Shown piece after piece: positions 1 to 64,000 of a DNA stretch of 64,000 bases (position 1 is the first letter of the stretch; every line of letters starts with the position of its first letter). The notes under the pieces are model-generated. The model searched no databases and was not told the origin of the DNA. It saw only the letters and a program-made list of their open reading frames with translations. Made by a program: the position numbers and the translations under genes. This DNA is from a virus, in the IMG/VR virus record IMGVR_UViG_3300042890_004141, positions 62,001 through 126,000 of that record. The stretch is one strand, 5' to 3'.

Positions 1-481
1 GCCATCTGATATTATCAGCTGAACCTGAAGCTGTTAATGATCCACTAGCATCTAATGAGCAAGAACTGTTCATTAATTTACCTTGTGAAATAGTATTTAA
101 TACTAAAGCTTCAGCTGCTGAGGCTGAGTTTAAAATAGATACTCCACCACCTGATCCACCAGTTACTGAACCTGTAGCGGTTGTAGCTGAAGTGAATGAA
201 CCACTCACTACTCGTGATACCAACAATGTCTCTCCACCGTTATTAAAATAGTTGAAAGCAGCAATTGAGGTGAAATAAGTGTAAACTTGGCTAGCACTTA
301 AAAAAGTAGTACCAAATTTATTCTGATAATCACTGTATGAAGTAACGATTGTAGGAATTTCTACAGGGCCTTTAACAGTAGGACCAATAAGAGCGGCTCC
401 TACAGTTACTGGCTGTTGGGTGATAAATGACTGATCGTTTTCAAGTGCGAGTACGCCAGGGGATATTAAAGTTTCTGCCAT
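1..481 (-). CDS. Tail sheath protein, gp18-like (3' end cut by window)
   Basis: Reading from an ATG at 481 gives 160 residues, open to the window edge. The N-terminus (MAETLISPGVLALENDQSF, then a stretch with VGAALIGPTVKGPVEIPTIV and SYSDYQNKFG) has the typical start of contractile-tail sheath proteins: a 'SPGV' opening, a GPT-KGP turn and a 'Y-DYQ-KFG' motif, followed by an 'AAFNYFNNGGETLLVSRV' strand. Sheath subunits polymerise around the tail tube and contract on infection. The C-terminal two thirds lie outside the window. It is last in the run of minus-strand genes and has the recurrent AATATTTATA-like element 30 bases upstream. The family call rests on the N-terminal pattern only. Confidence 0.82.
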   Translation of the reverse strand, partial: MAETLISPGVLALENDQSFITQQPVTVGAALIGPTVKGPVEIPTIVTSYSDYQNKFGTTFLSASQVYTYFTSIAAFNYFNNGGETLLVSRVVSGSFTSATTATGSVTGGSGGGVSILNSASAAEALVLNTISQGKLMNSSCSLDASGSLTASGSADNIRW

Positions 482-536
482 GTTTTAAAAATTAATGATT
501 TTTATTCTATGATAAATATCATAGAAAAAATCAAAA

Positions 537-788
537 TTAACCCACTACAGTAATTTCTCCCTTGTCCAAATCTATACTTCCGTTACCGTACTTAGATTGA
601 AGAGTATTGTTTAATGTAGCTTCTGAGTTCATAACTTCTACTAAAAGATTAGTTAATGTTTCTTTTTGTAAAGTTAATTCTTGGATTCTTATTTCAATAA
701 AACCAAAATCAGCCATTAACTGTTCTCTTTTCACTTTTAAATCCTTAATTGCTTGGATTTCTTCTTGTTCTAAAACTTTTGTTTCCAT
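537..788 (-). CDS. Small coiled-coil protein, paralogue of the 21905-22183 protein
   Basis: 83 residues, charged, predicted helical. Residues 1-58 form a long amphipathic coiled coil and end in a conserved tail, LQSKYGNGSIDLDKGE. The 92-residue protein at 21905-22183 has the same length, the same helix register and the same tail (LSDKYGAGTINIESGE), so the two are paralogues. One lies next to the sheath gene and the other next to the collagen-like fibre, which suggests a structural or assembly role near the tail. No enzyme motif is present and I cannot name a function. Confidence 0.7.
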   Translation of the reverse strand: METKVLEQEEIQAIKDLKVKREQLMADFGFIEIRIQELTLQKETLTNLLVEVMNSEATLNNTLQSKYGNGSIDLDKGEITVVG

Positions 789-798
789 ATGTTATTTT

Positions 799-1575
799 TT
801 AAATATAAGTTCCAATAAATGTAAAATCAACACCACCAGGAGCAGCACTTTCAAAAGTAATTGATGTATTATTACTTGTAAGAGCGGTCACCACTTGATT
901 AGATTGAGATACTGCTAATCCTAAAAATAAATTTTGATTTAATGTTTTGCCAGTTAAATCAACTGGGCTTACAGTTACTACAGCCTGATATGGAGGGGTT
1001 GTTGATGTTTTACCAGCTCCAGCAAACATTTTTAATATACCAGCTACTGCTACTACTGAACCACTAGGTACATAATAACTTGTATTACCTAAAGTTGAAG
1101 TAGATGTATCTGAAGTAGCAGCTGATACAGCATTAGAGGCTGAAACAGCATAAGAAGCAGTTCCTGCTACACTACCAGATAATGAACCTGTAATAGAGGT
1201 AAATTTACCTACTGAGCCTGAAACTGTCATTCCGCCTAGTCCACCTAGCACATTAAGAGAAGGATTGTAGTAAGGACCGTTAGTACCATCCGCTGCTAAT
1301 TGATAATAATCATCTAAAGCAGCTGTTGAGTTTTTAAATACTAATGTATATTCATTGTTTGTAGAAGCATTACTAGCTACAAATATTTTACTAGAAGAAA
1401 CAGCATTAGTAAAAAAACCACTACCTGTAGTCGCTCCAGAGAATGCAAATGAACCAGATAATGTTATGGCGTATCCCTCAGTACCAGTAAATGCGTCAAC
1501 TGATTGAGTTACTTGTCCGGGTAATATAACATTACCGTTAGATATACCTGATGTAGAGAGGGTTTTTAATGCCAT
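799..1575 (-). CDS. Tail fibre-type structural protein
   Basis: 258 residues, rich in Ser, Thr, Gly and Ala, with almost no charged residues, as in beta-rich phage fibre proteins. The N-terminal segment (LPGQVTQSVDAFTGTEGYAI, residues about 18-37) looks like a virion-attachment motif. The middle carries a SLSGSVAGTASYAVSASNA linker typical of fibre shafts. The C-terminal 60 residues (VTVSPVDLTGKTLNQNLF onward) look like a small globular beta domain. It follows the LamG adhesins with a 37-base gap holding a TATATTTATTA element. Fibre or fibre-associated protein is the best call; the exact role is unknown. Confidence 0.6.
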   Translation of the reverse strand: MALKTLSTSGISNGNVILPGQVTQSVDAFTGTEGYAITLSGSFAFSGATTGSGFFTNAVSSSKIFVASNASTNNEYTLVFKNSTAALDDYYQLAADGTNGPYYNPSLNVLGGLGGMTVSGSVGKFTSITGSLSGSVAGTASYAVSASNAVSAATSDTSTSTLGNTSYYVPSGSVVAVAGILKMFAGAGKTSTTPPYQAVVTVSPVDLTGKTLNQNLFLGLAVSQSNQVVTALTSNNTSITFESAAPGGVDFTFIGTYI

Positions 1576-1612
1576 ATGTTAATAAATATATGTTTTTTAG
1601 TTAAGTTTTAAA

Positions 1613-3982
1613 TTATAGTCCGAATCTTCCTTTGGTTGCATTATAGTTTTGAGCTATTTCGGTTGCAGATAATGCTCTGTTGTATATTCTAAAAGCAGCC
1701 ATCTTATTAGGAGCTTTATCATAAGAGGGTGTTGTAACTGCAGAAAGCTGGTAAGCGTTTCCGGTCATTAATTCAAATGTAGAAGCTATATTCATAGTAC
1801 TTGCTTGTTGAACTCCGTTAACAAACATTTTTACAGTAGTGCCGTCATAAGTCATACTGTATAGTTTAAAAGTTGCTGAAGGATTTAGTAAGTCTGAAGT
1901 AATTTCTGAATAACCAGCTCCGGGATTAATAGCTATCCTAAATCTAGCAGAAGACGTGTTCCCTACAAGGCCTATAAACGTGTTTCCACTCATTACCAAA
2001 TGTGGATATCCTCCAGTTGAATTACCTGTTAATTTACAGTAGTATTCTAAAGTTACAGCACTGAGAACTGGTTTATTACCAGTAACGGAGTCATCAATTC
2101 CATCAAAGTCGATACAACCACCGCTATCAATGTTAAAGCTAGGTCCATTAATTAAAGTACCGTTATTAGCATTTCCGCTTAAATCAGTCCATGTTGTTCC
2201 TGTTCCGGGGTATGAATCTTTATTAGCTGAATCTAAATTAATTATTAATCCGTTTGTTACTATTTGTTGGCCTTGGAATTTGTCTTTAGTTGCTTGATAG
2301 TTTTGTTGGACTTCTGATGCTGTGAGTGCTTTACTATATATTCTAGTGTTTGCAATTTTTCCATTAAATTCATATCCTCCTGCTCCCGTAAATCTTGCAA
2401 TATACAGAGGTACATTAGGTGTAGTGCCAGAAGATGTACCTGTTGTATTTTCCAGTACTCCATTTACATAAACTTTAGCTTGGTAATTTACACTAGCATC
2501 TACTGTTACAATAACATGAAACCAGGTATTAGGAGCTATTTGAGTAGTTGAAGGTAAATTAGTGTAAATCCATCCACTTCCATCTCCAAAATGTGAGTTA
2601 AAAAAACCATTTGATATTTCAAATCTAATTCCTAAATTCACATCTAGGATTACTTTTTGAGCTGTAGTATAAACATTAGGATTTAACCACATTTCTGTAC
2701 TCCAATTAGATAATGATGGGAAATTAGATGTTACAGCATAATCATCTACTCCATCAAAATTAATAATACCACCGTTTATATTATTAAAAGTAGGTCCGTT
2801 AGTCAATGTAGCACTAGCTACACTACCTGTTAAGTTATACCATGCTGTTCCTGATTTAGGATATGATACTAAATTATTAGCATCTACCATGAATACTAAT
2901 CCATCTTGAACAATATTACTTTGGAAATAGTTTTGTTTAACTTCTGAAAGTGATAATGCTTTAGAATATATTTTAGAATTATTTATATTACCCTGTCTAT
3001 AAGAATTATAAATATCACTTCCTATATAAGCTTTGGTAGCATTAGATGCTGTATAAGTTGTAATAGCAGAATTTGATGAGGCGATAGAAGTTCCGTTAAC
3101 ATATAAAGTCCCTGTGTACGATGCACCATTTTTACTCCATGTACCCACAACATGGAAAAATTTTCCTGTAGCTATATTTGTTGAAGTATAAGTAGTAGAA
3201 GAATCAATTAAGTAACTTTGAACAGTGGTATCTATCTGCCAATAAAAACTACCATTTTGTAATCCGTTTCTCCATTGACCTAAAGTTATATGAGCATAAT
3301 TGCCTGATGGATAGTTTATGTCATTTACAGACATTAATGTATGATAAGCATTATCATTAGTTGTTGTACTACATAACATTTCGAATGTAATATCCTGATT
3401 ATTAAAGGTAGTAGGAGCTATATTAGTTATACTACACGTAACAAAATCATCAACACCATCTAAAAAAATAGTTCCTAAGGAAGAATTAAAAGTAGGACCG
3501 TTAATTAAAGAGCCGTTATTTCCAAAACCACTTGCGTCATACCAACTAGTTCCTGTTTGTGGATATGATGTAGGTTGATTAGCATCAACATACAAAACTA
3601 ACTCATCAGCATCAATCCTAGGAATAGGATTATCCGAGTTATTAATAAAGAAATTATTTGTTACAACCCAGTTATAAGCACTACCTGTTGTAGTAAAGTT
3701 TCTAGGAGAACCCGGTAATGTATTAGCGGCATAAACAATATTTGCCGAACTGTTATTATAAGCCGGATAAAATAAAGGTTTACCTGCCGGTCCTCTACCT
3801 AAACTAGTTGAATTACCTATAAAGATAACATTGTTTTCTGCCGGTACTTCACTCATCCAAGATAGTCCTCCAAAACCTCCTCTGTAGTTACGCTGTTGTC
3901 CATCAACAACATATGAGATACTGTTTTCTTGTATACTACCTGATACTGGTGTTCCGGGGTTATATGATACTGGTTGTGGCAT
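1613..3982 (-). CDS. Adhesin with three LamG/concanavalin-like domains
   Basis: 789 residues. An N-terminal domain (about 1-127, starting MPQPVSYNPGTPVSGSI) is shared with the 4243-6651 and 8447-10183 proteins and probably anchors it to the virion. Three laminin-G-type jelly-roll domains follow (about 128-352, 353-570, 577-789). Each opens with a 'VDAN-SYP-TGTSWYDASG-GNNGSLINGPTF' strand pair, carries 'DGVDDF/Y', and ends with an 'IYSKALSLSEVKQNY' motif. Such domains bind sugars or cell-surface polymers, so receptor binding is inferred. The 3989-4240 gene lies 6 bases upstream. The protein has no signal peptide, as expected for a virion protein. Confidence 0.8.
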   Translation of the reverse strand: MPQPVSYNPGTPVSGSIQENSISYVVDGQQRNYRGGFGGLSWMSEVPAENNVIFIGNSTSLGRGPAGKPLFYPAYNNSSANIVYAANTLPGSPRNFTTTGSAYNWVVTNNFFINNSDNPIPRIDADELVLYVDANQPTSYPQTGTSWYDASGFGNNGSLINGPTFNSSLGTIFLDGVDDFVTCSITNIAPTTFNNQDITFEMLCSTTTNDNAYHTLMSVNDINYPSGNYAHITLGQWRNGLQNGSFYWQIDTTVQSYLIDSSTTYTSTNIATGKFFHVVGTWSKNGASYTGTLYVNGTSIASSNSAITTYTASNATKAYIGSDIYNSYRQGNINNSKIYSKALSLSEVKQNYFQSNIVQDGLVFMVDANNLVSYPKSGTAWYNLTGSVASATLTNGPTFNNINGGIINFDGVDDYAVTSNFPSLSNWSTEMWLNPNVYTTAQKVILDVNLGIRFEISNGFFNSHFGDGSGWIYTNLPSTTQIAPNTWFHVIVTVDASVNYQAKVYVNGVLENTTGTSSGTTPNVPLYIARFTGAGGYEFNGKIANTRIYSKALTASEVQQNYQATKDKFQGQQIVTNGLIINLDSANKDSYPGTGTTWTDLSGNANNGTLINGPSFNIDSGGCIDFDGIDDSVTGNKPVLSAVTLEYYCKLTGNSTGGYPHLVMSGNTFIGLVGNTSSARFRIAINPGAGYSEITSDLLNPSATFKLYSMTYDGTTVKMFVNGVQQASTMNIASTFELMTGNAYQLSAVTTPSYDKAPNKMAAFRIYNRALSATEIAQNYNATKGRFGL

Positions 3983-3988
3983 TTAGTT

Positions 3989-4240
3989 TTAGTAATATAA
4001 AGATCCAGTTATTATCCATTCTGGTTGAGAAAGAATAACTAAAGCTTCATTATAATTATAAGGACCTTGTTTGGTATTTAAAGCATTAACTGAAGAGGGT
4101 ATCTCTCCAAGCCATCTGACTGTTGATAAGGATTCATTTTGAGTTTTTCTAGTAGTAGATGGTGAAATTTCTTCTACTTGAGAATAATCAATAGTTCCTA
4201 TTTCAGAAGTGTTAAATATTATATAAGTTGATTCTTCCAT
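3989..4240 (-). CDS. Small fibre-cassette protein, paralogue of the 6656-6937 protein
   Basis: 83 residues. It shares with the 6656-6937 protein the order 'IIFN-SE/TE', 'IDY/FxQV-E', 'TxRK', 'SSV-AL-TK', 'Y-Y-EAL-IL', 'PEW'. Each copy sits immediately upstream of a triple-LamG adhesin gene, so the pair [small protein + adhesin] occurs twice. That placement suggests an adapter or chaperone for the adhesin, but the sequence does not prove it. It lacks Cys, membrane segments and catalytic motifs. Confidence 0.68.
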   Translation of the reverse strand: MEESTYIIFNTSEIGTIDYSQVEEISPSTTRKTQNESLSTVRWLGEIPSSVNALNTKQGPYNYNEALVILSQPEWIITGSLYY

Positions 4241-4242
4241 AA

Positions 4243-6651
4243 TTAAACTCCATATTGAGATTTAATAGCATTATAATTTTGAGTTACTTCTGTTGATGAT
4301 AAAGTTCGATTATATAACCGACATATTCCCATCTTTCCAGCCCAAGCTGGCCTATCATCTGTGATTACTCCTCCTCCAATATCTAATCTTCCAGAACTGT
4401 ATAATGTAATATTTGGAGTTGGAGAAACAGTAACATTAACTATTAAATTATTATTTAAATAACATCTTAAATTACTTGATGAAGGATTGTAAGTTTCAAC
4501 ATAATGAAAATTATTTCCAAATCCTACATTGCTTGAAAAATTAGGAACCATTACATAATCATTACCAAAATAATATTTATATAAACCATCAGCTCCAACA
4601 TTATAATATATACCGTTAGATTGATTGGGATTTTGTTGGCCATAAGCAAATAAATGCCAGTTATTGCCATTGTTTAGCATATTAGCTACAATCTCAATAC
4701 TATAATTAGGATTTCCTGTAGGTAAGCTTGTAGTAGTATCTGTTCTAAAGAAGTAGTCAGTATCACTATTTGTAGGATTCCAATTAAACATACCTCCACC
4801 GGGTACTTGGTTCCAATTTATTTGTGAATTACCATTAGTTCCACCGACAGGATTTTGTAACCATGCTACATTATTTCCATTTCCTGAAATATCATACCAT
4901 GTTGTTCCTGTTCCTGGGTATGAATCTAAATTGTCTGCTTCTAAATTAAGTACTAATCCGTTTGTTACTGGGCCAGCTGGTGTTTCAAATCTGTATTGTT
5001 CAGCTTGATAGTTTTGGAGGATTTCGGATGCGGAGAGTGCTTTATTGTATATTTTAGTATTGGCTACAGTACCATCAAAATATCTTCCTGAGATATTTAT
5101 TCTTCCAATATCTAATTGGACTGTAGTGTTACTATTTGTATTTGCTCCAGCACCAGAGGATACTAAAACCCCATCAACATATATTTCAGCAGTTGTTGCT
5201 CCTGTTCTTTGACATGATATATGCCTCCAGGCTCCATTATTTACAGATGTTGTAGATATTAAAAACGCACCTCCATCCCAGCCAAAACCAACATATCTAT
5301 TTGTAGGACTTAATTGAATCCATAATCCTGTACCAGCTGCATCATCATATTTAGAAACAACTCCCATATAGTCACTTGAACTTTGATTAGAAGTTTTTAT
5401 CCAACAAGAAACATTAAAGTTTCCTGTTCCAAAATCTAAACCTGTAGAACCAAAATTAACATAGTCATCTGTACCATCAAATACAATTGAACCACCATTG
5501 TTTATGTTAAAAGTAGGTCCATTAGTTAATGCACCATTACCTACACTACCTGTTAAATTATACCACGCTGTTCCTGATTTAGGGTATGATACTATATTAT
5601 TAGCATCTACAGCAAATACTAGACCGTCTGTGACTATTGGTGCTCCAAAATAGTTTTGTTTGACTTGAGCTTCTGTTAAAGCTCTAGGATAAACTTGAGT
5701 GTTTGCTATACTTCCATTAAAGTGATATCCTGTAGTTGAACCATTATACCAACTACCAATTCTTTCACCGTTATTATTGACTTGGATTGTGGCATTATAT
5801 GTTGTTGATAAAACATTAGTACCGTTGATATACATTTTTGCAACACTACCATCATAAGTAACAATAGTGTTATACCATCTATTTGCTATAAAATAAGTTG
5901 AACTACCAACTTGGAAATCTTGCATTCCAATCCCATTAAACATAAACCTTAATTTAAAAGTAGGATTTTCAAAAAATAAAGCATATTGAGTATTCACATA
6001 TCCTTTTTCAAATAAAAATCCATTTTGTGATGCTAATGCTGGAGAAAAAGTACTACTAACTGTAATACTGTCACTATTTAATGCTGTGTCATTAGGGAAG
6101 TTTACATAATCATCAGTACCGTCAAAAGCAAAATATCCATTTGAATTCCATGTAGGACTATTAGTTAAAGTTCCATTTGTGCCTTTCCCACTTAAATCTC
6201 TCCAGTTAGTCCCTGTTTGTGGATATGAAGACATTTTAGAAGCATCTACATCAAATGCTAAACTATCAGCATCTACTCCCTCAAATGGATCATTTGACTC
6301 TAAAATAAAATAACCTCTAGCATTTATTAAATCGTTTAATGCAACATTGGCATCAGAATAATTACCCGGTGAACCAGGTATACGATTAGCCGTATATAAA
6401 ATAGCTGCCGAACCTGTTCCATTACAAGAATAAAACAATGGTACTGCTAGACTAGGATTACCTTCAAACCCTTGAGTATAAGTGTCTGTTACAAAAACAA
6501 TTGGGGCAGCACCGTCTGCCGAAGGTACCCATTTTTTAGAAGCAAAGGTAGTATAGTCCCTATTACCACTGTCTACAGTGTAATTAACATTACCTCCCCT
6601 GATGCTTCCTGATAAAGGACCAGAAGCATTATATGCTATAGGTCTAGACAT
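4243..6651 (-). CDS. Adhesin with three LamG/concanavalin-like domains
   Basis: 802 residues, same plan as the 1613-3982 protein: N-terminal anchor domain (about 1-128), then LamG domains at about 129-340, 341-555 and 565-802. Diagnostic segments are 'YPQTGTNWRDLSGKGTNGTL', 'FDGTDDYVNF' (twice) and 'VYPRALTEAQVKQNYFG'. The linker before the third domain, RFETPAGPVTNGLVLNLEAD, matches the start of the separate protein at 6963-8447, which is key to seeing that gene as a split piece. The third domain is the most divergent and may carry a different binding specificity. Probable receptor-binding protein. Confidence 0.8.
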   Translation of the reverse strand: MSRPIAYNASGPLSGSIRGGNVNYTVDSGNRDYTTFASKKWVPSADGAAPIVFVTDTYTQGFEGNPSLAVPLFYSCNGTGSAAILYTANRIPGSPGNYSDANVALNDLINARGYFILESNDPFEGVDADSLAFDVDASKMSSYPQTGTNWRDLSGKGTNGTLTNSPTWNSNGYFAFDGTDDYVNFPNDTALNSDSITVSSTFSPALASQNGFLFEKGYVNTQYALFFENPTFKLRFMFNGIGMQDFQVGSSTYFIANRWYNTIVTYDGSVAKMYINGTNVLSTTYNATIQVNNNGERIGSWYNGSTTGYHFNGSIANTQVYPRALTEAQVKQNYFGAPIVTDGLVFAVDANNIVSYPKSGTAWYNLTGSVGNGALTNGPTFNINNGGSIVFDGTDDYVNFGSTGLDFGTGNFNVSCWIKTSNQSSSDYMGVVSKYDDAAGTGLWIQLSPTNRYVGFGWDGGAFLISTTSVNNGAWRHISCQRTGATTAEIYVDGVLVSSGAGANTNSNTTVQLDIGRINISGRYFDGTVANTKIYNKALSASEILQNYQAEQYRFETPAGPVTNGLVLNLEADNLDSYPGTGTTWYDISGNGNNVAWLQNPVGGTNGNSQINWNQVPGGGMFNWNPTNSDTDYFFRTDTTTSLPTGNPNYSIEIVANMLNNGNNWHLFAYGQQNPNQSNGIYYNVGADGLYKYYFGNDYVMVPNFSSNVGFGNNFHYVETYNPSSSNLRCYLNNNLIVNVTVSPTPNITLYSSGRLDIGGGVITDDRPAWAGKMGICRLYNRTLSSTEVTQNYNAIKSQYGV

Positions 6652-6655
6652 TTAA

Positions 6656-6937
6656 TTAAGCTGCTGAACCTGAAGGGAATGGATTAGGATCTGTCCATTC
6701 TGGAGTTGCTAAAATAGTTAAAATCTCATCGTATGTGTATTCGATTGATTTTGTAGTTAAAGCAGCAACTGATGAAGGTTGAGGCATATCGTATTTAACG
6801 AATGTTTGAGTTTTATCAACTGATTTACGAACTGTATCAATTGAGGTTTCATAGACTTGATTAAAGTCGATTAAAGGAAGTTCTGTAACGTTAAAAATTA
6901 CAAAGCGTCTGTTTGCGTATTCTTCTTGTGTTGTCAT
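6656..6937 (-). CDS. Small fibre-cassette protein, paralogue of the 3989-4240 protein
   Basis: 93 residues. The core is 'RFVIFNVTELPLIDFNQVYE' followed by TSIDTVRKSVDKTQTFVKY and 'YTYDEILTILATPEWTDPNP'. The pattern (FN-SEL, IDFxQV-ETS, DTVRKSVD, ILxTPxWTD) is one I associate with small proteins encoded beside tail fibres in marine and freshwater T4-like phages. It begins 13 bases after an exact TATAAATATT box (plus-strand spelling) and lies 4 bases before the next adhesin gene. Function unknown; possibly an assembly helper. Confidence 0.68.
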   Translation of the reverse strand: MTTQEEYANRRFVIFNVTELPLIDFNQVYETSIDTVRKSVDKTQTFVKYDMPQPSSVAALTTKSIEYTYDEILTILATPEWTDPNPFPSGSAA

Positions 6938-6950
6938 TTTATTATTTTGT

Positions 6951-6960
6951 TATAAATATT
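6951..6960 (-). promoter_or_regulatory. AATATTTATA box upstream of 6937 start
   Basis: Exact 10-base copy (plus strand TATAAATATT) 13 bases before the ATG, in a 25-base gap between genes. See the finding on this recurrent element. Confidence 0.45.
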
Positions 6961-6962
6961 AA

Positions 6963-8447
6963 TTATAAACCAAATCTTGCTTTTTGTGCATTGTAGTTTT
7001 GAAGAACCTCAGCAGCTGATAGACCTCTACTATAGACTCTTAAAGTAGATAAATTCCCTGGAAAGGCATAAGATGAATTTGAGCTAAACCCAGGACCATC
7101 AAAACTTGAATTTGTAGATGTTGCTGATGTTGAAGTTATTAGTTGTCCATTAATATATAATGAAGCTGTGCCTCCGGTTAGATTACCGGTGTATGATAAT
7201 AAAAGTTGCCTCCAGGTACTGTCCCCAAGATTAATTGTATGAGTTAAACTTACAAATGTTCTTGTCCCATTAATAAAGTTCAAACAACGTAGTGTGTTAG
7301 GTGTATAATAAACAGCGTGACATCCTGGGGTGTCAATAGTACCTGTTCCATATTTTAGTAATTCAACTTGTTTATTGGTTGTTTGTTTGAACCACATTTC
7401 TAAAGTGCTTCCATTATTTAAAGTTCCCCCAGCTATTGTAACAAAATCATCACTACCATCAAATGTTAAAGTACCCCCATTTTGATAAGAATTAAACCCT
7501 ATTCCATTAACTAACGTTCCATTATTACTATTCCCACTTACATCATTCCACAAATATGGTGTAAACGTTCCACTAGTGGTAAATGTATGGATTGTGTATC
7601 CGTTTAGGTATGTAATTGTACCTCCGGTTGCTGCTGGGAGACCTGGGTAACGTACTATAACTATGCCTGAGCCACCGTTACCACCACTTCCACCACCACC
7701 ACCAGAGTTTCCTCCTCCGCCACCACCAGTATTGGCAGTAGCAGCAAACCCATTTACATTAATTCCACCAGCACCATTACCTCCACCACCAAGTCCTCCT
7801 GTGCCTCCTGGTGGGTTTGGGTATGTTCCACCACCTCCACCCCCTGCGTAATAAGTAGAGGTTCCTGAAATAGAATATGCATTTCCATTCCCACCATTAC
7901 CAGCTGTACTCCCATTGGCATTTTGACCAGTTTGTCCAGCTCCACCACCACCACCAGCACCACCACTAGTAGTATTTGGGTCTCCTATACCACCGTTAAA
8001 TCCTTGCCCAGCCGTTCCTAAACCGAAGATTGTACGTTCACTACTAACCCAACCTCCAGCTCCTCCTCCTGAGCCACCATTCTTTACAGGACCATAAACA
8101 TAAGCTCCGGATCCATTAGCTCCTCCTCCACCTCCAATAGCAGTGAGTGAACCAAATACAGAATTATTTCCACTTGTACTTTGACCAGCAGGAGGTCCAC
8201 CAGATCCACCAGCACCAACAGTTACAGTAATAGCAGCGGCATTAGTTAATTGATAAGCACTGTTATATATTAAACCACCAGCACCTCCGCCACCACCAAA
8301 GTCAAATCCACCTCCACCACCACCAGCAACAACTAATACCTCAACATATGGAGGTTGTGAGCGAGTGTATGAATCCGGATCGCCTGCATCTAGGTTTAAT
8401 ACTAAACCATTTGTTACTATACCTTGTGGACCTTCAAATCTACTCAT
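6963..8447 (-). CDS. LamG adhesin fragment with a glycine-rich domain nested inside
   Basis: 494 residues. Residues 1-27 (MSRFEGPQGIVTNGLVLNLD onward) match the inter-domain linker and first strand of the last LamG domain in the two triple-LamG proteins. The LamG fold resumes at residue 298 (YLWNDVSGNSNNGTLVNG) and runs to the end (VYSRGLSAAEVLQNYNAQ). Between them is a glycine-rich domain of about 270 residues (VEVLVVAGGGGGG to GGSGIVIVRY, then GYTIHTFTTSGTFTP). Its ATG overlaps the stop of the upstream adhesin gene (TAATG at 8445-8449), so the two genes look like one triple-LamG gene split in two. It has no N-terminal anchor domain of its own. Confidence 0.75.
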   Translation of the reverse strand: MSRFEGPQGIVTNGLVLNLDAGDPDSYTRSQPPYVEVLVVAGGGGGGFDFGGGGGAGGLIYNSAYQLTNAAAITVTVGAGGSGGPPAGQSTSGNNSVFGSLTAIGGGGGANGSGAYVYGPVKNGGSGGGAGGWVSSERTIFGLGTAGQGFNGGIGDPNTTSGGAGGGGGAGQTGQNANGSTAGNGGNGNAYSISGTSTYYAGGGGGGTYPNPPGGTGGLGGGGNGAGGINVNGFAATANTGGGGGGNSGGGGGSGGNGGSGIVIVRYPGLPAATGGTITYLNGYTIHTFTTSGTFTPYLWNDVSGNSNNGTLVNGIGFNSYQNGGTLTFDGSDDFVTIAGGTLNNGSTLEMWFKQTTNKQVELLKYGTGTIDTPGCHAVYYTPNTLRCLNFINGTRTFVSLTHTINLGDSTWRQLLLSYTGNLTGGTASLYINGQLITSTSATSTNSSFDGPGFSSNSSYAFPGNLSTLRVYSRGLSAAEVLQNYNAQKARFGL

Positions 8448-10183
8448 TATTTTGTTGCGTTATAGTTTTGTAAGACTTCGTCTGCTGTTAATCCTCTGTT
8501 ATATAAGTTAACACTAGCTATGTTACCATTAAAAAATCCACCAACAGCTCCCCCAACATAAGCTCCTATTTGAACAGGAACTGTTGTTGATGTTACGGCT
8601 GTATTGAAGCTTGAATTAGTTTGTTTTAATACACCATTGATATATACCTTACCATTACCTGCACCATCTGATGTGGCAACAACATGATTCCATTGGTTAT
8701 ATTGTATATTTGTAAGTGCAGGATTATTTACGTAAGTCCAATTTGAATTGAACACTCCAAACCAAATATATGGAGTTCCTGTATCATTAGCAATGTACAA
8801 TTCAAAACTTCTTTCATTAGCACCATAAGTTGCTCTAGTACATATAATTTCGTAGGTTCCATTAGGTACAATATTAGCATAAAACCATGCTTCTATTGAA
8901 AAATTAGCATTAGCAAAATCATATGCTGAATTGTATGTAGTATTTATATAATCATCAGTTCCATCAAATACAATAACACCTCCATCTTTAGGACTAAACG
9001 TAGGTCCATTAGTTAAAGTACCATTAACACTTCCTGTTAAATTGTACCATGCGGTTCCTGATTTAGGATATGATACTAAATTACCAGCATCTAAAGCAAA
9101 TACTAATCCACTTGTTACTATTGGACCACCGTAGTAGTTTTGAGCTACTTCTGCTGCTGTGAGTGCTTTAGGATAAACTAAAGCTTGAGCTATATCCCCA
9201 GTTAATATTTCACTAGCTGCTGAAGGAGTATAGGAACTTAAAACATGTACTCCGTTAGTTCCTCCATTACTTCCAATATTAACTCCCGTTTGAGTTGCTA
9301 CTCCATTTAAATAAGCAGTTGCTGTTGAACCATTGTAAGTCATTGTTAAATGATAAAAACGTCCTGTAGCTATAGTGCCTCCGTTGGTGTAAAGTAATCC
9401 ACCCCCACCTCCATTTCTACCATACATGAAAGCATTATTACTGTAAAATCCAATCTGAGAAAGTAATCCTCCTGTACCTAATACTGTTTGGTAAGTACCA
9501 CCACCACTAGTTCTAGCTACAGCAGTTAATGTAAAAGAAGAAGTAGTATTACTTGGTAAAGTTGTGTTAACAGCTACAGCATAATCATCTGATCCGTCAA
9601 AATTAATCCATCCGTTTGAGTTATAAGTAGGCCCGTTAATTAAATTAAATCTATTATTTTGACCACTTATATCATACCAAGTAGATCCTGTTGTAGGGTA
9701 TGAAATAATTTGATTACCATGAATATATAACCCTAAATTATCAGCATCAATTTGCTCATAATAATCAGGCCCAACAGCAAAATAATTACTAGAAGAGGCA
9801 ATCCAATTCAACGCTTGTGAACCAGAGTTAAATGGAGTTTGACCTATTCTATCCGGTAAACCATTTACAATTGTTATAACATCTAAAGAAGATGTACCTA
9901 CTGTTACCCAAAACACAGGAGCTGAATATTCATCTACTGCAGGTAAACCGCCTTCAACATAAGCACCTCCCGCGTTTGAGCGAGATACATAGTAGTTAGC
10001 TGTATAATTATCTGAAATAATTGTATAGAATTGTCCGTTATTTGGAATATCGGAATACCAATTAGTACTGTTGTAGTTTTGCCCGTAATTTTTTCCGGCA
10101 GTTTCTACCCCGTAACTAACTCTGGATGTCTGTAAGCTTCCTGAAATTGGGGATAGGTCATTAACAGCTACTGGGTTTGGCAT
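8447..10183 (-). CDS. Adhesin with anchor domain and two LamG domains
   Basis: 578 residues. The anchor domain (about 1-150, MPNPVAVNDLSPISGSLQ) is shared with the other two adhesins. LamG domains follow at about 151-355 (YPTTGSTWYDISGQNNRFNL, FDGSDDYAV) and 356-578 (YPKSGTAWYNLTGSVNGTL, FDGTDDYINT). It stops at 'EVLQNYNATK', exactly where the paralogues continue into a third LamG domain. That third domain is encoded by the overlapping next gene. It is probably a host-recognition protein working with the 6963-8447 product. Confidence 0.78.
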   Translation of the reverse strand: MPNPVAVNDLSPISGSLQTSRVSYGVETAGKNYGQNYNSTNWYSDIPNNGQFYTIISDNYTANYYVSRSNAGGAYVEGGLPAVDEYSAPVFWVTVGTSSLDVITIVNGLPDRIGQTPFNSGSQALNWIASSSNYFAVGPDYYEQIDADNLGLYIHGNQIISYPTTGSTWYDISGQNNRFNLINGPTYNSNGWINFDGSDDYAVAVNTTLPSNTTSSFTLTAVARTSGGGTYQTVLGTGGLLSQIGFYSNNAFMYGRNGGGGGLLYTNGGTIATGRFYHLTMTYNGSTATAYLNGVATQTGVNIGSNGGTNGVHVLSSYTPSAASEILTGDIAQALVYPKALTAAEVAQNYYGGPIVTSGLVFALDAGNLVSYPKSGTAWYNLTGSVNGTLTNGPTFSPKDGGVIVFDGTDDYINTTYNSAYDFANANFSIEAWFYANIVPNGTYEIICTRATYGANERSFELYIANDTGTPYIWFGVFNSNWTYVNNPALTNIQYNQWNHVVATSDGAGNGKVYINGVLKQTNSSFNTAVTSTTVPVQIGAYVGGAVGGFFNGNIASVNLYNRGLTADEVLQNYNATK

Positions 10184-10192
10184 AGTGTATGA

Positions 10193-10576
10193 TTATAAAT
10201 ATGGAGAACCGGTAGGTGCTGAACCTGTAGGACATTCAAATCGTTCGCAATAATCTTTTTGGTAAATAGGCATTGCATTACCAAATGTGGTTAACTCTGT
10301 ACCAGGAAAAGGCCATACCTCACTTGAACTGAAATTAGGTAATGGTTCTTGATTCCATAAAATATCTACTGCTGATGCTGTAGACCAAAGTGAGCAAGAC
10401 ATAATAGGCATTCCCATAGGAGAGCTTGCGCTTACATACTGTTCACAAATTGGACCCATAACATAAACTGTTTGGGTATATTGCCAAGTTGTTTCACCAC
10501 CAGGTGTTGTAATGCTTTGTGTTATCTCATTTAATAGAGATAAATCATTCATTAAATATTTTCTGTATTGATACAT
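10193..10576 (-). CDS. Hypothetical fibre-region protein
   Basis: 127 residues with four Cys (ICEQ, MSCS, YCERFEC). It is rich in Pro, Ser and aromatic residues, lacks helices and membrane segments, and ends in 'PTGSAPTGSPYL'. The start is 1 base after the stop of the 10578-10916 gene (TAATATG), so the two are likely translated together. I do not recognise the family. By position it is part of the tail-fibre operon. Confidence 0.55.
   Translation of the reverse strand: MYQYRKYLMNDLSLLNEITQSITTPGGETTWQYTQTVYVMGPICEQYVSASSPMGMPIMSCSLWSTASAVDILWNQEPLPNFSSSEVWPFPGTELTTFGNAMPIYQKDYCERFECPTGSAPTGSPYL
10194..10203 (-). promoter_or_regulatory. ATATTTATA box upstream of 10183 start
   Basis: 9 of 10 match (plus strand TATAAATATG), 10 bases before the ATG. 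It overlaps the stop codon of the upstream gene. Confidence 0.35.
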
Positions 10577-10577
10577 A

Positions 10578-10916
10578 TTAAATTGATCCAGTTGGCATAC
10601 AAGGTACTTCTACCCAATTAATAATTGATTCATCCCAAACGTAACACTTACCATCATTTGGATAAGGCACAGGAGCTACCCAATCATAATTTGAGTCTAA
10701 AACCCAAGACGGGTAAGGTTGGGGACATATAAATACATTTGCTTCAGCATCGTAGGTATAACCTATACCCGCGTATTGTTTGCGGAATGAACCGTCTATT
10801 GATGTCTCTATCCAATTAGTAGGATCGCCTTCGGCGCCTGTATTGATAAATTCTTGAGTGGCTACTATAACAGTAGTAACAACACTGTATTGGTTTATGT
10901 GTGCGAAGTATCCCAT
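10578..10916 (-). CDS. Conserved small tail-fibre-associated protein
   Basis: 112 residues opening MGYFAHINQYSVVTTVIVAT, then 'FINTGAEGDPTNWIETS', 'RKQYAGIGYTYDAEANVFIC', 'PYPSWVLDSNYDWVAPVPYP' and 'CYVWDESIINWVEVP'. I recognise this order (start GYFA, AGIGYTYD, YPSW-LD, W-AP-P-P, Y-WDE--W) as a widespread small protein encoded next to tail fibres of aquatic T4-like phages; its function is not established. It overlaps the upstream gene by 22 bases. Confidence 0.65.
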   Translation of the reverse strand: MGYFAHINQYSVVTTVIVATQEFINTGAEGDPTNWIETSIDGSFRKQYAGIGYTYDAEANVFICPQPYPSWVLDSNYDWVAPVPYPNDGKCYVWDESIINWVEVPCMPTGSI

Positions 10917-11095
10917 TGTGTTTTATCTTTTTCTATTTGTTCGTTTATTTCTTCCCAAGTAGGAGGTTGTGTTCCTGTAGGATCATTCCACTTGGTAAAT
11001 GTTGTATTATATAATTCAAATTGAGCATGTGGACGTAATTTTTTAACTGCTACATCTACACCCCATAACCCTAAATATTGTTCAAAAATATCCAT
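10895..11095 (-). CDS. Small XkdW-like tail protein
   Basis: 66 residues: 'VAVKKLRPHAQFELYNTTFT', then 'KWNDPTGTQPPTWEEINEQIE'. The pattern 'LRPxAxF---t---W-d-----PTxEEI' is that of short XkdW-like proteins encoded beside phage tail fibres. The gene starts 1 base after the stop of the large 11097-13673 fibre gene and overlaps the next gene. Role unknown, possibly in fibre attachment. The XkdW match is from pattern only. Confidence 0.5.
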   Translation of the reverse strand: MDIFEQYLGLWGVDVAVKKLRPHAQFELYNTTFTKWNDPTGTQPPTWEEINEQIEKDKTQWDTSHT

Positions 11096-11096
11096 A

Positions 11097-13673
11097 TTAA
11101 GTTAAATAACGTACTATTACTATACCTGAGCCACCATTTCCAGCTGTAGTAGCATTAGCACCACCACCACCTCCTCCACCTGTATTTGAAACACCTGAAG
11201 TATTAGGGGTTAAAACTCCATTAATTAATCCAACACTATTACCTCCTCCTCCAAGTCCACCAAGACCTGAATTAGGAATAGTTCCTGAGAAGTTATGACT
11301 ACCTCCACCTCCACCTCCACCTGAGTAATAGGTAGAAAATCCAGTAATTGAATATGCTAAACCATCTCCACCGGCTGTTCCATCTAGAACACCTGAGGTA
11401 TCTGTAGAGTTTTCACCAGCTTCACCAGCACCACCACCTCCACCTGCAGATCTTGAACTATTAAGATCATCTCCTCCTTTATTACCTTGACCAGTAATAC
11501 CTGCAGCACCTGCTACTCCTGAGTCACCACCAGCTCCACCACCAGATCCTCCTATACTAGGTACATTTGGATTTTGATCAGCACCTCCTCTACCACCACC
11601 AATAGCAGTTAATCCGCCAAATACAGAATTTGACCCGTTAGTAGCATTGTTTTGATCAATAGTACCTCCACTACCACCGGCACCAATAGTTACAGTAATA
11701 CCACTACCTGCGGAAACACCATAAGAAGATACATAAAGTAATCCTCCGGCACCTCCGCCTCCTCCTCCTCCACCATTAACATTAGATTCAGCTCCTCCAC
11801 CTCCACCACCTCCAGCAACAACAAGTACTTCTACTTGACCTGTAAATGAAGGAGTAAAGGTTGCTGAACCTGTAAATGTATGAATAGTAAATGGTCCTGA
11901 ATATGAAATTGTACCACCTGAACCTGAATTGAAATTAGTCCAAGCTTGAACTTGGGCTTGACTTATTGAAGTATCAGGAATAGAAGCTAATGTATTTACA
12001 GCAAAATTATTACCAGGGACAGCATAAGTTTGCATATTTGTAAAATAAAGAGCATCAAAATATGTTCCTGTATATAGTAAAGATCCATTTACATACCAAT
12101 ATGAATTGGTATTGGTAAAATACCAAGCAGATCTATTTTTACCTTGTTTAGGAGTAAAACTCCCAGCATAAAAATATCCACCACTATTGTTTCCATCCCA
12201 ATATATTTGTCCTGATCCTCCTAAATTAGCAAAATAAAAATAATCTGATCCTGCAGACGGGTTATTATATAAAAATGTGTCGTAACGATTTCCACTTTCA
12301 AAATTATAAAAATCAAAATCATATAATATAACTCCAGGTTTAGAAGCAAATGCTTTTGTAGGACCAGGTGAATTGAAAACAACATCATTAGCAGCTCTAG
12401 TTACTGTTGCTGAAGTTGTTGGGATGTATGATGTTGCAAAATTTCCTTCTTCGCTTTGGGCTCCCCAAATATAAACATAATCCCCAACTGCGTAACCACC
12501 GGCAAAATAAGGATTAATAGATCGGTTAGCATCCATTTTAACTCCTATGCGATACCATCCATCTTTATAAGGTTCAATTGTACCTGTTCCACTTATTATA
12601 GTTCCGTTATATAAATTAAATTCTGTACCAAAAGATGTATTTCCTCTATATAAACTTAATCTACCAACATTTCCTGCTTTAGCGAATATAGTTGTATATC
12701 CGTCACTTACAGGAGCTGATGTTCCTATTTCTCCACTAGTAGCTGTTAATACTAGTTTAGATGCGTTCATAGTACCGTCAGGAGAGATAGCAGCACTTCC
12801 TGTTACAGTAACACTATATTTACCCCAAACAGCATTAGTAAAATCTTGACTATAAGTGTTTACATTTGTTCTTTGTGGTTCTTGTAATAATTTACCTTTA
12901 CCATTTTTATAATCAATTCGAGGATAACCTAAACGGTCTGTTGTTGGTTGGTATGGTTTTACACCACCTGTATTAAACATAGCACCCCACACAAATACAC
13001 TTGTACCTGTGCCAACGTAACCGGCAGATGTAAATGTTGATTGGTTTAATAACATACATAAAAAGTATAAGTTACCTCCAATCAATGAAGTTGCATATGT
13101 AAAAGTTCCAGTTACATAATACCAACCACCACCTACATTTGTTATTGTAGAAGTTAGAGTATCACCCCCTGTGTTTACAAAATTTTGAGTAATTGTACCA
13201 TTTACTAAATCAACAACTACTTGACTTCTGTAGACACTATCATCTGTAAGACCAAAACTAAAATATTGGTGATTATTGTATTTTACATAAAGAGAAAAAG
13301 ACATTGTTTGTGGGCTTCCATACCCTGTAAATGCTCCTTGATATACTCTATGGGCGGCATTATTACTATTATTAGCTATAGTATCTGCAGTTGTTGTTCC
13401 GTTAGGTGCTATAGTACTGTTTGCTGTTACAGATGTATCATTTAATATCCACGGACTAGATCCAATTGCCTCACTTTGATTTATTAAATTAGCCGGTACT
13501 GTTTCAATATAACCTTGTTGGTTAACTCGAGTACCACCTCCACTATTTCCACCAACAGCACCATCAACAGTACCATCATTAGGTAAAACAGAATATACCT
13601 TATCTTCTTGATAAGAAATTATACTACCCGCAGGATTAAAAATAAAAGAGGAATTATTGAGTATACTCGCCAT
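11097..13673 (-). CDS. Large adhesin: carbohydrate-binding-like modules plus glycine-rich C-terminus
   Basis: 858 residues. After a short N-terminus, two homologous beta-sandwich modules (about 62-245 and 262-425) each carry a 'NLINQSEAIGSSPW' / 'NVNTYSQDFTNAVW' start, a 'SPDGTMNASKLV' segment and a 'VFVWGAMF' / 'VYIWGAQSEEG' strand, as in the carbohydrate-binding-like repeats of phage fibres. A LamG-like segment follows (about 426-580). The C-terminal 270 residues are a glycine-rich domain (GYTIHTF-like strand, VEVLVVAGGGG, TVTIGAGGSGG, YYSGGGGGGG, GGSGIVIVRY), a type found at adhesin tips. The same domain is nested, in permuted order, in the 6963-8447 protein. Confidence 0.72.
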   Translation of the reverse strand: MASILNNSSFIFNPAGSIISYQEDKVYSVLPNDGTVDGAVGGNSGGGTRVNQQGYIETVPANLINQSEAIGSSPWILNDTSVTANSTIAPNGTTTADTIANNSNNAAHRVYQGAFTGYGSPQTMSFSLYVKYNNHQYFSFGLTDDSVYRSQVVVDLVNGTITQNFVNTGGDTLTSTITNVGGGWYYVTGTFTYATSLIGGNLYFLCMLLNQSTFTSAGYVGTGTSVFVWGAMFNTGGVKPYQPTTDRLGYPRIDYKNGKGKLLQEPQRTNVNTYSQDFTNAVWGKYSVTVTGSAAISPDGTMNASKLVLTATSGEIGTSAPVSDGYTTIFAKAGNVGRLSLYRGNTSFGTEFNLYNGTIISGTGTIEPYKDGWYRIGVKMDANRSINPYFAGGYAVGDYVYIWGAQSEEGNFATSYIPTTSATVTRAANDVVFNSPGPTKAFASKPGVILYDFDFYNFESGNRYDTFLYNNPSAGSDYFYFANLGGSGQIYWDGNNSGGYFYAGSFTPKQGKNRSAWYFTNTNSYWYVNGSLLYTGTYFDALYFTNMQTYAVPGNNFAVNTLASIPDTSISQAQVQAWTNFNSGSGGTISYSGPFTIHTFTGSATFTPSFTGQVEVLVVAGGGGGGGAESNVNGGGGGGGGAGGLLYVSSYGVSAGSGITVTIGAGGSGGTIDQNNATNGSNSVFGGLTAIGGGRGGADQNPNVPSIGGSGGGAGGDSGVAGAAGITGQGNKGGDDLNSSRSAGGGGGAGEAGENSTDTSGVLDGTAGGDGLAYSITGFSTYYSGGGGGGGSHNFSGTIPNSGLGGLGGGGNSVGLINGVLTPNTSGVSNTGGGGGGGANATTAGNGGSGIVIVRYLT

Positions 13674-13691
13674 TTAGTAACAGTTATATGT

Positions 13692-13701
13692 TATAAATAT
13701 T
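13692..13701 (-). promoter_or_regulatory. AATATTTATA box upstream of 13673 start
   Basis: Exact copy 18 bases before the ATG, in the 34-base gap after the glycosyltransferase gene. Confidence 0.45.
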
Positions 13702-13707
13702 GTATCT

Positions 13708-14823
13708 TTATAAAGCAGTAATGAAGTAAGTTTCATATCCTCCATGACACCAACCGTAACCAAGTGGGAATTTCTCACTCATTAAATCATGAATAGAATT
13801 TTCCGGAATGTTACTACGTTCATCAAACTTTAGTTTAATGTGGATGCCTGGATTAGTTTGTTTTAGTTTATCTATAATGTTAGTTAGACTACTGAATGTT
13901 TGTTCGTTAAGGCAAACTATAACTTCGTCAAATTTCATATCTGAAGTACTATCAAAGTACAAATCATGATCAAAGAATAATTCCTTTAGTAGCTGACGTT
14001 CATATACCTTAATATCTTCTTTTACATAAAGTATACTCTGTCTTGAAGATGCTGTATTAAAATCACCCATAGCAAAATCTCTAGATTGATACTTGATAGG
14101 TAGGTAGTATAATGAGGTTGTTAGTTTGTCTGGATTGTTTAAGTAAGGGAACTTGCTTTCAATAAATAATCTTTCTGCTTCAATCTCAGCATAAGTTTCA
14201 CCTGATCTTCCTGGTTCTCTTGAAAATGTGTCTATTGAGTAGTTATACTCATATAAGGTTCTAGGAATATACAACCATTTTCCTTTAGTTTCAACATATC
14301 TAACTATGTTAGTATCGTTTTGATACCACTTTAATTGACCCTCGTCAAAACTAGGTATAATATTTCTCCAAGCCCGTCCCATTGGGGTATAGTTAAAAGT
14401 AGATATTTCTTCATAATCATAGTGGCCTCCTCCTTGAATTTCTACAAATTCACCTTTTTCATTTATATTTTTTGAATAACAGCTTATACCCGCTACATCA
14501 GGATGTTTTAAAAATAAGTGATTGTAAACCTCTAAAATGCGAGGATAAGCATAATCATCACTATCAAACTGAATTACTATTTCTCCGGTTGTTCCAGATT
14601 GTGGATTATAAAAGCATTCTTTTTTTCTAGACTGCTGATAGTACTTTACTCTAGAATCTTTTTTACAAATTTCCTTTAGTAATTCTTCAGCATTGTTATA
14701 GTCTGAAAAGTCATCAGTAACAATCCATTCCCAATCTTGATGGGTTTGGTCTAGAATTTGTTTGTATAGTTTTTCAACTAAATGGCTTCTTCTATAGAAT
14801 GATGTGCTTATACTAAATTTCAT
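13708..14823 (-). CDS. Family 2 (GT-A fold) glycosyltransferase
   Basis: 371 residues from the ATG at 14823; a longer reading to 14871 only adds out-of-frame sequence of the neighbour. The start overlaps the upstream stop as ATGA, a usual coupling signal. The N-terminal 110 residues are a nucleotide-sugar-binding GT-A domain: 'MKFSISTSFYRRSHLVEKLY', 'QTHQDWEWIVTDDFSD' and the metal-binding DxD-type motif 'IQFDSDDYAYPR'. The C-terminal half is unassigned. It probably transfers an activated sugar. It is the last gene of the glycosylation cassette and precedes the 858-residue adhesin. Confidence 0.85.
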   Translation of the reverse strand: MKFSISTSFYRRSHLVEKLYKQILDQTHQDWEWIVTDDFSDYNNAEELLKEICKKDSRVKYYQQSRKKECFYNPQSGTTGEIVIQFDSDDYAYPRILEVYNHLFLKHPDVAGISCYSKNINEKGEFVEIQGGGHYDYEEISTFNYTPMGRAWRNIIPSFDEGQLKWYQNDTNIVRYVETKGKWLYIPRTLYEYNYSIDTFSREPGRSGETYAEIEAERLFIESKFPYLNNPDKLTTSLYYLPIKYQSRDFAMGDFNTASSRQSILYVKEDIKVYERQLLKELFFDHDLYFDSTSDMKFDEVIVCLNEQTFSSLTNIIDKLKQTNPGIHIKLKFDERSNIPENSIHDLMSEKFPLGYGWCHGGYETYFITAL

Positions 14824-15434
14824 GGTTTCCAGATTCCTATCCCACCGAAGTGTTCTTTTTGTCCAAAACAAGTTGTTTTACCTGATGATTTTATAGTAAC
14901 TATGTTAGTTTTAGAACCATAAGATAGGTCCTGCCAAAATTTATATACCTGTCCACCAGCACCATCTCTAAAGATATGGTCAGGATCAATATCATGAAAC
15001 ACAATATACCCTCTAGGTGACAATAATTCTTGATATAATTCAAAATCACGTCTTACACCTTCATATGAATGATCTCCATCAATAAAAATTAGATCATATT
15101 CAGGGCAGAACTCTTTAACTTTATCTCTTGTTTCTTCAGTTTGTGAATCAGCTATAAATAACTTAAAGTCTTCTCCATACATCATATAGTGAGACCAAAT
15201 TGTTCTACCTTTATCCTCATAATCAACAGCTGCTTTTTTACCTGTTGATAATTGAGACATAATATGAAATGAACTTCCTTTAAATCCAATTTCTAGGATA
15301 TTGTTAGCTTGAAATCCTTTAAGCCAGTAACCAAATGTAGTTATCTCCTCATAAACCTGCTGGAATAAAGTAGGTTCGATAAGGAAATCCTTAACATGAT
15401 AGTCAATTAATTCCTGTATACTTATGTCTTTCAT
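14820..15434 (-). CDS. Class I SAM-dependent methyltransferase (CmcI/Methyltransf_24 type)
   Basis: 204 residues. The SAM-binding motif is 'NNILEIGFKGSSFHIM' (about residues 44-59). 'PEYDLIFIDGDHSYEGVRRD' (about 115-134) is the hallmark acidic loop of this family, followed by 'LLSPRGYIVFHDID'. Members methylate sugars or small molecules, often in polysaccharide biosynthesis. It sits between the FkbM-type methyltransferase (stop and start share base 15434) and a glycosyltransferase, so O-methylation of a glycan is the likely job. Confidence 0.82.
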   Translation of the reverse strand: MKDISIQELIDYHVKDFLIEPTLFQQVYEEITTFGYWLKGFQANNILEIGFKGSSFHIMSQLSTGKKAAVDYEDKGRTIWSHYMMYGEDFKLFIADSQTEETRDKVKEFCPEYDLIFIDGDHSYEGVRRDFELYQELLSPRGYIVFHDIDPDHIFRDGAGGQVYKFWQDLSYGSKTNIVTIKSSGKTTCFGQKEHFGGIGIWKP

Positions 15435-16384
15435 TAGCTAAAAAAGAATACTGTTCCGTTTTCACTTTCAATATTACATCCATCTTCAAATTGGCATTTA
15501 AATCCTAATGAATTAAAACGTTCAACTATAGAATTTAAACGTCCTTGTGAATTGTGGTATTCTAAAAGAATTTTATCTGTTATTTCGAATATAGCATTTG
15601 ATGTACTATCAATAACATTCCATTCTTCACCTTCAATATCTAATTTTAAAAGATTAATTTTATTCCAACCTAAAGTATTTACTACATTCTGCAGGGTTGT
15701 TGTTTGTACTATTTTAGTATTAGGATTATCGAAAGTAGAAAATTCACTGTGCTGAATATCTAAAGTTGAGATTAAAGGATTATCTTCCTTCCAGTATAAA
15801 GCGGTTTGTTCTTCTCGGTCAGATAGTGCTTCACCGATAATAGTTATATTAATATTATCTAAAAAATTACTAATTAAAGCCTTGATGCTTCTATCATCAC
15901 ATTCTATAGCAGCTACAAGCTTGGCTCCTTTATTTAAAATGTATTGAGTAAATAAACCGACACTGGCCCCAGCGTCAATTACCTTCTCACAATTACTCAA
16001 ATCAAAGTCTTTATATTTGTCATCAACAAAAAACTCTCGGTAATTAACAAATGATGGATGGTAGTAATCGTTTATATTCTGTTTATGCTTGTATAGATTA
16101 GTGTATCTAAACCTCAAAATGATTCTGTCTAAGACTACACCTTCATCAATTAATTCTAAGGTAAAACCTCCAAAATCCTCTCTACTAAAATCAAATCCGT
16201 GTTTAGGGGTTGGTTGGAAGAATACATAAAGACCGGGTTGTACGTCCCATATCTTCATTTTGTATATAGTAGCATCTAAATCAATGTCTTTAGCTACTAT
16301 GTAACCATTCTTAACAGGGTGATAAACACGAAGATCAATTCGCTGTTCATCAAAATTGTAATTTATTAATTCAAAACTTTTCAT
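15434..16384 (-). CDS. FkbM-family methyltransferase with extra N-terminal domain
   Basis: 316 residues. Residues 1-110 form a beta-rich extra domain of unknown role. Residues 111-316 are the FkbM-type methyltransferase: motif I 'KVIDAGASVGLFTQYI' (about 134-149), 'AAIECDDRSIKALISNF', and 'INLLKLDIEGEEWNVID' with the Asp-Ile-Glu-Gly signature. Enzymes of this family O-methylate sugars. Placed in a glycosyltransferase cluster, it may cap or modify the fibre glycan. Upstream of the ATG is TTTATAAATA. Confidence 0.85.
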   Translation of the reverse strand: MKSFELINYNFDEQRIDLRVYHPVKNGYIVAKDIDLDATIYKMKIWDVQPGLYVFFQPTPKHGFDFSREDFGGFTLELIDEGVVLDRIILRFRYTNLYKHKQNINDYYHPSFVNYREFFVDDKYKDFDLSNCEKVIDAGASVGLFTQYILNKGAKLVAAIECDDRSIKALISNFLDNINITIIGEALSDREEQTALYWKEDNPLISTLDIQHSEFSTFDNPNTKIVQTTTLQNVVNTLGWNKINLLKLDIEGEEWNVIDSTSNAIFEITDKILLEYHNSQGRLNSIVERFNSLGFKCQFEDGCNIESENGTVFFFS

Positions 16385-16409
16385 TATTTATAAAACTTTT
16401 TATTTTCTT

Positions 16410-17156
16410 TTACCCTAGTAACGGGACTATCCCGGCGTAGAGTGGTTCTCCAGTTATGCTAAATGGAGTTGTGTCTCCTCCAAGTACAACTGCTCCTTTA
16501 ACTAAGTTACCGGCACTCAAACCAAGTGTATTCTGTATTGTATAACTGTTTTCTGTGTAAGCTAAAATATTTGCTACAATCCTAGCTTTGTCTCCAGGTG
16601 TAGCTAAGTTAAAGCTAAATGGTGGTTGTGTCCAAGAAATATTATTTATCAAACTTACCCAAGTTCCTTCTGATGCTAGTGGGTTAGATGAATTAGGTAA
16701 TCCTCTTTGTGATTTCCATCCATTCTGAAATAAATCATCTTCGTCGGTGAAAGCGTACTGTACTATGTGAGATCCAGCGGCGAATGTAGAATCATTCAAC
16801 GAAGGTGTTACTATGTAGTAAGCATTACCTGCAGGTTCATTAAGTGAAGTAAAGGTTACTCCTGGTGCTGCTGTAGCAATAGAGGCAGAGTCTATAGTAT
16901 AAGCCGATAATTGAACGAAGTATAATTTACCTCTAGTTGTTCCTACAGGATAGGGAGTATACATTTGAAAGTCTTTTAATGCATTATTTCCTCTACTTCC
17001 AGTAGGCCATGTAAATTTATTATTTGGAGTAGAGGGAGGTGTGATGCCTAAGTAAGCATAGTTGTAGTTACTAGAAGCCATTTGGCCATTCCAAAAAGTA
17101 TCTAATGATCCTGTGTTATTAGCACCTACGCCGGTTGCCATCCAAATTCCTGCCAT
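16410..17156 (-). CDS. Hypothetical, probably virion structural protein
   Basis: 248 residues of beta-type, Asn/Ser/Thr/Gly-rich composition (MAGIWMATGVGANNTGSLDT; 'TWPTGSRGNNALKDFQMYTP'; 'FAAGSHIVQYAFTDEDDLFQ'). It has no enzyme motif, signal peptide or membrane helix. It is embedded among glycan-modifying genes: the heptosyltransferase homologue ends 3 bases upstream and the FkbM gene starts 26 bases downstream. It could be a fibre substrate of the cassette or an adhesin. I do not recognise the family. Confidence 0.5.
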   Translation of the reverse strand: MAGIWMATGVGANNTGSLDTFWNGQMASSNYNYAYLGITPPSTPNNKFTWPTGSRGNNALKDFQMYTPYPVGTTRGKLYFVQLSAYTIDSASIATAAPGVTFTSLNEPAGNAYYIVTPSLNDSTFAAGSHIVQYAFTDEDDLFQNGWKSQRGLPNSSNPLASEGTWVSLINNISWTQPPFSFNLATPGDKARIVANILAYTENSYTIQNTLGLSAGNLVKGAVVLGGDTTPFSITGEPLYAGIVPLLG

Positions 17157-17159
17157 ATA

Positions 17160-18353
17160 TTAATAAATATCCAAAAGTTTATTAACTGACATAATTACTT
17201 GATCTGGAGTAATAGTTTTAGTACATTCAAATTGGCGAGGGGTATCTTTATGGTCTGGACACCATTCCCAGTCGCCTGGATCTAACCATTTGCGGTTAAA
17301 ACATCCTTTACATGTTTTAGGATCTTCAGGATAAACACGTTCACATTCCTGGAATTCAGTATATGGATGGCTAAATCCTGAAATCATAATTGTAGGTGTG
17401 TTTAAAGACCAGGATAACCAACTTAATCCACTACCTACACCAATAAACATTTTAGCATCCCTAATATCAACCATTCTGTCTTGTAATGGTAAATCTCCAG
17501 TTTTATTAATTACACCTGTTAAAGTACCTCCTAGTTTAGAGTCATGCCATTCATCACCTAAAGGCTCTTGAGTAAGCATTACTACTTTATAACCTTTATC
17601 ATTTAAATAATCAATAACAGTTTGCCATCCTCCTTTATAATTCCAATACTTAGCATGGGCTGAAGCATGAGGAGCAATAACAACATAATCACCTTTAATA
17701 TCTGTTTTTGTTTTAGGTGAGTTTATAATAGGTTTAACTTCAGAGTATTTTAACCCTAAAATTTCACTTGCTGTTTGTTGTAAAGGATATTTTTTAAAGT
17801 CAATTGGTATCTTATCAAATATAACTTTTTTATCATCATAAAACCAACCAAGATTATACATTGCATAAAGGTTATCTACTTGAGAACCAGGTTTTACAAA
17901 CTCAATATGTGGGTAATTTCCTTCAAACCATTCATTGTGGAATGTAGAACAAATTACATCACACATAAATGTTTTTCTAAATTCTTCAATGTAAGGGAAC
18001 CATGCTAAAGTATCACCCATAGCCCCAGAATCAATGTGTATATAAACGCGTTTATCTTTTACACACCAATCATGATCAAATACTAAATTGTTGTTACTAT
18101 AAACTTCTATACGCCAATTAACACAATATTTAATGTTGGTACGAGTCCACATATTGTTATTAATTGTACTTTCATGTAATACACGATTTGTTTTTTTATT
18201 AATAAATTTAACTTTATATTCTTGTTCTGATGGTCCTAAAACTTCTAAGAAAGCACCATTAACAAAATTAACATTAAAAGTGTTTTGTGGTTTTTTGTTT
18301 TTAATATTTAATATTTTAGTATTACTATATTCTTTAACCAATATGTCTTTCAT
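17160..18353 (-). CDS. Autotransporter-heptosyltransferase (Aah/TibC) family glycosyltransferase
   Basis: 397 residues. Residues 1-100 match the beta-rich N-terminal domain of the bacterial autotransporter heptosyltransferase family (FNVNFVNGAFLEVLGPSE; NNMWTRTNIKYCVNWRIEVY). The catalytic GT-B part opens 'VYIHIDSGAMGDTLAWFPYI', with the family's Gly-Asp-Thr (D114), then 'VICSTFHNEWF', 'VVIAPHASAHAKYWN' and 'IGVGSGLSWLSWSLNTPTI'. Four Cys (348, 351, 365, 377) sit where the family has its metal-binding finger. Known members glycosylate Ser on repetitive strand-loop-strand autotransporter domains; here the likely target is a phage fibre. It overlaps the next upstream gene by 20 bases. Confidence 0.85.
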   Translation of the reverse strand: MKDILVKEYSNTKILNIKNKKPQNTFNVNFVNGAFLEVLGPSEQEYKVKFINKKTNRVLHESTINNNMWTRTNIKYCVNWRIEVYSNNNLVFDHDWCVKDKRVYIHIDSGAMGDTLAWFPYIEEFRKTFMCDVICSTFHNEWFEGNYPHIEFVKPGSQVDNLYAMYNLGWFYDDKKVIFDKIPIDFKKYPLQQTASEILGLKYSEVKPIINSPKTKTDIKGDYVVIAPHASAHAKYWNYKGGWQTVIDYLNDKGYKVVMLTQEPLGDEWHDSKLGGTLTGVINKTGDLPLQDRMVDIRDAKMFIGVGSGLSWLSWSLNTPTIMISGFSHPYTEFQECERVYPEDPKTCKGCFNRKWLDPGDWEWCPDHKDTPRQFECTKTITPDQVIMSVNKLLDIY

Positions 18354-19281
18354 ATAAATTTATTAATTCAGCAGAACGATTTAACCAGGACAATTTTTCA
18401 GCGGTTTGTAAAGATAATTTCCTGTAGTCATTATATTCATTTATGATTGTATCTAACCCACGTAACATTTCTTGTAAATCACGAGGTGATCTCCATAACC
18501 CATGGAATGTAGTTTCTTCTTCAATCCATCCAAGTATAGGTAAACCACAAGCTGCTGCCTCTAATATAGTTAAATTAGGATGACCTGCTTCTAATTCTGA
18601 TGGGTGTAAAAAGATTGTATGTGAGTTATAAAGTTGTCTTAATTGTTCATTAGACGGCTCAGTTAAAATACTTAACTTAGGATAACCAAATATCCAAGGA
18701 TTGTCATTAAACCAATTTTCATTATTTTTTGGACCAGCTATTGTGATAGGTAAATTAGAAGCCATAGCTACTTTAATACCTAATTCAAATCCTTTTCTAT
18801 CATAAGAACCATATCCACCTAAACCATTATTTGCTAACATTAATAAACTATGATAAACAGGTGTTGTATCATTTGGTTTAAATGTATCTGTATTTACTCC
18901 ATGAGAAAAATAATGCACATTAGGCAATTCAAAATAATCAACTAAATAACGAGCAGGTACTAAAGAAAAAATAGATTTTTCCATAGCCTTTCGATTTTGT
19001 TTATAAACATCTGAGTCTTTACCGTAATGGTAAGCATGGTGGTCATGATGCTGGAAGATATAAGGTATGCCTTTGTCTGCTAATTCTAGGGCTAAGTTAG
19101 CAACATGAACCATTACTAAATCATAATCTCCTTTTTTAATTTCATTAGCCCATTTTATATCTACTTCATGACCTAATTCTTTTAAATTGCATGTAAATTC
19201 CCATACAATTTTTTCTATTGCTCCCCATGTGGGTGGAGGAATTGGTATTCCACATCCTGGATTTACTTGGCAGATTTTCAT
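18334..19281 (-). CDS. GT-B fold glycosyltransferase (family 4 type)
   Basis: 315 residues. The N-terminal half opens 'MKICQVNPGCGIPIPPPTWGAIEKIVW' in family-4 style, with a Gly-rich acceptor loop and a helix. The C-terminal half has 'LPITIAGPKNN', 'LRQLYNSHTIFLHPSELEAG' and 'NLTILEAAACGLPILGW', matching the donor-binding E-x7-E region (here ELEAGHPNLTILEAAACG). It is slightly shorter than usual family-4 enzymes. It probably adds a sugar from a nucleotide-sugar donor. It lies in a tightly packed run with the 19284 and 17160 genes. Confidence 0.85.
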   Translation of the reverse strand: MKICQVNPGCGIPIPPPTWGAIEKIVWEFTCNLKELGHEVDIKWANEIKKGDYDLVMVHVANLALELADKGIPYIFQHHDHHAYHYGKDSDVYKQNRKAMEKSIFSLVPARYLVDYFELPNVHYFSHGVNTDTFKPNDTTPVYHSLLMLANNGLGGYGSYDRKGFELGIKVAMASNLPITIAGPKNNENWFNDNPWIFGYPKLSILTEPSNEQLRQLYNSHTIFLHPSELEAGHPNLTILEAAACGLPILGWIEEETTFHGLWRSPRDLQEMLRGLDTIINEYNDYRKLSLQTAEKLSWLNRSAELINLYERHIG

Positions 19282-19283
19282 TT

Positions 19284-19892
19284 TTAATTATGTACAAATA
19301 AACACTTATCTATAAAATATGGAATTAACTCATGTTTCATATTTTCTACTAATATTCCATCAGCTGCTGCTTCATGTTTATCTATTGAATATTTTTTTAT
19401 AACTTCACTTTTTGTAGTAAATTGACCAAAATCAATATAACTATGTTGGATTTTAGGAATAAAATGTCCATAATCTTTTTTATTATGACTATGAATATTA
19501 CTATATTTTCCTAAAATCATTTCCCAATATACAAAATTTACTTCAGGATTCCTAGTAATTGCTAGATTAATTTCTTCAAGCAAAATAGGCATAAAGTAAT
19601 TATCATCATTAGTATGGATAATCCAATCACCGGTTGCTAATTGGGTACCTACTTCTCTGCTATGATGACCCCAATGGCCGTGTCTTATTTCTGTATTTGT
19701 ATATTTAAATCTAGGATCTTTAAGATAATCTTCTAATTGATTTTTATGATTATTATTAAAACCATCATGCACTAAAATAACTTCCCAATTACTATAAGTT
19801 TGACAAACAATACTTTGAAGATTACATTTAAGCAAGTGTGTTTGTTCCCAACATGGAATAATAAAACTAAATTTTGTTTTTTCTATTTTCAT
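19284..19892 (-). CDS. Small family 2 (GT-A) glycosyltransferase
   Basis: 202 residues, little more than a catalytic GT-A domain: 'FSFIIPCWEQTHLLKCNLQS', 'QTYSNWEVILVHDGFNNN', then 'GTQLATGDWIIHTNDDNYFM' with the Asp-Asp metal/nucleotide motif. It lacks the membrane anchors of polysaccharide synthases, so it is a soluble transferase. It is separated by 2 bases from its neighbours on both sides, so it is co-translated with them. Confidence 0.82.
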   Translation of the reverse strand: MKIEKTKFSFIIPCWEQTHLLKCNLQSIVCQTYSNWEVILVHDGFNNNHKNQLEDYLKDPRFKYTNTEIRHGHWGHHSREVGTQLATGDWIIHTNDDNYFMPILLEEINLAITRNPEVNFVYWEMILGKYSNIHSHNKKDYGHFIPKIQHSYIDFGQFTTKSEVIKKYSIDKHEAAADGILVENMKHELIPYFIDKCLFVHN

Positions 19893-19894
19893 AG

Positions 19895-21886
19895 TTAATA
19901 TAAAGTTAAGACTCCGTTTTTAGGTAATTGATTTTCAATATAATATTCATCAACTATTATTTTTTTATTTTCTATTTGAGTTTGATCATGTATATCATAA
20001 GATGAATAAACTATAATGTATGTTTTTTTAGGATCAAACATAACTTGTCTAAACCAAGCTATTTTATGTAAAACATTTACTGTTTCTTCAAAAAGCATAT
20101 TCTCATCTTCGTAAACTGTAATGTTAATATTTCTACTATCAGTTGAATTAGCGATATTTAAAAACACGGCAAATTGGTCTGGATGTTCTTTAATAGGTAG
20201 TACTGAAAAATATTCTACTCGGGAGTAATCTTTATGGGTAAAATTATCTTTTACTAATTTAGTAAATTCAGATTCTTCTTCCCAATATATTTTATCAGCA
20301 TCTTGATTAAAAGTATGGTATGTTAAATTTTCTAATCCGTTAGATTCACTACCCCATTTTACCATTAATGAATCATATTCTTTAGATGTTTTAATAGGTA
20401 AAAAATGATCTAAATAAAATTGAGGTTTAGTAGCTAAAAAATAAGTAATAACTGTATTGCCTTCTAGTTCTTTTCTTAAACCAACATATGCTTGTTTATT
20501 ATTTAATATTAAAGATACATTGTCGATATAAGAAGCATTTTCTAAAATATAATCATAATTTAAAAAGAATATTTTTTTAATACCTAAACTATTAGCTAAT
20601 GAAGCTGCATTGTAATAATTAGTATACACAGATGGTCCATGATAAACATCATTGTTTTCTCCAGATAACATCAAATCTACTCTCCAACTACTATAATCAA
20701 ACCAAGTATAACTATAGAATGTATGTTTAGTTAAAAGATTATTATTATCATAGATACAATAATCAACTATTTCTTGCAGTTCTTTAGGAATTGGTAAGTG
20801 TGATGTTAATATAATTTTTCTACCTGTTTTCTTTAAAGACTCAATACATTCTTTAGTTGTTTCAACTATAGAGTTTAAAATTGGGTAGGTTGAAACTACT
20901 ATTGCTTCTTCTTCAGTTTTAGGTAAATTAGAATAATATAAAGTAGATTCAATTAAACTTAAATTATAACTAAAATCAGTAAAGTCTAAGTAATTTACAT
21001 TATAATCATCCCAATAATTAAGATATACAGGTAGGTTATATATTAAAACAGGTATTTGATATGAAACTGCTTCTCTAATTACTAGAGGCATTGTTTCTTT
21101 ATCATTGTTTGTGCCCCTGGATGTAAATAGGAATAGATCCATTGCTTGATAAAAAGCATCTACATCTGTTCTTTCATTCCACCAAGTTAAATTATTGGGT
21201 TTGTTTTTCATTAACGGTTCCCAATAATGTCTAAAGTTGTCGGCTTGATTACCTACACAATGGAACTCATATTGAGGTAACGCTTTAGCATATTCAAAAA
21301 ACTCAGCTTGGTTTTTACGGGGAGTAAATAATCCAATATGAAGAATATGTTTTTTATTAGGATCTAATCCTAATTTTTGTAGTGCCCCTGTTCTATCCGG
21401 TCTTTCAATATATTCAATAGGATATTCAACTAATACTTTAGGAATGTCTATATCTTTATATTGATTAATCTGCCATTGTGATACAAACATAAACTTATCC
21501 GGGAAAAATTTCTTCTGAGTTGTGTCATAAGATGAGTCATGAGATGTTTCTACAATTTTATACTTTCTGTCTTGAGTATAAATTTGCTCAGCTATCTTAC
21601 TATCCATAAAAAACTCAGGTATTTCCTCTAAATGAATAATATCGGGTTGGATATTATTAATAATATTGATTAATTGCTGTTTATTATCGTCTAATGTGTA
21701 GAACTTTTCAGGGGCAACTAACTGCGTTATCTTATTGCGAGTCACTACTAATATACCACCAGTACAATCAACCCATTCAACTAAATAAATATCATAACTA
21801 TTTTTTAATAGTTCAATTTTTTTAGCTAAATATTGAGGTAATCCTCCTGTCGATAAATGAGGCGCTACATATAGTAGTTTCTCCAT
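19895..21886 (-). CDS. Two-part glycosyltransferase: GT-B N-terminus plus second sugar-transfer-like domain
   Basis: 663 residues. Residues 1-330 are a family-4 GT-B enzyme: 'LLYVAPHLSTGGLPQYLAKK' at the N-terminus, 'PDIIHLEEIPEFF', 'HILHIGLFTPRKNQAEFFEY', and 'MDLFLFTSRGTNNDKETMPLVIREAVSYQIPVL' in the donor site. From about 345 a second domain starts with 'AIVVSTYPILNSIVETTKEC', 'GRKIILTSHLPIPKELQEIV', then 'LGIKKIFFLNYDYILENASY'; it resembles a divergent GT-A fold but I see no clear DxD. A last beta-rich module spans about 560-663. It is the first glycosyltransferase after the collagen-like fibre. Confidence 0.75.
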   Translation of the reverse strand: MEKLLYVAPHLSTGGLPQYLAKKIELLKNSYDIYLVEWVDCTGGILVVTRNKITQLVAPEKFYTLDDNKQQLINIINNIQPDIIHLEEIPEFFMDSKIAEQIYTQDRKYKIVETSHDSSYDTTQKKFFPDKFMFVSQWQINQYKDIDIPKVLVEYPIEYIERPDRTGALQKLGLDPNKKHILHIGLFTPRKNQAEFFEYAKALPQYEFHCVGNQADNFRHYWEPLMKNKPNNLTWWNERTDVDAFYQAMDLFLFTSRGTNNDKETMPLVIREAVSYQIPVLIYNLPVYLNYWDDYNVNYLDFTDFSYNLSLIESTLYYSNLPKTEEEAIVVSTYPILNSIVETTKECIESLKKTGRKIILTSHLPIPKELQEIVDYCIYDNNNLLTKHTFYSYTWFDYSSWRVDLMLSGENNDVYHGPSVYTNYYNAASLANSLGIKKIFFLNYDYILENASYIDNVSLILNNKQAYVGLRKELEGNTVITYFLATKPQFYLDHFLPIKTSKEYDSLMVKWGSESNGLENLTYHTFNQDADKIYWEEESEFTKLVKDNFTHKDYSRVEYFSVLPIKEHPDQFAVFLNIANSTDSRNINITVYEDENMLFEETVNVLHKIAWFRQVMFDPKKTYIIVYSSYDIHDQTQIENKKIIVDEYYIENQLPKNGVLTLY

Positions 21887-21904
21887 AACCTTTGTTAAAT
21901 AAAA

Positions 21905-22183
21905 TTAGAATGAAGCTACTTTGGTATTTTCAACTTCAGTAGGGATAAATTCACCACTTTCAATGTTGATAGTACCAGCACCATACTTGTCAGAAAGAGT
22001 TTTACCCATTTCAGATTCTTCTTCTTTTAAATCATTAAAGAATTTAACAAGTTCAGTTTCTCTAGCTTCAAGTTGCAATTTAGCAATTCTAAGATTACCA
22101 AATTCATTTACAAGAGCAGTGTTTTTTTGTTGGATTTCTTTAAGAGCGTCAATCTCTTTTTTAGTTAATTTTTTTGTAGCCAT
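21905..22183 (-). CDS. Small coiled-coil protein, paralogue of the 537-788 protein
   Basis: 92 residues, Lys/Glu-rich, one long coiled coil (about 8-65) ending in 'LSDKYGAGTINIESGEFIP'. The tail motif and helix length match the protein at 537-788. It lies between the collagen-like fibre (66 bases upstream) and the glycosyltransferase run, which suggests a shared structural or assembly role for both copies. A TATATTTATT element lies 28 bases before the ATG. Function unknown. Confidence 0.7.
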   Translation of the reverse strand: MATKKLTKKEIDALKEIQQKNTALVNEFGNLRIAKLQLEARETELVKFFNDLKEEESEMGKTLSDKYGAGTINIESGEFIPTEVENTKVASF

Positions 22184-22249
22184 AAATTTATTTTAATAAC
22201 AGTTTATATCAATAAATATATGAAAAATAATTTAAATATCCAAACTATC

Positions 22250-25200
22250 TTAGAAAACACCAGTAATTATTCCTCCTACAACATTTATGTTTTGAGTTCC
22301 TGGAGGGTTCATTGGGATGTTTATAACTCCAGTATATCCAGGAGCTGCTCCTATAGAATATCCAGTTGAAGCATTAATTTGACCAGAAACATCTAGAGGA
22401 TATCCGGGAGATGCTGTACCAATTCCTAATCTACTATTTGTAACATCAGCATATAGGAAAGATACACTTTGTATTTGAGTTGTACTTGTAGTTCTAACTA
22501 GATAATCAGGTTGATTAGTAAACGTACCACCACTAATACCAGAAGTACCATTAAATGATAAACCTGAAGTACCAGCTGAACCGCTTGTACCTGAAGTACC
22601 GCTTACTGCAGATAAACCAGCAGCCCCTGCTATACCTGAAGTACCAGAGCTACCGGATGTGCCTGATGTGCCTGAAGTTTGAGACGCTCCTGAAGCTCCT
22701 GCCGCTCCAGAAGTACCATTTGATCCATTCGTACCTGAAGTTCCTGAAGTGTTAGAAGATCCTGAGGCTCCTGCTGTTCCGTTTGAACCTGCTGAACCTG
22801 AAGTGCCAGAAGTATTTGATAAACCACTTGCTCCTGCTAGTCCTGAAGTACCACTTGAGCCTGAAGAACCACTTGAGCCTGAAGTACCAGAAGTGTTTGA
22901 GGATCCAGAAGGACCGGCTGTACCATTTGATCCTGTTGAACCACTAGAACCAGCAGTACCTGATGTGTTTGAAGATCCTGAAGGGCCAGCGGTTCCATTA
23001 GAACCTGTTGAACCTGAAGAACCACTAGTTCCTGATGTACTTGATACACCTGAACCACCATCTACTCCTGATGTACCTGTACTTCCAGACGAACCACTTG
23101 AGCCAGATGTTCCTGAAGTATTAGATGAACCTGAAGGGCCTGCGGTTCCATTTGAACCTGTAGATCCGCTTGAACCTGAAGTGCCAGAAGTGTTAGATGA
23201 ACCTGATGGACCTGCTGTACCATTTGATCCTGTTGATCCAGAAGAACCAGATGTTCCTGATGAACTTGAAGAACCAGAAGCGCCTGCTGTACCGTTAGAT
23301 CCTGATGAACCTGAAGTACCAGAAGTGGCACTTACTGCTGAAAGACCAGCAGCACCTGCTATACCAGAAGTACCTGAAGAACCGGATGTACCACTTGTTC
23401 CTGAGGTTGTTGAACTTCCAGAGGCACCTGCTGTTCCATTAGAACCAGTTGAGCCAGAAGTTCCAGAAGTATTAGAAGAGCCTGAAGCTCCAGCCGTTCC
23501 ATTAGAACCAGTAGAACCACTAGTACCTGATGTGTTAGATAAACCTGAGTTCCCTGCTGTACCACTTGAGCCTGTAGAACCACTAGTTCCAGAAGTGCCG
23601 GAAGTATTGGAGGATCCAGATGGACCTGCTGTACCATTAGAACCGGTTGATCCTGAAGTACCGCTTGTACCTGAAGTAGATGATGCTCCTGAATTACCTG
23701 CTGCACCTGATGATCCATTTGAACCAGCTGAACCTGAAGTTCCAGATGTATTAGATATACCACTAGCTCCTGCTAATCCGGATGTTCCGCTTGAACCAGA
23801 TGATCCACTAGAACCTGAAGTGCCAGAAGTGTTAGATGAACCTGATGGACCTGCTGTACCATTTGATCCTGTTGATCCAGAAGAACCAGATGTTCCTGAT
23901 GTATTAGAAGATCCAGAAGGACCTGCAGTTCCATTAGAACCTGTTGATCCACTTGAACCTGAAGTACCGGAAGTAAAGGATGTACCTGAAGGGCCTGCTG
24001 TTCCATTTGAACCTGTTGACCCTGATGATCCACTAGTACCAGAAGTACTTGAAACGCCTGAACCTCCATCAACACCAGAAGTACCTGTTGAACCAGAAGA
24101 TCCAGAAGAACCAGATGAGCCGCTTGTTTGTGATGCTCCACTAGCTCCTGCACTACCATTTGATCCTGTAGAACCAGAAGTACCAGAAGTGCCTGAAGAA
24201 TTTGATTGCCCTGAATTACCTGCTGTACCTGAACTCCCTGTTGAACCAGATGATCCGCTTGAACCTGAAGTAAAAGATTCTCCAGATGCTCCTGCGTTTC
24301 CTGAAGTACCATTTGATCCTGAAGAACCGCTTGATCCTGAAGTACCAGAAGTGCCTGAAGAAGAAGATGATCCAGAAGCACCAGCAGTACCATTAGAACC
24401 TGAACTTCCTGAGGTACCAGAAGTAGCACTTACTGCTGAAAGACCAGCAGCGCCTGCTATACCTGAAGTACCAGATGAACCGCTTGTTCCTGAAGTACCT
24501 GAAGTATTGCTACTACCTGATACTCCTGCACTACCATTTGATCCTGTTGATCCTGAAGTTCCTGAGGTACCTGAAGTGTTGCCTGTGCCTGAAGCACCTG
24601 CTGAACCATTTGATCCAGCTGAACCAGATGTACCTGAAGTTCCACTAGTACCTGAAGAACCACTATTTTGTGATAAACCTGAAGTACCTGTTGATCCAGA
24701 AGAACCAGAAGTACCTGAGGTTGAACTTTGTCCTGAATTACCTGCCACTCCAGAAGAACCATTTGATCCACTTGAACCTGATGTTCCAGAACTAGCTGAT
24801 TGTCCTGATGATCCATCAACACCTGATGAACCACTTGAACCTGATGAACCACTTGATCCAGAAGTACTAGACACTCCTGAAGAACCATTTGATCCTGATG
24901 ATCCAGATGAACCACTAGATCCACTTGTACCAGAAGTAGAAGAACTTCCTGAGGCACCGGCTGAACCATTTGATCCAGCTGAACCACTAGTACCTGATGT
25001 ATTTGATATACCACTAGCTCCTGCTAATCCTGATGTACCAGAAGAGCCAGAGCTACCTGACGATCCAGAAGATCCGCTTGAACCAGATGTCCCAGATGTG
25101 TTACTTTGTCCTGAAGAACCATTTGACCCTGATGAACCACTTGTTCCTGATGTACCACTAGAACTACTTTCTCCTGAAGAACCATTTGACCCTGATGAAC

Positions 25201-27205
25201 CAGAAGTACCACTAGTACCAGAAGTTCCAGCACTTCCACTTGCCTGAGAAAGACCTGAGGTACCTGTTGATCCAGAACTACCTGAAGTTCCAGAAGTTGA
25301 AGATTGTCCACTATTACCCGCTGCTCCAGAAGAACCATTTGATCCACTAGATCCAGATGTACCTGAAGTACCGCTTGTACCAGAAGAATTAGATTGTCCA
25401 CTACTACCTGCTAATCCAGAAGAACCGTTTGATCCAGAGGAACCACTAGTGCCTGAAGTTGAAGATTGACCTGATGATCCATCTAACCCGCTTGAACCAG
25501 ATGAACCGCTTGAGCCAGAAGATCCGCTTGTTCCACTAGTACCTGATGATTGAGATAGACCAGAAGTACCAGTTGATCCACTTGAACCTGAAGTACCAGA
25601 AGTACTTGATTGACCACTATTGCCTGCTACTCCAGATGAACCATTTGATCCAGAACTACCTGAAGTACCTGAAGTTGAGGATTGACCTGATGAACCATCT
25701 GCTCCTGTTGAACCTGAAGATCCAGAAGAGCCACTGGTTCCTGAAGTTGAAGATTGTCCTGATGAGCCATTAATACCTGAAGAACCATTTGATCCACTAG
25801 ATCCAGATGAGCCGCTTGAACCTGATGTTCCACTTGTTGAAGATATTCCTGAGCCTCCATCAACACCAGAAGTACCTGAGCTGCCTGAGCTGCCTGAACT
25901 ACCGCTTGTACCTGATGTACCGCTTGTTTGAGATAAACCATCAGTTCCGGCTGAACCATTTGAACCTGAAGAACCACTAGTTCCACTAGTACCAGAAGAT
26001 TGTGATAGACCAGAAGTACCTGTACTACCGCTTGATCCAGAAGTACCTGATGTGCTTGATTGGCCGCTATTTCCAGCTACACCTGAAGATCCATTTGAAC
26101 CTGAACTGCCTGAGGTACCAGAGGTAGATGATTGTCCTGATGAGCCATCTAATCCACTTGAACCTGAAGATCCAGATGAACCACTGGTTCCACTTGAACC
26201 TGATATTCCTGATGATCCATCTACTCCGCTTGAACCAGATGAGCCATTTGAGCCTGAAGAACCACTAGTTCCACTAGTGCCTGATGATTGAGATAAACCT
26301 GAAGTGCCTGTTGATCCACTTGATCCAGAAGTACCAGAAGTAGAAGATTGACCTGAGTTACCTGCTAAACCTGAGGAACCGCTTGAACCTGAACTACCTG
26401 ATGAACCTGACGTTCCAGAAGAACCATCTTGTCCACTAGAACCAGATGAACCACTTGAGCCAGAAGATCCTGAACTACCTGATGATCCACTTGTACCACT
26501 ACTGCCATCATTACCACTTGAACCAGCAGAACCACTAGATCCAGAAGATCCACTTGTACCACTGATTCCTGAAGATTGTGATAGACCAGAAGTACCAGTT
26601 GATCCACTTGAACCTGAAGTTCCTGAAGTAGATGATTGTCCACTATTACCTCCTGCTCCTGAAGAACCATTTGATCCTGATGAACCAGAAGTTCCACTAG
26701 TACCTGAACTTCCTGAAGAACCACTTGAGCCGGATGTACCACTAGTTCCTCCACTTGTTCCTGAAGAACCTTCTACACCACTAGTTCCTGATGAACCTGT
26801 TGAGCCTGATGATCCACTTGTGCCTGCTGTTCCACTTGTACCTGAAGAGCCAGATATTCCTGAGGTACCAGATGAACCTCCTGAAGTACCTGAACTTCCG
26901 CTTACACCAGAAGTACCATTTGACCCTGATAAACCACTTGAACCTGCTAATCCAGAAGAACCATTTGATCCAGATGTACCTGAAGTACCTGAGGTGCCTG
27001 ATGTGCCTGCTGTTCCACTTCCGCCTCCGCCTCCTTGAACTAAAGATACAACACCATCATCGTTTATAGTTAAAACGTAACCTTCCCAACCTTCAGTTAC
27101 AATAGGTAAATTAAATTTATTAAAAGCTAATGACCTATCAAAAAAACCTCTACCTTGGTTTGGGTTGTCTAAACGATTATTACCTCTGTATCTGTTTTCG
27201 GCCAT
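22250..27205 (-). CDS. Giant collagen-like fibre of Gly-Ser/Thr triplets
   Basis: 1651 residues. Residues 1-62 form a globular head (MAENRYRGNNRLDNPNQGRG; GWEGYVLTINDDGVVSLVQG) that probably attaches it to the virion. Residues 63-1559 are almost unbroken Gly-X-Y triplets in which X and Y are mainly Ser or Thr (GTS, GSS), with scattered Ala, Asn, Asp, Gln and Leu and almost no Pro. Collagen-like helices without Pro can be stabilised by glycosylated Thr/Ser. The C-terminal 92 residues carry one 'LGIGTASPGYPLDVSG' unit, the repeat of the 30626-37381 fibre, and a short tip. Glycosyltransferase genes follow directly downstream, so it is the prime candidate for glycosylation. Confidence 0.85.
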   Translation of the reverse strand: MAENRYRGNNRLDNPNQGRGFFDRSLAFNKFNLPIVTEGWEGYVLTINDDGVVSLVQGGGGGSGTAGTSGTSGTSGTSGSNGSSGLAGSSGLSGSNGTSGVSGSSGTSGGSSGTSGISGSSGTSGTAGTSGSSGSTGSSGTSGVEGSSGTSGGTSGTSGSSGSSGSSGTSGTSGSSGSNGSSGAGGNSGQSSTSGTSGSSGSTGTSGLSQSSGISGTSGSSGSSGSAGSSGNDGSSGTSGSSGSSGSSGSSGSSGSSGQDGSSGTSGSSGSSGSSGSSGLAGNSGQSSTSGTSGSSGSTGTSGLSQSSGTSGTSGSSGSNGSSGSSGVDGSSGISGSSGTSGSSGSSGSSGLDGSSGQSSTSGTSGSSGSNGSSGVAGNSGQSSTSGTSGSSGSTGTSGLSQSSGTSGTSGSSGSNGSAGTDGLSQTSGTSGTSGSSGSSGSSGTSGVDGGSGISSTSGTSGSSGSSGSSGSNGSSGINGSSGQSSTSGTSGSSGSSGSTGADGSSGQSSTSGTSGSSGSNGSSGVAGNSGQSSTSGTSGSSGSTGTSGLSQSSGTSGTSGSSGSSGSSGSSGLDGSSGQSSTSGTSGSSGSNGSSGLAGSSGQSNSSGTSGTSGTSGSSGSNGSSGAAGNSGQSSTSGTSGSSGSTGTSGLSQASGSAGTSGTSGTSGSSGSNGSSGESSSSGTSGTSGSSGSNGSSGQSNTSGTSGSSGSSGSSGSSGSSGTSGLAGASGISNTSGTSGSAGSNGSAGASGSSSTSGTSGSSGSSGSSGSNGSSGVSSTSGSSGSSGSSGSSGVDGSSGQSASSGTSGSSGSNGSSGVAGNSGQSSTSGTSGSSGSTGTSGLSQNSGSSGTSGTSGTSGSAGSNGSAGASGTGNTSGTSGTSGSTGSNGSAGVSGSSNTSGTSGTSGSSGTSGIAGAAGLSAVSATSGTSGSSGSNGTAGASGSSSSSGTSGTSGSSGSSGSNGTSGNAGASGESFTSGSSGSSGSTGSSGTAGNSGQSNSSGTSGTSGSTGSNGSAGASGASQTSGSSGSSGSSGSTGTSGVDGGSGVSSTSGTSGSSGSTGSNGTAGPSGTSFTSGTSGSSGSTGSNGTAGPSGSSNTSGTSGSSGSTGSNGTAGPSGSSNTSGTSGSSGSSGSSGTSGLAGASGISNTSGTSGSAGSNGSSGAAGNSGASSTSGTSGTSGSTGSNGTAGPSGSSNTSGTSGTSGSTGSSGTAGNSGLSNTSGTSGSTGSNGTAGASGSSNTSGTSGSTGSNGTAGASGSSTTSGTSGTSGSSGTSGIAGAAGLSAVSATSGTSGSSGSNGTAGASGSSSSSGTSGSSGSTGSNGTAGPSGSSNTSGTSGSSGSTGSNGTAGPSGSSNTSGTSGSSGSSGSTGTSGVDGGSGVSSTSGTSGSSGSTGSNGTAGPSGSSNTSGTAGSSGSTGSNGTAGPSGSSNTSGTSGSSGSSGSSGTSGLAGASGLSNTSGTSGSAGSNGTAGASGSSNTSGTSGTNGSNGTSGAAGASGASQTSGTSGTSGSSGTSGIAGAAGLSAVSGTSGTSGSAGTSGLSFNGTSGISGGTFTNQPDYLVRTTSTTQIQSVSFLYADVTNSRLGIGTASPGYPLDVSGQINASTGYSIGAAPGYTGVINIPMNPPGTQNINVVGGIITGVF
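22529..27019 (-). repeat. Gly-Ser/Thr triplet repeat tract
   Basis: DNA encoding the collagen-like shaft, 9-bp periodicity at the triplet level with larger recurring blocks (for example a 'GNSGQSSTSGTSGSSGSTG' block seen several times). Codons vary between copies, but long exact copies remain (91 bases at 23172-23262 and 23811-23901), a sign of recent internal duplication. Confidence 0.85.
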
Positions 27206-27218
27206 TCCTGTGTTTACG

Positions 27219-27228
27219 TATAAATATT
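27219..27228 (-). promoter_or_regulatory. AATATTTATA box upstream of 27205 start
   Basis: Exact copy 13 bases before the fibre's ATG, followed in the reading direction by CGTAAAC, as for the copy at 43706-43715. Confidence 0.45.
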
Positions 27229-27253
27229 AAAACTCTAGAGTTAATTTTTAACT

Positions 27254-28126
27254 TTAGTTAGTACTTGGTAGGTTTGAAGGAGGAATAGTAGTTTCTGTAG
27301 AGATAAATATTTGAGTTTTATTTGAAAATTTCTGTAATGCAGTTATATCTTTTTGTAATAGTTCTGGGATTATATATCCATTAATTTTAATACTAAATGT
27401 ACTTCTTACTATACGTTCATCATCTTGAGATAATTCGGTTTGGAAGCCAAACGAATCAATCATTGCTTTAAATTGATAACGTTGAGGATCACCCCAGTAA
27501 GCATCTGAGGCATATTCCATTGATTCAACTATTTTATTTAGTTGTTCCACATAATAAGTAAATACAGCACATTCATATGTTACTGTTAAATAATCAGGCA
27601 TTACAACAGCATAATATTCTTTTTGAGGAACACGATTGTTTAATACCTTAAAATTATCATAAGCATTTTGTTGACTGTAACGTTTAGTAAACACACCAAA
27701 GTTATTTGGATTGTTAGCATCTAACTTATTAGCAATAGCTCTATTTTTAGTTATGTCTGTTCTTTTAAACATAATCAAAGGAGCCATAATTTTACCTTTT
27801 TGATCCCTGTAGTAACCATCTTTTTGATATGATTTCCACTTTTCAGGTGAACCATAGATTACAGGAACAGGCAAACGAGAACCATTTTGTGTTACTGATG
27901 GTTGGATTACATTTTCAAAGTAATAGAATATAGCCTCATCAATATCTTGAATTCCAACACTAAATGGTTTAGTTGTATCACCTTTAAAAGTTGTATTTAA
28001 AGCTCTATTGTTAGTAGGGGTTGGGTTAAAATCATTAGGATTACCTGACTGTGAATAGGTAGGCACATGCTGCTCTTTTGAAAGCTGCTTTTGAGTTTTT
28101 GGTATGGGTTTTCTAACTTGAGCCAT
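27254..28126 (-). CDS. Tail sheath terminator/stabiliser, T4 gp15-like
   Basis: 290 residues. Its layout follows T4 gp15: 'LPVPVIYGSPEKWKSYQKDG' (gp15 has IRVPITYASKEHF), 'IMAPLIMFKRTDI' (gp15 LPRINLHL), 'YLTVTYECAVFTYYVEQLNK' (gp15 MIYELSIFTRYEDDMFQ) and 'RSTFSIKINGYIIPELLQ' (gp15 WSLTFEVNGWMYPP). gp15 caps the sheath and tube and joins the tail to the head. The order with the two upstream genes mirrors T4 13-14-15. The first 60 residues are a flexible extension rich in Gln, Asn and Pro. Confidence 0.78.
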   Translation of the reverse strand: MAQVRKPIPKTQKQLSKEQHVPTYSQSGNPNDFNPTPTNNRALNTTFKGDTTKPFSVGIQDIDEAIFYYFENVIQPSVTQNGSRLPVPVIYGSPEKWKSYQKDGYYRDQKGKIMAPLIMFKRTDITKNRAIANKLDANNPNNFGVFTKRYSQQNAYDNFKVLNNRVPQKEYYAVVMPDYLTVTYECAVFTYYVEQLNKIVESMEYASDAYWGDPQRYQFKAMIDSFGFQTELSQDDERIVRSTFSIKINGYIIPELLQKDITALQKFSNKTQIFISTETTIPPSNLPSTN

Positions 28127-28647
28127 TATAATCTTGATAATTCAATGTTAACTTTATCAGACGGAGTGTAGTGGGCGTTACATATAACAGAAACACTATA
28201 ACCAAATTCGTTTAAGTCTGTTTCATATGGATTATTTCCATTACCATCTGTATAAGGATATTCAGGGTCTTTACCTACAAAGAATTGAGCTGTACTAACA
28301 TTATCTATTTCCCAATATCCATTTTGGAACATAATAATATCTCCTATGTCTGGATAAACATTAGCGTCAACTAAATCATCTCGTAAAAATTTATAAGTAA
28401 CATTCCATTTAAAATCAGCTCCAAAATCACTTACAGGATATTCAAACTGACTTGTAGCGATTAAAGCATATAATAAAACAGGGTCAGCGAAATTTCTTCC
28501 AGTAGATGCTTCACCATACATGTTTACTTTAGTAGTAGTACTATTGTATTTATAGAATACACACTGTTGTGAAATAATGTTCTGCATCAACTCTCGGTTG
28601 ATGTATCTAAACATTGAAATATCTCTAGCCTGTCCAAATAATGCCAT
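28126..28647 (-). CDS. Neck protein, gp14-like by position and pattern
   Basis: 173 residues: 'MALFGQARDISMFRYINREL', 'NIISQQCVFYKYNSTTTKVN', 'MYGEASTGRNFADPVLLYAL', 'YPDIGDIIMFQNGYWEIDNV'. The start (LFGxARDIS-F--INREL) and the 'YGE' segment fit the T4-type virus neck protein family, shorter than T4 gp14 (256 residues). Neck proteins close the portal after packaging and dock the tail. The gene shares one base with each neighbour, so the three neck/tail-completion genes are translated as a block. Confidence 0.65.
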   Translation of the reverse strand: MALFGQARDISMFRYINRELMQNIISQQCVFYKYNSTTTKVNMYGEASTGRNFADPVLLYALIATSQFEYPVSDFGADFKWNVTYKFLRDDLVDANVYPDIGDIIMFQNGYWEIDNVSTAQFFVGKDPEYPYTDGNGNNPYETDLNEFGYSVSVICNAHYTPSDKVNIELSRL

Positions 28648-29837
28648 TATCCTATAAAAATTGTCATTGGTACATTACTAATTTCAGCTACTCGAGCTAC
28701 TGATTCTGCTTGCCTTCTTTCAAGCAATGCTTGACGAGATGTTGAATCAAAGTATTCTCTTAACCGTGTTACTAAATTATCTTTTTCTGAAGTAGCAGCT
28801 GCTACTAAGGTATCACCATTTAATGTTACTTCAGCTCCTGGAATAGGGATTTGTGAGTATTTGTTACGAGTATAGCCTAACATTTCTTTAGATAATGCTA
28901 AAGTATATTCAAATATCCAACTTCTACCTACAGAGTTAATATCATTATAGTTAGGGTTAGTATATGGTACATTTGAGGAATTAGAAATTTTACCAATACC
29001 ATTTGTTACCGCTGAATCTAGCCTATCTTTTAACTTAATAAACTTAAATACTAAGTATTGACCATAGTATAAATCATCTTCACCACTAAATTCTCCACTA
29101 AAACCAGTACCAGGTACTGGGAATACCGAGATAATATTGTTTACAATATTAAAGCTATAGTTAGATAAAGTTACAGTGTTTTGCATTTCAATTGCTTGAA
29201 TGTTCTGTATAGTGTAACTTGTAGGCATCATTAAGTAGTTAGCATATCCATATCCAAACCCATAAACACCAGCTGCTGGTACACCACCTAAACCTGCTCC
29301 ACCCTGTCCAGACATGTATGGAGAGTACAATTGACTAATTGCTGGAGGTGATTCATAAAATACTTCTTTAATTTCAATACCACCTGTGATACTTTGAGAT
29401 ATAGCCCAATCTGCTAAATCATAAGATTGAACTCCTGGAATTAAGTCTAATCGGCCTTTAAACCAAGTTACATTACCGCCAGCTCCTGCTTCTTCACCAT
29501 ATTGTTGAGACAATCTAACAATATTAGCCATTGAAGGAGTAATAATACTATCGTTAATATCAATAGCTTGTGTCACACCTTCTAAAGATAAATAGTTATC
29601 TCTTAATTGGTATGCATATAATTCGTTACCATAAACTGTAGTTGCTTCTTCAAAAGCAGTGTAAAAGTTTATAGCTTGTAATTCTACGTTTTCGATAGGA
29701 TAACCTAAACGAATAGCGCAAAACTTAGCTACTTTATCAGCATCAACTTGGAAATCATATTGATTATCGTAAAAGCCAAAAGGTGTATCTCCAGGGAAAA
29801 ATGATGATGAACCAGGCCAAATAGGAACGTTTGCCAT
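28647..29837 (-). CDS. Neck protein, gp13-like
   Basis: 396 residues. 'DADKVAKFCAIRLGYPIENV' near the N-terminus and 'SWIFEYTLALSKEMLGYTRNKYSQIPIPGAEVTLNG' near the C-terminus, then 'LREYFDSTSRQALLERRQAE', match T4-type neck proteins, in which a Trp-rich helix is followed by 'KE-LG--R-KY---PIPG-EV-L-G'. It is longer than T4 gp13 (309 residues) because of a Gly/Tyr-rich insert around residues 170-205 (YMSGQGGAGLGGVPAAGVYG). Synteny with the gp14- and gp15-like genes supports the call. Confidence 0.68.
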   Translation of the reverse strand: MANVPIWPGSSSFFPGDTPFGFYDNQYDFQVDADKVAKFCAIRLGYPIENVELQAINFYTAFEEATTVYGNELYAYQLRDNYLSLEGVTQAIDINDSIITPSMANIVRLSQQYGEEAGAGGNVTWFKGRLDLIPGVQSYDLADWAISQSITGGIEIKEVFYESPPAISQLYSPYMSGQGGAGLGGVPAAGVYGFGYGYANYLMMPTSYTIQNIQAIEMQNTVTLSNYSFNIVNNIISVFPVPGTGFSGEFSGEDDLYYGQYLVFKFIKLKDRLDSAVTNGIGKISNSSNVPYTNPNYNDINSVGRSWIFEYTLALSKEMLGYTRNKYSQIPIPGAEVTLNGDTLVAAATSEKDNLVTRLREYFDSTSRQALLERRQAESVARVAEISNVPMTIFIG

Positions 29838-29847
29838 ATTTTTTATT

Positions 29848-29857
29848 TATAAATATT
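29848..29857 (-). promoter_or_regulatory. AATATTTATA box upstream of 29837 start
   Basis: Exact copy 10 bases before the ATG; here it continues as AATATTTATAAATA and so also contains the T4 late-promoter octamer TATAAATA in the reading direction. Confidence 0.5.
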
Positions 29858-29876
29858 AAAAAAGAAAGCAATAATT

Positions 29877-30038
29877 CTATCCTATCTGTTCTACTTTGTA
29901 TTGTCTTCCTGTTGGGTCGTTTAATTGTAATTCAGCGGCTTTTAATTCTGCTTCTTTTAGATTATCATAATCATAAATTGGATCGTCTGATTCTAGTTGG
30001 GCAACCCAGATATCATCTAGTCCAGGGATAAATTGCAT
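29877..30038 (-). CDS. Small hypothetical protein
   Basis: 53 residues: MQFIPGLDDIWVAQLESDDP, then YDYDNLKEAELKAAELQLND and PTGRQYKVEQIG. It is acidic and helical in the middle, with a clean ATG and TAG. It fills the gap between the short fibre and the neck gene, and no other frame there is convincing. The AATATTTAT box overlaps its start codon (plus strand CATAAATATT). Function unknown. Confidence 0.6.
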   Translation of the reverse strand: MQFIPGLDDIWVAQLESDDPIYDYDNLKEAELKAAELQLNDPTGRQYKVEQIG

Positions 30039-30045
30039 AAATATT
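30036..30045 (-). promoter_or_regulatory. AATATTTATG box overlapping the 30038 start codon
   Basis: 9 of 10 match. The final ATG of the element is the start codon, so transcription from here would give a nearly leaderless mRNA, or the box acts only on the next gene. Confidence 0.3.
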
Positions 30046-30058
30046 CTATAGATCATAA

Positions 30059-30613
30059 TTAAACTTGATATGTTATATATCCTGAGAGTATACCACCTGT
30101 TGTGTTATTGTATAAAGATCTACCATTTAACCCAAAACCATTAGCACCTGAATTATAGTAATCTAAAGTAATTCTATCTTCACTACTAGCTACATACCCT
30201 TTAACTTGGGTACCTGCCGCACCTACACCTAATAAACTTCCTTCAGTAATTACTAAAGAAGAAAATACAGCAATACCGTTACTTGATGTATAAGGTAAAT
30301 CATCAACAGTTCCTGTACCTGTGTTTGCTCCTGGAGTGTAGCCGGTTATTTCAATATCAAACCAAGCATGAATTACATTACCAACTCGAGTATAAACTCC
30401 TGTTTGAGTGATGTAGTTTACAGAGCCTAAATCATTGTTAGTAGTATCAAGGGTAGGAGTCCATGTACCTTCTTCATAAAAATTTAAAGTAGTTTGTCCA
30501 AAATTAATTGATGAACCGGAAATTGCTCCGGATACATGAAGTTTAGTTCCGGGAGTTGCTGTACCAACCCCTAAATTTCCTTTTCTGATTATAAAATCGT
30601 AATCTGTTGCCAT
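30059..30613 (-). CDS. Short tail fibre/tip protein with one GVGTATP unit
   Basis: 184 residues. The N-terminus 'MATDYDFIIRKGNLGVGTAT' plus 'TKLHVSGAISG' is one unit of the GIGTTSP repeat found about 25 times in the next-upstream fibre. The C-terminal 130 residues start 'YEEGTWTPTLDTTNNDLGSV', then 'QTGVYTRVGNVIHAWFDIEI' and 'VDDLPYTSS', the common beta-jelly-roll tip of phage fibres. It probably sits at, or competes for, the distal end of a fibre and contacts the receptor. Confidence 0.7.
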   Translation of the reverse strand: MATDYDFIIRKGNLGVGTATPGTKLHVSGAISGSSINFGQTTLNFYEEGTWTPTLDTTNNDLGSVNYITQTGVYTRVGNVIHAWFDIEITGYTPGANTGTGTVDDLPYTSSNGIAVFSSLVITEGSLLGVGAAGTQVKGYVASSEDRITLDYYNSGANGFGLNGRSLYNNTTGGILSGYITYQV

Positions 30614-30625
30614 AACTGTGTTTTA

Positions 30626-33600
30626 TTATAATGCTCTATATGCTGTTTTAATTTCCCAAGTTCCACTTGCGATGTTTGCTGTTAATACTAAATTACCCCC
30701 TACAACAGAAGTTGAAAAATCTACGGGGGCTGTATTACCGATGTCAGCTGTGCTGGTGTCTGTATATCGTGAGGTTGAATTATTTTGAACCGCCATTATT
30801 GTTCCCGCTCTCATACTTATTGACCCTGAGGCTACATAGTAATCAAAGAATGCTGCCTTAAATGAACCTGTAGGTACAAAAGCAATGTTTGTATTTCCAG
30901 TAAGTGAACCTGAGAATGTTGTTGATTCAATGGTTGTTGTACCTTGGTTCTCTATTGCAATTGATCCTGAAACTTGAAGGTTATAGGATGGTGATGTAGT
31001 ACCAATACCTATGTTACCTGCTGAGGTAATACGCATTCTTTCGGTCATTGCTCCTCCATTAGGTCTGGTATCTAAGGCCAAATAACTTGCAAAGTTCCCT
31101 GAGGTATTATTTTCTTTACCGCTTCTAACTCTTGCACCTGTAGCTGTTGTAGTACCACTATATGCTTGACCAAGAACTAATGCTGCTCCTGTATCTTGAG
31201 CAAAAGATGAATTTCCATATAAAGACAAAGTACCACCATCTCCATCAGTATTAGATACAGATGTTTGCACCACTTCTAGTTTTGGAACTACTCCTCCGTA
31301 CCCTGCTTGAGATGTTGTATTTATTAATAATGACCCACCACTAGTAATACGCATTCTTTCGGTATTAGAAGTTTCAAATGACATATTTCCAGCAGCTGTA
31401 TTAACTACAGATATGGAATTAGCAAGCGTTGTATTTCTGTTTAATAATATTTTGAAATCAGCTAAAGCACCATCTGTAGCTCTAAATATTTCAGCAATAT
31501 TACTAGCCGCTGATGGTATATCTAAATGTAGTTTAGCAGCTGGAGTATTAGTACCAATACCTACATTACCTCCATTGATAATATACATTGATCCGGTAAA
31601 ATTACCTCCAGAATTAGATGAGAAACTATCACCAACTCCAAAAGCTAAGGTTCTGTTACCTGATGTAATAACGTTAGGACCCGCTATTCCTGCGCTATCA
31701 TTATTTCCCATAATGATATATGAAGGACAACCACCACCAGCTGCTGGTGCTGCTAAAGATAAAGCTCCACTACTTCCAGGACCACAAACTCCATTAATAT
31801 GAAGATTTGTTACAGGAGAAGCAATACCAATACCTACTCTACCTGATCCAGAAACAACTAAGTGGGCTGCTCCTTCAGAAGCACCGTTTGCTAAAATTTC
31901 AACTCCAACACCACTAGATCCCCTAACAATTAAATTATTACCGCTAGTGTCTGTAAATATATCAGAAACAATTGTTCCACTTTGTCTAAATCTAAGATAT
32001 GGGTCTGAAGGATTATTAATGGCAATTCCACCACCTTCTACTTCTAATTTATCATCTGGACTAGTAGTACCAATACCTACGTTTCCTGAGTTAGTAACAT
32101 AAAATAAACTACTAAAATTTTTATATACTGCAAAGGGAACACCTGTTGAACTTGCTCCGATATTAACATACATACCATTTGCATTGGTAGTACCTAAATT
32201 ATCTACACTAACTGCCCAATCTGAATTTAATGTGCCGCCTAAAATAGAAGCCCCATTGACTTGTAATTTAGCACTAGGATTAGTAGTACCAATACCTACG
32301 TTACCTACATCGGTAATGCGCATACGTTCGGTAGCAGTTGAATTATTGTAAAACCGTAAAGCACCGCTTTCCCATAAAATAGTTGGATTAGCACTCCATA
32401 ATTGAATATCATCCGTTAAACGAATTTTGCCTGCAACTTCAAGTTTTTGTGTTGGACTAGTAGTTCCAATACCTACGTTACCATTAGATCTAGCTACATA
32501 TAATGAAGCTGAATTAGCTGTGTCAAAGTTAGGAGCAACTACAAAACCGGATTGTGTAGATGATGTAACGTGACCAAACCACATTAAATCATTAAAGCTT
32601 GGATCCTGTGCTCTAAAGCCCCAATACCCGTTGCTTCCGTCTCCAGCAGCTGGGGCTACTAAATTTACAATAGCATAGTCACTACCTTTAAAGGTAGACA
32701 TACCTTGTCCTGATACGTGAGAACCAGAAACAACTAATTTAGTAGATGGGGTAGTAGTACCAATACCTACGTTACCGTTACCTAAAACTATAAATCTGGT
32801 TGTTCCACTATCTGTTGCAAATCCAGAGGATAAAGTTACTTCTGATCTAACTTGGAATGCTGTACCATCGCCTCTAGTAGTTCCTACGGTAACACCAGAA
32901 TTTGCACTTGAACCCCAACCATTAATAATACTAGTATAACTTGCATCTTGTTGGTCTGTAACTATTCTTAAACTTGGATTACCATTAATATCAGGCATCC
33001 ATATACCAGGACTAGTTCCTGGATCAGAGTCAATTAAAAGAGTACCATTTCTTAAATGTAATTTTTCAGTTGGACTATCTGTTCCTATACCAACTCTTTG
33101 ACTATTATCAATAGTCATAGCTGTTGTAGCACCATTGGTTTTAACTTGGAATTTTAAACCTCCAATTGTAGGCCCTACACCACTTTGGTTCCAAAAATAT
33201 GCGGCAGAAGCGTCTGCTGTAACTGAAGGATTTGAAGTTAATTTTAAAGCTCCGTCTACTTCAAGTTTTTGAGATGGACTAGTAGTACCAATACCTACAC
33301 TACCGTTAGCATTGACTACAAATGCAGGGGTTGAATATGTTGTTCCTCCTATTGTTGTTGAAGGAGTAATTTCAAAAGTATTTGCTACATTGTACTGAGC
33401 TCCTAAAAGCCAGTTATAGAAAGTACCAGTACTAACATAGTATTCTAATCCAGCGTTTGAATTAGAACTGTTATCCATTCTAATTCCTATATTAGATGAT
33501 TTTACAGTTAGTGGTCTTGTTGGGCTAGTAGTACCAATACCTACGTTCCCACTAGCACTAATATATAATGGATATGAAGAAGCTACATCGCTGTATAATC

Positions 33601-36600
33601 CAAAATCACCAGAAACATATCCAATGTATCTGTACTTATTAGTACCATTTAAATTAAATGATTGATATGTATAGTTTCCAACAGAAGCAGCGAAATCTAA
33701 TATTAACTGTTCATTTGTTGAACCTGATACTCTTAAGTTACCGTTCCATACATCTAGTTTGGTAGATGGACTAGTAGTCCCAATCCCGACATTCCCTAAC
33801 AAATAATGTGAACTACCAGTTGCCTGAATTGAACCAGTAAATGTCTGTGTATTAGCTAAACTATTACCAAATATATTTGAACCTGAAGAATAAATAACAG
33901 ATGAGGTAATTTGTTGTACGTTTAGCTTTTGTGCTGTGATTGTACCTGCTACTGTTAAGCTGCCGGAAATGTATCCGCTGCCTGAAACCTCGAGGTTGTA
34001 GGTTGGGTTAGATACACCAATACCTACGTTACCTCCAGAGGTAATACGCATACGTTCAGTAAATCCGGCTTGTGTACCTGGATTTGTTGATGTACCAATT
34101 ACTAATGGTGAATTAGAATCATAACTAATTGAAGTTTGTGAATCTGATTCAACATTTATATTAAATTGTTTAGAGTTTGAAGCGTTAGTTCTAGTTATTG
34201 TAAATTGGGTATTTCCGTCACTAGCTATATTTAATGATGCTGATGGACTAGTAGTACCTATACCAACTCTACTTAAAAAATAACTAGGTGTTCCTGAATA
34301 TCCGGATAGTTTTGAAATAATATCATTATTACCTGTTCTAACTTCTAAATACCCGTCTGCACCCGACTCGTATATTCTAACTAGTTTAGCTGAGTTTGCG
34401 TTTCGTTCTAATACAAATCCATCACCGTAACTACTAACCTCACCCGGAGATTTTACTGTTAATTTACCTGCAGGACTTGTAGTACCAATACCTACATTAC
34501 CACCTCCGGTAATACGCATGCGTTCAGTAGGTGTAAAAGCATCTCCTGCGGTTTTAGAAGCAGCATCATCAGCAAAGAATTTAAGTACTCCATTTAATCC
34601 ACCACCAGTACCACTAACAGAGATACCAGCTGCACCATAAGTAGCTGTTATAGATGTTTTATATCCACTTGAACCGGAAACACCATAAAAATTAGACGAT
34701 AACCATAAATCACCACTGCTATATTCACTAAATATATTACTGTAATCTTCCCATGTTATTCTTTGTCCTTGTGAAGCTGCACCTAAACTTAATCTAGCAG
34801 ATGGACTAGTAGTACCAATACCTACGTTACCGGAAGTATTAATATACATTCTATTTGTATTATTAGTATAAAATCCTAAAGGCGTAGCGTTGGTTGATCC
34901 TATGTAACCTTCGTTAGAAACAAGACCTGCATACATTAAATATGTACCTGAGTTCTCAATCTTTATAATTTGGTCACCGGTACCGTATATGTGAAGATTA
35001 TTAGCAGGACTAGTAGTACCAATACCAACCCTACTTCCACTATACACCAATCCACTATCGGCTGCTAATGCACCACCGCTATTGTATACAATTTGTGTTG
35101 TTGAACCTGGAGCTGATACTGAACCTGAGAATGAACCTGTGAATGAGGTTGCTGTTACACCACCTGCTACTTGAAGTGTGTTAGATGGGGTGGTAGTCCC
35201 TATTCCGACATTGCCGTTAGCAGCCAATCTCATTGTTGTCAACAAAGTAGCTGCAGTACCTGCAGCGCCCGTTGCAACCCTATTGAAATCTATTGTCCCA
35301 TCCTGCATATACATTTGCGTAGCAAATCCAGTATTCCTTAGTCGCCAGGTTGCTCCGTTAAAGTATAAGTTCTCTGCATACCAGCCATTATTGACCGCGT
35401 AAGATTGCATCTCTAGTCCACCTGTCCTAATTGATGAATTACTTGGAGATGATTCTACTTCTAATTTAGTAGATGGACTAGTTATGCCAATACCTACGTT
35501 ACCTGCGTAGGTAACGGTTAATCGGTCTGCATTTGCTGTGCCAAGTTTTAGTGAACCCGTTGGGTTAGATGCATCACCATATATGTAGGTAGTTCCATCA
35601 CCATAACCCCATTGAAGGAGCGTAGTGTTATCAATAAGAATATTTCCACCACGCACGTTCAGTTTTGCTCCTGGACTGCTAGTCCCGATACCTACACTAC
35701 CTCCAGCAGCGATTCTAACTCTTTCGCTTGCTCCTTCGTGGAATTCAAAAGATGAATTGTTTGTATAAACAATTTGGTTTCTTGTTGTACTATTATAATA
35801 AGTGTGGACGGTTGTTGCTCCAGAAACTCCTACACTAATATCACCTTGAACGTCTAGTTTTTGTGATGGCGTAGTAGTACCAATACCTATGTTACCTGAA
35901 GATGATATAAATAATCTAGTAGTACTAGCACCAGTTAAAAACGATAAATTCTCATTAGTTTGAGAAATAGCTGCTATAGTACCGTTAGTTGTATCACCTA
36001 ATGTTAATTGGTTTGTATTAGCAACTGTAGCAAAATAACCTTGTCCTCTTACATCAAATTTGTAGACAGGACTTGTAGTACCAATACCTACATTACTCCC
36101 GCTAAATACAAAATTAGAAGCGGCTGCTAATGCACCGCCACTATTAAAGAGTACCTGAGTAGTAGAACCAGGTGCTGCAATACTACCGGAAAATGAACCT
36201 GTGAATGAGGTTGCAGTTATATTTCCTTTTACCTGGAAGGTAGCTCCGTCATCATTAGATCCTCCAACAATAACATTACCTCCCTGTAAGTAAGAAACTC
36301 CGTTTGTATTTAATACTATATTTACAGTACCAGAGGCATTTGCCCCATATATAGATGGGTGGTTATTAGAATCTTGATAAATACTAATAGCACCTGAACC
36401 GGCACTTGGAGTAAATGATGTAAAGAATGAGTTACTTGCTCCCGATTTTACTTCTAGTCTATAGCCTGGTGTAGTGGTCCCGATCCCCACGTTACCTGAA
36501 CCGGAAATATAAATTCTTGATAAGCCGGCGCTTCCATCGTAAATATTTAACGCGTCTGATGTACCTATTAATTCAAATAATCTACCGTTAGAAATTTGAA

Positions 36601-37381
36601 GTTTAGTTCTTGTAAGGATATAGCTGTCTACATCTAAACCACTAGCAAATCTACCAGTGCCGTTAACATCTAATTTATAAGCAGGTGTAGTAGTACCAAT
36701 ACCAACCAACCCACCAAACGAGGCCGTTGAAGCATTTTGTGTAATTGAACCTGTAAATACTGCAGGTCCGATGTTTGTGAATGTCGAAGAACCGGAAACA
36801 GTAAGTGAACCTGAGATAAGAACGCTACCGCTGACGTCAAGTTTAGCGTTAGGAGAGGTTGTACCAATACCTACATTATCAGAACTATTTATAGTTAAAG
36901 TTGCAGCTGAACTTGCTCCTAAGTGTAAATAGTTAGCTGCTCTTAAAGCAGTACTATCGGTTTGAGCATTTTGAAATATATTTCCAGCGTTACCATACCC
37001 TAAGATAGTTCTGAATGTAGTATTTTCATTAATAACTAAACCACCATATTGAGTTGTAGAATCTATTCTAATGTTAGCAGCATCAGAACTAGCAGCTCCT
37101 GATATATGTAGATTGTTTTGAGGACTAGCAGTACCAATACCTACGTTACTTCCGCTAAATACAAAATTGGATGCTGCACCGAATGCACCTCCGTTATTAT
37201 AAATGATTTGAGTATCTGAACCCGGTACTGTGACAGTAACCGAGGAGGTGGACATGTAGTATACCTGTTTAGTACTGTCGTCAAATGAAAGAATATATCC
37301 TTTTGAAGCTGATGTAGCTGAAGGTAAATATGTACTTCCTGAAACTATTAAACCTGTTCTTGTTACAAACTCGTTAGCCAT
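30626..37381 (-). CDS. Very long tail fibre with about 25 GIGTTSP repeats
   Basis: 2251 residues. An N-terminal attachment region 'MANEFVTRTGLIVSGSTYLP' is followed by about 25 units of 'GNVGIGTTSPSxKLxVSG', spaced 60-110 residues apart, with diverse beta-rich inserts between. This is the repeat of many phage and Bacteroidota fibre-like proteins that usually end in an autocleaving S74 chaperone; here no S74 domain is seen. Instead the last 80 residues (FFDYYVASGSISMRAGTIMA; TSTADIGNTAPVDFS; WEIKTAYRAL) match the end of the 37404-40295 fibre, suggesting a shared tip or trimerisation unit. It is probably a long side fibre. Confidence 0.8.
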   Translation of the reverse strand: MANEFVTRTGLIVSGSTYLPSATSASKGYILSFDDSTKQVYYMSTSSVTVTVPGSDTQIIYNNGGAFGAASNFVFSGSNVGIGTASPQNNLHISGAASSDAANIRIDSTTQYGGLVINENTTFRTILGYGNAGNIFQNAQTDSTALRAANYLHLGASSAATLTINSSDNVGIGTTSPNAKLDVSGSVLISGSLTVSGSSTFTNIGPAVFTGSITQNASTASFGGLVGIGTTTPAYKLDVNGTGRFASGLDVDSYILTRTKLQISNGRLFELIGTSDALNIYDGSAGLSRIYISGSGNVGIGTTTPGYRLEVKSGASNSFFTSFTPSAGSGAISIYQDSNNHPSIYGANASGTVNIVLNTNGVSYLQGGNVIVGGSNDDGATFQVKGNITATSFTGSFSGSIAAPGSTTQVLFNSGGALAAASNFVFSGSNVGIGTTSPVYKFDVRGQGYFATVANTNQLTLGDTTNGTIAAISQTNENLSFLTGASTTRLFISSSGNIGIGTTTPSQKLDVQGDISVGVSGATTVHTYYNSTTRNQIVYTNNSSFEFHEGASERVRIAAGGSVGIGTSSPGAKLNVRGGNILIDNTTLLQWGYGDGTTYIYGDASNPTGSLKLGTANADRLTVTYAGNVGIGITSPSTKLEVESSPSNSSIRTGGLEMQSYAVNNGWYAENLYFNGATWRLRNTGFATQMYMQDGTIDFNRVATGAAGTAATLLTTMRLAANGNVGIGTTTPSNTLQVAGGVTATSFTGSFSGSVSAPGSTTQIVYNSGGALAADSGLVYSGSRVGIGTTSPANNLHIYGTGDQIIKIENSGTYLMYAGLVSNEGYIGSTNATPLGFYTNNTNRMYINTSGNVGIGTTSPSARLSLGAASQGQRITWEDYSNIFSEYSSGDLWLSSNFYGVSGSSGYKTSITATYGAAGISVSGTGGGLNGVLKFFADDAASKTAGDAFTPTERMRITGGGNVGIGTTSPAGKLTVKSPGEVSSYGDGFVLERNANSAKLVRIYESGADGYLEVRTGNNDIISKLSGYSGTPSYFLSRVGIGTTSPSASLNIASDGNTQFTITRTNASNSKQFNINVESDSQTSISYDSNSPLVIGTSTNPGTQAGFTERMRITSGGNVGIGVSNPTYNLEVSGSGYISGSLTVAGTITAQKLNVQQITSSVIYSSGSNIFGNSLANTQTFTGSIQATGSSHYLLGNVGIGTTSPSTKLDVWNGNLRVSGSTNEQLILDFAASVGNYTYQSFNLNGTNKYRYIGYVSGDFGLYSDVASSYPLYISASGNVGIGTTSPTRPLTVKSSNIGIRMDNSSNSNAGLEYYVSTGTFYNWLLGAQYNVANTFEITPSTTIGGTTYSTPAFVVNANGSVGIGTTSPSQKLEVDGALKLTSNPSVTADASAAYFWNQSGVGPTIGGLKFQVKTNGATTAMTIDNSQRVGIGTDSPTEKLHLRNGTLLIDSDPGTSPGIWMPDINGNPSLRIVTDQQDASYTSIINGWGSSANSGVTVGTTRGDGTAFQVRSEVTLSSGFATDSGTTRFIVLGNGNVGIGTTTPSTKLVVSGSHVSGQGMSTFKGSDYAIVNLVAPAAGDGSNGYWGFRAQDPSFNDLMWFGHVTSSTQSGFVVAPNFDTANSASLYVARSNGNVGIGTTSPTQKLEVAGKIRLTDDIQLWSANPTILWESGALRFYNNSTATERMRITDVGNVGIGTTNPSAKLQVNGASILGGTLNSDWAVSVDNLGTTNANGMYVNIGASSTGVPFAVYKNFSSLFYVTNSGNVGIGTTSPDDKLEVEGGGIAINNPSDPYLRFRQSGTIVSDIFTDTSGNNLIVRGSSGVGVEILANGASEGAAHLVVSGSGRVGIGIASPVTNLHINGVCGPGSSGALSLAAPAAGGGCPSYIIMGNNDSAGIAGPNVITSGNRTLAFGVGDSFSSNSGGNFTGSMYIINGGNVGIGTNTPAAKLHLDIPSAASNIAEIFRATDGALADFKILLNRNTTLANSISVVNTAAGNMSFETSNTERMRITSGGSLLINTTSQAGYGGVVPKLEVVQTSVSNTDGDGGTLSLYGNSSFAQDTGAALVLGQAYSGTTTATGARVRSGKENNTSGNFASYLALDTRPNGGAMTERMRITSAGNIGIGTTSPSYNLQVSGSIAIENQGTTTIESTTFSGSLTGNTNIAFVPTGSFKAAFFDYYVASGSISMRAGTIMAVQNNSTSRYTDTSTADIGNTAPVDFSTSVVGGNLVLTANIASGTWEIKTAYRAL

Positions 37382-37395
37382 TCTTTATTATTTGT

Positions 37396-37405
37396 TATAA
37401 ATATT
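37396..37405 (-). promoter_or_regulatory. AATATTTATA box upstream of 37381 start
   Basis: Exact copy 14 bases before the ATG; it overlaps the stop codon of the upstream fibre gene. Confidence 0.45.
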
Positions 37406-40295
37406 AAAATATTTTAAGTAGTGCTTTTAATTGCCATCCTGAAGTTGGTGTCTCTAATACAATCACAGTATTGCTACCACTATAGTTTGCTGTGAAGTAT
37501 ACATTGTTAGTGTTTCCAATATCGACTGTACTAACATCATAATGGACTGGCGTAATTGAACCGTCCCACGCAACATAGAAATCTCCTGTACGTACATTAG
37601 AGTTAGATCTTACCATATATTCCATATGGGCTGTATAAGCATATCCAAAAGGAATTGTTACAATTAAATTACTACCTGAACCTATTAAATCATTTTCTAC
37701 TACATCAAACGTTACTGTGTTAAGTACAAAGTTTGATGAGTACATACCATTTACTAAACTTGAAGTGATCATAAAATCACTACCAGTTAATTGTAATAAT
37801 GTGTTGTCGTATGTAAATCCTACACTAGTTACTACTCCATTTGCTGTTCCGTCTGAAACTAAAACAGCGTATTGTGATGGGTTAGATACAGATAAACTAG
37901 TACCTGAAGATCCAGCTGTGCCTGAAGAGCCTGAAGTACCAGCGGTACCCGCTGCTCCTGAACTGCCTGAGCTACCTGAGGTGCCTGATAAACCAGAGGT
38001 ACCACTTGTACCTGAGGATCCTGATTCGCCTGAACTACCTGAACTACCTGAACTACCTGCAACTCCAGAAGTACCACTTGAACCACTAGCTCCGGCTGCG
38101 CCTGATGTACCTGAAGTACCTGAACTACCTGAAGATCCAGAACTACCACTAGTTCCTGATGAACCAGAAGAACCACTTGAACCAGATGAACCAGCTGTAC
38201 CACTTTCTCCTGAAGTACCTGATGAGCCTGAAGTTCCTGATTGTCCTGAGGAGCCAGCACTGCCTGAGGTACCTGAGGTACCTGAAGAGCCAGCACTGCC
38301 TGATGAACCGCTTAAACCACTTGATCCACTTTCGCCTGAAGTTCCAGATGAGCCTGAAGTTCCAGATTCACCAGAACTACCACTTGAACCTGAACTACCG
38401 CTTAAACCAGATGAACCTGAGCTACCGCTTAAACCACTAGATCCTGCTGTCCCACTTAAACCAGAAGAACCACTTGTACCACTTTCGCCTGAAGTACCAC
38501 TTGAACCGCTTGTACCACTTTCACCTGATGTTCCACTTGAACCTGAAGTACCTGATTGTCCTGAAGTACCGCTTGAACCTGAAGTACCTGATTCGCCTGA
38601 TGACCCTGAAGTGCCTGATGAACCAGCAACACCTGAAGTGCCTGAGCTACCAGAAGATCCTGAGCTACCGGCTGTACCTGAACTACCGTCTCCACCAGAT
38701 GCTCCATCTAGGTTTGTAGTCCAAGAAGAATATGTTGCTGTACCCTCAACACTAGATATTTTTATTGTTAATGATCCTGTGCCTGAATTGTATGAAACTA
38801 CATCCCCGTGAATTTCTTCACCAACAGCATGAGCTACAATTACGTGTTGAGATACTGTATATGATAATCCTGTACTTGTAGTTATGGTTAAATTATTTCC
38901 AACTACAAGTGTACTTAAATTAATTGAATCAGTTGATGTACCAATATAGGAAGCACTTTGACCTGATGAGCCTGAAGTTCCATTAGCCCCTGAAGTACCG
39001 CTTGAGCCTGTCGCACCTGAAGAACCACTAGATCCTGAAGTGCCTGCTTCTCCTGAGGTTCCACTTGAACCACTTGTTCCTGATAAACCTGAGCTACCTG
39101 AAGTGCCAGATTCACCTGAGGTGCCTGAACTGCCTGATGTACCACTTAAACCTGAGCTTCCACTAGTTCCTGAAGAACCAGAAGAACCACTAGTACCTGT
39201 TGTACCAGAAGTACCAGATAAACCTGAACTGCCTGAACTACCACTTGTTCCTGAAGTACCACTTGCACCAGAAGTACCTGATGAGCCTGAAGTTCCTGAT
39301 TGTCCAGAAGATCCAGAAGAACCATCAGCGCCTGAGCTGCCTGAAGTACCATCAACTCCTGAGCTGCCGCTTGAACCACCAGATCCTGAAGTACCAGATA
39401 AGCCTGAAGTACCTGAAGAACCAGAAGTACCTGATTGTCCTGAAGAACCAGAAGAACCATCTATACCTGAACTACCAGAACTACCATTTTGTCCTGATGT
39501 GCCTGAGCTTCCTGTTAATCCTGAAGAACCTGAAGTGCCTGAAGTGCCTGTTGTACCTGAAGAACCAGAACTGCCTGAAGTACCAGCGCTACCTGAAGTA
39601 CCTGCTGACCCTGAAGTACCATTTGAACCAGAAGTACCAGATGAACCATCTATACCGCTTGATCCAGATGAACCTGAAGTACCATCTATACCTGAAGTAC
39701 CTGAAGTTCCACTTGAACCAGAAGAACCTGAAGAACCTGAAGTACCACTTGTACCAGAAGATCCAGATGTACCAGGAGCACCTGGTAAACCAGATACGCC
39801 TGAAGAACCTGAAGTACCATCAGTACCTGATGTACCACTTGTACCTGCTGTACCTGGAGAGCCAGTACCTGAAGTACCGGCTGTACCAGCAGTACCTGAA
39901 GTACCGGTTGTACCAGAACTACCTGATGAACCTGCTGAACCTGAGCTACCAGATGAACCTGAAGTACCAGTTGTACCTGAGGTACCTGAAGCTCCAGATG
40001 TACCAGATGAACCTCTAGGTCCTACTTGTCCAACTTCAATTACAGCGGATATAGGTTGAGCTACTTCTACAACATTATCAGGAAGTTGAGTATTTACTAC
40101 CGTAACAGTGTTAGGTAGATTATCTAAATTTAATGTTAAAGTTGTTTGTACTACTGTTGTAGGACTAAAAACAGTACTTTGAGTTGTTACTGAACTGGAG
40201 TCAGGGTTTTGAACAACTGTAATAGTATTACCTGTCGGTTCTACAACGACTATAGTATTTTGGCTTTGTATTACATTAATTGAGTTTGACTCCAT
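37404..40295 (-). CDS. Collagen-like fibre with globular island
   Basis: 963 residues. Residues 1-91 are a beta-rich, Val/Thr/Asn-rich head (MESNSINVIQSQNTIVVVEP). From residue 92 (GPRGSSGTSG) Gly-X-Y triplets rich in Ser/Thr form two blocks separated by an island of about 85 residues (ASYIGTSTDSINLSTLVVGN to EGTATYSSWTTNLDG). After the second block a tip of about 150 residues (SLSVSNPSQYAVLVSDGTAN) ends in 'DIGNTNNVYFTANYSGSNTV' and 'GWQLKALLKIF', matching the tip of the 30626-37381 fibre. It is probably a side fibre and another possible glycosylation substrate. Confidence 0.82.
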   Translation of the reverse strand: MESNSINVIQSQNTIVVVEPTGNTITVVQNPDSSSVTTQSTVFSPTTVVQTTLTLNLDNLPNTVTVVNTQLPDNVVEVAQPISAVIEVGQVGPRGSSGTSGASGTSGTTGTSGSSGSSGSAGSSGSSGTTGTSGTAGTAGTSGTGSPGTAGTSGTSGTDGTSGSSGVSGLPGAPGTSGSSGTSGTSGSSGSSGSSGTSGTSGIDGTSGSSGSSGIDGSSGTSGSNGTSGSAGTSGSAGTSGSSGSSGTTGTSGTSGSSGLTGSSGTSGQNGSSGSSGIDGSSGSSGQSGTSGSSGTSGLSGTSGSGGSSGSSGVDGTSGSSGADGSSGSSGQSGTSGSSGTSGASGTSGTSGSSGSSGLSGTSGTTGTSGSSGSSGTSGSSGLSGTSGSSGTSGESGTSGSSGLSGTSGSSGTSGEAGTSGSSGSSGATGSSGTSGANGTSGSSGQSASYIGTSTDSINLSTLVVGNNLTITTSTGLSYTVSQHVIVAHAVGEEIHGDVVSYNSGTGSLTIKISSVEGTATYSSWTTNLDGASGGDGSSGTAGSSGSSGSSGTSGVAGSSGTSGSSGESGTSGSSGTSGQSGTSGSSGTSGESGTSGSSGTSGESGTSGSSGLSGTAGSSGLSGSSGSSGLSGSSGSSGSSGESGTSGSSGTSGESGSSGLSGSSGSAGSSGTSGTSGSAGSSGQSGTSGSSGTSGESGTAGSSGSSGSSGSSGTSGSSGSSGSSGTSGTSGAAGASGSSGTSGVAGSSGSSGSSGESGSSGTSGTSGLSGTSGSSGSSGAAGTAGTSGSSGTAGSSGTSLSVSNPSQYAVLVSDGTANGVVTSVGFTYDNTLLQLTGSDFMITSSLVNGMYSSNFVLNTVTFDVVENDLIGSGSNLIVTIPFGYAYTAHMEYMVRSNSNVRTGDFYVAWDGSITPVHYDVSTVDIGNTNNVYFTANYSGSNTVIVLETPTSGWQLKALLKIF
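37903..38712 (-). repeat. Second Gly-Ser/Thr triplet block of the 963-residue fibre
   Basis: Roughly 90 consecutive Gly-X-Y triplets, mostly GSS, GTS and GES, between the globular island and the C-terminal tip. Confidence 0.8.
38962..40022 (-). repeat. First Gly-Ser/Thr triplet block of the 963-residue fibre
   Basis: About 118 triplets following the N-terminal head; starts GPRGSSGTSGASG. One of the few Pro/Arg-containing triplets is at the start. Confidence 0.8.
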
Positions 40296-40306
40296 TACAA
40301 ACTCGT

Positions 40307-40723
40307 TTAGGCAGGATTAACTTCAGTAACTTGTTTGCTTAATTGTACTTGACCTTCGAGCAATCTAATTTTTTCACTTCCAGAAGTTAGTTCAATATCA
40401 TAATAAGCGTTACCTGTAAAGACTAAATCTTGTGTTGTTGCCCATCCGGCGTATATTCCTATACTGCCTGATGTTACAGATGTAGTACCATTACTACCTG
40501 AAAAACTTAAAAAAGCACTACTGCTATTAAAATTATAAGTGTCTCCTAAACTAGAAGTTAAAGTTAAATAGGTTTGACCACTACCGCTATAAGCTGAACG
40601 AATTTGCATAGCACCTTCATAACCAGCCAAACTTATAGGTTCACCAACCGAGTCTTTATATTGTAATTCTAAATTTAGAGTAGCACCTTGTTCAATGATA
40701 AAAGAATATTTTCCAGCAGCCAT
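40307..40723 (-). CDS. Baseplate/fibre-attachment protein, BppU N-terminal-like
   Basis: 138 residues: 'MAAGKYSFIIEQGATLNLEL', 'YKDSVGEPISLAGYEGAMQI' with RS, 'GNAYYDIELTSGSEKIRLLE' and 'GQVQLSKQVTEVNPA'. The order (IEQGAT, W/YKD--G-PI-L-GY-A-MQIR, YDIEL-SG---RLL-G-V-LS-EVT) is that of a small beta domain common in phages, related to the N-terminus of lactococcal baseplate protein BppU, where it links receptor-binding proteins to the baseplate. The gene directly precedes the two giant fibres, consistent with that role. Confidence 0.65.
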   Translation of the reverse strand: MAAGKYSFIIEQGATLNLELQYKDSVGEPISLAGYEGAMQIRSAYSGSGQTYLTLTSSLGDTYNFNSSSAFLSFSGSNGTTSVTSGSIGIYAGWATTQDLVFTGNAYYDIELTSGSEKIRLLEGQVQLSKQVTEVNPA

Positions 40724-40733
40724 ATTTTTTATA

Positions 40734-40743
40734 TATAAATATT
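40734..40743 (-). promoter_or_regulatory. AATATTTATA box upstream of 40723 start
   Basis: Exact copy 10 bases before the ATG, in the 41-base gap after phoH. Confidence 0.45.
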
Positions 40744-40764
40744 AAGAAATAATGGAAATATTTA

Positions 40765-41502
40765 TTATCTTTTAGAGTTCCCGTTACTTCCTGAGGTGCC
40801 TAATGTAATTCCTTTTTCATACGCGTCATTATATAGATTAATTAAATCTTCTACAATAGGATCTCTATGGTTTTGTTTTAAAGATATAGCGCAAAGATTT
40901 TTTATCTTTTTAGCAGCTGAGTATAAGAATTTAAATCCTGAATCGCGTTTTTGTTTTAAGTCTACTTGGGCATCATCTCCACAAACAATCATTTTAGATC
41001 CTTTACCAATGCGGGTAACGATCATTTCCATTTGTTCATGAGTAACGTTTTGGGCTTCATCTACAATTACTACAGAGTTTACAAATGTTCTACCTCTCAT
41101 AAATGAAACAGGTACAATTTCTATTTTATCTTCCTTAATAAGTTCTTCAATTTTAGTTTTATCATAAAGTAAGAACATGTTTTGGTAGATTGGTTGTACC
41201 CAAGGATCCATTTTTTCTCTTAAATCGCCTGGTAAGAATCCAATTTCTTCTTTAGATACTGTTGGTCGAGTAATGATTACTTTTTCAACATCTCTCATAA
41301 ATAATTTTTCTAAACCAATTTGGCAAGCAAGTAATGTTTTGCCTGAACCAGCCGCTCCAGCTAATAAAGTAATAGTACTTTCTAATATTTTAGCTTTAGC
41401 TGACTTTTGTTCCTCGTTTAATTGTAACTTAAACTTAATAGGGTTTTTAGGCTTACGCTTTTCTTTGAAGATATCATCTTCATGGGTGGGGTGATTATTC
41501 AT
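40765..41502 (-). CDS. phoH: PhoH-like ATPase
   Basis: 245 residues. A RecA-like NTPase core with Walker A 'LLAGAAGSGKTLLACQ' (about 47-62), 'KVIITRPTVSKEEIGFLPGD', Walker B 'SVVIVDEAQNVTHEQMEMIV', 'KMIVCGDDAQVDL' and a C-terminal arginine region 'KQNHRDPIVEDL'. All landmarks of the PhoH family are present. PhoH-like genes are widespread in aquatic phages; proposed roles are in RNA metabolism or the phosphate-starvation response, but the phage role is not settled. Its start overlaps the upstream endonuclease stop (ATGA). Confidence 0.92.
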   Translation of the reverse strand: MNNHPTHEDDIFKEKRKPKNPIKFKLQLNEEQKSAKAKILESTITLLAGAAGSGKTLLACQIGLEKLFMRDVEKVIITRPTVSKEEIGFLPGDLREKMDPWVQPIYQNMFLLYDKTKIEELIKEDKIEIVPVSFMRGRTFVNSVVIVDEAQNVTHEQMEMIVTRIGKGSKMIVCGDDAQVDLKQKRDSGFKFLYSAAKKIKNLCAISLKQNHRDPIVEDLINLYNDAYEKGITLGTSGSNGNSKR

Positions 41503-42035
41503 TTTTTGTTAGGGCTTATTCTTCCTTTTAAAGCTTGACTAATAGCTTTTTTATGTTCTTCACTTATTGATTTTCCTTTACGATTAGAAGATTTTCCTAT
41601 TTTGGCTAATCTCATTTTTTCTAGAGTTTCGGGAGAATATTTTCTATTTTTTAATTTTTCAGCAAATCCCTCTGGTTTAGGTTTTCCTTTAGTTGATTCG
41701 CTTCTTTTATTACATGTTTCTTGGGTTTGTTTAGATCCAGTTTGTCTTTTAATTTGATTATCTATAAATTCTTTAGTTCTATAAGCAGGACCACCACCTC
41801 CTGTATTTTTATTTAGTACAAAAAATCCCCAAACTTTAAATTGTTCTATCCAATAAGATTCTATAGGAGTCCAATCGTTTTTATTATTACTATTTATTTC
41901 ATCAATTATAGTATAAGTAATTTGTTTTCCAAATTTTTGCTTGTGGTCATTTTTTCTGCAGTTTTTGGTTTTACCTATATAAACCCAATTAGGATTATCA
42001 TAACAATTTTCAACTAAATATATTTTAGTAAACAT
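41499..42035 (-). CDS. GIY-YIG homing-type endonuclease with NUMOD3-like repeats
   Basis: 178 residues. The catalytic motif is a degenerate GIY-YIG: 'KIYLVEN' then 'NWVYIGKTKNCRKND' with the conserved Arg, and Glu in 'PIESYWIEQFKVWGF'. The C-terminal half carries NUMOD3-like DNA-contact segments, 'YSPETLEKMRLAKIGKSSNR' and 'ISEEHKKAISQALKGR'. It is a free-standing gene between phoH and the decarboxylase gene, not within an intron. Such genes spread by cutting genomes that lack them. Confidence 0.85.
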   Translation of the reverse strand: MFTKIYLVENCYDNPNWVYIGKTKNCRKNDHKQKFGKQITYTIIDEINSNNKNDWTPIESYWIEQFKVWGFFVLNKNTGGGGPAYRTKEFIDNQIKRQTGSKQTQETCNKRSESTKGKPKPEGFAEKLKNRKYSPETLEKMRLAKIGKSSNRKGKSISEEHKKAISQALKGRISPNKK

Positions 42036-42038
42036 TTA

Positions 42039-42767
42039 TTATAAATATTCATTAAAGTTAATCTTTACCAATGCATCTATACCAGCATTCACATGCATGG
42101 CATCATCTAAACATAACTCGAAATCATATCTATCATCTAATGGTAACACTAAATCAACTTGTGAACCCCATCTTATTAAAGAAAATCTCTCATTTTGAGC
42201 AAAAATATCATTTTGATCCATAGTAAATGGAGCAATTACATTCACATCCTCATCAGCTATCTGGATTAGATAGTAAGTATAGTTAAGAGAAGGTGAATAG
42301 ATTTTATTCCACATACGCTCATTATACTTTAAATATTCCATGTTAGCAGGATTAATCTTTTTATTAAGAATATCCTTTTCTACGGCTAACATAGGCTTAT
42401 TAGTTGACTGTATCGCGTCTAGTGGTTTATATTGCAACGTACCTCCGTAAGGTATACGATTGATGTGAACATCATAGAACGACATGAATATACCAATAAC
42501 TAAAGACGGTCTATTGTACTCATCATCACCTACTACATCTTGTAAGGTGTAATTCATACCCTTAATCTCAACTATAGGTTCAGAAGGATCTTTAATAAAC
42601 TTTTGATATAAAATAGTTCCATCAGCAGGACTATAAAAATGTTCATAGTCTATAAAATTAGGACGGATTGGATCTCTAAAGAAAAAAGTATTAGATAATT
42701 CACCTACAGGTAATTTTTGTAACTGTTTTACCTCACCATTCAACCACTCTGTTAACGTTTGTGCCAT
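42039..42767 (-). CDS. Phosphatidylserine decarboxylase-like pyruvoyl enzyme
   Basis: 242 residues from the ATG at 42767, which shares a base with the upstream stop (TAATG); an earlier in-frame ATG at 42818 lies inside the neighbour and is rejected. Family landmarks are all present: 'FYSPADGTILYQKF' (45-58), 'VEIKGMNYTLQDVVG' (66-80), 'IGIFMSFYDVHINRIPYGGT' (91-110) and 'FSLIRWGSQVDLVLP' (195-209). Self-cleavage at G201/S202 would create the pyruvoyl cofactor. Known enzymes turn phosphatidylserine into phosphatidylethanolamine at the membrane. No membrane helix is obvious. It is coupled to the amidinohydrolase gene, an unusual pair in a phage structural operon. Confidence 0.88.
   Translation of the reverse strand: MAQTLTEWLNGEVKQLQKLPVGELSNTFFFRDPIRPNFIDYEHFYSPADGTILYQKFIKDPSEPIVEIKGMNYTLQDVVGDDEYNRPSLVIGIFMSFYDVHINRIPYGGTLQYKPLDAIQSTNKPMLAVEKDILNKKINPANMEYLKYNERMWNKIYSPSLNYTYYLIQIADEDVNVIAPFTMDQNDIFAQNERFSLIRWGSQVDLVLPLDDRYDFELCLDDAMHVNAGIDALVKINFNEYL
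42040..42049 (-). promoter_or_regulatory. AATATTTATA box upstream of 42035 start
   Basis: Exact copy 4 bases before the endonuclease ATG, overlapping the last codons of the decarboxylase gene. Confidence 0.4.
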
Positions 42768-43681
42768 TATAGTAACGTTTTTAAATGATCTACTCGGTTT
42801 AAATGCATAACCATGCAAGACAACATAGCACCCGATTTCATATACTCAGACAAGTTAAAGATAACAGGTTCCATACCAGCATCACCACAAATCTTTTCTA
42901 ATGTTTTAAGTTTATGAACCTCACCTTCATAGTATTCATGTGACTTTTTCATTTCTGAGATATTAGAGGCACATAAAATCATATTACCATACTTAACTGA
43001 ATTAGTTAATCCACCTAAAGCATCATCAACATCAATATTAATAATATCAGTATGTTTTTCTAGTTCAGCAATTTCTTCAGGGTCAAATAGTTCAGTACAA
43101 ATCAAAGTTTGGTCTTGATTTAAAGCAAAGATAGAACAGTCTAAGTGATACAAGTACTCATCAACCATAGCTACTTTAATAATATCCATGTTGTATTGTT
43201 CCTCCATCCACTCATAGGCTTTAATGTTTGAACGGATACCATAACCACCAATGTATTTGTTACCATAAAGATATTTCAAATCAGCCTCACCTTCCCACTT
43301 GTAAGGAGAAATAGCTGTCTTATAACCCATCATGTTAAAGAACTTTTCACCAACTAACTCTTCACCTTTACGAGGGTCAGAAGTAAAGTTAGATAAAATA
43401 ATATGGTTCTCATTTTTAATATGAGGTAAAGAAATACCCAAATTAGCTACATAAACTTGGTCCTGGAATTTGCCTTCTGAAGGCAATAAATGAACTAAAG
43501 ATCCACCAGCCATAAACTGATATAGATCCATAAATTGTTTATAAGCTTTAGGCTTGTTAACTGTTAATTCCTCATCTGTTAATTCTTGCATCCAAATATT
43601 ATTTGGATCAGATGTTGATAAGGTAAAAGGGAAGTTCATTACATAACTTTGAAATGGCAACTGACTTGGGGTTTCTTTCAT
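42767..43681 (-). CDS. Amidinotransferase/DDAH-superfamily hydrolase
   Basis: 304 residues. The pentein fold signature is complete: 'VYVANLGISLPH' (77-88), 'HIILSNFTSDPRKGEE' (93-108), the substrate-binding acidic site 'KWEGEADLKYL' (128-138), 'IGGYGIRSNIKAYEW', catalytic 'YLYHLDCSIFAL' with H179 and D181, 'DALGGLTNSVKYGNMIL', and the nucleophile in 'SGAMLSCMVMHL' (C289). Family members act on arginine or substituted arginines or transfer amidino groups; the substrate cannot be read from sequence. The gene follows a terminator and an AATATTTATA box, so it starts its own unit with the decarboxylase. Confidence 0.85.
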   Translation of the reverse strand: MKETPSQLPFQSYVMNFPFTLSTSDPNNIWMQELTDEELTVNKPKAYKQFMDLYQFMAGGSLVHLLPSEGKFQDQVYVANLGISLPHIKNENHIILSNFTSDPRKGEELVGEKFFNMMGYKTAISPYKWEGEADLKYLYGNKYIGGYGIRSNIKAYEWMEEQYNMDIIKVAMVDEYLYHLDCSIFALNQDQTLICTELFDPEEIAELEKHTDIINIDVDDALGGLTNSVKYGNMILCASNISEMKKSHEYYEGEVHKLKTLEKICGDAGMEPVIFNLSEYMKSGAMLSCMVMHLNRVDHLKTLL

Positions 43682-43705
43682 AAAATATACTTTATAACTG
43701 TTACG

Positions 43706-43715
43706 TATAAATATT
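43706..43715 (-). promoter_or_regulatory. AATATTTATA box upstream of 43681 start
   Basis: Exact copy 24 bases before the ATG and 18 bases beyond a terminator in the direction of transcription. A box directly after a terminator is what one expects of a promoter. Confidence 0.5.
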
Positions 43716-43733
43716 AGCTAGGTGCCTATAAGT

Positions 43734-43760
43734 AAAAAAGGCCTAGAAAACTCTAGGCCT
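43734..43760 (-). terminator. Rho-independent terminator after the 43781-44560 gene
   Basis: Perfect 9-bp stem AGGCCTAGA/TCTAGGCCT with a 4-base loop (43739-43760), followed on the minus strand by TTTTTTAC. It ends transcripts of the small-fibre gene before the amidinohydrolase unit. Confidence 0.85.
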
Positions 43761-43780
43761 CTCTTTAAAGTATTTTATTT

Positions 43781-44560
43781 TTATGCTATTCTTCCTACTG
43801 TTAATATAACTGAAGGGACATTTGGTCCTATGACAGCTGATGTATTGTAATGGATTCGGAAATTAGTTTGAGTAGCTCCATATCTTAATTCATAATAATC
43901 CCCAGCAGAGGCAGACACATAAAAATTCCAAGCTGCTACTTGAGCATCGTTTGCTCCTCCTGCTAAAGTAATTTGTGTATTAGAATCAGGAACATCTTCT
44001 CCATTTTTTGCTAACCATATATAACTACTTACTGTAGTACCACTTGTTTTATCTATTTGAGCTGAAAATTGAATATCATAAACACCAGCATTAGCTATCT
44101 GAATTTGATTTCTAATAGGTCCTCCTATAGTTATCCCATTAGAAAAATCGGTTGTGCTAAAAGACATTGAATACGGAGTATTCTGAACAGAAGCTGTTAA
44201 CGATGCTGTATGATAAGCAGATAAGTAATAGGATTGGATTGAACTAGTATAAGTGTTAAAACTAGAAGTTGTTACAAATGAACTAGTTTGAGAGTTTGTT
44301 ATAAAAGATCCTGTTTGAGAATTTGTTACAAAAGATCCTGTTTGAGAATTTGTTACAAACGAACTAGTTTGAGAATTTGTTACAAAAGATCCTGTTTGAG
44401 AATTTGTTACAAACGAACTAGTTTGAGAATTTGTTACAAAGTTACTTGTTAAATTGCTATAAGTAATTTGACTAGTAATACCTCCTTGTACAATAGGTAA
44501 TACATCTACTCCTGTAGGAACAGATGCTGAAGGTAATCCGGATATTGGTAAATTAGGCAT
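43781..44560 (-). CDS. Small tail fibre with 9-residue repeats and C1q/TNF-like tip
   Basis: 259 residues. The N-terminus 'MPNLPISGLPSASVPTGVDV' followed by LPIVQGG is a common fibre attachment start. Residues 41-94 hold six tandem copies of 'FVTNSQT(S/G)S', a probable trimeric shaft. The C-terminal 130 residues ('YSMSFSTTDFSNGITIGGPI', 'IQIANAGVYDIQFSAQIDKT', 'YIWLAKNGEDVPDSNTQITL', 'SASAGDYYELRYGAT') fit a C1q/TNF-like jelly roll, often the receptor-binding tip. It has its own downstream terminator. Confidence 0.72.
   Translation of the reverse strand: MPNLPISGLPSASVPTGVDVLPIVQGGITSQITYSNLTSNFVTNSQTSSFVTNSQTGSFVTNSQTSSFVTNSQTGSFVTNSQTGSFITNSQTSSFVTTSSFNTYTSSIQSYYLSAYHTASLTASVQNTPYSMSFSTTDFSNGITIGGPIRNQIQIANAGVYDIQFSAQIDKTSGTTVSSYIWLAKNGEDVPDSNTQITLAGGANDAQVAAWNFYVSASAGDYYELRYGATQTNFRIHYNTSAVIGPNVPSVILTVGRIA
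44279..44440 (-). repeat. Six 27-nt tandem repeats (FVTNSQT[S/G]S)
   Basis: Tandem units read on the plus strand as 'gaatttgttacaaa' alternating with 'gatcctgtttga' or 'gaactagtttga' variants. Copies are nearly identical at DNA level, so copy number can change by slippage or recombination and alter shaft length. Confidence 0.85.
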
Positions 44561-44562
44561 AG

Positions 44563-44826
44563 TTAAGGTAGTGTAGTGATTATAATATTACTTCCATCTT
44601 CTTGTAATAAATCAAATAAATCTTCTTGTAATAAAAATCCTGATTCAATAGGTGTAGGTGGAGGAATTGGTCCTTTATTTTGATATGATAACCAATTTGT
44701 TCGTGCTTCAGATAGTTCAAATAAATATTGATTATAGTATTGAACTTGTTCGTTTAGAGGTAACCTTGCTACATTAGGTAATTGAACAAATTGTGGCCAA
44801 GATATCTCTTCAAAAATATTGAACAT
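44563..44826 (-). CDS. Small hypothetical structural-region protein
   Basis: 87 residues: 'MFNIFEEISWPQFVQLPNVA', 'LNEQVQYYNQYLFELSEART' and a C-terminus with a short internal repeat, 'FLLQEDLFDLLQEDGSNIII'. It is Gln- and aromatic-rich, with no Cys or membrane helix. The first gene after the capsid terminator, it is preceded 5 bases upstream by a CAATATTTATC-type box. It may help assemble the small fibre encoded 2 bases downstream. Not a family I can name. Confidence 0.6.
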   Translation of the reverse strand: MFNIFEEISWPQFVQLPNVARLPLNEQVQYYNQYLFELSEARTNWLSYQNKGPIPPPTPIESGFLLQEDLFDLLQEDGSNIIITTLP

Positions 44827-44831
44827 ATAAT

Positions 44832-44841
44832 GATAAATATT
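44832..44841 (-). promoter_or_regulatory. AATATTTATC box upstream of 44826 start
   Basis: 9 of 10 match, lying between the capsid-gene terminator and the next ATG. Confidence 0.4.
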
Positions 44842-44844
44842 GAT

Positions 44845-44880
44845 AATAAAATAAAAAGCCCCACTTTCGTGGGGCTCTTT
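44845..44880 (-). terminator. Strong rho-independent terminator of the capsid gene
   Basis: 8-bp GC-rich stem AGCCCCAC/GTGGGGCT with a TTTC loop (GAAA on the minus strand) at 44857-44876, followed on the minus strand by TTTTTATTTTATT. Suits the need to limit read-through from the most highly expressed gene. Confidence 0.9.
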
Positions 44881-44908
44881 AATTAATGTTTATCCTATTG
44901 GGTAAATA

Positions 44909-46690
44909 TTAGATGGTGTTCAAACCATTAATATAGATCTTACCGTAGAATTCAGGACGCAACATCTTCTTAGCGTAGCGAGTCAAAAGACCTTTACGTG
45001 GAGTGAAGGTATCAGGATCGTACACCAAAGGAGTCATGATCAAAGGAATGTATGGAGAGAATACAGCACCTGTTTCCAAGAACTGAGAACCTCTGTAACC
45101 CATCAAGATCAAGTTTTCAGTCATGTAAGGGTTTTTGTAAACCTTGTAACGACCGTTAACTGAACCTACCTTTTGTACACCGAAAGCGTACTCCATTTGA
45201 TCAGCTTCACCGTTTGAAGTAGAAGCAAATCCTGGGATTGATTCCAAGATAGTAGCTACTGTTGGAGAAGTAACCAAGAAGTTAGCACCTCCACGTAAAG
45301 TCAACTGGTGGATCTTGTTAGATACTTTTTGGATTTTAGTACCTAAAGTTTGGAACCACTGACCTTGAGTGTTGTAGTAACCTGAAGATAAAGTAGATAA
45401 AGTTGGAGTTGAACCTGTGATAACAGTGTTATTAATAGCTGACCAGTACTCAGTAGCAGCAGCAGCATCTTCGATCAACATATCCAAGATTTCCAAATCA
45501 ATTTCCATTGAAATGTACTCACTCATAATGTTAGTCAATTCAGCTTCAGCATCAATGTTCTGGTAAGCAGCCAAATCTTGAGCAAATTCAGGAGTCCATA
45601 CTGCTTTCAATTTCTTGGTTTTAGCAGTGATAGGCTGTGATTGCATCTTAACGTTAATTTCAGGGATAACGATCTGAGCAGCGTTAGCAGCGTTAGGAAC
45701 TGAGAAAGAACCTGAAGCTTCGAAATCACCACGACCTGAGTAGTTACCTGAAGTTACGTTGTCACCTGAAGTACCAGCACCAGTGAAACCAGCGTTAATA
45801 CCATCTTGAGAACCTACTTTTTCATAGTAAACTGTGAAAATAGATCCTGATTGAGGAGTAGAAGCAAAGTTTGCAGAAGCAGTAAAGAAGAAAGCAATAG
45901 TACCAGCAGTGTAGTTAAAGTTAGTGAACGCAGGCAACAAAGTAGTAGCTGTGAAGTTTGAACCTGAAGTAGGAACGAAACCACGAACGGCATTCATATC
46001 GAAGCTTGGTAAAGCAGCGTTAGAAGCAGTCATAGTTACTTTGTAGATACGACCAGCAGCTACAGAAGCTGAGTAGTCAGAATCGAAATTCAATTCAGCC
46101 CATGAAGCAGAAACGATAGAACCAGTACCAGCACCAACTGTAGTTAAAGCGTTAGCTATAGAAGCAGTAGCTTGGAAAGAAGCTGAGAATTGGTTAGTAG
46201 CGTAAGTGAAACGACCTTCAGGACCACCATACAAACCACCTTCAGCGGCAGGAGTAGAGAATGGGAACTGAGAAGCAGTGTTACGGTTACCGTACAAAGA
46301 CTGACCAGTAGTGTAAGGATTCTTAGTGTTACCATATTGGAAATCCAAGAAGAACACAAGACCAGAAGGCATGTTCATAGGTTGAACTGAAACGAATTCT
46401 TTAGCAACGATAGTTCCGAATACTTTACGAACTAAAGGCAAAGCAATACCAGCCCAGTTTTCACCTTGACCACCTGATGTGAAATAAGAGTTAGAAGCGA
46501 TTTGGTTAGATTCAGTTACCAATTGCTTGGCCTGGTTTTCTAACAAGATTGACATATTATTTTTGTCAACTTCTACTAATCCTTCCAACAATCCAGTTTT
46601 TGACCATTTGCCGGCCAATTTAGCAGCGTCACTTTGGAAATTCTTCCAAGAACCAGCTGCGCTTTCGAGTAATTGTTGTACGTTTGACAT
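44909..46690 (-). CDS. Major capsid protein, T4 gp23-like
   Basis: 593 residues. The N-terminal about 60 residues (MSNVQQLLESAAGSWKNFQS; NNMSILLENQAKQLVTESNQ) resemble the prohead-specific segment that gp21-type protease removes in T4. HK97-fold landmarks follow: 'LPLVRKVFGTIVAKEFVSVQ', 'GLVFFLDFQYGNTKNPYTTG', 'ARKLKAVWTPEFAQDL'-like segment, 'LTLRGGANFLVTSPTVATIL', 'GRYKVYKNPYMTENLILMGY' and a C-terminus with PLIMTPLVYDPDTFTPRKGL. A Ser/Thr-rich insert around 175-330 may be a surface domain. Codons are visibly more G/C-rich and uniform than in the neighbours, as for a highly expressed gene. Confidence 0.9.
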   Translation of the reverse strand: MSNVQQLLESAAGSWKNFQSDAAKLAGKWSKTGLLEGLVEVDKNNMSILLENQAKQLVTESNQIASNSYFTSGGQGENWAGIALPLVRKVFGTIVAKEFVSVQPMNMPSGLVFFLDFQYGNTKNPYTTGQSLYGNRNTASQFPFSTPAAEGGLYGGPEGRFTYATNQFSASFQATASIANALTTVGAGTGSIVSASWAELNFDSDYSASVAAGRIYKVTMTASNAALPSFDMNAVRGFVPTSGSNFTATTLLPAFTNFNYTAGTIAFFFTASANFASTPQSGSIFTVYYEKVGSQDGINAGFTGAGTSGDNVTSGNYSGRGDFEASGSFSVPNAANAAQIVIPEINVKMQSQPITAKTKKLKAVWTPEFAQDLAAYQNIDAEAELTNIMSEYISMEIDLEILDMLIEDAAAATEYWSAINNTVITGSTPTLSTLSSGYYNTQGQWFQTLGTKIQKVSNKIHQLTLRGGANFLVTSPTVATILESIPGFASTSNGEADQMEYAFGVQKVGSVNGRYKVYKNPYMTENLILMGYRGSQFLETGAVFSPYIPLIMTPLVYDPDTFTPRKGLLTRYAKKMLRPEFYGKIYINGLNTI

Positions 46691-46733
46691 TTTTTTAAAT
46701 TGTTTTTTTTTTTGTTTTTTGTTTTGTTTTTTA
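46691..46733 (-). promoter_or_regulatory. A-rich leader of the capsid gene
   Basis: On the minus strand the 40 bases before the ATG are almost only A, with a few C and T. There is no Shine-Dalgarno sequence. A-rich leaders boost translation in Bacteroidota, which do not depend on Shine-Dalgarno pairing; this is the most extreme leader in the window. Confidence 0.5.
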
Positions 46734-47966
46734 CTTAATACCTGCTAATTTTTGCCAGCGGGTAAATTGATCATTTACTTCCATGATTGGTTTCTTTTCA
46801 ACAACACCAGTTACTTTAGAAGCAGATCCTCTTAACATTGATTCGTTAACAGAAGATTTCTTTTCTTTAAATCCTTCAGATAAGGTTTCAAATACTAATT
46901 TAGCTTCATTTACACTAGCAGCTTTGTCAAAAGCAGCCAATACTTTTACTTTTTGACTTTCAGTCAAGTTTTTAGCTTTGAAGATTTTATTGGTGTAAAG
47001 TAATTTAGCGTTGAACAAGTTAACTTCTTGAAGCTCAGTTTTAATGGTTTTGATAGTGCTATAAGCTTCTTCAAGTTCACCTTTCATTTCTTCCATTTCA
47101 GATTCAGCAAAAGCAGATCCAGCATTGCCAGCAGCTTTAGTGCCAGTACCATATGCTTTACTACCTTTTTCCTTAACGGAAGCAATAGCCATTGTAGCAG
47201 CATCCTCAGCAGTTTTTCCAGTTTTAACTAATCTTTCAGCTTCAGCTTCAATGTCTTTCTTTTCATCAGAAGATGCTTTAACAAGTCCCATAGAAAAAAC
47301 AGCGGCAATAATACCACTAGTTATAGCCATAGCAGAAACCATATCAACTTCATTTATTGGTTTTTTTTCCATTTTGTAGTTTTCTTCCATTTTCTTGTAG
47401 TCTTCAACTTCTTCTTCATCTTCTTCACCTTCTTCTTCATCGCCTTCTTCACCGTCAATTTCACCTTCTAGTTCCCCAGCGGCTACCATATCAGCGATTA
47501 CACTTTCAATGAATTTTTTAAGGTCATCCTCACTCATGTTTTCAAGGTCGATTTCTTCTTCTTCCTCTTCAAGGAAACCTAAAGGTTCACCTTCAGGAAC
47601 TTGGGCACCAATGTTACCATGGGGCTCTGAAGTTTCTTCTGTGATTGATTCTTCCATTTCTAATTCATCTAATTCACGAAGGAGTTCTTCAAGATCTACT
47701 TCATCACTTTTTTCAGCTTCTTCCATGTTGTCCATGTCCATAGCTTCTTCAGTAGTGTCGTACATTTCTTCAAGACCTTCTTCCATTTTTTCTTCGGCTT
47801 CTTCTAAATCTTCTTCTTTGTCCATTTCTGAAATTCTGCGTGATAACAGGTCTTTCATACGGGAGTCAAAAGCTTCTTCAAGAGCAGCCTTTGCATTGGC
47901 GATGGCAGTTTCCTTAACTGCTTTAGCATCGGCAATGGCTTCTTTTAATAAGTCTCTGTTTGCCAT
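46731..47966 (-). CDS. Prohead scaffold/core protein, T4 gp22-like
   Basis: 411 residues, highly acidic, with long Glu tracts (around 45-100 and 135-200) and coiled coils. The N-terminus MANRDLLKEAIADAKAVKET and the C-terminus VNDQFTRWQKLAGIK bracket the protein; the latter is a short conserved tail that I take as the capsid-binding end. Several 'hydrophobic-x-Glu' sites (PINE/V, SVNE/A, SVNE/S, PIME/V) suit cleavage by the gp21-like protease. Unusually, residues about 210-290 form a hydrophobic-then-basic insert (MVSAMAITSGIIAAVFSMGL). Its position between protease and capsid genes is as in T4. Confidence 0.82.
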   Translation of the reverse strand: MANRDLLKEAIADAKAVKETAIANAKAALEEAFDSRMKDLLSRRISEMDKEEDLEEAEEKMEEGLEEMYDTTEEAMDMDNMEEAEKSDEVDLEELLRELDELEMEESITEETSEPHGNIGAQVPEGEPLGFLEEEEEEIDLENMSEDDLKKFIESVIADMVAAGELEGEIDGEEGDEEEGEEDEEEVEDYKKMEENYKMEKKPINEVDMVSAMAITSGIIAAVFSMGLVKASSDEKKDIEAEAERLVKTGKTAEDAATMAIASVKEKGSKAYGTGTKAAGNAGSAFAESEMEEMKGELEEAYSTIKTIKTELQEVNLFNAKLLYTNKIFKAKNLTESQKVKVLAAFDKAASVNEAKLVFETLSEGFKEKKSSVNESMLRGSASKVTGVVEKKPIMEVNDQFTRWQKLAGIK

Positions 47967-48110
47967 TTGTTTTTTGTCCTCAAATAATTTTTTTTTGTTG
48001 GAAATACGCTTATTGTTGATTGCTCGAAGCGTAATAGATATTAAAAATCTAGATGCTATATAGAAATAGCATATTTGTCGGGTATACGTATATCAAAATA
48101 TTTTAAAATG
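47967..48110 (-). promoter_or_regulatory. Structured leader/promoter region of the scaffold-capsid unit
   Basis: Longest gene-free stretch of the window (204 bases with the terminator). It contains inverted repeats ATGCTAT/ATAGCAT (48053-48072) and ACGCTT/AAGCGT (48006-48032), plus the palindrome ATACGTAT. It lacks the AATATTTATA box, so the scaffold and capsid genes may use a different promoter. No small ORF looks real here. Confidence 0.4.
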
Positions 48111-48142
48111 TAAAAAGAAACCCTCCTTTTTTAAGGGAGGGT
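48111..48142 (-). terminator. Rho-independent terminator after the protease gene
   Basis: On the minus strand ACCCTCC...GGAGGGT with two further T-A pairs beyond a bulge, then TTTCTTTTTA. It separates the terminase-portal-protease unit from the scaffold-capsid unit. Confidence 0.85.
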
Positions 48143-48170
48143 CAATCAAGGGATACTATCCCAAGAGGGG

Positions 48171-48776
48171 TTAAAATATAGGGCAAGATCCGTTAGCGCA
48201 TAGTATTTCTGTTAATAAAGAATTCACTTTACCATATGAATATGTTTTATGTTCTTTACCTTCTTTTACTAACTGCATATATGATCCTGGATTTGAAGGT
48301 GTTGATACAAAGTCCCAACATAGTAATTCAAAATCATCTTGAACTTCTAATGTACCTTCATTAATTTCTTTTAATGATCCCATTCCACGAGATGATACAC
48401 CTACCATAACATTATTTTCAATAAGTGCTTTTAGGATGTTACCAGACACTGTGGGTAGGATTTCTATTTTTCCTATTACTTTATCTCCTTCCCAGTAAGT
48501 TTCTCTAATAATATGGGATACATTTTTTAATGATATGATTGAAGAATCAGGGTGATCTAACTCACCTGTGGCTCTATTTTCTCTAATCATTTCATTGTAC
48601 TTATCAATTTCACGTTCCCACAATTCTTTAGGATAATATCTACCATTACCATTTTTTACTTCAGCAGTTGCTAAAATACCAACAACCATAGGATTACCAG
48701 AAGGTGCTTTTAAACCTTCAGTAAGTTGTATAGGGGCAACTTTAAATGGTATAGTTTCAATTAATACCTGTTTCAT
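48171..48776 (-). CDS. Prohead protease, T4 gp21-like
   Basis: 201 residues. The herpesvirus-protease-like core is recognisable: 'VVGILATAEVKNGNGRYYPK', the catalytic His in 'RATGELDHPDSSII' and the catalytic Ser in 'NNVMVGVSSRGMGSL', followed by 'DDFELLCWDFVSTPSNPGSY'. It matures the prohead by cleaving scaffold, capsid and internal proteins after [LI]-x-Glu. Its own N-terminus contains 'PIQLTEGLKAPSG', a possible self-cleavage site. The start shares one base with the upstream stop. Neighbours (portal, scaffold, capsid) confirm the call. Confidence 0.9.
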   Translation of the reverse strand: MKQVLIETIPFKVAPIQLTEGLKAPSGNPMVVGILATAEVKNGNGRYYPKELWEREIDKYNEMIRENRATGELDHPDSSIISLKNVSHIIRETYWEGDKVIGKIEILPTVSGNILKALIENNVMVGVSSRGMGSLKEINEGTLEVQDDFELLCWDFVSTPSNPGSYMQLVKEGKEHKTYSYGKVNSLLTEILCANGSCPIF

Positions 48777-49393
48777 TATTTTTTCTTAGGTAAATCTCCG
48801 TATCCGCTAGCTTTCCATTTGCCTTTAGGCGCTACTGGTTCACCACCGCCGATTACGTCAGTCTTATAACCAATACCTTTAACACCAAATGAAGCTTCTT
48901 TATGATAGTAACTGATGTCTTTAGCCATGTTTTTAGCAACAATAGCTTTTAACTCATCAACTGTTTTATCTTTATTTTTAGGATCTTTCATTTCCGTGTA
49001 GTAACCCATTAAGAATGACTGACCGTAAAGGTTATCAATGTTTTTAGGATCTTTATTATCAAATTGGTTGTCTAAATCTTTTTGAACATCAGTATCAATT
49101 TTTTCAAATTCATTTTGATCACCATATTCTTTTTTATCTTTAACACCTACTGCCTCAGCAATATTATCATTAAAGATTTTAAACCAATCTTGTTGAAAAG
49201 GTTTTAATGTAACTACACCACCGACTGCTTCAGATAAAATACTTTTACCTTTTAAGATATTAACAGCGGTTTTATAATCAGTTAAAGGGGCAATAAACTC
49301 AGGAAATACACGACGAGCACTTTTTAAAAAGTCGTCTTTACTTCCTTTACCTTCTTTAATAAGGTTGTATTGTTGTTGTAAGGTCTTTTCCAT
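48776..49393 (-). CDS. Hypothetical head-region protein
   Basis: 205 residues, basic and hydrophilic. The N-terminus 'LQQQYNLIKEGKGSKDDFLK', SARRVFPEF and 'AVNILKGKSILSEAVGG' is a segment I recall from head-operon proteins of related aquatic phages. 'SILSE/A' looks like a gp21-type cleavage site. The C-terminus ends 'KGKWKASGYGDLPKKK'. It could be an internal head protein processed with the scaffold. It is co-translated with the protease gene and has an exact AATATTTATA box 4 bases before its ATG. Confidence 0.55.
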   Translation of the reverse strand: MEKTLQQQYNLIKEGKGSKDDFLKSARRVFPEFIAPLTDYKTAVNILKGKSILSEAVGGVVTLKPFQQDWFKIFNDNIAEAVGVKDKKEYGDQNEFEKIDTDVQKDLDNQFDNKDPKNIDNLYGQSFLMGYYTEMKDPKNKDKTVDELKAIVAKNMAKDISYYHKEASFGVKGIGYKTDVIGGGEPVAPKGKWKASGYGDLPKKK

Positions 49394-49397
49394 TTGT

Positions 49398-49407
49398 TAT
49401 AAATATT
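49398..49407 (-). promoter_or_regulatory. AATATTTATA box upstream of 49393 start
   Basis: Exact copy 4 bases before the ATG, overlapping the stop codon of the 49406-49633 gene. Confidence 0.4.
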
Positions 49408-49633
49408 ATGGGTAAAGTAATATTGCTCCTGATGATAAAGAAGCGCTTGTTACATAGATAGGAATAGTAAATCCAGCTGGGATAATCCAGTCTGTTGTAG
49501 TTAATTCAGATCCATTAGCGTCTTTTAAACCGGTGATAGTAGCTGAACCAGATACTACGGTAAATCCGGCAAAACTTCCTGTTGCTGTTGTTGTGGTTAC
49601 TATTCCGGTGGGGTTTACTGGTATTGTTGCCAT
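49406..49633 (-). CDS. Small hypothetical beta-rich protein
   Basis: 75 residues of Thr/Ser/Gly-rich, beta-type sequence (MATIPVNPTGIVTTTTATGS; 'WIIPAGFTIPIYVTSASLSS'). Composition and size suit a small capsid decoration or head-associated protein. It sits between two head genes with 3 bases to its upstream neighbour. No family recognised. Confidence 0.5.
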   Translation of the reverse strand: MATIPVNPTGIVTTTTATGSFAGFTVVSGSATITGLKDANGSELTTTDWIIPAGFTIPIYVTSASLSSGAILLYP

Positions 49634-49636
49634 GTT

Positions 49637-50155
49637 TTAGTTTTTAAATAGTTCTATTATATCGTTTAAGTAATCTTGGGCTAAATCAGTACCATACAAT
49701 ACACTATATGAATCTGGTTTGCTTCTATAATAATCAATTGTTTTACTTTTAGCTTGTTGCAATAAAGGAACTAATTGATTTAATTGGTCTTCTATACTAT
49801 CAAAAGCCCTTAATCGACTTCCAATAAATTCTCTTCTAGATGGATCATTAATTTGCATATCATCTAAAAAAGTATCAACATCTTCAGCTTCTTTGATTGG
49901 TGTTTTTACTAATTTGTATTTAAACTTAGTAACATACATATTATCCTTAACACCAGTTGGACCTGCCTTAGGACCAGGTCCTAAAGTAGCTCCAGGACCT
50001 TCATTCACTTTTTTAAATCCTGCTTGTGTATAGGCACCGTAAGTAGACTTACGAGGTGAAGGACCAGTATGGTTTTCACCCTCGCCGAATGAAGTGAAAC
50101 CTGAATCAGAGGCTATTGTTGAATCTTCTTTTATTTTGTATTTAAAGTTAGCCAT
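49637..50155 (-). CDS. Hypothetical head-region protein
   Basis: 172 residues. The N-terminal half is flexible, Gly/Pro-rich and basic, with two related segments, 'NFKYKIKEDSTIAS' and 'KFKYKLVKTPIKEAEDVD', each holding an 'I-K-E' site like gp21-protease targets. The C-terminal 70 residues are helical (RREFIGSRLRAFDSIEDQLN). It overlaps the upstream gene by 8 bases. It may be a processed internal head protein; function unknown. Confidence 0.5.
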   Translation of the reverse strand: MANFKYKIKEDSTIASDSGFTSFGEGENHTGPSPRKSTYGAYTQAGFKKVNEGPGATLGPGPKAGPTGVKDNMYVTKFKYKLVKTPIKEAEDVDTFLDDMQINDPSRREFIGSRLRAFDSIEDQLNQLVPLLQQAKSKTIDYYRSKPDSYSVLYGTDLAQDYLNDIIELFKN

Positions 50156-51005
50156 TAGCAGTTACAAGTTCATCTAAAAGTTCATAGTATTGTAATAAAT
50201 TAACTAAGTCATCATTACCCACACCAGCATTTTTACTTAGTGGAGACAACATATTAGTTACTTCATTTAATTTAATTTGAATTGCTTTATCTGTAACTTT
50301 TTTAGAAACACTCTTTAATTCTTCTTTAATTTCTCCAACTTTAGTGTTGTAAAATTCTTTTAATTTTGGAGCTGAATCAACTGAATTAATGAATTCTTTT
50401 AATACTGTTTTTTGGTTATCATTTAAATTAGCATACTTGCCATTAAATTTTTCTAACATTACTCGGTAAGTTAAAATACGTAAGTCTTTATCATACGATT
50501 TAAATTCCTCAAGTAAATTATCTTCTACTTTCTGTTTAGTAACAGATGATGAAGATAAATGTTCTAATAATGTTAATTTATTTGAAATGATTTGGTCAGG
50601 GTTAGACAAATTCTCGCTATTATATATCTCTATTAACGTATATAATGATGCGAATGCTTTATAATTAGGCAATTTAGTTTTAAAAAATTCCTCTAAGTTA
50701 TAATGCTTTTGAACTTCATTAATTAGATTATATTTTTGTCTTTTTAACGCTCCTCTGTTTAAATCTTTAGATGATTCAATTAAAGTATTAACAATAGTTT
50801 CAGCTTTAGCTTCAGTTGTACTTTTGTATTTTGAAAGAGTTTCATACAATTTGTATTCTCTACCCAATTCAGTCTTTACAAAATATTTATTAAGTATACC
50901 TATAGCTTTAGAGTTTTTTCCAGATAAGGTATCCGCCGTTATTTGTCTAACTAAAAGTTCAAACAAAAGGCCCGTATTCTTATACTTAGAATGTTTAATG
51001 TTCAT
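50148..51005 (-). CDS. Conserved helical protein next to the portal gene
   Basis: 285 residues, almost entirely helical. The N-terminus 'MNIKHSKYKNTGLLFELLVR', then QITADTLSGKNSKAIGILNK is a pattern I recall beside portal genes of related aquatic T4-like phages, where it is annotated only as hypothetical or structural. No catalytic motif. Its place between portal and protease is where T4 has small core proteins gp67/gp68, but it is longer and the similarity is positional only. Confidence 0.55.
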   Translation of the reverse strand: MNIKHSKYKNTGLLFELLVRQITADTLSGKNSKAIGILNKYFVKTELGREYKLYETLSKYKSTTEAKAETIVNTLIESSKDLNRGALKRQKYNLINEVQKHYNLEEFFKTKLPNYKAFASLYTLIEIYNSENLSNPDQIISNKLTLLEHLSSSSVTKQKVEDNLLEEFKSYDKDLRILTYRVMLEKFNGKYANLNDNQKTVLKEFINSVDSAPKLKEFYNTKVGEIKEELKSVSKKVTDKAIQIKLNEVTNMLSPLSKNAGVGNDDLVNLLQYYELLDELVTANG

Positions 51006-51019
51006 TCTTGAGATTTTGT

Positions 51020-51029
51020 TATAAATATA
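51020..51029 (-). promoter_or_regulatory. TATATTTATA box upstream of 51005 start
   Basis: 9 of 10 match, 14 bases before the ATG. Confidence 0.4.
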
Positions 51030-51038
51030 TAAGGATTT

Positions 51039-52931
51039 TTATTTCTTTAATTTAGATTCATCAAGTAGTGATTCTTCAACAACAGATTTATTTTTAAATA
51101 AATTCTCAATTAAAGATTTGTTTTTTAAATATACTTGTTTAGCTTCTAAAGCTAAAGGTGAACCACCTTTATAATTAGCTCTAATACCTCCAGATTCATT
51201 TTCATTGTCTGGATCCTTCATACCAGCAGCACCTAATCTGTCTTTACCAAAAGGACTGTCTTGTGTGTTTCTGTTTGTTGGATTTTCTTCAGGACGACCT
51301 AATTTAACATCATCACCATATCCTACAGGTACATTTTCAGGATTAGAATACATTCTTCCTTTACCATATAATGAAGCTAAGTCATGTGGTGTACCATATG
51401 ATTTGCCTGATACTTTAGGATCATTTCCTTCTTCTGAGATTTGTTTTTGTCTGAATGAACGTTTTTGGTCTTCAACAATCAAATCTCTATACTCATCATA
51501 TTGGTCTTCGCTAAAGTGGAAAATGTTATCATAGATCCAATCAGAAGGTAATATTTTAAGATCCATAATCTTTTGAGCTAAGTCTACCTTTTGAGTTAAC
51601 AAGGCAATCTTTTCTTGATCATAGATAATAGAAGGTGTAGTTAAATCTAACTCAAAGTTAGTTAATTGTTCACCTGTATAACCTTGAGAATATAAGTGTA
51701 CTAAAGCAATCTTATATAATTCAGATAATGCAATACGTTGAATACGATTAATAGTACGAGCGAAACGAATATCTTCTGCTGCTAATGTTGCTTTACCTGT
51801 TAAATCTTTTTCATAACCCATAAATGCTTTAGGCACTTTAAGGGCAGCAAACAATTTATCTCTTAAGTAAGTAACATCTTGAATACCATCATATTGTAAA
51901 CCAGGTGTAGTTTCAATCTTAGTTGTTGTATCATTTCCACGAATTGGAATATAAAAATCTTCCAATAAGTTTTGCTGGTTGTATTTTAAGTTATATTCAC
52001 CTGTTTGATTATCCATTAATGGAGTACGCTTCATAGTAGAAATAGTTTTCTGCATAAAGTTTTCTACTTCATTTGGAGGAATAGAACCAACATTAATATA
52101 AAATATACGACGATCTGGACTACGTGAGATTCTATGAATCAACATAGCATCTTCCATCAACACATATTGTTTAAAAATACGACGAGCTGGTTCCAAATAT
52201 GAACGACCATAAGGCAAATAGTTAACGTCTGTTAACAACCTAAAGTGAGCCATTTCATAATTATCAAAATGGATACCTGGTTGGTTATCAAACGTTCCTA
52301 GATTGGGTGTACCGTAATAACCAGAACCACCAGCGAAAATACCTTCAGGTGAGTATTTAAATCTTACAGCATTTGGGTGATCTTTGTCATAATTTTCTTG
52401 ACGTTCAATATGGTAAGCAGTATAAGGAATAACATTATACACACCATATTTTTCAGCAATTTCTAACTTTAAGAAAAAGTCACCATACTTACACATTTGA
52501 CGAATCCAACTCCATAAGTTAAATTCAATATTCAATACATCATAAAACAAGTTATAAAGAATTTGCTGAATATCATCATCACTTGATTTAATATGAAGCA
52601 CTTCTCCCATATCATTTTTTAAAGTACTTTCATCTGAAATAATATCTAAGGCAGAAGCAACAATGGCATCATAATCCATATTATCATAGTCAGAGTAGAC
52701 CATGGTTCTAAGGTATTGCCAGTTAATATTAATCTGTGATCCTAAAAGTGATGTTGATGATGGAGAGTATAAACGATTATATCTATCTATTAATGAATTA
52801 GTAGCTATATCTCCGGATTGTTGAATGGAATCAACATCCATTACTTTTAATGTGTTGCCACCCGTATTTCTTATAATAACATCTGTTGAAAACAGTCGTT
52901 GGAGTCGGGTGAATAAACTTTTATCTGCCAT
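51039..52931 (-). CDS. Portal vertex protein, T4 gp20-like
   Basis: 630 residues. Portal landmarks of the T4 type: 'LIDRYNRLYSPSSTSLLGSQ' near the N-terminus, 'FNLWSWIRQMCKYGDFFLKL', 'VNYLPYGRSYLEPARRIFKQ' followed by YVLMEDAMLIHRISRSPDRRIFYINVG, and 'DVTYLRDKLFAALKVPKAFM', each with a counterpart in gp20. It forms the dodecameric ring at the head vertex for DNA entry and tail docking. The C-terminal about 130 residues (after VEDQKRSFRQKQISEEG) are a disordered, charged extension. An AATATTTATA box lies 20 bases upstream. Confidence 0.92.
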   Translation of the reverse strand: MADKSLFTRLQRLFSTDVIIRNTGGNTLKVMDVDSIQQSGDIATNSLIDRYNRLYSPSSTSLLGSQININWQYLRTMVYSDYDNMDYDAIVASALDIISDESTLKNDMGEVLHIKSSDDDIQQILYNLFYDVLNIEFNLWSWIRQMCKYGDFFLKLEIAEKYGVYNVIPYTAYHIERQENYDKDHPNAVRFKYSPEGIFAGGSGYYGTPNLGTFDNQPGIHFDNYEMAHFRLLTDVNYLPYGRSYLEPARRIFKQYVLMEDAMLIHRISRSPDRRIFYINVGSIPPNEVENFMQKTISTMKRTPLMDNQTGEYNLKYNQQNLLEDFYIPIRGNDTTTKIETTPGLQYDGIQDVTYLRDKLFAALKVPKAFMGYEKDLTGKATLAAEDIRFARTINRIQRIALSELYKIALVHLYSQGYTGEQLTNFELDLTTPSIIYDQEKIALLTQKVDLAQKIMDLKILPSDWIYDNIFHFSEDQYDEYRDLIVEDQKRSFRQKQISEEGNDPKVSGKSYGTPHDLASLYGKGRMYSNPENVPVGYGDDVKLGRPEENPTNRNTQDSPFGKDRLGAAGMKDPDNENESGGIRANYKGGSPLALEAKQVYLKNKSLIENLFKNKSVVEESLLDESKLKK

Positions 52932-52951
52932 TTTTATATTTTATTATATCT

Positions 52952-52961
52952 TATAAATATT
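52952..52961 (-). promoter_or_regulatory. AATATTTATA box upstream of 52931 start
   Basis: Exact copy 20 bases before the portal ATG, overlapping the terminase stop codon. Confidence 0.45.
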
Positions 52962-54525
52962 ACAATAACCATTTAATGTCCTCTTGTCCGTGATCTGTTT
53001 GAATAGAATATGGATTTTGGACTTGATTACTATTATATCCACCAATATAATTAGTCTTACTCATACTGCCAAGTGTAGCACGAGTCATGTCATGAGACAT
53101 TTGTTGAAATTTTAAAGAAGTATCTCTTAAAAACATAGCTATACCAAAAGCCATCACCAAATCATCATTATAACCTGATTGTGCTTCTGGTCTACCGTTT
53201 TTCCATACAAATACTTTCATTTCCTCTAATAATCGTTTTGAACGAATATTAACAGAACGATCACCAACATACTCTCTAAATTTATTTACAACTAAAGGTC
53301 TAGTTCTTAATGACATGGTAAATCCAGGTGTCATATCTGAGCTGCCTTCAAATACTCGTAAGTATGAATCAGCGGTTAATTGGTCTGATTTGGGAGAATG
53401 ATAAAGATTACGATAACCTCTTTCAATGATAGCGTCTAATGTTGCCCAACCAATTGAGGCATTTTCTACTACTAACATCGCATTATTATATTCAGAAGCT
53501 AAACCAACTAAAAAATAACCATATTCTTTAGGTGGAAGCTGTCCTCGATACTCAGCAACTTGTGTATTAGTTGCAATATCAATTACATGACAAGCGGAAG
53601 AGTCTTTACCATCACCTCTAGCTACGTCTGCTACTACTATATACTCACGTGTATAGTCTGCAGGTTCCCATATCCATAAATTTTGGTCAGCACCTCTTCG
53701 CTCTACAGGGTCTTTAACTGTTGTTTCTTTTAAAAATTCTACCCATTCAGGATAAAATACCACATCACCTGATGTACTAAAATCACAGTCACATTCTTGG
53801 GCGGCTAATCTAGGATCACCTAGTAATTCATCTTGTCTTTTTCTCCAATCCTCATTTCGTTCTGGGTGGACATACCAAGGTAATTTAATTGGCAAGAAGT
53901 CATTTTCAGCATTTTCAGCTGATACCCATGTTTTATGAAACCAGTTTCCAGTACCATAAGGAGTAGACAACACAATAGCACCACCACCAGTTGCTAACGT
54001 TTGTTGAGCAGAAGCCCAAATCTCACCGATTTGTTCAATAAACGCTGCCTCATCGACAATTAGCAAAGATACTGCTTCTGATCGACCAGCATCACTACTT
54101 GCTGAAGTGGCTTTAATTTGAGATCCATTACTTAATCGTAATGTTAGTTTGTTATTTTCTTCAGCTTCAATTTTTAACCATGAAGGTAAGTTATCAAACA
54201 TAAACTTAACCTTGGTTACCATGTTTTTAGCTGTTTCTTGCTTAGTTGCAATACACAACACGTTTTTATCTTTATGGAATAACATTAACCATAAAGAATA
54301 ACCAGCAGCTAAAGTTGATATACCTAACTGACGAGACTTAAGTACAATTGAATATGGATTATCTCTCCATAAGTGTAATACCTTATCTTGGAAAGGATAC
54401 AAATTGAATATCACTCGACCTCTTTGTGGGTGCTGGATATTACAATATTTTTTCATAAAGTGGGCTGGATCTTGGGCACACTTTAAGTATTCTTCTCTGA
54501 TTATTTGTCTTAAATCCTGACTCAT
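52960..54525 (-). CDS. Terminase large subunit, T4 gp17-like
   Basis: 521 residues. The ATPase domain has a Walker A-type loop 'VLKSRQLGIST' (61-71) with the Lys before the loop (deviant, as in many terminases), Walker B 'LLIVDEAAF' (154-162) and the coupling motif 'VLSTPYGTGNWFHKTW'. The C-terminal RNase H-like nuclease has 'YIVVADVARGDGKDSSACHV' (D300), 'LVVENASIGWATLDAIIERG' (E354) and 'YNDDLVMAFGIAMFL'. It cuts the DNA concatemer and pumps it into the prohead through the portal. Start and upstream stop overlap (ATGA). No small terminase gene is recognisable nearby. Confidence 0.93.
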   Translation of the reverse strand: MSQDLRQIIREEYLKCAQDPAHFMKKYCNIQHPQRGRVIFNLYPFQDKVLHLWRDNPYSIVLKSRQLGISTLAAGYSLWLMLFHKDKNVLCIATKQETAKNMVTKVKFMFDNLPSWLKIEAEENNKLTLRLSNGSQIKATSASSDAGRSEAVSLLIVDEAAFIEQIGEIWASAQQTLATGGGAIVLSTPYGTGNWFHKTWVSAENAENDFLPIKLPWYVHPERNEDWRKRQDELLGDPRLAAQECDCDFSTSGDVVFYPEWVEFLKETTVKDPVERRGADQNLWIWEPADYTREYIVVADVARGDGKDSSACHVIDIATNTQVAEYRGQLPPKEYGYFLVGLASEYNNAMLVVENASIGWATLDAIIERGYRNLYHSPKSDQLTADSYLRVFEGSSDMTPGFTMSLRTRPLVVNKFREYVGDRSVNIRSKRLLEEMKVFVWKNGRPEAQSGYNDDLVMAFGIAMFLRDTSLKFQQMSHDMTRATLGSMSKTNYIGGYNSNQVQNPYSIQTDHGQEDIKWLL

Positions 54526-54929
54526 AAAAGAGCTACTAGAAAACCAATTGTTGTTATAAAGAAAGCACCTACAATACCTCTAAATTTAGATTCAAGGTCA
54601 GTTATCTTTTTATTTCTTTCTTCAATCTGTCCGTCTTTAGCTTTAATAATGCCCTTTTGATCTTCTATTTTACCTTCTAAAACTATTCTTGTAGTATCAC
54701 AAATAAATAAGGCACTATCTTGTCTAAGGATAATTGTACTCATAGTAGAGATAGAGTCACGAGAAATTACTAATTCTTTTTTAAGATTATCTCTATCAGC
54801 TTTAACTAATAAAGCATTTTTTAAGGATTTAATGGGAACTATTACCGTTGAATCACTTAAACGCTGTTGTGAACTGGCTGATGATATCATCATCAGACAT
54901 ACTATTAAGGCGATCGCGTTCTTTTTCAT
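54522..54929 (-). CDS. Candidate spanin-like protein (signal peptide, coiled coil, C-terminal membrane anchor)
   Basis: 135 residues from the ATG at 54929; an in-frame ATG at 54962 is possible but would add a hydrophilic stretch before the signal peptide. 'MKKNAIALIVCLMMISSASS' is a signal sequence (no good lipobox), followed by a periplasmic-type coiled coil (about 25-112) and a C-terminal helix 'FRGIVGAFFITTIGFLVALL'. It overlaps the 54853-55194 gene by 77 bases in another frame, the layout typical of i-spanin/o-spanin pairs that disrupt the outer membrane at lysis. No endolysin or holin is seen in the window, so the call is tentative. Confidence 0.5.
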   Translation of the reverse strand: MKKNAIALIVCLMMISSASSQQRLSDSTVIVPIKSLKNALLVKADRDNLKKELVISRDSISTMSTIILRQDSALFICDTTRIVLEGKIEDQKGIIKAKDGQIEERNKKITDLESKFRGIVGAFFITTIGFLVALL

Positions 54930-55194
54930 ATTGGTCTTTGTATTGTTGAGCTTTTTTAGCAATACCAGCTAATTTAGCTTTGTCTATTTCAATTAATGAG
55001 TCTAAAATTTTCCTAGTAGAATCTAAAGATGAAATAATTGTGTCTTTTTTACTAATTTCAAGCGCTAAAGAATCTATAGTTTTTTGGTATTGTTTGTCTT
55101 TGTCTGAGGAATAACCTTGTTTATAAGTAAATAACCCATAGATTATTACACCTAATAAACAAACTAAAACCAATTGTAAAACAAATTTTTTCAT
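54853..55194 (-). CDS. Candidate i-spanin (Rz-like)
   Basis: 113 residues. The N-terminal membrane anchor 'FVLQLVLVCLLGVIIYGLFTY' (4-24) is followed by a long Lys/Asp/Glu-rich coiled coil (35-95), the architecture of Rz-type inner-membrane spanins. The 3' end overlaps the next gene, also predicted to be exported and coiled. An alternative is a tail-tube or membrane-anchored assembly protein. Sequence similarity alone would not prove spanin function, since spanins share topology rather than sequence. Confidence 0.5.
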   Translation of the reverse strand: MKKFVLQLVLVCLLGVIIYGLFTYKQGYSSDKDKQYQKTIDSLALEISKKDTIISSLDSTRKILDSLIEIDKAKLAGIAKKAQQYKDQYEKERDRLNSMSDDDIISQFTTAFK

Positions 55195-55195
55195 A

Positions 55196-55636
55196 TTAAT
55201 CTTCTTCAGAAGAAGGAAGAATAATTTTTTCTAATGCTTTTTTATCAGCAGTTAATTTTTTTAATTCATCCTTAATTTTTTCTTTTTTATCACCTTTAGC
55301 TTCAGTGTATTCTTTAGCTAATTCTTTCATTTTAGTTACAAGTTTTTGTAATTTATTTGAAGCAGTAGTGATTGAATCTTTTTTTTCTAATTCTGCTTTT
55401 GATGGTTCTTGGTCTTCATCATCTGATTCAAATACAGGAAAACCAAATAAAACAGCAGCTATTGTTTGCTCATCTGTTCCTAATTTTTTAGCTACATCAT
55501 TAAAGGTAGTAGATGGATTTTTACCAAACATTTCATTATATGTTTTTTTAATTACATCAGATGTTGGTTTAGTATCTTCAGATAAAAGTTCGTATATGTT
55601 ATCTTTAATTTGCTTCTTTAATTCAGACAATTTCAT
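55196..55636 (-). CDS. Lys/Glu-rich helical protein with capsid-targeting-like start
   Basis: 146 residues from the ATG at 55636; a reading from 55651 would need a TTG start. The N-terminus 'MKLSELKKQIKDNIYELLSE' is amphipathic and ends in Leu-Ser-Glu, like T4 capsid-targeting peptides. A helix-turn-helix-like segment 'FNDVAKKLGTDEQTIAAVLF' follows, then a long charged coiled coil (about 82-140). A TAATAAATATC element lies between the upstream stop and this ATG. Possible internal head or DNA-associated protein. Confidence 0.55.
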   Translation of the reverse strand: MKLSELKKQIKDNIYELLSEDTKPTSDVIKKTYNEMFGKNPSTTFNDVAKKLGTDEQTIAAVLFGFPVFESDDEDQEPSKAELEKKDSITTASNKLQKLVTKMKELAKEYTEAKGDKKEKIKDELKKLTADKKALEKIILPSSEED

Positions 55637-55647
55637 GATAATAAATA

Positions 55648-56178
55648 TCAACCAAAGATTGTTTCTTTAATTTTTGCAATACGTTCTTCAGTAGTACCTG
55701 AAAGTTCAACTAGTTTTTTAATTTTATGACTACTTCTATATAAAATCAAATGAATAATACTGTCAATAGTTTCTCTATATTTCAAATCAGTAGTTCTAAC
55801 TCCATTATCTTCCATTTCAACACCAACAGGAGATACATAAAAAATATAATCATATTCTTCAACTAATTTATAAGCAGCATCACAAAACGCTTCAGCCTCA
55901 TAATAATCAATTGATTTAGCTGCTTTAGTAAACGCCATAACATCAATTACAGTACGATCTGTAATAATATTTTCATACATTAACTCAGCACAACGTTCAG
56001 CTAAAAATATAAATTGACCTTTTAATGTTGAATCAGTATTCAATGGAATACCTAAATCACGCAAGTACTTAGAACGTTCAGTAGCAAAATTATAATCTGC
56101 AAATTCAGGTAATTCTTTCAAAGCATTTACCAATGTAGTTTTACCTACACTCATTGTTCCACACAATCCTATCTTCAT
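55648..56178 (-). CDS. P-loop kinase/ATPase, NadR-like (AAA_28 type)
   Basis: 176 residues from the ATG at 56178, one base after the upstream stop (TAATATG); an earlier in-frame start at 56310 only reads through the neighbour. Walker A is 'MKIGLCGTMSVGKTTLVNAL', with 'ATERSKYLRDLG' and 'GQFIFLAERCAELMYENIITDRTVIDVMAFTKAAK' as in NadR C-terminal nucleoside-kinase domains; the 'TDRTVID' Asp-Arg is the usual substrate-binding pair. NadR-like kinases phosphorylate nicotinamide riboside, so NAD salvage is a reasonable guess; other (deoxy)nucleosides are possible. Confidence 0.75.
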   Translation of the reverse strand: MKIGLCGTMSVGKTTLVNALKELPEFADYNFATERSKYLRDLGIPLNTDSTLKGQFIFLAERCAELMYENIITDRTVIDVMAFTKAAKSIDYYEAEAFCDAAYKLVEEYDYIFYVSPVGVEMEDNGVRTTDLKYRETIDSIIHLILYRSSHKIKKLVELSGTTEERIAKIKETIFG

Positions 56179-56179
56179 A

Positions 56180-56428
56180 TTAGTTTCTATTTTGACCTGC
56201 CTGACCCATTGCTGTTTTGTACCAAGGTAAACCTTCACGATTGCGTCTTCTTTCTTTCCAATCATCATGACTATATTGAATACCATGAATATGATATTCT
56301 TTTTTACCATTTGGATGGATTAAAGCTGCTTCTTCCATATTGTGCAATTTCCCTTCCCAAACCCAAGCAATAGTACCATCAGCTTTTACTAATTTTTTAC
56401 TTGGTTGAAATTTATTTTTATCACTCAT
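56180..56428 (-). CDS. Small hypothetical protein
   Basis: 82 residues: 'KADGTIAWVWEGKLHNMEEA', 'ALIHPNGKKEYHIHGIQYSH', then 'DDWKERRRNREGLPWYKTAM'. The 'NGKKEYxIxGxxYSxxxWKExxRxREGLP' pattern resembles small beta-hairpin repeat proteins common in phages. It is translated just ahead of the NadR-like kinase. It has no enzyme motif, and I cannot assign a role. Confidence 0.55.
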   Translation of the reverse strand: MSDKNKFQPSKKLVKADGTIAWVWEGKLHNMEEAALIHPNGKKEYHIHGIQYSHDDWKERRRNREGLPWYKTAMGQAGQNRN

Positions 56429-56466
56429 AATATTAATATAACATATTTTTTACAAAAAGCCAAACA

Positions 56467-57825
56467 TTATTTCCAGCTAATAATATCACCATGCAAATTA
56501 TCCCACTCGCATCCTTTATTAATTAATTTAGATACAGCTAAAATACCTTGAGCACCTGATACTGTAATACCACGAGCTGATAAAGCATCTCCTACAAAGT
56601 GAACATTCTGGTATTCAACTAAAGCTAAATCACTATGATAAACAAGTGGTTCAGGTGAAAGATATTTTACTTCAGGAACATAAACACCCCAATCATCTTG
56701 TAATGTTGGAAATACTTTTTTCATATCTTCAATAAAGTCTTCAATATAATCCCAATACTCACCCATTCCCTGTCTTACAATACTTAAATTATCAATTTGA
56801 ACAGAACTAACTCTTTCACCTTCTGATGTTGTTGATGGTTTACGAGATGGACTATAATATAAACCTGTTCCAGCAAACTGTAATTCATTTACTACTTTAC
56901 GAGACCAAGCAAATGGATCTTCAATGTTATTAATTTCCATAATAATACCAAAGTTAGTCATGTTGTTTCTATAACGTTCATCTTTTTTAGCATGACCATT
57001 ATATGAATGATTACCGTAAGTGTCTTCTACAGCAACATAAGCGGCATTATTATTAGTACAAAACGAACGTAATGAAACACCTTTATCTTCAAACTTACGA
57101 TACAATTTAAAATCATAACTAATGTCAATTAGTTTCTGAAAGTGTTTTTGTGGTGCTTCAAATCGAACTCCAATTTGTACTGATTTAGGTTCAGTTTCTA
57201 GTTGATATTCGTCTTGAATACTTTGAGCAAAGTCAATACCTGATTTACCTACTCCAAAAATCAATTCATTATATTCAATAGCATATTGTCCTTCTTTGCC
57301 TTTAACAGTTACATAAACTAAATTAGATTCAAAGTCAACTTTAAACACACGTTCATTCCAAACAAACTTAACACCTTTAGACACTAAATAATCATACCAA
57401 TTCTTACCAATTTCATGAAGATAATCTGTACCAACATGCCATACAGGAAATAAACGAAGACCAAAATATGGTTTAATAAAGTCTGGTTCTTCTACTGGAT
57501 TTGAACATTGTACTTCTTCAGGTTTAGGGTGAAATCGTTTAAAGTTATTAATAACTTCATCCATTAATTCCATTGCTTTCTTTTCACCAACATACTTTGA
57601 AAGTTGACCTCCAATTGCTGTATGGTAAGTCAATTTACCATCAGACCAACCTCCAGCACCTAGAAAACCTGTCATTACTTCTTCTGGTTTTCGGTTGTAA
57701 GGATCATTACCCATGTCAATGATAGTAATGTTTTTGCCTGGATAACCATTGTCAACTAATTTAGTAGCGGCATTAACACCTGCTACACCTGCTCCTACAA
57801 TTACAATTTTCTTATTCATGTTCAT
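56467..57825 (-). CDS. FAD-dependent oxidoreductase (COG2509-like)
   Basis: 452 residues. The Rossmann start 'KKIVIVGAGVAGVNAATKLV' has the GxGxxG dinucleotide loop, 'ITIIDMGNDPYNRKPEEVMT' closes the first beta-alpha-beta unit, and 'GFLGAGGWSDGKLTYHTAIG' is a substrate-side loop. Near the C-terminus 'YQNVHFVGDALSARGITVSG' plus AQGILA is the second flavin-binding motif of this uncharacterised dehydrogenase family. The substrate is unknown. It is an auxiliary metabolic gene by position. A terminator lies between it and the upstream genes. Confidence 0.82.
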   Translation of the reverse strand: MNMNKKIVIVGAGVAGVNAATKLVDNGYPGKNITIIDMGNDPYNRKPEEVMTGFLGAGGWSDGKLTYHTAIGGQLSKYVGEKKAMELMDEVINNFKRFHPKPEEVQCSNPVEEPDFIKPYFGLRLFPVWHVGTDYLHEIGKNWYDYLVSKGVKFVWNERVFKVDFESNLVYVTVKGKEGQYAIEYNELIFGVGKSGIDFAQSIQDEYQLETEPKSVQIGVRFEAPQKHFQKLIDISYDFKLYRKFEDKGVSLRSFCTNNNAAYVAVEDTYGNHSYNGHAKKDERYRNNMTNFGIIMEINNIEDPFAWSRKVVNELQFAGTGLYYSPSRKPSTTSEGERVSSVQIDNLSIVRQGMGEYWDYIEDFIEDMKKVFPTLQDDWGVYVPEVKYLSPEPLVYHSDLALVEYQNVHFVGDALSARGITVSGAQGILAVSKLINKGCEWDNLHGDIISWK

Positions 57826-57857
57826 TTGTTAATATATCATACTTTACACTAAAAGCC

Positions 57858-57889
57858 AAATTAAAGATGGCACCTTTTTAGGGGCGCCA
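57858..57889 (-). terminator. Terminator upstream of the oxidoreductase gene
   Basis: On the minus strand TGGCGCC, an 8-base loop and GGTGCCA form a 7-bp stem with one G-U pair, then TCTTTAATTT. The same pairing on the plus strand would be an A-C mismatch, so the hairpin is suited to minus-strand RNA. Confidence 0.7.
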
Positions 57890-57931
57890 CAGCTGCCATA
57901 TATTAGACTCTTGCGAGCGACTGGCTATGAA

Positions 57932-58204
57932 TCAGTCTTTATTTATTTTAATTACAAGTTTTCCTTCGCCTTTTATAACTCGGTGCCACTCATGTCTTAA
58001 TATACATATCAAAAGGTTAGGTTCCAAATTCCAAGGTAATTCATTTTCAAACTGGAATTTCCATCCTTTACCTGGTTCAATAATTTCAATTGTTCTATCT
58101 TCATCATCACGATGCCACATTAGCTCTATAGGGTCAATGTTTTCATCAAATTCCCTAATAATGTATTTGTCTGTAACCTCTAAATCTTTATACGGCTTTG
58201 TCAT
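57932..58204 (-). CDS. Small conserved hypothetical protein
   Basis: 90 residues from the ATG at 58204 (MTKPYKDLEVTDKYIIREFD); an earlier ATG at 58219 is also possible. Then 'IDPIELMWHRDDEDRTIEII', 'GKGWKFQFENELPWNLEPNL' and 'CILRHEWHRVIKGEGKLVIK'. The pattern 'P-EL-WHRD-EDR-I-----GW--Q--N-LP--L' plus 'WHRVIKG-G-L-I-I' recalls small cupin-like proteins of aquatic T4-like phages with conserved His and Asp that might bind a metal. It overlaps the upstream gene by 17 bases. Confidence 0.6.
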   Translation of the reverse strand: MTKPYKDLEVTDKYIIREFDENIDPIELMWHRDDEDRTIEIIEPGKGWKFQFENELPWNLEPNLLICILRHEWHRVIKGEGKLVIKINKD

Positions 58205-58613
58205 TTGTGATAGGACCACCTACAACCCAAGCATCACAAGTTCGAGCCGCAGCACATTTAAATTTTAAAAACCTGCAGTATCCTAATTGGCCTGCTTCAA
58301 TAACATCAAATGGATCTTCAGTACCTTCATCATCACCAATCCCTTTAGCTATACAATCTAATGTTTTAGTTGTAACATCAAAAGCAGCGCAATTACCACA
58401 ACGAGATGTTTTAGCTTCTTTTACAGAATCAAGCTTCCACATATCTGCTTTAGCCTGCCAGAATTTATTATTTGGTTGATTAGGATTTAAGGGACCATAT
58501 CCATACTCATTAATTGCCTTCTGTCTATTCTGGAGATTAAGTTCAATATTTTGAGTTGGTGCAGGGCATTTTGCTACCTCTGCCTCACTTAGTATATCTA
58601 ATAAATTGATCAT
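58188..58613 (-). CDS. Cys-rich putative internal head protein
   Basis: 141 residues. The N-terminus 'MINLLDILSEAEVAKCP' closely resembles the T4 internal-protein targeting peptide (MKTYQEFITE/A), with a cleavage site after ILSE. The mature part has eight or more Cys, in 'SRCGNCAAFD', 'LDCIAKGIGDD', 'GYCRFLKFKCAAARTCDAWV'. The spacing suggests a zinc or Fe-S site. I recall this C-terminal 'GYC-F-FKC-A-RTCDAW' pattern from phage proteins of unknown role. Start overlaps the upstream stop. Confidence 0.6.
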   Translation of the reverse strand: MINLLDILSEAEVAKCPAPTQNIELNLQNRQKAINEYGYGPLNPNQPNNKFWQAKADMWKLDSVKEAKTSRCGNCAAFDVTTKTLDCIAKGIGDDEGTEDPFDVIEAGQLGYCRFLKFKCAAARTCDAWVVGGPITNDKAV

Positions 58614-58939
58614 TTTTTATTTCTAATTAAAAGTTCACCTAAAACCTCTAAACGACCAACTTCTCTTTGAAAATCTACAGGAGACATATTAAGAGATATT
58701 TTTCCTAAGGTTTGATTAAATTCTTGTTTAGCCTTTTTTTCATCAAATTTACCTTTTGATGCTTTATCATAGTAAGGAGCTTTAACTTTAAAATGATTAT
58801 AAGTTAACATAGCTAAACCACCTTTTGATTGAGCTGTATCTGCTATTTTAGATGCACCTTCACCTCTAGTTTTAGCAAACTCTTCAAAAGTTTCTTTAAC
58901 TTTTTTTGCTTCGTTTAATATATCTTGAAATTTAATCAT
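58610..58939 (-). CDS. Putative internal head protein
   Basis: 109 residues, basic. 'MIKFQDILNEAKKVKETFEE' aligns residue by residue with T4 internal proteins (MKTYQEFITEARVG): Met-Lys, aromatic, Gln, acidic, hydrophobic pair, x-Glu/Ala. Cleavage after LNE by the gp21-like protease is predicted. The rest is helical and Lys-rich (YYDKASKGKFDEKKAKQEFN; FQREVGRLEVLGELLIRNKK). T4 internal proteins are packaged and injected with DNA; the same is inferred here. Confidence 0.6.
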   Translation of the reverse strand: MIKFQDILNEAKKVKETFEEFAKTRGEGASKIADTAQSKGGLAMLTYNHFKVKAPYYDKASKGKFDEKKAKQEFNQTLGKISLNMSPVDFQREVGRLEVLGELLIRNKK

Positions 58940-58944
58940 TTGGC

Positions 58945-59376
58945 TTATTGTGCTTTTTTAGTATTTTTCACAAATTGTTTTCCTTTTTTACCCCCAGCTA
59001 TCTTTTTAGCAACTGTTGATCTTCTTTCAGATTGGGATAAAGATTGAGCTTTTGCTTGGGGTAAACAACGAGTTGTAGCTTTACCTTTTTTCATAGTACC
59101 ACAATCACCAGTTATATTACCTTGTGTATCTATACGAACCCATTTTTCCTTAAACCAATCACGAAGACTTTCTTGAATTATTTTTTTTAATTGTTCTTCA
59201 TCAATTTGTCCCTTACATACTTTAGCGGCTCTACCTGAAAGATAAGCTGAATGTTTTTCACCTCCGCCTCCTTTAGATTTAGGTTTCATTCTTCTTTGAC
59301 GATATGCTTCGCCTTTTTTACAAAGTTTTTTTTCAGTAATTATTTCTTTAATAAGTTTTTTTAATTTATCTTCCAT
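58945..59376 (-). CDS. Basic, Gly/Lys-rich putative DNA-associated protein
   Basis: 143 residues from the ATG at 59376, which shares a base with the upstream stop (TAATG). The N-terminus 'MEDKLKKLIKEIITEKKLCK' is of the targeting-peptide type. A segment 'GEAYRQRRMKPKSKGGGGEK' then 'AYLSGRAAKVCKG' follows, a second 'LKKIIQESLRDWFKEKWVRI' helix, and a basic tail with 'GDCGTMKKGKATTRCLPQAK' and 'AKKIAGGKKGKQFVKNTKKA'. High charge and paired Cys suggest nucleic-acid binding inside the head. The C-terminal segment recurs in other aquatic phages, from memory. Confidence 0.55.
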   Translation of the reverse strand: MEDKLKKLIKEIITEKKLCKKGEAYRQRRMKPKSKGGGGEKHSAYLSGRAAKVCKGQIDEEQLKKIIQESLRDWFKEKWVRIDTQGNITGDCGTMKKGKATTRCLPQAKAQSLSQSERRSTVAKKIAGGKKGKQFVKNTKKAQ

Positions 59377-60008
59377 TACCAAAATCCTGAAAAGTTTGAC
59401 TTTAATCCTAATAATTTAGCGTAGCGAGGTAAACGACAAGACCAATAAGATGCTTTAGTTCTATCTTTTTTGTTAGGACAATCATGTCTTTTAGAAAAAG
59501 CAGCTCTTGCTTTTGAATTATTTATTTTAGCTGATAAGCCTGAAGTATCACCAAAGGATACTTTTTTAATTTTACCTTTATCTTTTACATAAACATAAAA
59601 CTTTTTAGCTCCACCACGTTTTGGTTTACCAATTGGTGGGTCTTTTTTTTCTTCTTCTAGTTCCATATCTTCCATTATGAAATCTAATGGAACTTTTTTA
59701 TCTTCATAAATACCAAATTCACCTAAATGTGTTTCGGTTAATATAGCTAAATCATCACCTGAAAAATCTAAAATACCACGAGTGTATAATGTTCTCGCTT
59801 CAGCCCATAAATTAAAATAATTTGATGAACCAGCGCGGTATACATGCTCAGTAAGCGGTTTTTTATTGTCTATATGGTACTTTAATCCCTCAGACAATAT
59901 CTCTCGCGGAGCAACACTTTCGTTTAATATAGGCGCTTTAGTTGGCTTTGTCGCTGTACAACAATCCTTATTTTCTAAAGTTTCCCTAATTAACTGTTTT
60001 AAATTCAT
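59376..60008 (-). CDS. Putative internal head/structural protein
   Basis: 210 residues. The start 'MNLKQLIRETLENKDCC' is targeting-peptide-like, and 'APILNESVAPREILSEGLKY' offers two more gp21-type sites. The C-terminal 80 residues, 'KKFYVYVKDKGKIKKVSFGD' to 'KRHDCPNKKDRTKASYWSCR' and LPRYAKLLGLKS, form a basic Cys-containing domain that I recall from many T4-like aquatic phages. Its role is unknown. An exact AATATTTATA box lies 3 bases before the ATG. Confidence 0.6.
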   Translation of the reverse strand: MNLKQLIRETLENKDCCTATKPTKAPILNESVAPREILSEGLKYHIDNKKPLTEHVYRAGSSNYFNLWAEARTLYTRGILDFSGDDLAILTETHLGEFGIYEDKKVPLDFIMEDMELEEEKKDPPIGKPKRGGAKKFYVYVKDKGKIKKVSFGDTSGLSAKINNSKARAAFSKRHDCPNKKDRTKASYWSCRLPRYAKLLGLKSNFSGFW

Positions 60009-60011
60009 AGT

Positions 60012-60021
60012 TATAAATATT
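60012..60021 (-). promoter_or_regulatory. AATATTTATA box upstream of 60008 start
   Basis: Exact copy 3 bases before the ATG, overlapping the stop codon of the 60020-60994 gene. Confidence 0.4.
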
Positions 60022-60994
60022 ACTTAAATAATTTAGGAAAATTCATTCCTAACTCTGATGAAGAAACATAAACACCATTTAATATTCTTTCATCATCTAT
60101 AGCATCCACTATAGCATCATTTATAGTATAAAATTTACCTTGTCCTGTTTCACTTACGTTTAATATAAATCCTATTTCTTTACCCATTCTTGGTTTTTTA
60201 AGAAGTTTAGTTTTTAGTATTCTTTTTAAAAGTTTAGCAGCACCTTCTTCAGCAGTAGCATCAGATGATAAACCTAATTTAGCATATAATGAATCAATAC
60301 GAGAATATAAAGGTTTAAACATTTCTACATCTCTTAATGCTTTATTTTTTTCAAGACTAGCCATAATAGAAAAAGCAGGAACAATATCTCTAGCTTTAAA
60401 GTTACCTGGATTGATTGTGATTTGTTTTGTTTCATCAAACTCACTAAATAATGTTAAAATACCAAATACTTTATTTAGTAAAGCTACATTTTCTTTATCA
60501 TTAGCAAATTTACCTAAAGTAATATTTGATGTATCATATGATTTAATTTCACATCCATACCCATCAATAGTTAAATCCGGGTCTTCACCTTTTCTTGAGT
60601 CAGTTACAGTGTGTGGTTTAGCATTATATTCAAAAGCCCAATAAGTAGCTATTTCTCCTTTACCAGCTCCCGCTGTTGGAACATCACTGTCTTTTTTTAA
60701 TGGTAAAATAGGATATAATTTAGACCAAATACCTTCATCTTCACCTTCTAAATTAAAATCAGTACCTAAAGTTAAAGAAGTTTTACAAGTTGGAATTGAT
60801 TCATTTTCTTGTAAACCTAAAGCTTTACGTATCCTTTGATCATAATCAGATTGAGCTTCATTAATATTTTTATCACCAGTAATATTTCCTATTAATTCAA
60901 ACAATAATCTTTTGTCCTTAGGATTACTGATATCAGGATATCCCTTATCAAATTTGTAACTGTATTTTTTAAAAAACAGATCTAGGGCATCCAT
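60020..60994 (-). CDS. Protein with PD-(D/E)XK nuclease-like motif
   Basis: 324 residues. 'GAGKGEIATYWAF' (E114) followed by 'GEDPDLTIDGYGCEIKSYDT' gives the order E...PD(140)...E149-I-K151, the classic metal-binding core of PD-(D/E)XK nucleases, in the right beta-strand context. The rest is helical with no known DNA-binding domain. If active it could cut DNA in the capsid, during maturation or in the host. It lies among putative internal head proteins; 'NINEAQSD' is a possible protease site. Motif-based call only. Confidence 0.5.
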   Translation of the reverse strand: MDALDLFFKKYSYKFDKGYPDISNPKDKRLLFELIGNITGDKNINEAQSDYDQRIRKALGLQENESIPTCKTSLTLGTDFNLEGEDEGIWSKLYPILPLKKDSDVPTAGAGKGEIATYWAFEYNAKPHTVTDSRKGEDPDLTIDGYGCEIKSYDTSNITLGKFANDKENVALLNKVFGILTLFSEFDETKQITINPGNFKARDIVPAFSIMASLEKNKALRDVEMFKPLYSRIDSLYAKLGLSSDATAEEGAAKLLKRILKTKLLKKPRMGKEIGFILNVSETGQGKFYTINDAIVDAIDDERILNGVYVSSSELGMNFPKLFK

Positions 60995-60995
60995 T

Positions 60996-61922
60996 TTATT
61001 TGAATTTTGTTTTAAGTTTATTTAAAAGTGGAGTTAATTTAGAACTAGATTTTAAAGTAGTATTCATACCATCAAAAATCATGTTTAAAACAGATTCTAA
61101 TTCATTGATATCATTTATACTACTTAAAGCAGTTTTACCAGCTGTGGCTAAATATTTACTTAAAGTAACTACTTCAGGTTTCCCAGTTTCTAACTCGTTT
61201 AATATTTGTTCTTTAATTAATTTTTTTAAGTCTGATTTTTTCATTTTGTTTTCTTTTATTAATTTTGTTGCTAATTTCCCTCCAGATTTAAGAGCGACAG
61301 CAAATGCTTCTATTAATGGTTTTAAAAAATTAAATATAATTTCAACTCCTTTTACAATAGGTTGTAAAAATCCTAAATACGATTGAAAATCTGTTAATTT
61401 CCCTAAAACGTCTGTTACGAATGTAGGTGAAAAGTATTTTGTTAAAAAATCTTTAACAGCATCAGGAGCTAAAGATTTTAATTTTTCTATAATAAAAGTT
61501 ATTATACTTCCTGCTGTAACTAAGGCCATAAATTTTTTCCAACCTTGTAAGGATTTAATTTTATCTATAAATTGTTTAATTTTTTCAATAAAAGAATCTA
61601 ATTTAATTTTTTTAAGAAAATCTGTAAGTGGTTGAATTAATTTTTCTACTCTTCTTTCTAATGGTTTTAAAAAATCATTTAGTAAATCTCCATTAGACAA
61701 TACCTTACCCATAACAACAGCTGCGTCTTTCCAATCTTTAATAGTTGTTATTACTTGATTAAATTTTTCTTTAGCAAAGGTTTTAATTGAATCTAAAAAT
61801 GATTCATATATTAATTGTTCGTGAATAATACGTAATCTTAAAGATTCATTTACATTAACTGATTCATTAAGAGGAATAGGAATACCTAAAGTAAAAGCAA
61901 TATGTTCTCTAGATATATTCAT
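60996..61922 (-). CDS. Helical protein, possible fusion of two internal proteins
   Basis: 308 residues. The N-terminus has 'IPIPLNESVNVNESLRLRII', with two gp21-type sites, then long amphipathic and hydrophobic helices (FMALVTAGSIITFIIEKLKS; VEIIFNFLKPLIEAFAVALK). At residue 227 a second targeting-like start appears (MKKSDLKKLIKEQILNELET), followed by an 80-residue helical domain, as if two genes were joined. The hydrophobic helices could insert in membrane during DNA entry. Function unknown. Confidence 0.5.
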   Translation of the reverse strand: MNISREHIAFTLGIPIPLNESVNVNESLRLRIIHEQLIYESFLDSIKTFAKEKFNQVITTIKDWKDAAVVMGKVLSNGDLLNDFLKPLERRVEKLIQPLTDFLKKIKLDSFIEKIKQFIDKIKSLQGWKKFMALVTAGSIITFIIEKLKSLAPDAVKDFLTKYFSPTFVTDVLGKLTDFQSYLGFLQPIVKGVEIIFNFLKPLIEAFAVALKSGGKLATKLIKENKMKKSDLKKLIKEQILNELETGKPEVVTLSKYLATAGKTALSSINDINELESVLNMIFDGMNTTLKSSSKLTPLLNKLKTKFK

Positions 61923-61924
61923 AA

Positions 61925-62395
61925 TTAAGCTTCAGCTGTTGTATCTTCTTCTGCTGCTGGTTCTTCGGTAGGTGTTTCTGCTGTTTCACCTTCAGCTCCT
62001 GGTTCTGTTTTTTCTTCAGTCATACCATAAGCTAAAACACGAGCAATAGCTTCTGTAGCTGATTCTTCTTCACTTAAATTTAATAAGTAATATTTTTTAC
62101 CTTCAATTTGTGCTACCCAACTTCTTGGAGAATAAGTTAACATAAAAGGTTCTCCATTTCCAAGTATAATTCTAAAAGTTGTTGGTTTAGGAGCGACCCA
62201 CTGAATATCTGTTACAAAAATCTCATATTGGTCTGTTAATAAATTAACAATAATATCTTTAAGTTCAGGGAATTTTTGTAATACAGGAAACTTAGGAGCG
62301 TCTAAAGAGATTGTGTCCTGAGCCTTTAATGTTTTAGGCTTATATACTTGTTGTACAAATACTTTGATCTTCTCTTTTAGTTCGTCTTTAGTCAT
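61925..62395 (-). CDS. Hypothetical protein with acidic tail
   Basis: 156 residues. 'MTKDELKEKIKVFVQQVYKP' begins with the same amphipathic-helix style as its neighbours. The middle is an alpha/beta domain ('FVTDIQWVAPKPTTFRIILG', 'YSPRSWVAQIEGKKYYLLNL') and the last 40 residues are Glu/Ala/Thr-rich and disordered. It lies 3 bases from the upstream gene. No family recognised. Confidence 0.5.
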   Translation of the reverse strand: MTKDELKEKIKVFVQQVYKPKTLKAQDTISLDAPKFPVLQKFPELKDIIVNLLTDQYEIFVTDIQWVAPKPTTFRIILGNGEPFMLTYSPRSWVAQIEGKKYYLLNLSEEESATEAIARVLAYGMTEEKTEPGAEGETAETPTEEPAAEEDTTAEA

Positions 62396-62398
62396 TTT

Positions 62399-63871
62399 TT
62401 ATTTATTAGCATGATAAGCTTGTAAAGCATCTTCAGCGTCTTTTTTAGAATTATAAGTTTGAGGCCACATTTTACCTGTTTTACCAGATAAAACTCTCCA
62501 TTTACCTTTACTATCCTTTCTAATATTAGAGCCAGGCACTACATCCTCATCAATATAAGGTTTAGCTATTTTTTCAGCAGTTTCAATTTTATCATCATTC
62601 ATAGCTTTTCTAGCTTGTTTGATATTATTTTGATCCTCAGCTGATTTGTTTTTTGGGTCTTTTAAAGCTTTAGCAATTTTAGCTGCTAATTTATCTACTT
62701 TAGTTACTTCACCTTCCATCATTGGAGCTTCATTGTCTATCATATCTTCAGCACTAGCCACACCTACCATAGCATCAATAGCTGGTTCTTTTAATTCAAA
62801 GTCTAAGTAATGTTTAGCTGATACCATCATTTCTTGGGCTTTAGTAATTTTTGACTGCCACCAAGCAGGAAAATCAACCTCACCTTTACCTTCAAATCCA
62901 TCCACCATTTGGTATAATTCCATAGCGTATTTTCCAATACGATATAATTCAGCTTTAATCATATGTGGTTCGTCATCTTCATGACCTAAGTCAAGATCTT
63001 CTTTAAGTATGTCTAAATTTGTAAGTGTTTCTCTAAAATCAGGAACGCTTTCAATCCAACTTATTAAAGCTTCTTCACCTCCAGGATTATTTTCAAAAAA
63101 ATCTTCAAATGAATCATATCCAATAGCCTCAATATATGATTCTACATTAGTAGTACCATAATATCCTTCTTTAACACCTTTTGCTTTTTTAATAGCTTTA
63201 TCTTTAACACCTTTATATTCTTCTTCAGATGATTCTATTTCACCATCTCCATCATAATCTTTTGTAGCTTTTTTAGGATTTTTACCTTCACCCATCTCAG
63301 ATCTATAATCTTCATAAGTTTCAAGTAAACCTTTTATAGCATCTCTAAGACTTATATAATTTTTTGAAGGAGAAATATATGATTGAATATCTTCAACTGT
63401 GAATTGAGGAGTTTCAAAATATTTAATTAAATTATAATCATAATTTTTTCGCTCTTCAAGACTAAATCCTTCTGAAAAAATTAAATCATATAATAATAAT
63501 TTTTTATTTATATTTTCTAAAGTTTTTTTCGTCTTAAACTGGTGCATTAAGTCATTACTATCAATGATACCTTTCTTTTTTAATTCTTCTTTTCTTTTAG
63601 TAAAAAGATTATCAAAAAGTCCAGTTTCATCCATTGTAATAGGTTTAGAATTAGATTCCTGTTGTAAGGTTTTTCTAACGAGTTCTTTTAGTTTTTGTTG
63701 GTTCATTGATTCGGCTTGTTTTTTAGCTATGTTAATAGCTCTTCCATACATAACTGCTTCAGCGTCCTTACCATAACGTTTAACTAAAGAACGTTTTTCT
63801 TTTTTAAGATTTTTAAGAATTTTTGGAATTTTCTCTAGTTCGGTTTTGGTAAGGTGACGCTCGTTAAGCAT
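62399..63871 (-). CDS. Large modular protein with EF-hand loop
   Basis: 490 residues in several modules: an N-terminal helical domain ('LEKIPKILKNLKKEKRSLVK', 'AVMYGRAINIAKKQAESMNQ'), a targeting-like 'QQKLKELVRKTLQQESN' at 58-74, a canonical EF-hand loop D205-Y-D-G-D-G-E-I-E-S-S-E216 that should bind calcium, a middle domain with 'YGTTNVESYIEAIGYDSFED', a helical domain 'HMIKAELYRIGKYAMELYQM', and a C-terminal segment 'GKWRVLSGKTGKMWPQTYNS' ending KKDAEDALQAYHANK. The modules recur, in other orders, in related phages from memory. Probably virion-associated. Confidence 0.55.
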   Translation of the reverse strand: MLNERHLTKTELEKIPKILKNLKKEKRSLVKRYGKDAEAVMYGRAINIAKKQAESMNQQKLKELVRKTLQQESNSKPITMDETGLFDNLFTKRKEELKKKGIIDSNDLMHQFKTKKTLENINKKLLLYDLIFSEGFSLEERKNYDYNLIKYFETPQFTVEDIQSYISPSKNYISLRDAIKGLLETYEDYRSEMGEGKNPKKATKDYDGDGEIESSEEEYKGVKDKAIKKAKGVKEGYYGTTNVESYIEAIGYDSFEDFFENNPGGEEALISWIESVPDFRETLTNLDILKEDLDLGHEDDEPHMIKAELYRIGKYAMELYQMVDGFEGKGEVDFPAWWQSKITKAQEMMVSAKHYLDFELKEPAIDAMVGVASAEDMIDNEAPMMEGEVTKVDKLAAKIAKALKDPKNKSAEDQNNIKQARKAMNDDKIETAEKIAKPYIDEDVVPGSNIRKDSKGKWRVLSGKTGKMWPQTYNSKKDAEDALQAYHANK

Positions 63872-63876
63872 AATTA

Positions 63877-64000
63877 TTATTTTTTATCTTCGTCGATAGA
63901 AGCTTTACGGTACTCAGTAACCAATTTCTTGATTTCACCTAATGCCTTACGGGCACGACCATGAGCTGCTTTAGTAGTTTTAGCATGTTCTGCCTTAAAC
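63877..64000 (-). CDS. Histone H1-like Hc1-type basic protein (5' end cut by window)
   Basis: The last 40 residues are visible, ending in TAA at 63877: 'KAAHGRARKALGEIKKLVTE' then YRKASIDEDKK. The 'GxRARKAxxELxKLxxEYRKASxxxxK' pattern is that of the Hc1 family of DNA-binding histone-like proteins, found in Chlamydia and many Bacteroidota. Such proteins compact DNA; a phage copy could organise packaged or host DNA. The codons here are more G/C-rich than in the next gene, as in the capsid gene. The N-terminus is outside the window. Confidence 0.7.
   Translation of the reverse strand, partial: FKAEHAKTTKAAHGRARKALGEIKKLVTEYRKASIDEDKK

Follow-up and report, generated by a model that had tools for sequence, protein, structure and literature searches.

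The window analysed here is a stretch of 64,000 nucleotides, corresponding to positions 62001 to 126000 of a 135,792-bp IMG/VR virus record. On its minus strand, which carries all the features described below, lies a gene for a 1651-residue fibre (22250..27205) composed of 474 Gly, 618 Ser, 207 Thr and only 17 Pro. Its long uninterrupted Gly-X-Y triplets identify the fibre as collagen-like: in the 430 clean triplets, the X position is Ser in 47% and Thr in 29%, and the Y position is Ser in 72%. In relatives, too, an ORF of this type stands ahead of the cassette. A second fibre of the same kind (963 a.a., 37404..40295) has Ser at 82% of its Y positions. A conserved gene upstream of the first fibre (TC290, 27254..28126) marks, by comparison of relatives, the boundary of an exchangeable fibre slot.

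The fibre is followed by a run of glycosyltransferase (GT) and methyltransferase genes. In order of transcription, these encode GT1, a 663-residue GT-B glycosyltransferase (19895..21886; PF00534, 4e-12); GT2b, a GT2-family enzyme (19284..19892; PF00535, 5e-14); GT4, another GT-B enzyme (18334..19281), whose Pfam assignment to GT1/GT4 barely exceeds the threshold (PF13692, 27.6 bits, cut-off 27); BAHT, a homologue of the TibC/Aah-type Ser-O-heptosyltransferases (17160..18353); a 248-a.a. protein with no Pfam, PHROG or NCBIfam match (16410..17156); an FkbM-family methyltransferase (15434..16384; PF05050, 5.5e-10; TIGR01444, 70.3 bits, cut-off 37.7); a Methyltransf_24 methyltransferase (14820..15434; PF13578, 5.5e-14); and GT2a, of the GT2 family (13708..14871; PF00535, 8.8e-13). 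The five GT and two methyltransferase genes that an earlier note had placed behind the fibre were thus verified at all coordinates, and the 248-a.a. gene, missing from its list, was found within the run. The run had also been described as tightly coupled, which holds for the spacing in this phage (from GT1 through GT2a, neighbouring genes are -52 to +25 bp apart) but not for the relatives, where the whole run is not conserved. The 52-bp overlap at the GT2a gene probably results from a false TTG start, since an ATG is found 16 codons in, leaving the start codon uncertain. Similarly, the GT run does follow the fibre, but not directly, as a gene for a 92-a.a. protein (21905..22183) intervenes. 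Relatives of this small protein persist in phages devoid of the cassette, where they adjoin the tail sheath gene, placing it outside the cassette proper.

Comparison of 42 non-redundant loci revealed that the conserved core comprises only GT1, GT4 and BAHT, which are present in 42/42. The FkbM gene recurs in six of the 42, and the GT2a, GT2b, Methyltransf_24 and 248-a.a. genes each in one or two (GT2b in one), so that hardly any other phage has the additional GTs and methyltransferases. We therefore rejected the idea of a single system made up of all five GTs and both methyltransferases. Fusions occur in other phages, as GT1-BAHT, GT4-BAHT or FkbM-GT-BAHT. The AlphaFold model of GT1 resembles GT4-family enzymes such as PimB', BshA and PglA in a Foldseek search. 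A TibC-like beta-barrel, suspected by eye at the GT1 C-terminus, was not supported, as HHalign gave it a probability of 11% and Foldseek matched the GT-B domain only. A second GT cluster of this phage was likewise excluded from the cassette, since one of its genes occurs in relatives both with and without the cassette.

The gene at 17160..18353 exceeds the NCBI equivalog cut-off for TIGR04414 (319.8 bits versus 200), and TibC (4RAP) is its best match by sequence (E 9e-57) and by fold. Its Pfam assignment is GT9, and within NCBIfam its score on the protein-O-heptosyltransferase model is far higher than those on the LPS heptosyltransferase models. The AlphaFold model (pLDDT 83; Foldseek TM 0.77/0.80 against 4RAP) predicts an N-terminal beta-barrel and a GT-B catalytic fold, as in TibC. 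In TibC, Asp110 is catalytic, Lys230, Arg286, Trp305 and Thr226 bind the sugar, and four cysteines form an iron finger (PMC4358343). The equivalents of D110, K230 and W305 (BAHT D114, K235 and W312) are kept in 56/56 aligned sequences and that of R286 (R293) in 54/56, and position 231, corresponding to T226, is Ser or Thr in all 56. The cysteines corresponding to C339/342/358/370 (C348, C351, C365 and C377) are also present in 56/56; the iron finger is predicted from these conserved cysteines, the corresponding part of the model being of low confidence. The Phe-Val tip of the TibC beta-hairpin thumb has no clear equivalent in the alignment. The earlier guess of a likeness to autotransporter heptosyltransferases was therefore right at the family level. 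No autotransporter partner accompanies the phage BAHT, and a collagen-like fibre takes its place; the gene product is, judging from its sequence, a member of this enzyme family outside the autotransporter-modifying system.

BAHT relatives are encoded in over 500 IMG/VR stretches. A search of the phage with the rfaE_dom_II model returned no match to an ADP-heptose adenylyltransferase (HldE domain), and phage-borne ADP-heptose synthesis was accordingly rejected; hence, an ADP-heptose donor must be derived from the host. Of five genomes that yielded phage-type BAHTs, four contain the HldE adenylyltransferase domain.

The earlier note had reasoned that its proposal would fail if related phages carried the fibre and the cassette independently, and the comparison showed that they do not. 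In the conserved slot between the neck gene and the tail sheath, 13 slot-complete contigs contain both, seven contain neither and none is discordant (p = 1.3e-5): the core and the fibre are gained and lost together. Among cultured phages, Microcystis phage Mel-JY01 (PP395634), a relative, has both fibre and BAHT, and Flavobacterium phage Immuto, which shares this slot, has neither in the stretch examined. A near-isogenic pair (97% identical) shows a swap of the fibre-cassette slot between flanks of 90-99% identity. The alternative slots encode lectin-like adhesins, with no GT or methyltransferase among 48 ORFs. In contigs selected by MCP, the fibre is present in 13/13 BAHT-positive versus 9/25 BAHT-negative cases (p = 1e-4); in those nine, the fibre lies at or runs into the contig end, or the contig stops just before BAHT. 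Half of the contigs selected by the fibre (25/50) have no BAHT, which we did not accept as a refutation of the pairing, since 19 of these 25 end less than 3 kb from the fibre. Four of the 25 are uncut, and three of the four have short triplet stretches (63-126 residues).

The co-movement could in principle be neutral, fibre and cassette being exchanged by recombination at a variable slot with no functional tie. In this lineage, both indeed share one exchangeable slot, and the MCP tree shows only a small number of independent switches (the three pairs with support are all concordant, but p < 0.05 is out of reach with so small a sample). Such hitch-hiking is nevertheless improbable, given that gene orders differ, placement can be convergent, domains are fused and bacteria have a version with just two genes. 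In other lineages, BAHT accompanies the fibre in 13/14 uncut long-fibre contigs and lies on the opposite strand in 10/25. An uncut long-fibre contig, L195, is devoid of BAHT, as is L240, with 7.3 kb remaining downstream; conversely, the huge-phage record LR756504 and contig L418 encode BAHT with no collagen seen nearby.

The pairing extends to bacterial chromosomes. The phage BAHTs form a group apart from the classical bacterial BAHTs, and phage-type-clade members have Gly-Ser/Thr collagen nearby in 8/10 chromosomal cases, compared with 0/17 for the classical clade (p = 2e-5). In Methylobacter, the gene for a secreted collagen-like protein lies 41 bp before BAHT, constituting the two-gene version. 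These observations bear on the possibility that the GTs target the host surface (LPS or capsule) for serotype conversion or superinfection exclusion, and adjoin the fibre in a shared host-range module. Polysaccharide clusters do contain similar GT2, GT1 and methyltransferase genes, the best NCBIfam matches in this direction (WcaA, TuaG and EpsE) being all far under cut-off, and the cassette swaps along with adhesin genes. We regard this possibility as unlikely, since the core initiator belongs to the protein-O-heptosyltransferase family, far above the LPS models, slots with other adhesins have no GT, and the same enzyme adjoins a secreted collagen-like protein in Methylobacter. It is less likely still that the cassette glycosylates another virion protein (the second fibre, the tail protein at 11097-13673 or the 248-a.a. 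protein), the first fibre being merely linked. Several virion genes are adjacent and identical triplets make up the second fibre, but no non-GT partner other than the Gly-Ser/Thr fibre recurs across lineages, strands and bacterial chromosomes, and the 248-a.a. gene is private to this phage. The second fibre is a possible additional substrate, which would not contradict decoration of the first. DNA-glycosylating enzymes that modify phage bases are also known, and the moraphage paper suggests a DNA role for its core GTs; here, the homology of BAHT to a protein glycosyltransferase, the site of the locus and the co-loss with the fibre gene render DNA modification highly implausible.

Taken together, three points are established: the enzyme family to which BAHT belongs, the conservation of its active site, and a genomic pairing with long Gly-Ser/Thr fibres that is near-obligate and recurs. 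Because the cassette is found almost only with such virion fibres, it very probably decorates them; we infer the substrate, donor sugar, step order and benefit. Most probably, this is a modular fibre-glycosylation cassette that starts by Ser-O-glycosylation of the collagen-like triplets. In the infected cell, BAHT would place a sugar, most likely heptose from host ADP-heptose, on Ser of the triplets as soon as fibre chains have been synthesised; GT4 and GT1 would lengthen it, the GT2 and methyltransferase genes that this phage has in addition may vary or cap the glycan, and the decorated fibre would then be built into the virion. Methyl-capping, and a role in stiffening, masking or adhesion, as the earlier note envisaged, are speculative. 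Characterised BAHTs modify Ser of repetitive proteins, and Ser occupies 72-82% of the Y positions in the two fibres. Counting against this reading, the substrates of known BAHTs are beta-helical autotransporters, not collagen-like triplets. The broader proposition has about an even chance of being correct: a BAHT branch switched from autotransporters to collagen-like proteins, and now serves to glycosylate virion fibres across a broad range of aquatic phages, most of which probably infect Bacteroidota, with a few bacterial chromosomes sharing the system; in very long proline-free collagen-like fibres, Ser bearing an O-linked glycan would stand in for proline/hydroxyproline.

If the fibre-glycosylation reading is true, it would explain widespread phage GT genes left open by recent surveys, one of which lists four core GT groups with functions only guessed (PMC12619734). 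It would bring a bacterial adhesin-modifying enzyme into phage biology. In many aquatic phages, the outer fibres, and with them adsorption and possibly shielding, would depend on glycans that sequence-based host-range prediction overlooks. It would also suggest a route to proline-free collagen-like rods. The substrate and initiating enzyme would become testable in E. coli, and the near-isogenic slot swap and two-gene Methylobacter version would serve as ready-made natural experiments.

The phage enzyme shares with the Gram-negative TibC-TibA and Aah-AIDA-I systems its sequence, fold, catalytic Asp, sugar-binding residues and iron-finger cysteines, and the pairing with a repetitive Ser-rich surface protein (PMC4358343). 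In contrast to them, it is phage-borne, its partner is a collagen-like virion fibre, and it is always accompanied by, or fused to, two further GTs. The BclA exosporium proteins likewise combine collagen-like triplets with a neighbouring GT gene, and their O-glycosylation is known, whereas ours is proposed; C. difficile SgtA, encoded beside BclA3, accepts Thr and Ser, but is a GT-A GlcNAc transferase acting on Gly-Pro-Thr (PMC7157674), unlike the GT9/BAHT initiator with Pro-less triplets. Mimivirus L230 modifies the virus's own collagen-like virion protein, as proposed here for the phage, although this eukaryotic-virus enzyme, a lysyl hydroxylase and collagen glucosyltransferase with hydroxylysine-Glc chemistry, is unrelated (PMC9614988). 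The novelty that the earlier note saw in phage virion-protein glycosylation as such is superseded by mycobacteriophages, which are reported to glycosylate capsid and tail tube (Freeman et al. 2023, as cited in PMC12619734); these are other proteins than the one proposed here, and that citation names no collagen-like fibre. Neither glycosylation of phage virions nor that of collagens is therefore new in itself; within the literature searched, the pairing of a phage BAHT with a collagen-like fibre is new.

The window derives from a virus record of 135,792 bp, and its minus strand carries the genes for terminase, portal and a T4-type major capsid protein (MCP), followed by PhoH, head-tail genes, fibres and a glycosyltransferase run. 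By MCP, the nearest cultured relatives are Flavobacterium phage Immuto (53% identity) and Microcystis phage Mel-JY01 (47%). The order of transcription is the collagen-like fibre (22250-27205), a 92-aa gene, GT1 (19895-21886), GT2b, GT4 (18334-19281), the GT9-type heptosyltransferase homologue BAHT (17160-18353), a 248-aa gene, an FkbM methyltransferase, Methyltransf_24 (MT24), GT2a and a tail protein. The fibre is 1651 aa long with 17 Pro, and Ser occupies position Y in 72% of its clean triplets. Another Gly-Ser/Thr fibre gene lies at 37404-40295, where the Ser share at Y is higher (82%). The sole homologue found for the 248-aa protein (16410-17156) is in a near-identical contig, L002. Outside the window, the phage's own contig carries a further cluster (G000:C1:13567-21192; loci L085, L086) of two GT2 genes, one Methyltransf_24, one GT1 and unassigned ORFs, one gene of which is present in relatives both with and without the fibre cassette. 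The contig also has a GroEL-like gene and genes resembling, by eye, 7-deazaguanine (queuosine pathway) DNA-modification genes (G000:C1:24865-26478 and ~35639-38421; L086).

The protein encoded at 17160-18353 scored 319.8 bits against the TIGR04414 profile of the BAHT family (cut-off 200) and matched TibC at E = 9e-57. Its AlphaFold model (pLDDT 83) gave TM scores of 0.77/0.80 to TibC, whereas those to LPS-type GT9 enzymes were only 0.40-0.52 (query-normalised). In TibC, Asp110 is the base, Thr226, Lys230, Arg286 and Trp305 bind the sugar and Cys339/342/358/370 are iron ligands (PMC4358343); by alignment these correspond to D114, S231, K235, R293, W312 and C348/351/365/377. Among 56 non-redundant homologues the mapped residues are invariant save two: R293 is kept in 54/56, and position 231 is S or T in 56/56. 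By its profile score, TibC match, predicted fold and kept residues, the protein is therefore a BAHT-family enzyme, with putative dodecamer, iron, donor and acceptor.

Relatives in IMG/VR numbered 319 in one scan and at least 573 in an alignment-based scan. Across 42 non-redundant loci of the phage's own lineage whose flanks are long enough, BAHT occurs together with GT1 and GT4 in all 42, while FkbM occurs in 6 and GT2a, GT2b, MT24 and the 248-aa gene in 1-2 each. The cassette core is thus GT1-GT4-BAHT. Elsewhere among phages, the domains occur as fusions (GT4-BAHT, GT1-BAHT, GT1-BAHT-FkbM and FkbM-GT-GT1-BAHT), an argument for a single pathway.

Linkage between fibre and cassette was evaluated in 38 contigs picked by MCP, that is, by neither BAHT nor fibre, with a DNA pattern of four (Gly-[Ser/Thr]-[Ser/Thr]) triplets as the fibre criterion. 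BAHT was present in 13 of the 38, and the pattern occurred in 13/13 BAHT-positive versus 9/25 BAHT-negative contigs (Fisher p = 1e-4); a reversed-pattern control was near zero. In each of the nine pattern-positive contigs lacking BAHT, the fibre is at or runs into an end of the contig, or the sequence breaks off at GT1, short of BAHT. The cassette occupies a slot bounded upstream by TC290 (27254-28126) and downstream by the tail sheath gene, so named from Immuto's annotation. In seven contigs that lack BAHT and span the whole slot, its place is taken by other genes, 48 ORFs in all, nine with Laminin_G_3 lectin-like domains and others with beta-propeller, sialidase-like or lyase C-terminal domains; no glycosyltransferase or methyltransferase match was found among these 48. 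Immuto provides an eighth BAHT-less slot, with neither triplets nor a cassette homologue found in the 40 kb examined. In this slot, 13 contigs have both traits, 7 (8 with Immuto) have neither and none is mixed (p = 1.3e-5, although the contigs are related by descent); the tally leaves out 10 further contigs lacking both BAHT and the triplet pattern. Contigs G052 and G054 show high identity in MCP (97%), Ad396 (99%), TC290 (90%), sheath protein (93%) and T162 (98%), and fibre, GT1, GT4 and BAHT are all in G052 and all missing from G054, a near-isogenic swap. Parsimony on the MCP tree gave 5 state changes, at least 3 on supported branches; all three independent pairs were concordant, a number too small for significance.

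Selection by Gly-Ser/Thr triplets alone yielded 50 contigs of at least 25 kb, 25 of which carry BAHT, at a median distance of 7.2 kb and on the opposite strand in 10/25. Of the 25 without it, 19 are cut less than 3 kb from the fibre; where a long fibre retained 10 kb on either side, BAHT was present in 13/14 contigs. L195 is a true exception, a long fibre without BAHT, and L240 is likely another; the other three uncut BAHT-less contigs have short triplet stretches (63-126 residues). Metagenome contigs very often stop within or just past the triplet repeats (loci L178-L191, L217, L230 and others), so that counts of genes co-occurring with phage collagen genes nearby come out too low. An additional lineage carries MCP, GT1, GT4 and BAHT with a convergent collagen gene; in the 735-kb record LR756501 a Gly-Ser/Thr ORF adjoins GT1 and BAHT genes, and in Mel-JY01 one precedes a GT1-BAHT fusion by 1.7 kb. 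By contrast, record LR756504 breaks the pattern, having BAHT and no collagen within 20 kb. In Mel-JY01 (PP395634), a plus-strand Gly-Ser/Thr collagen-like ORF (L082:2-3052) is overlapped by minus-strand genes annotated as 'hypothetical protein', probably a misannotation of a fibre gene.

On bacterial and archaeal genome contigs, a Gly-Ser/Thr collagen gene was found within 12 kb of BAHT at 8/10 loci of the phage-type clade versus 0/17 of the classical clade (p = 2e-5), some members of which adjoin proteins with AIDA repeats. Some of the eight (L409, L410) are probably phage contigs inside MAGs. However, two Methylobacter loci, from M. luteus and M. sp. BlB1 (L411:8941-11143, L412:8950-11170), have a collagen-like gene of GTS/GTA/GTN triplets that ends ~41 bp upstream of a phage-type BAHT; its product has an apparent signal peptide and the neighbours are ordinary chromosomal genes. 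This is the pairing in a minimal, two-gene version. Ser-Ser-Gly repeat ORFs were also observed ~1 kb upstream of near-identical BAHTs in a Burkholderiales MAG (L414:8667-9014) and an Oxalobacteraceae MAG (L415:1284-1943).

BAHTs transfer heptose onto Ser, not Thr, of repetitive passengers (PMC4358343), and the fibre presents hundreds of Ser at even spacing. From what is known of its family, BAHT would start the glycan, GT4 and GT1 would extend it and the accessory genes would vary it. No ADP-heptose adenylyltransferase was found in the phage; 4/5 genomes that yielded phage-type BAHTs have one. By analogy with the presumed stabilising effect of sugars on BclA and other bacterial collagens (PMC8968730), it is plausible that the glycan stabilises a proline-free collagen-like rod; shielding or adhesion would fit equally well. 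Within the open-access literature searched, nothing on point was found on BAHTs in phages or on glycosylation of phage collagen fibres. The closest known systems are TibC/Aah, the C. difficile glycosyltransferase and exosporium collagen SgtA-BclA3 (PMC7157674), the mimivirus collagen-modifying enzyme L230 (PMC9614988) and, as cited in PMC12619734, mycobacteriophage virion glycosylation.
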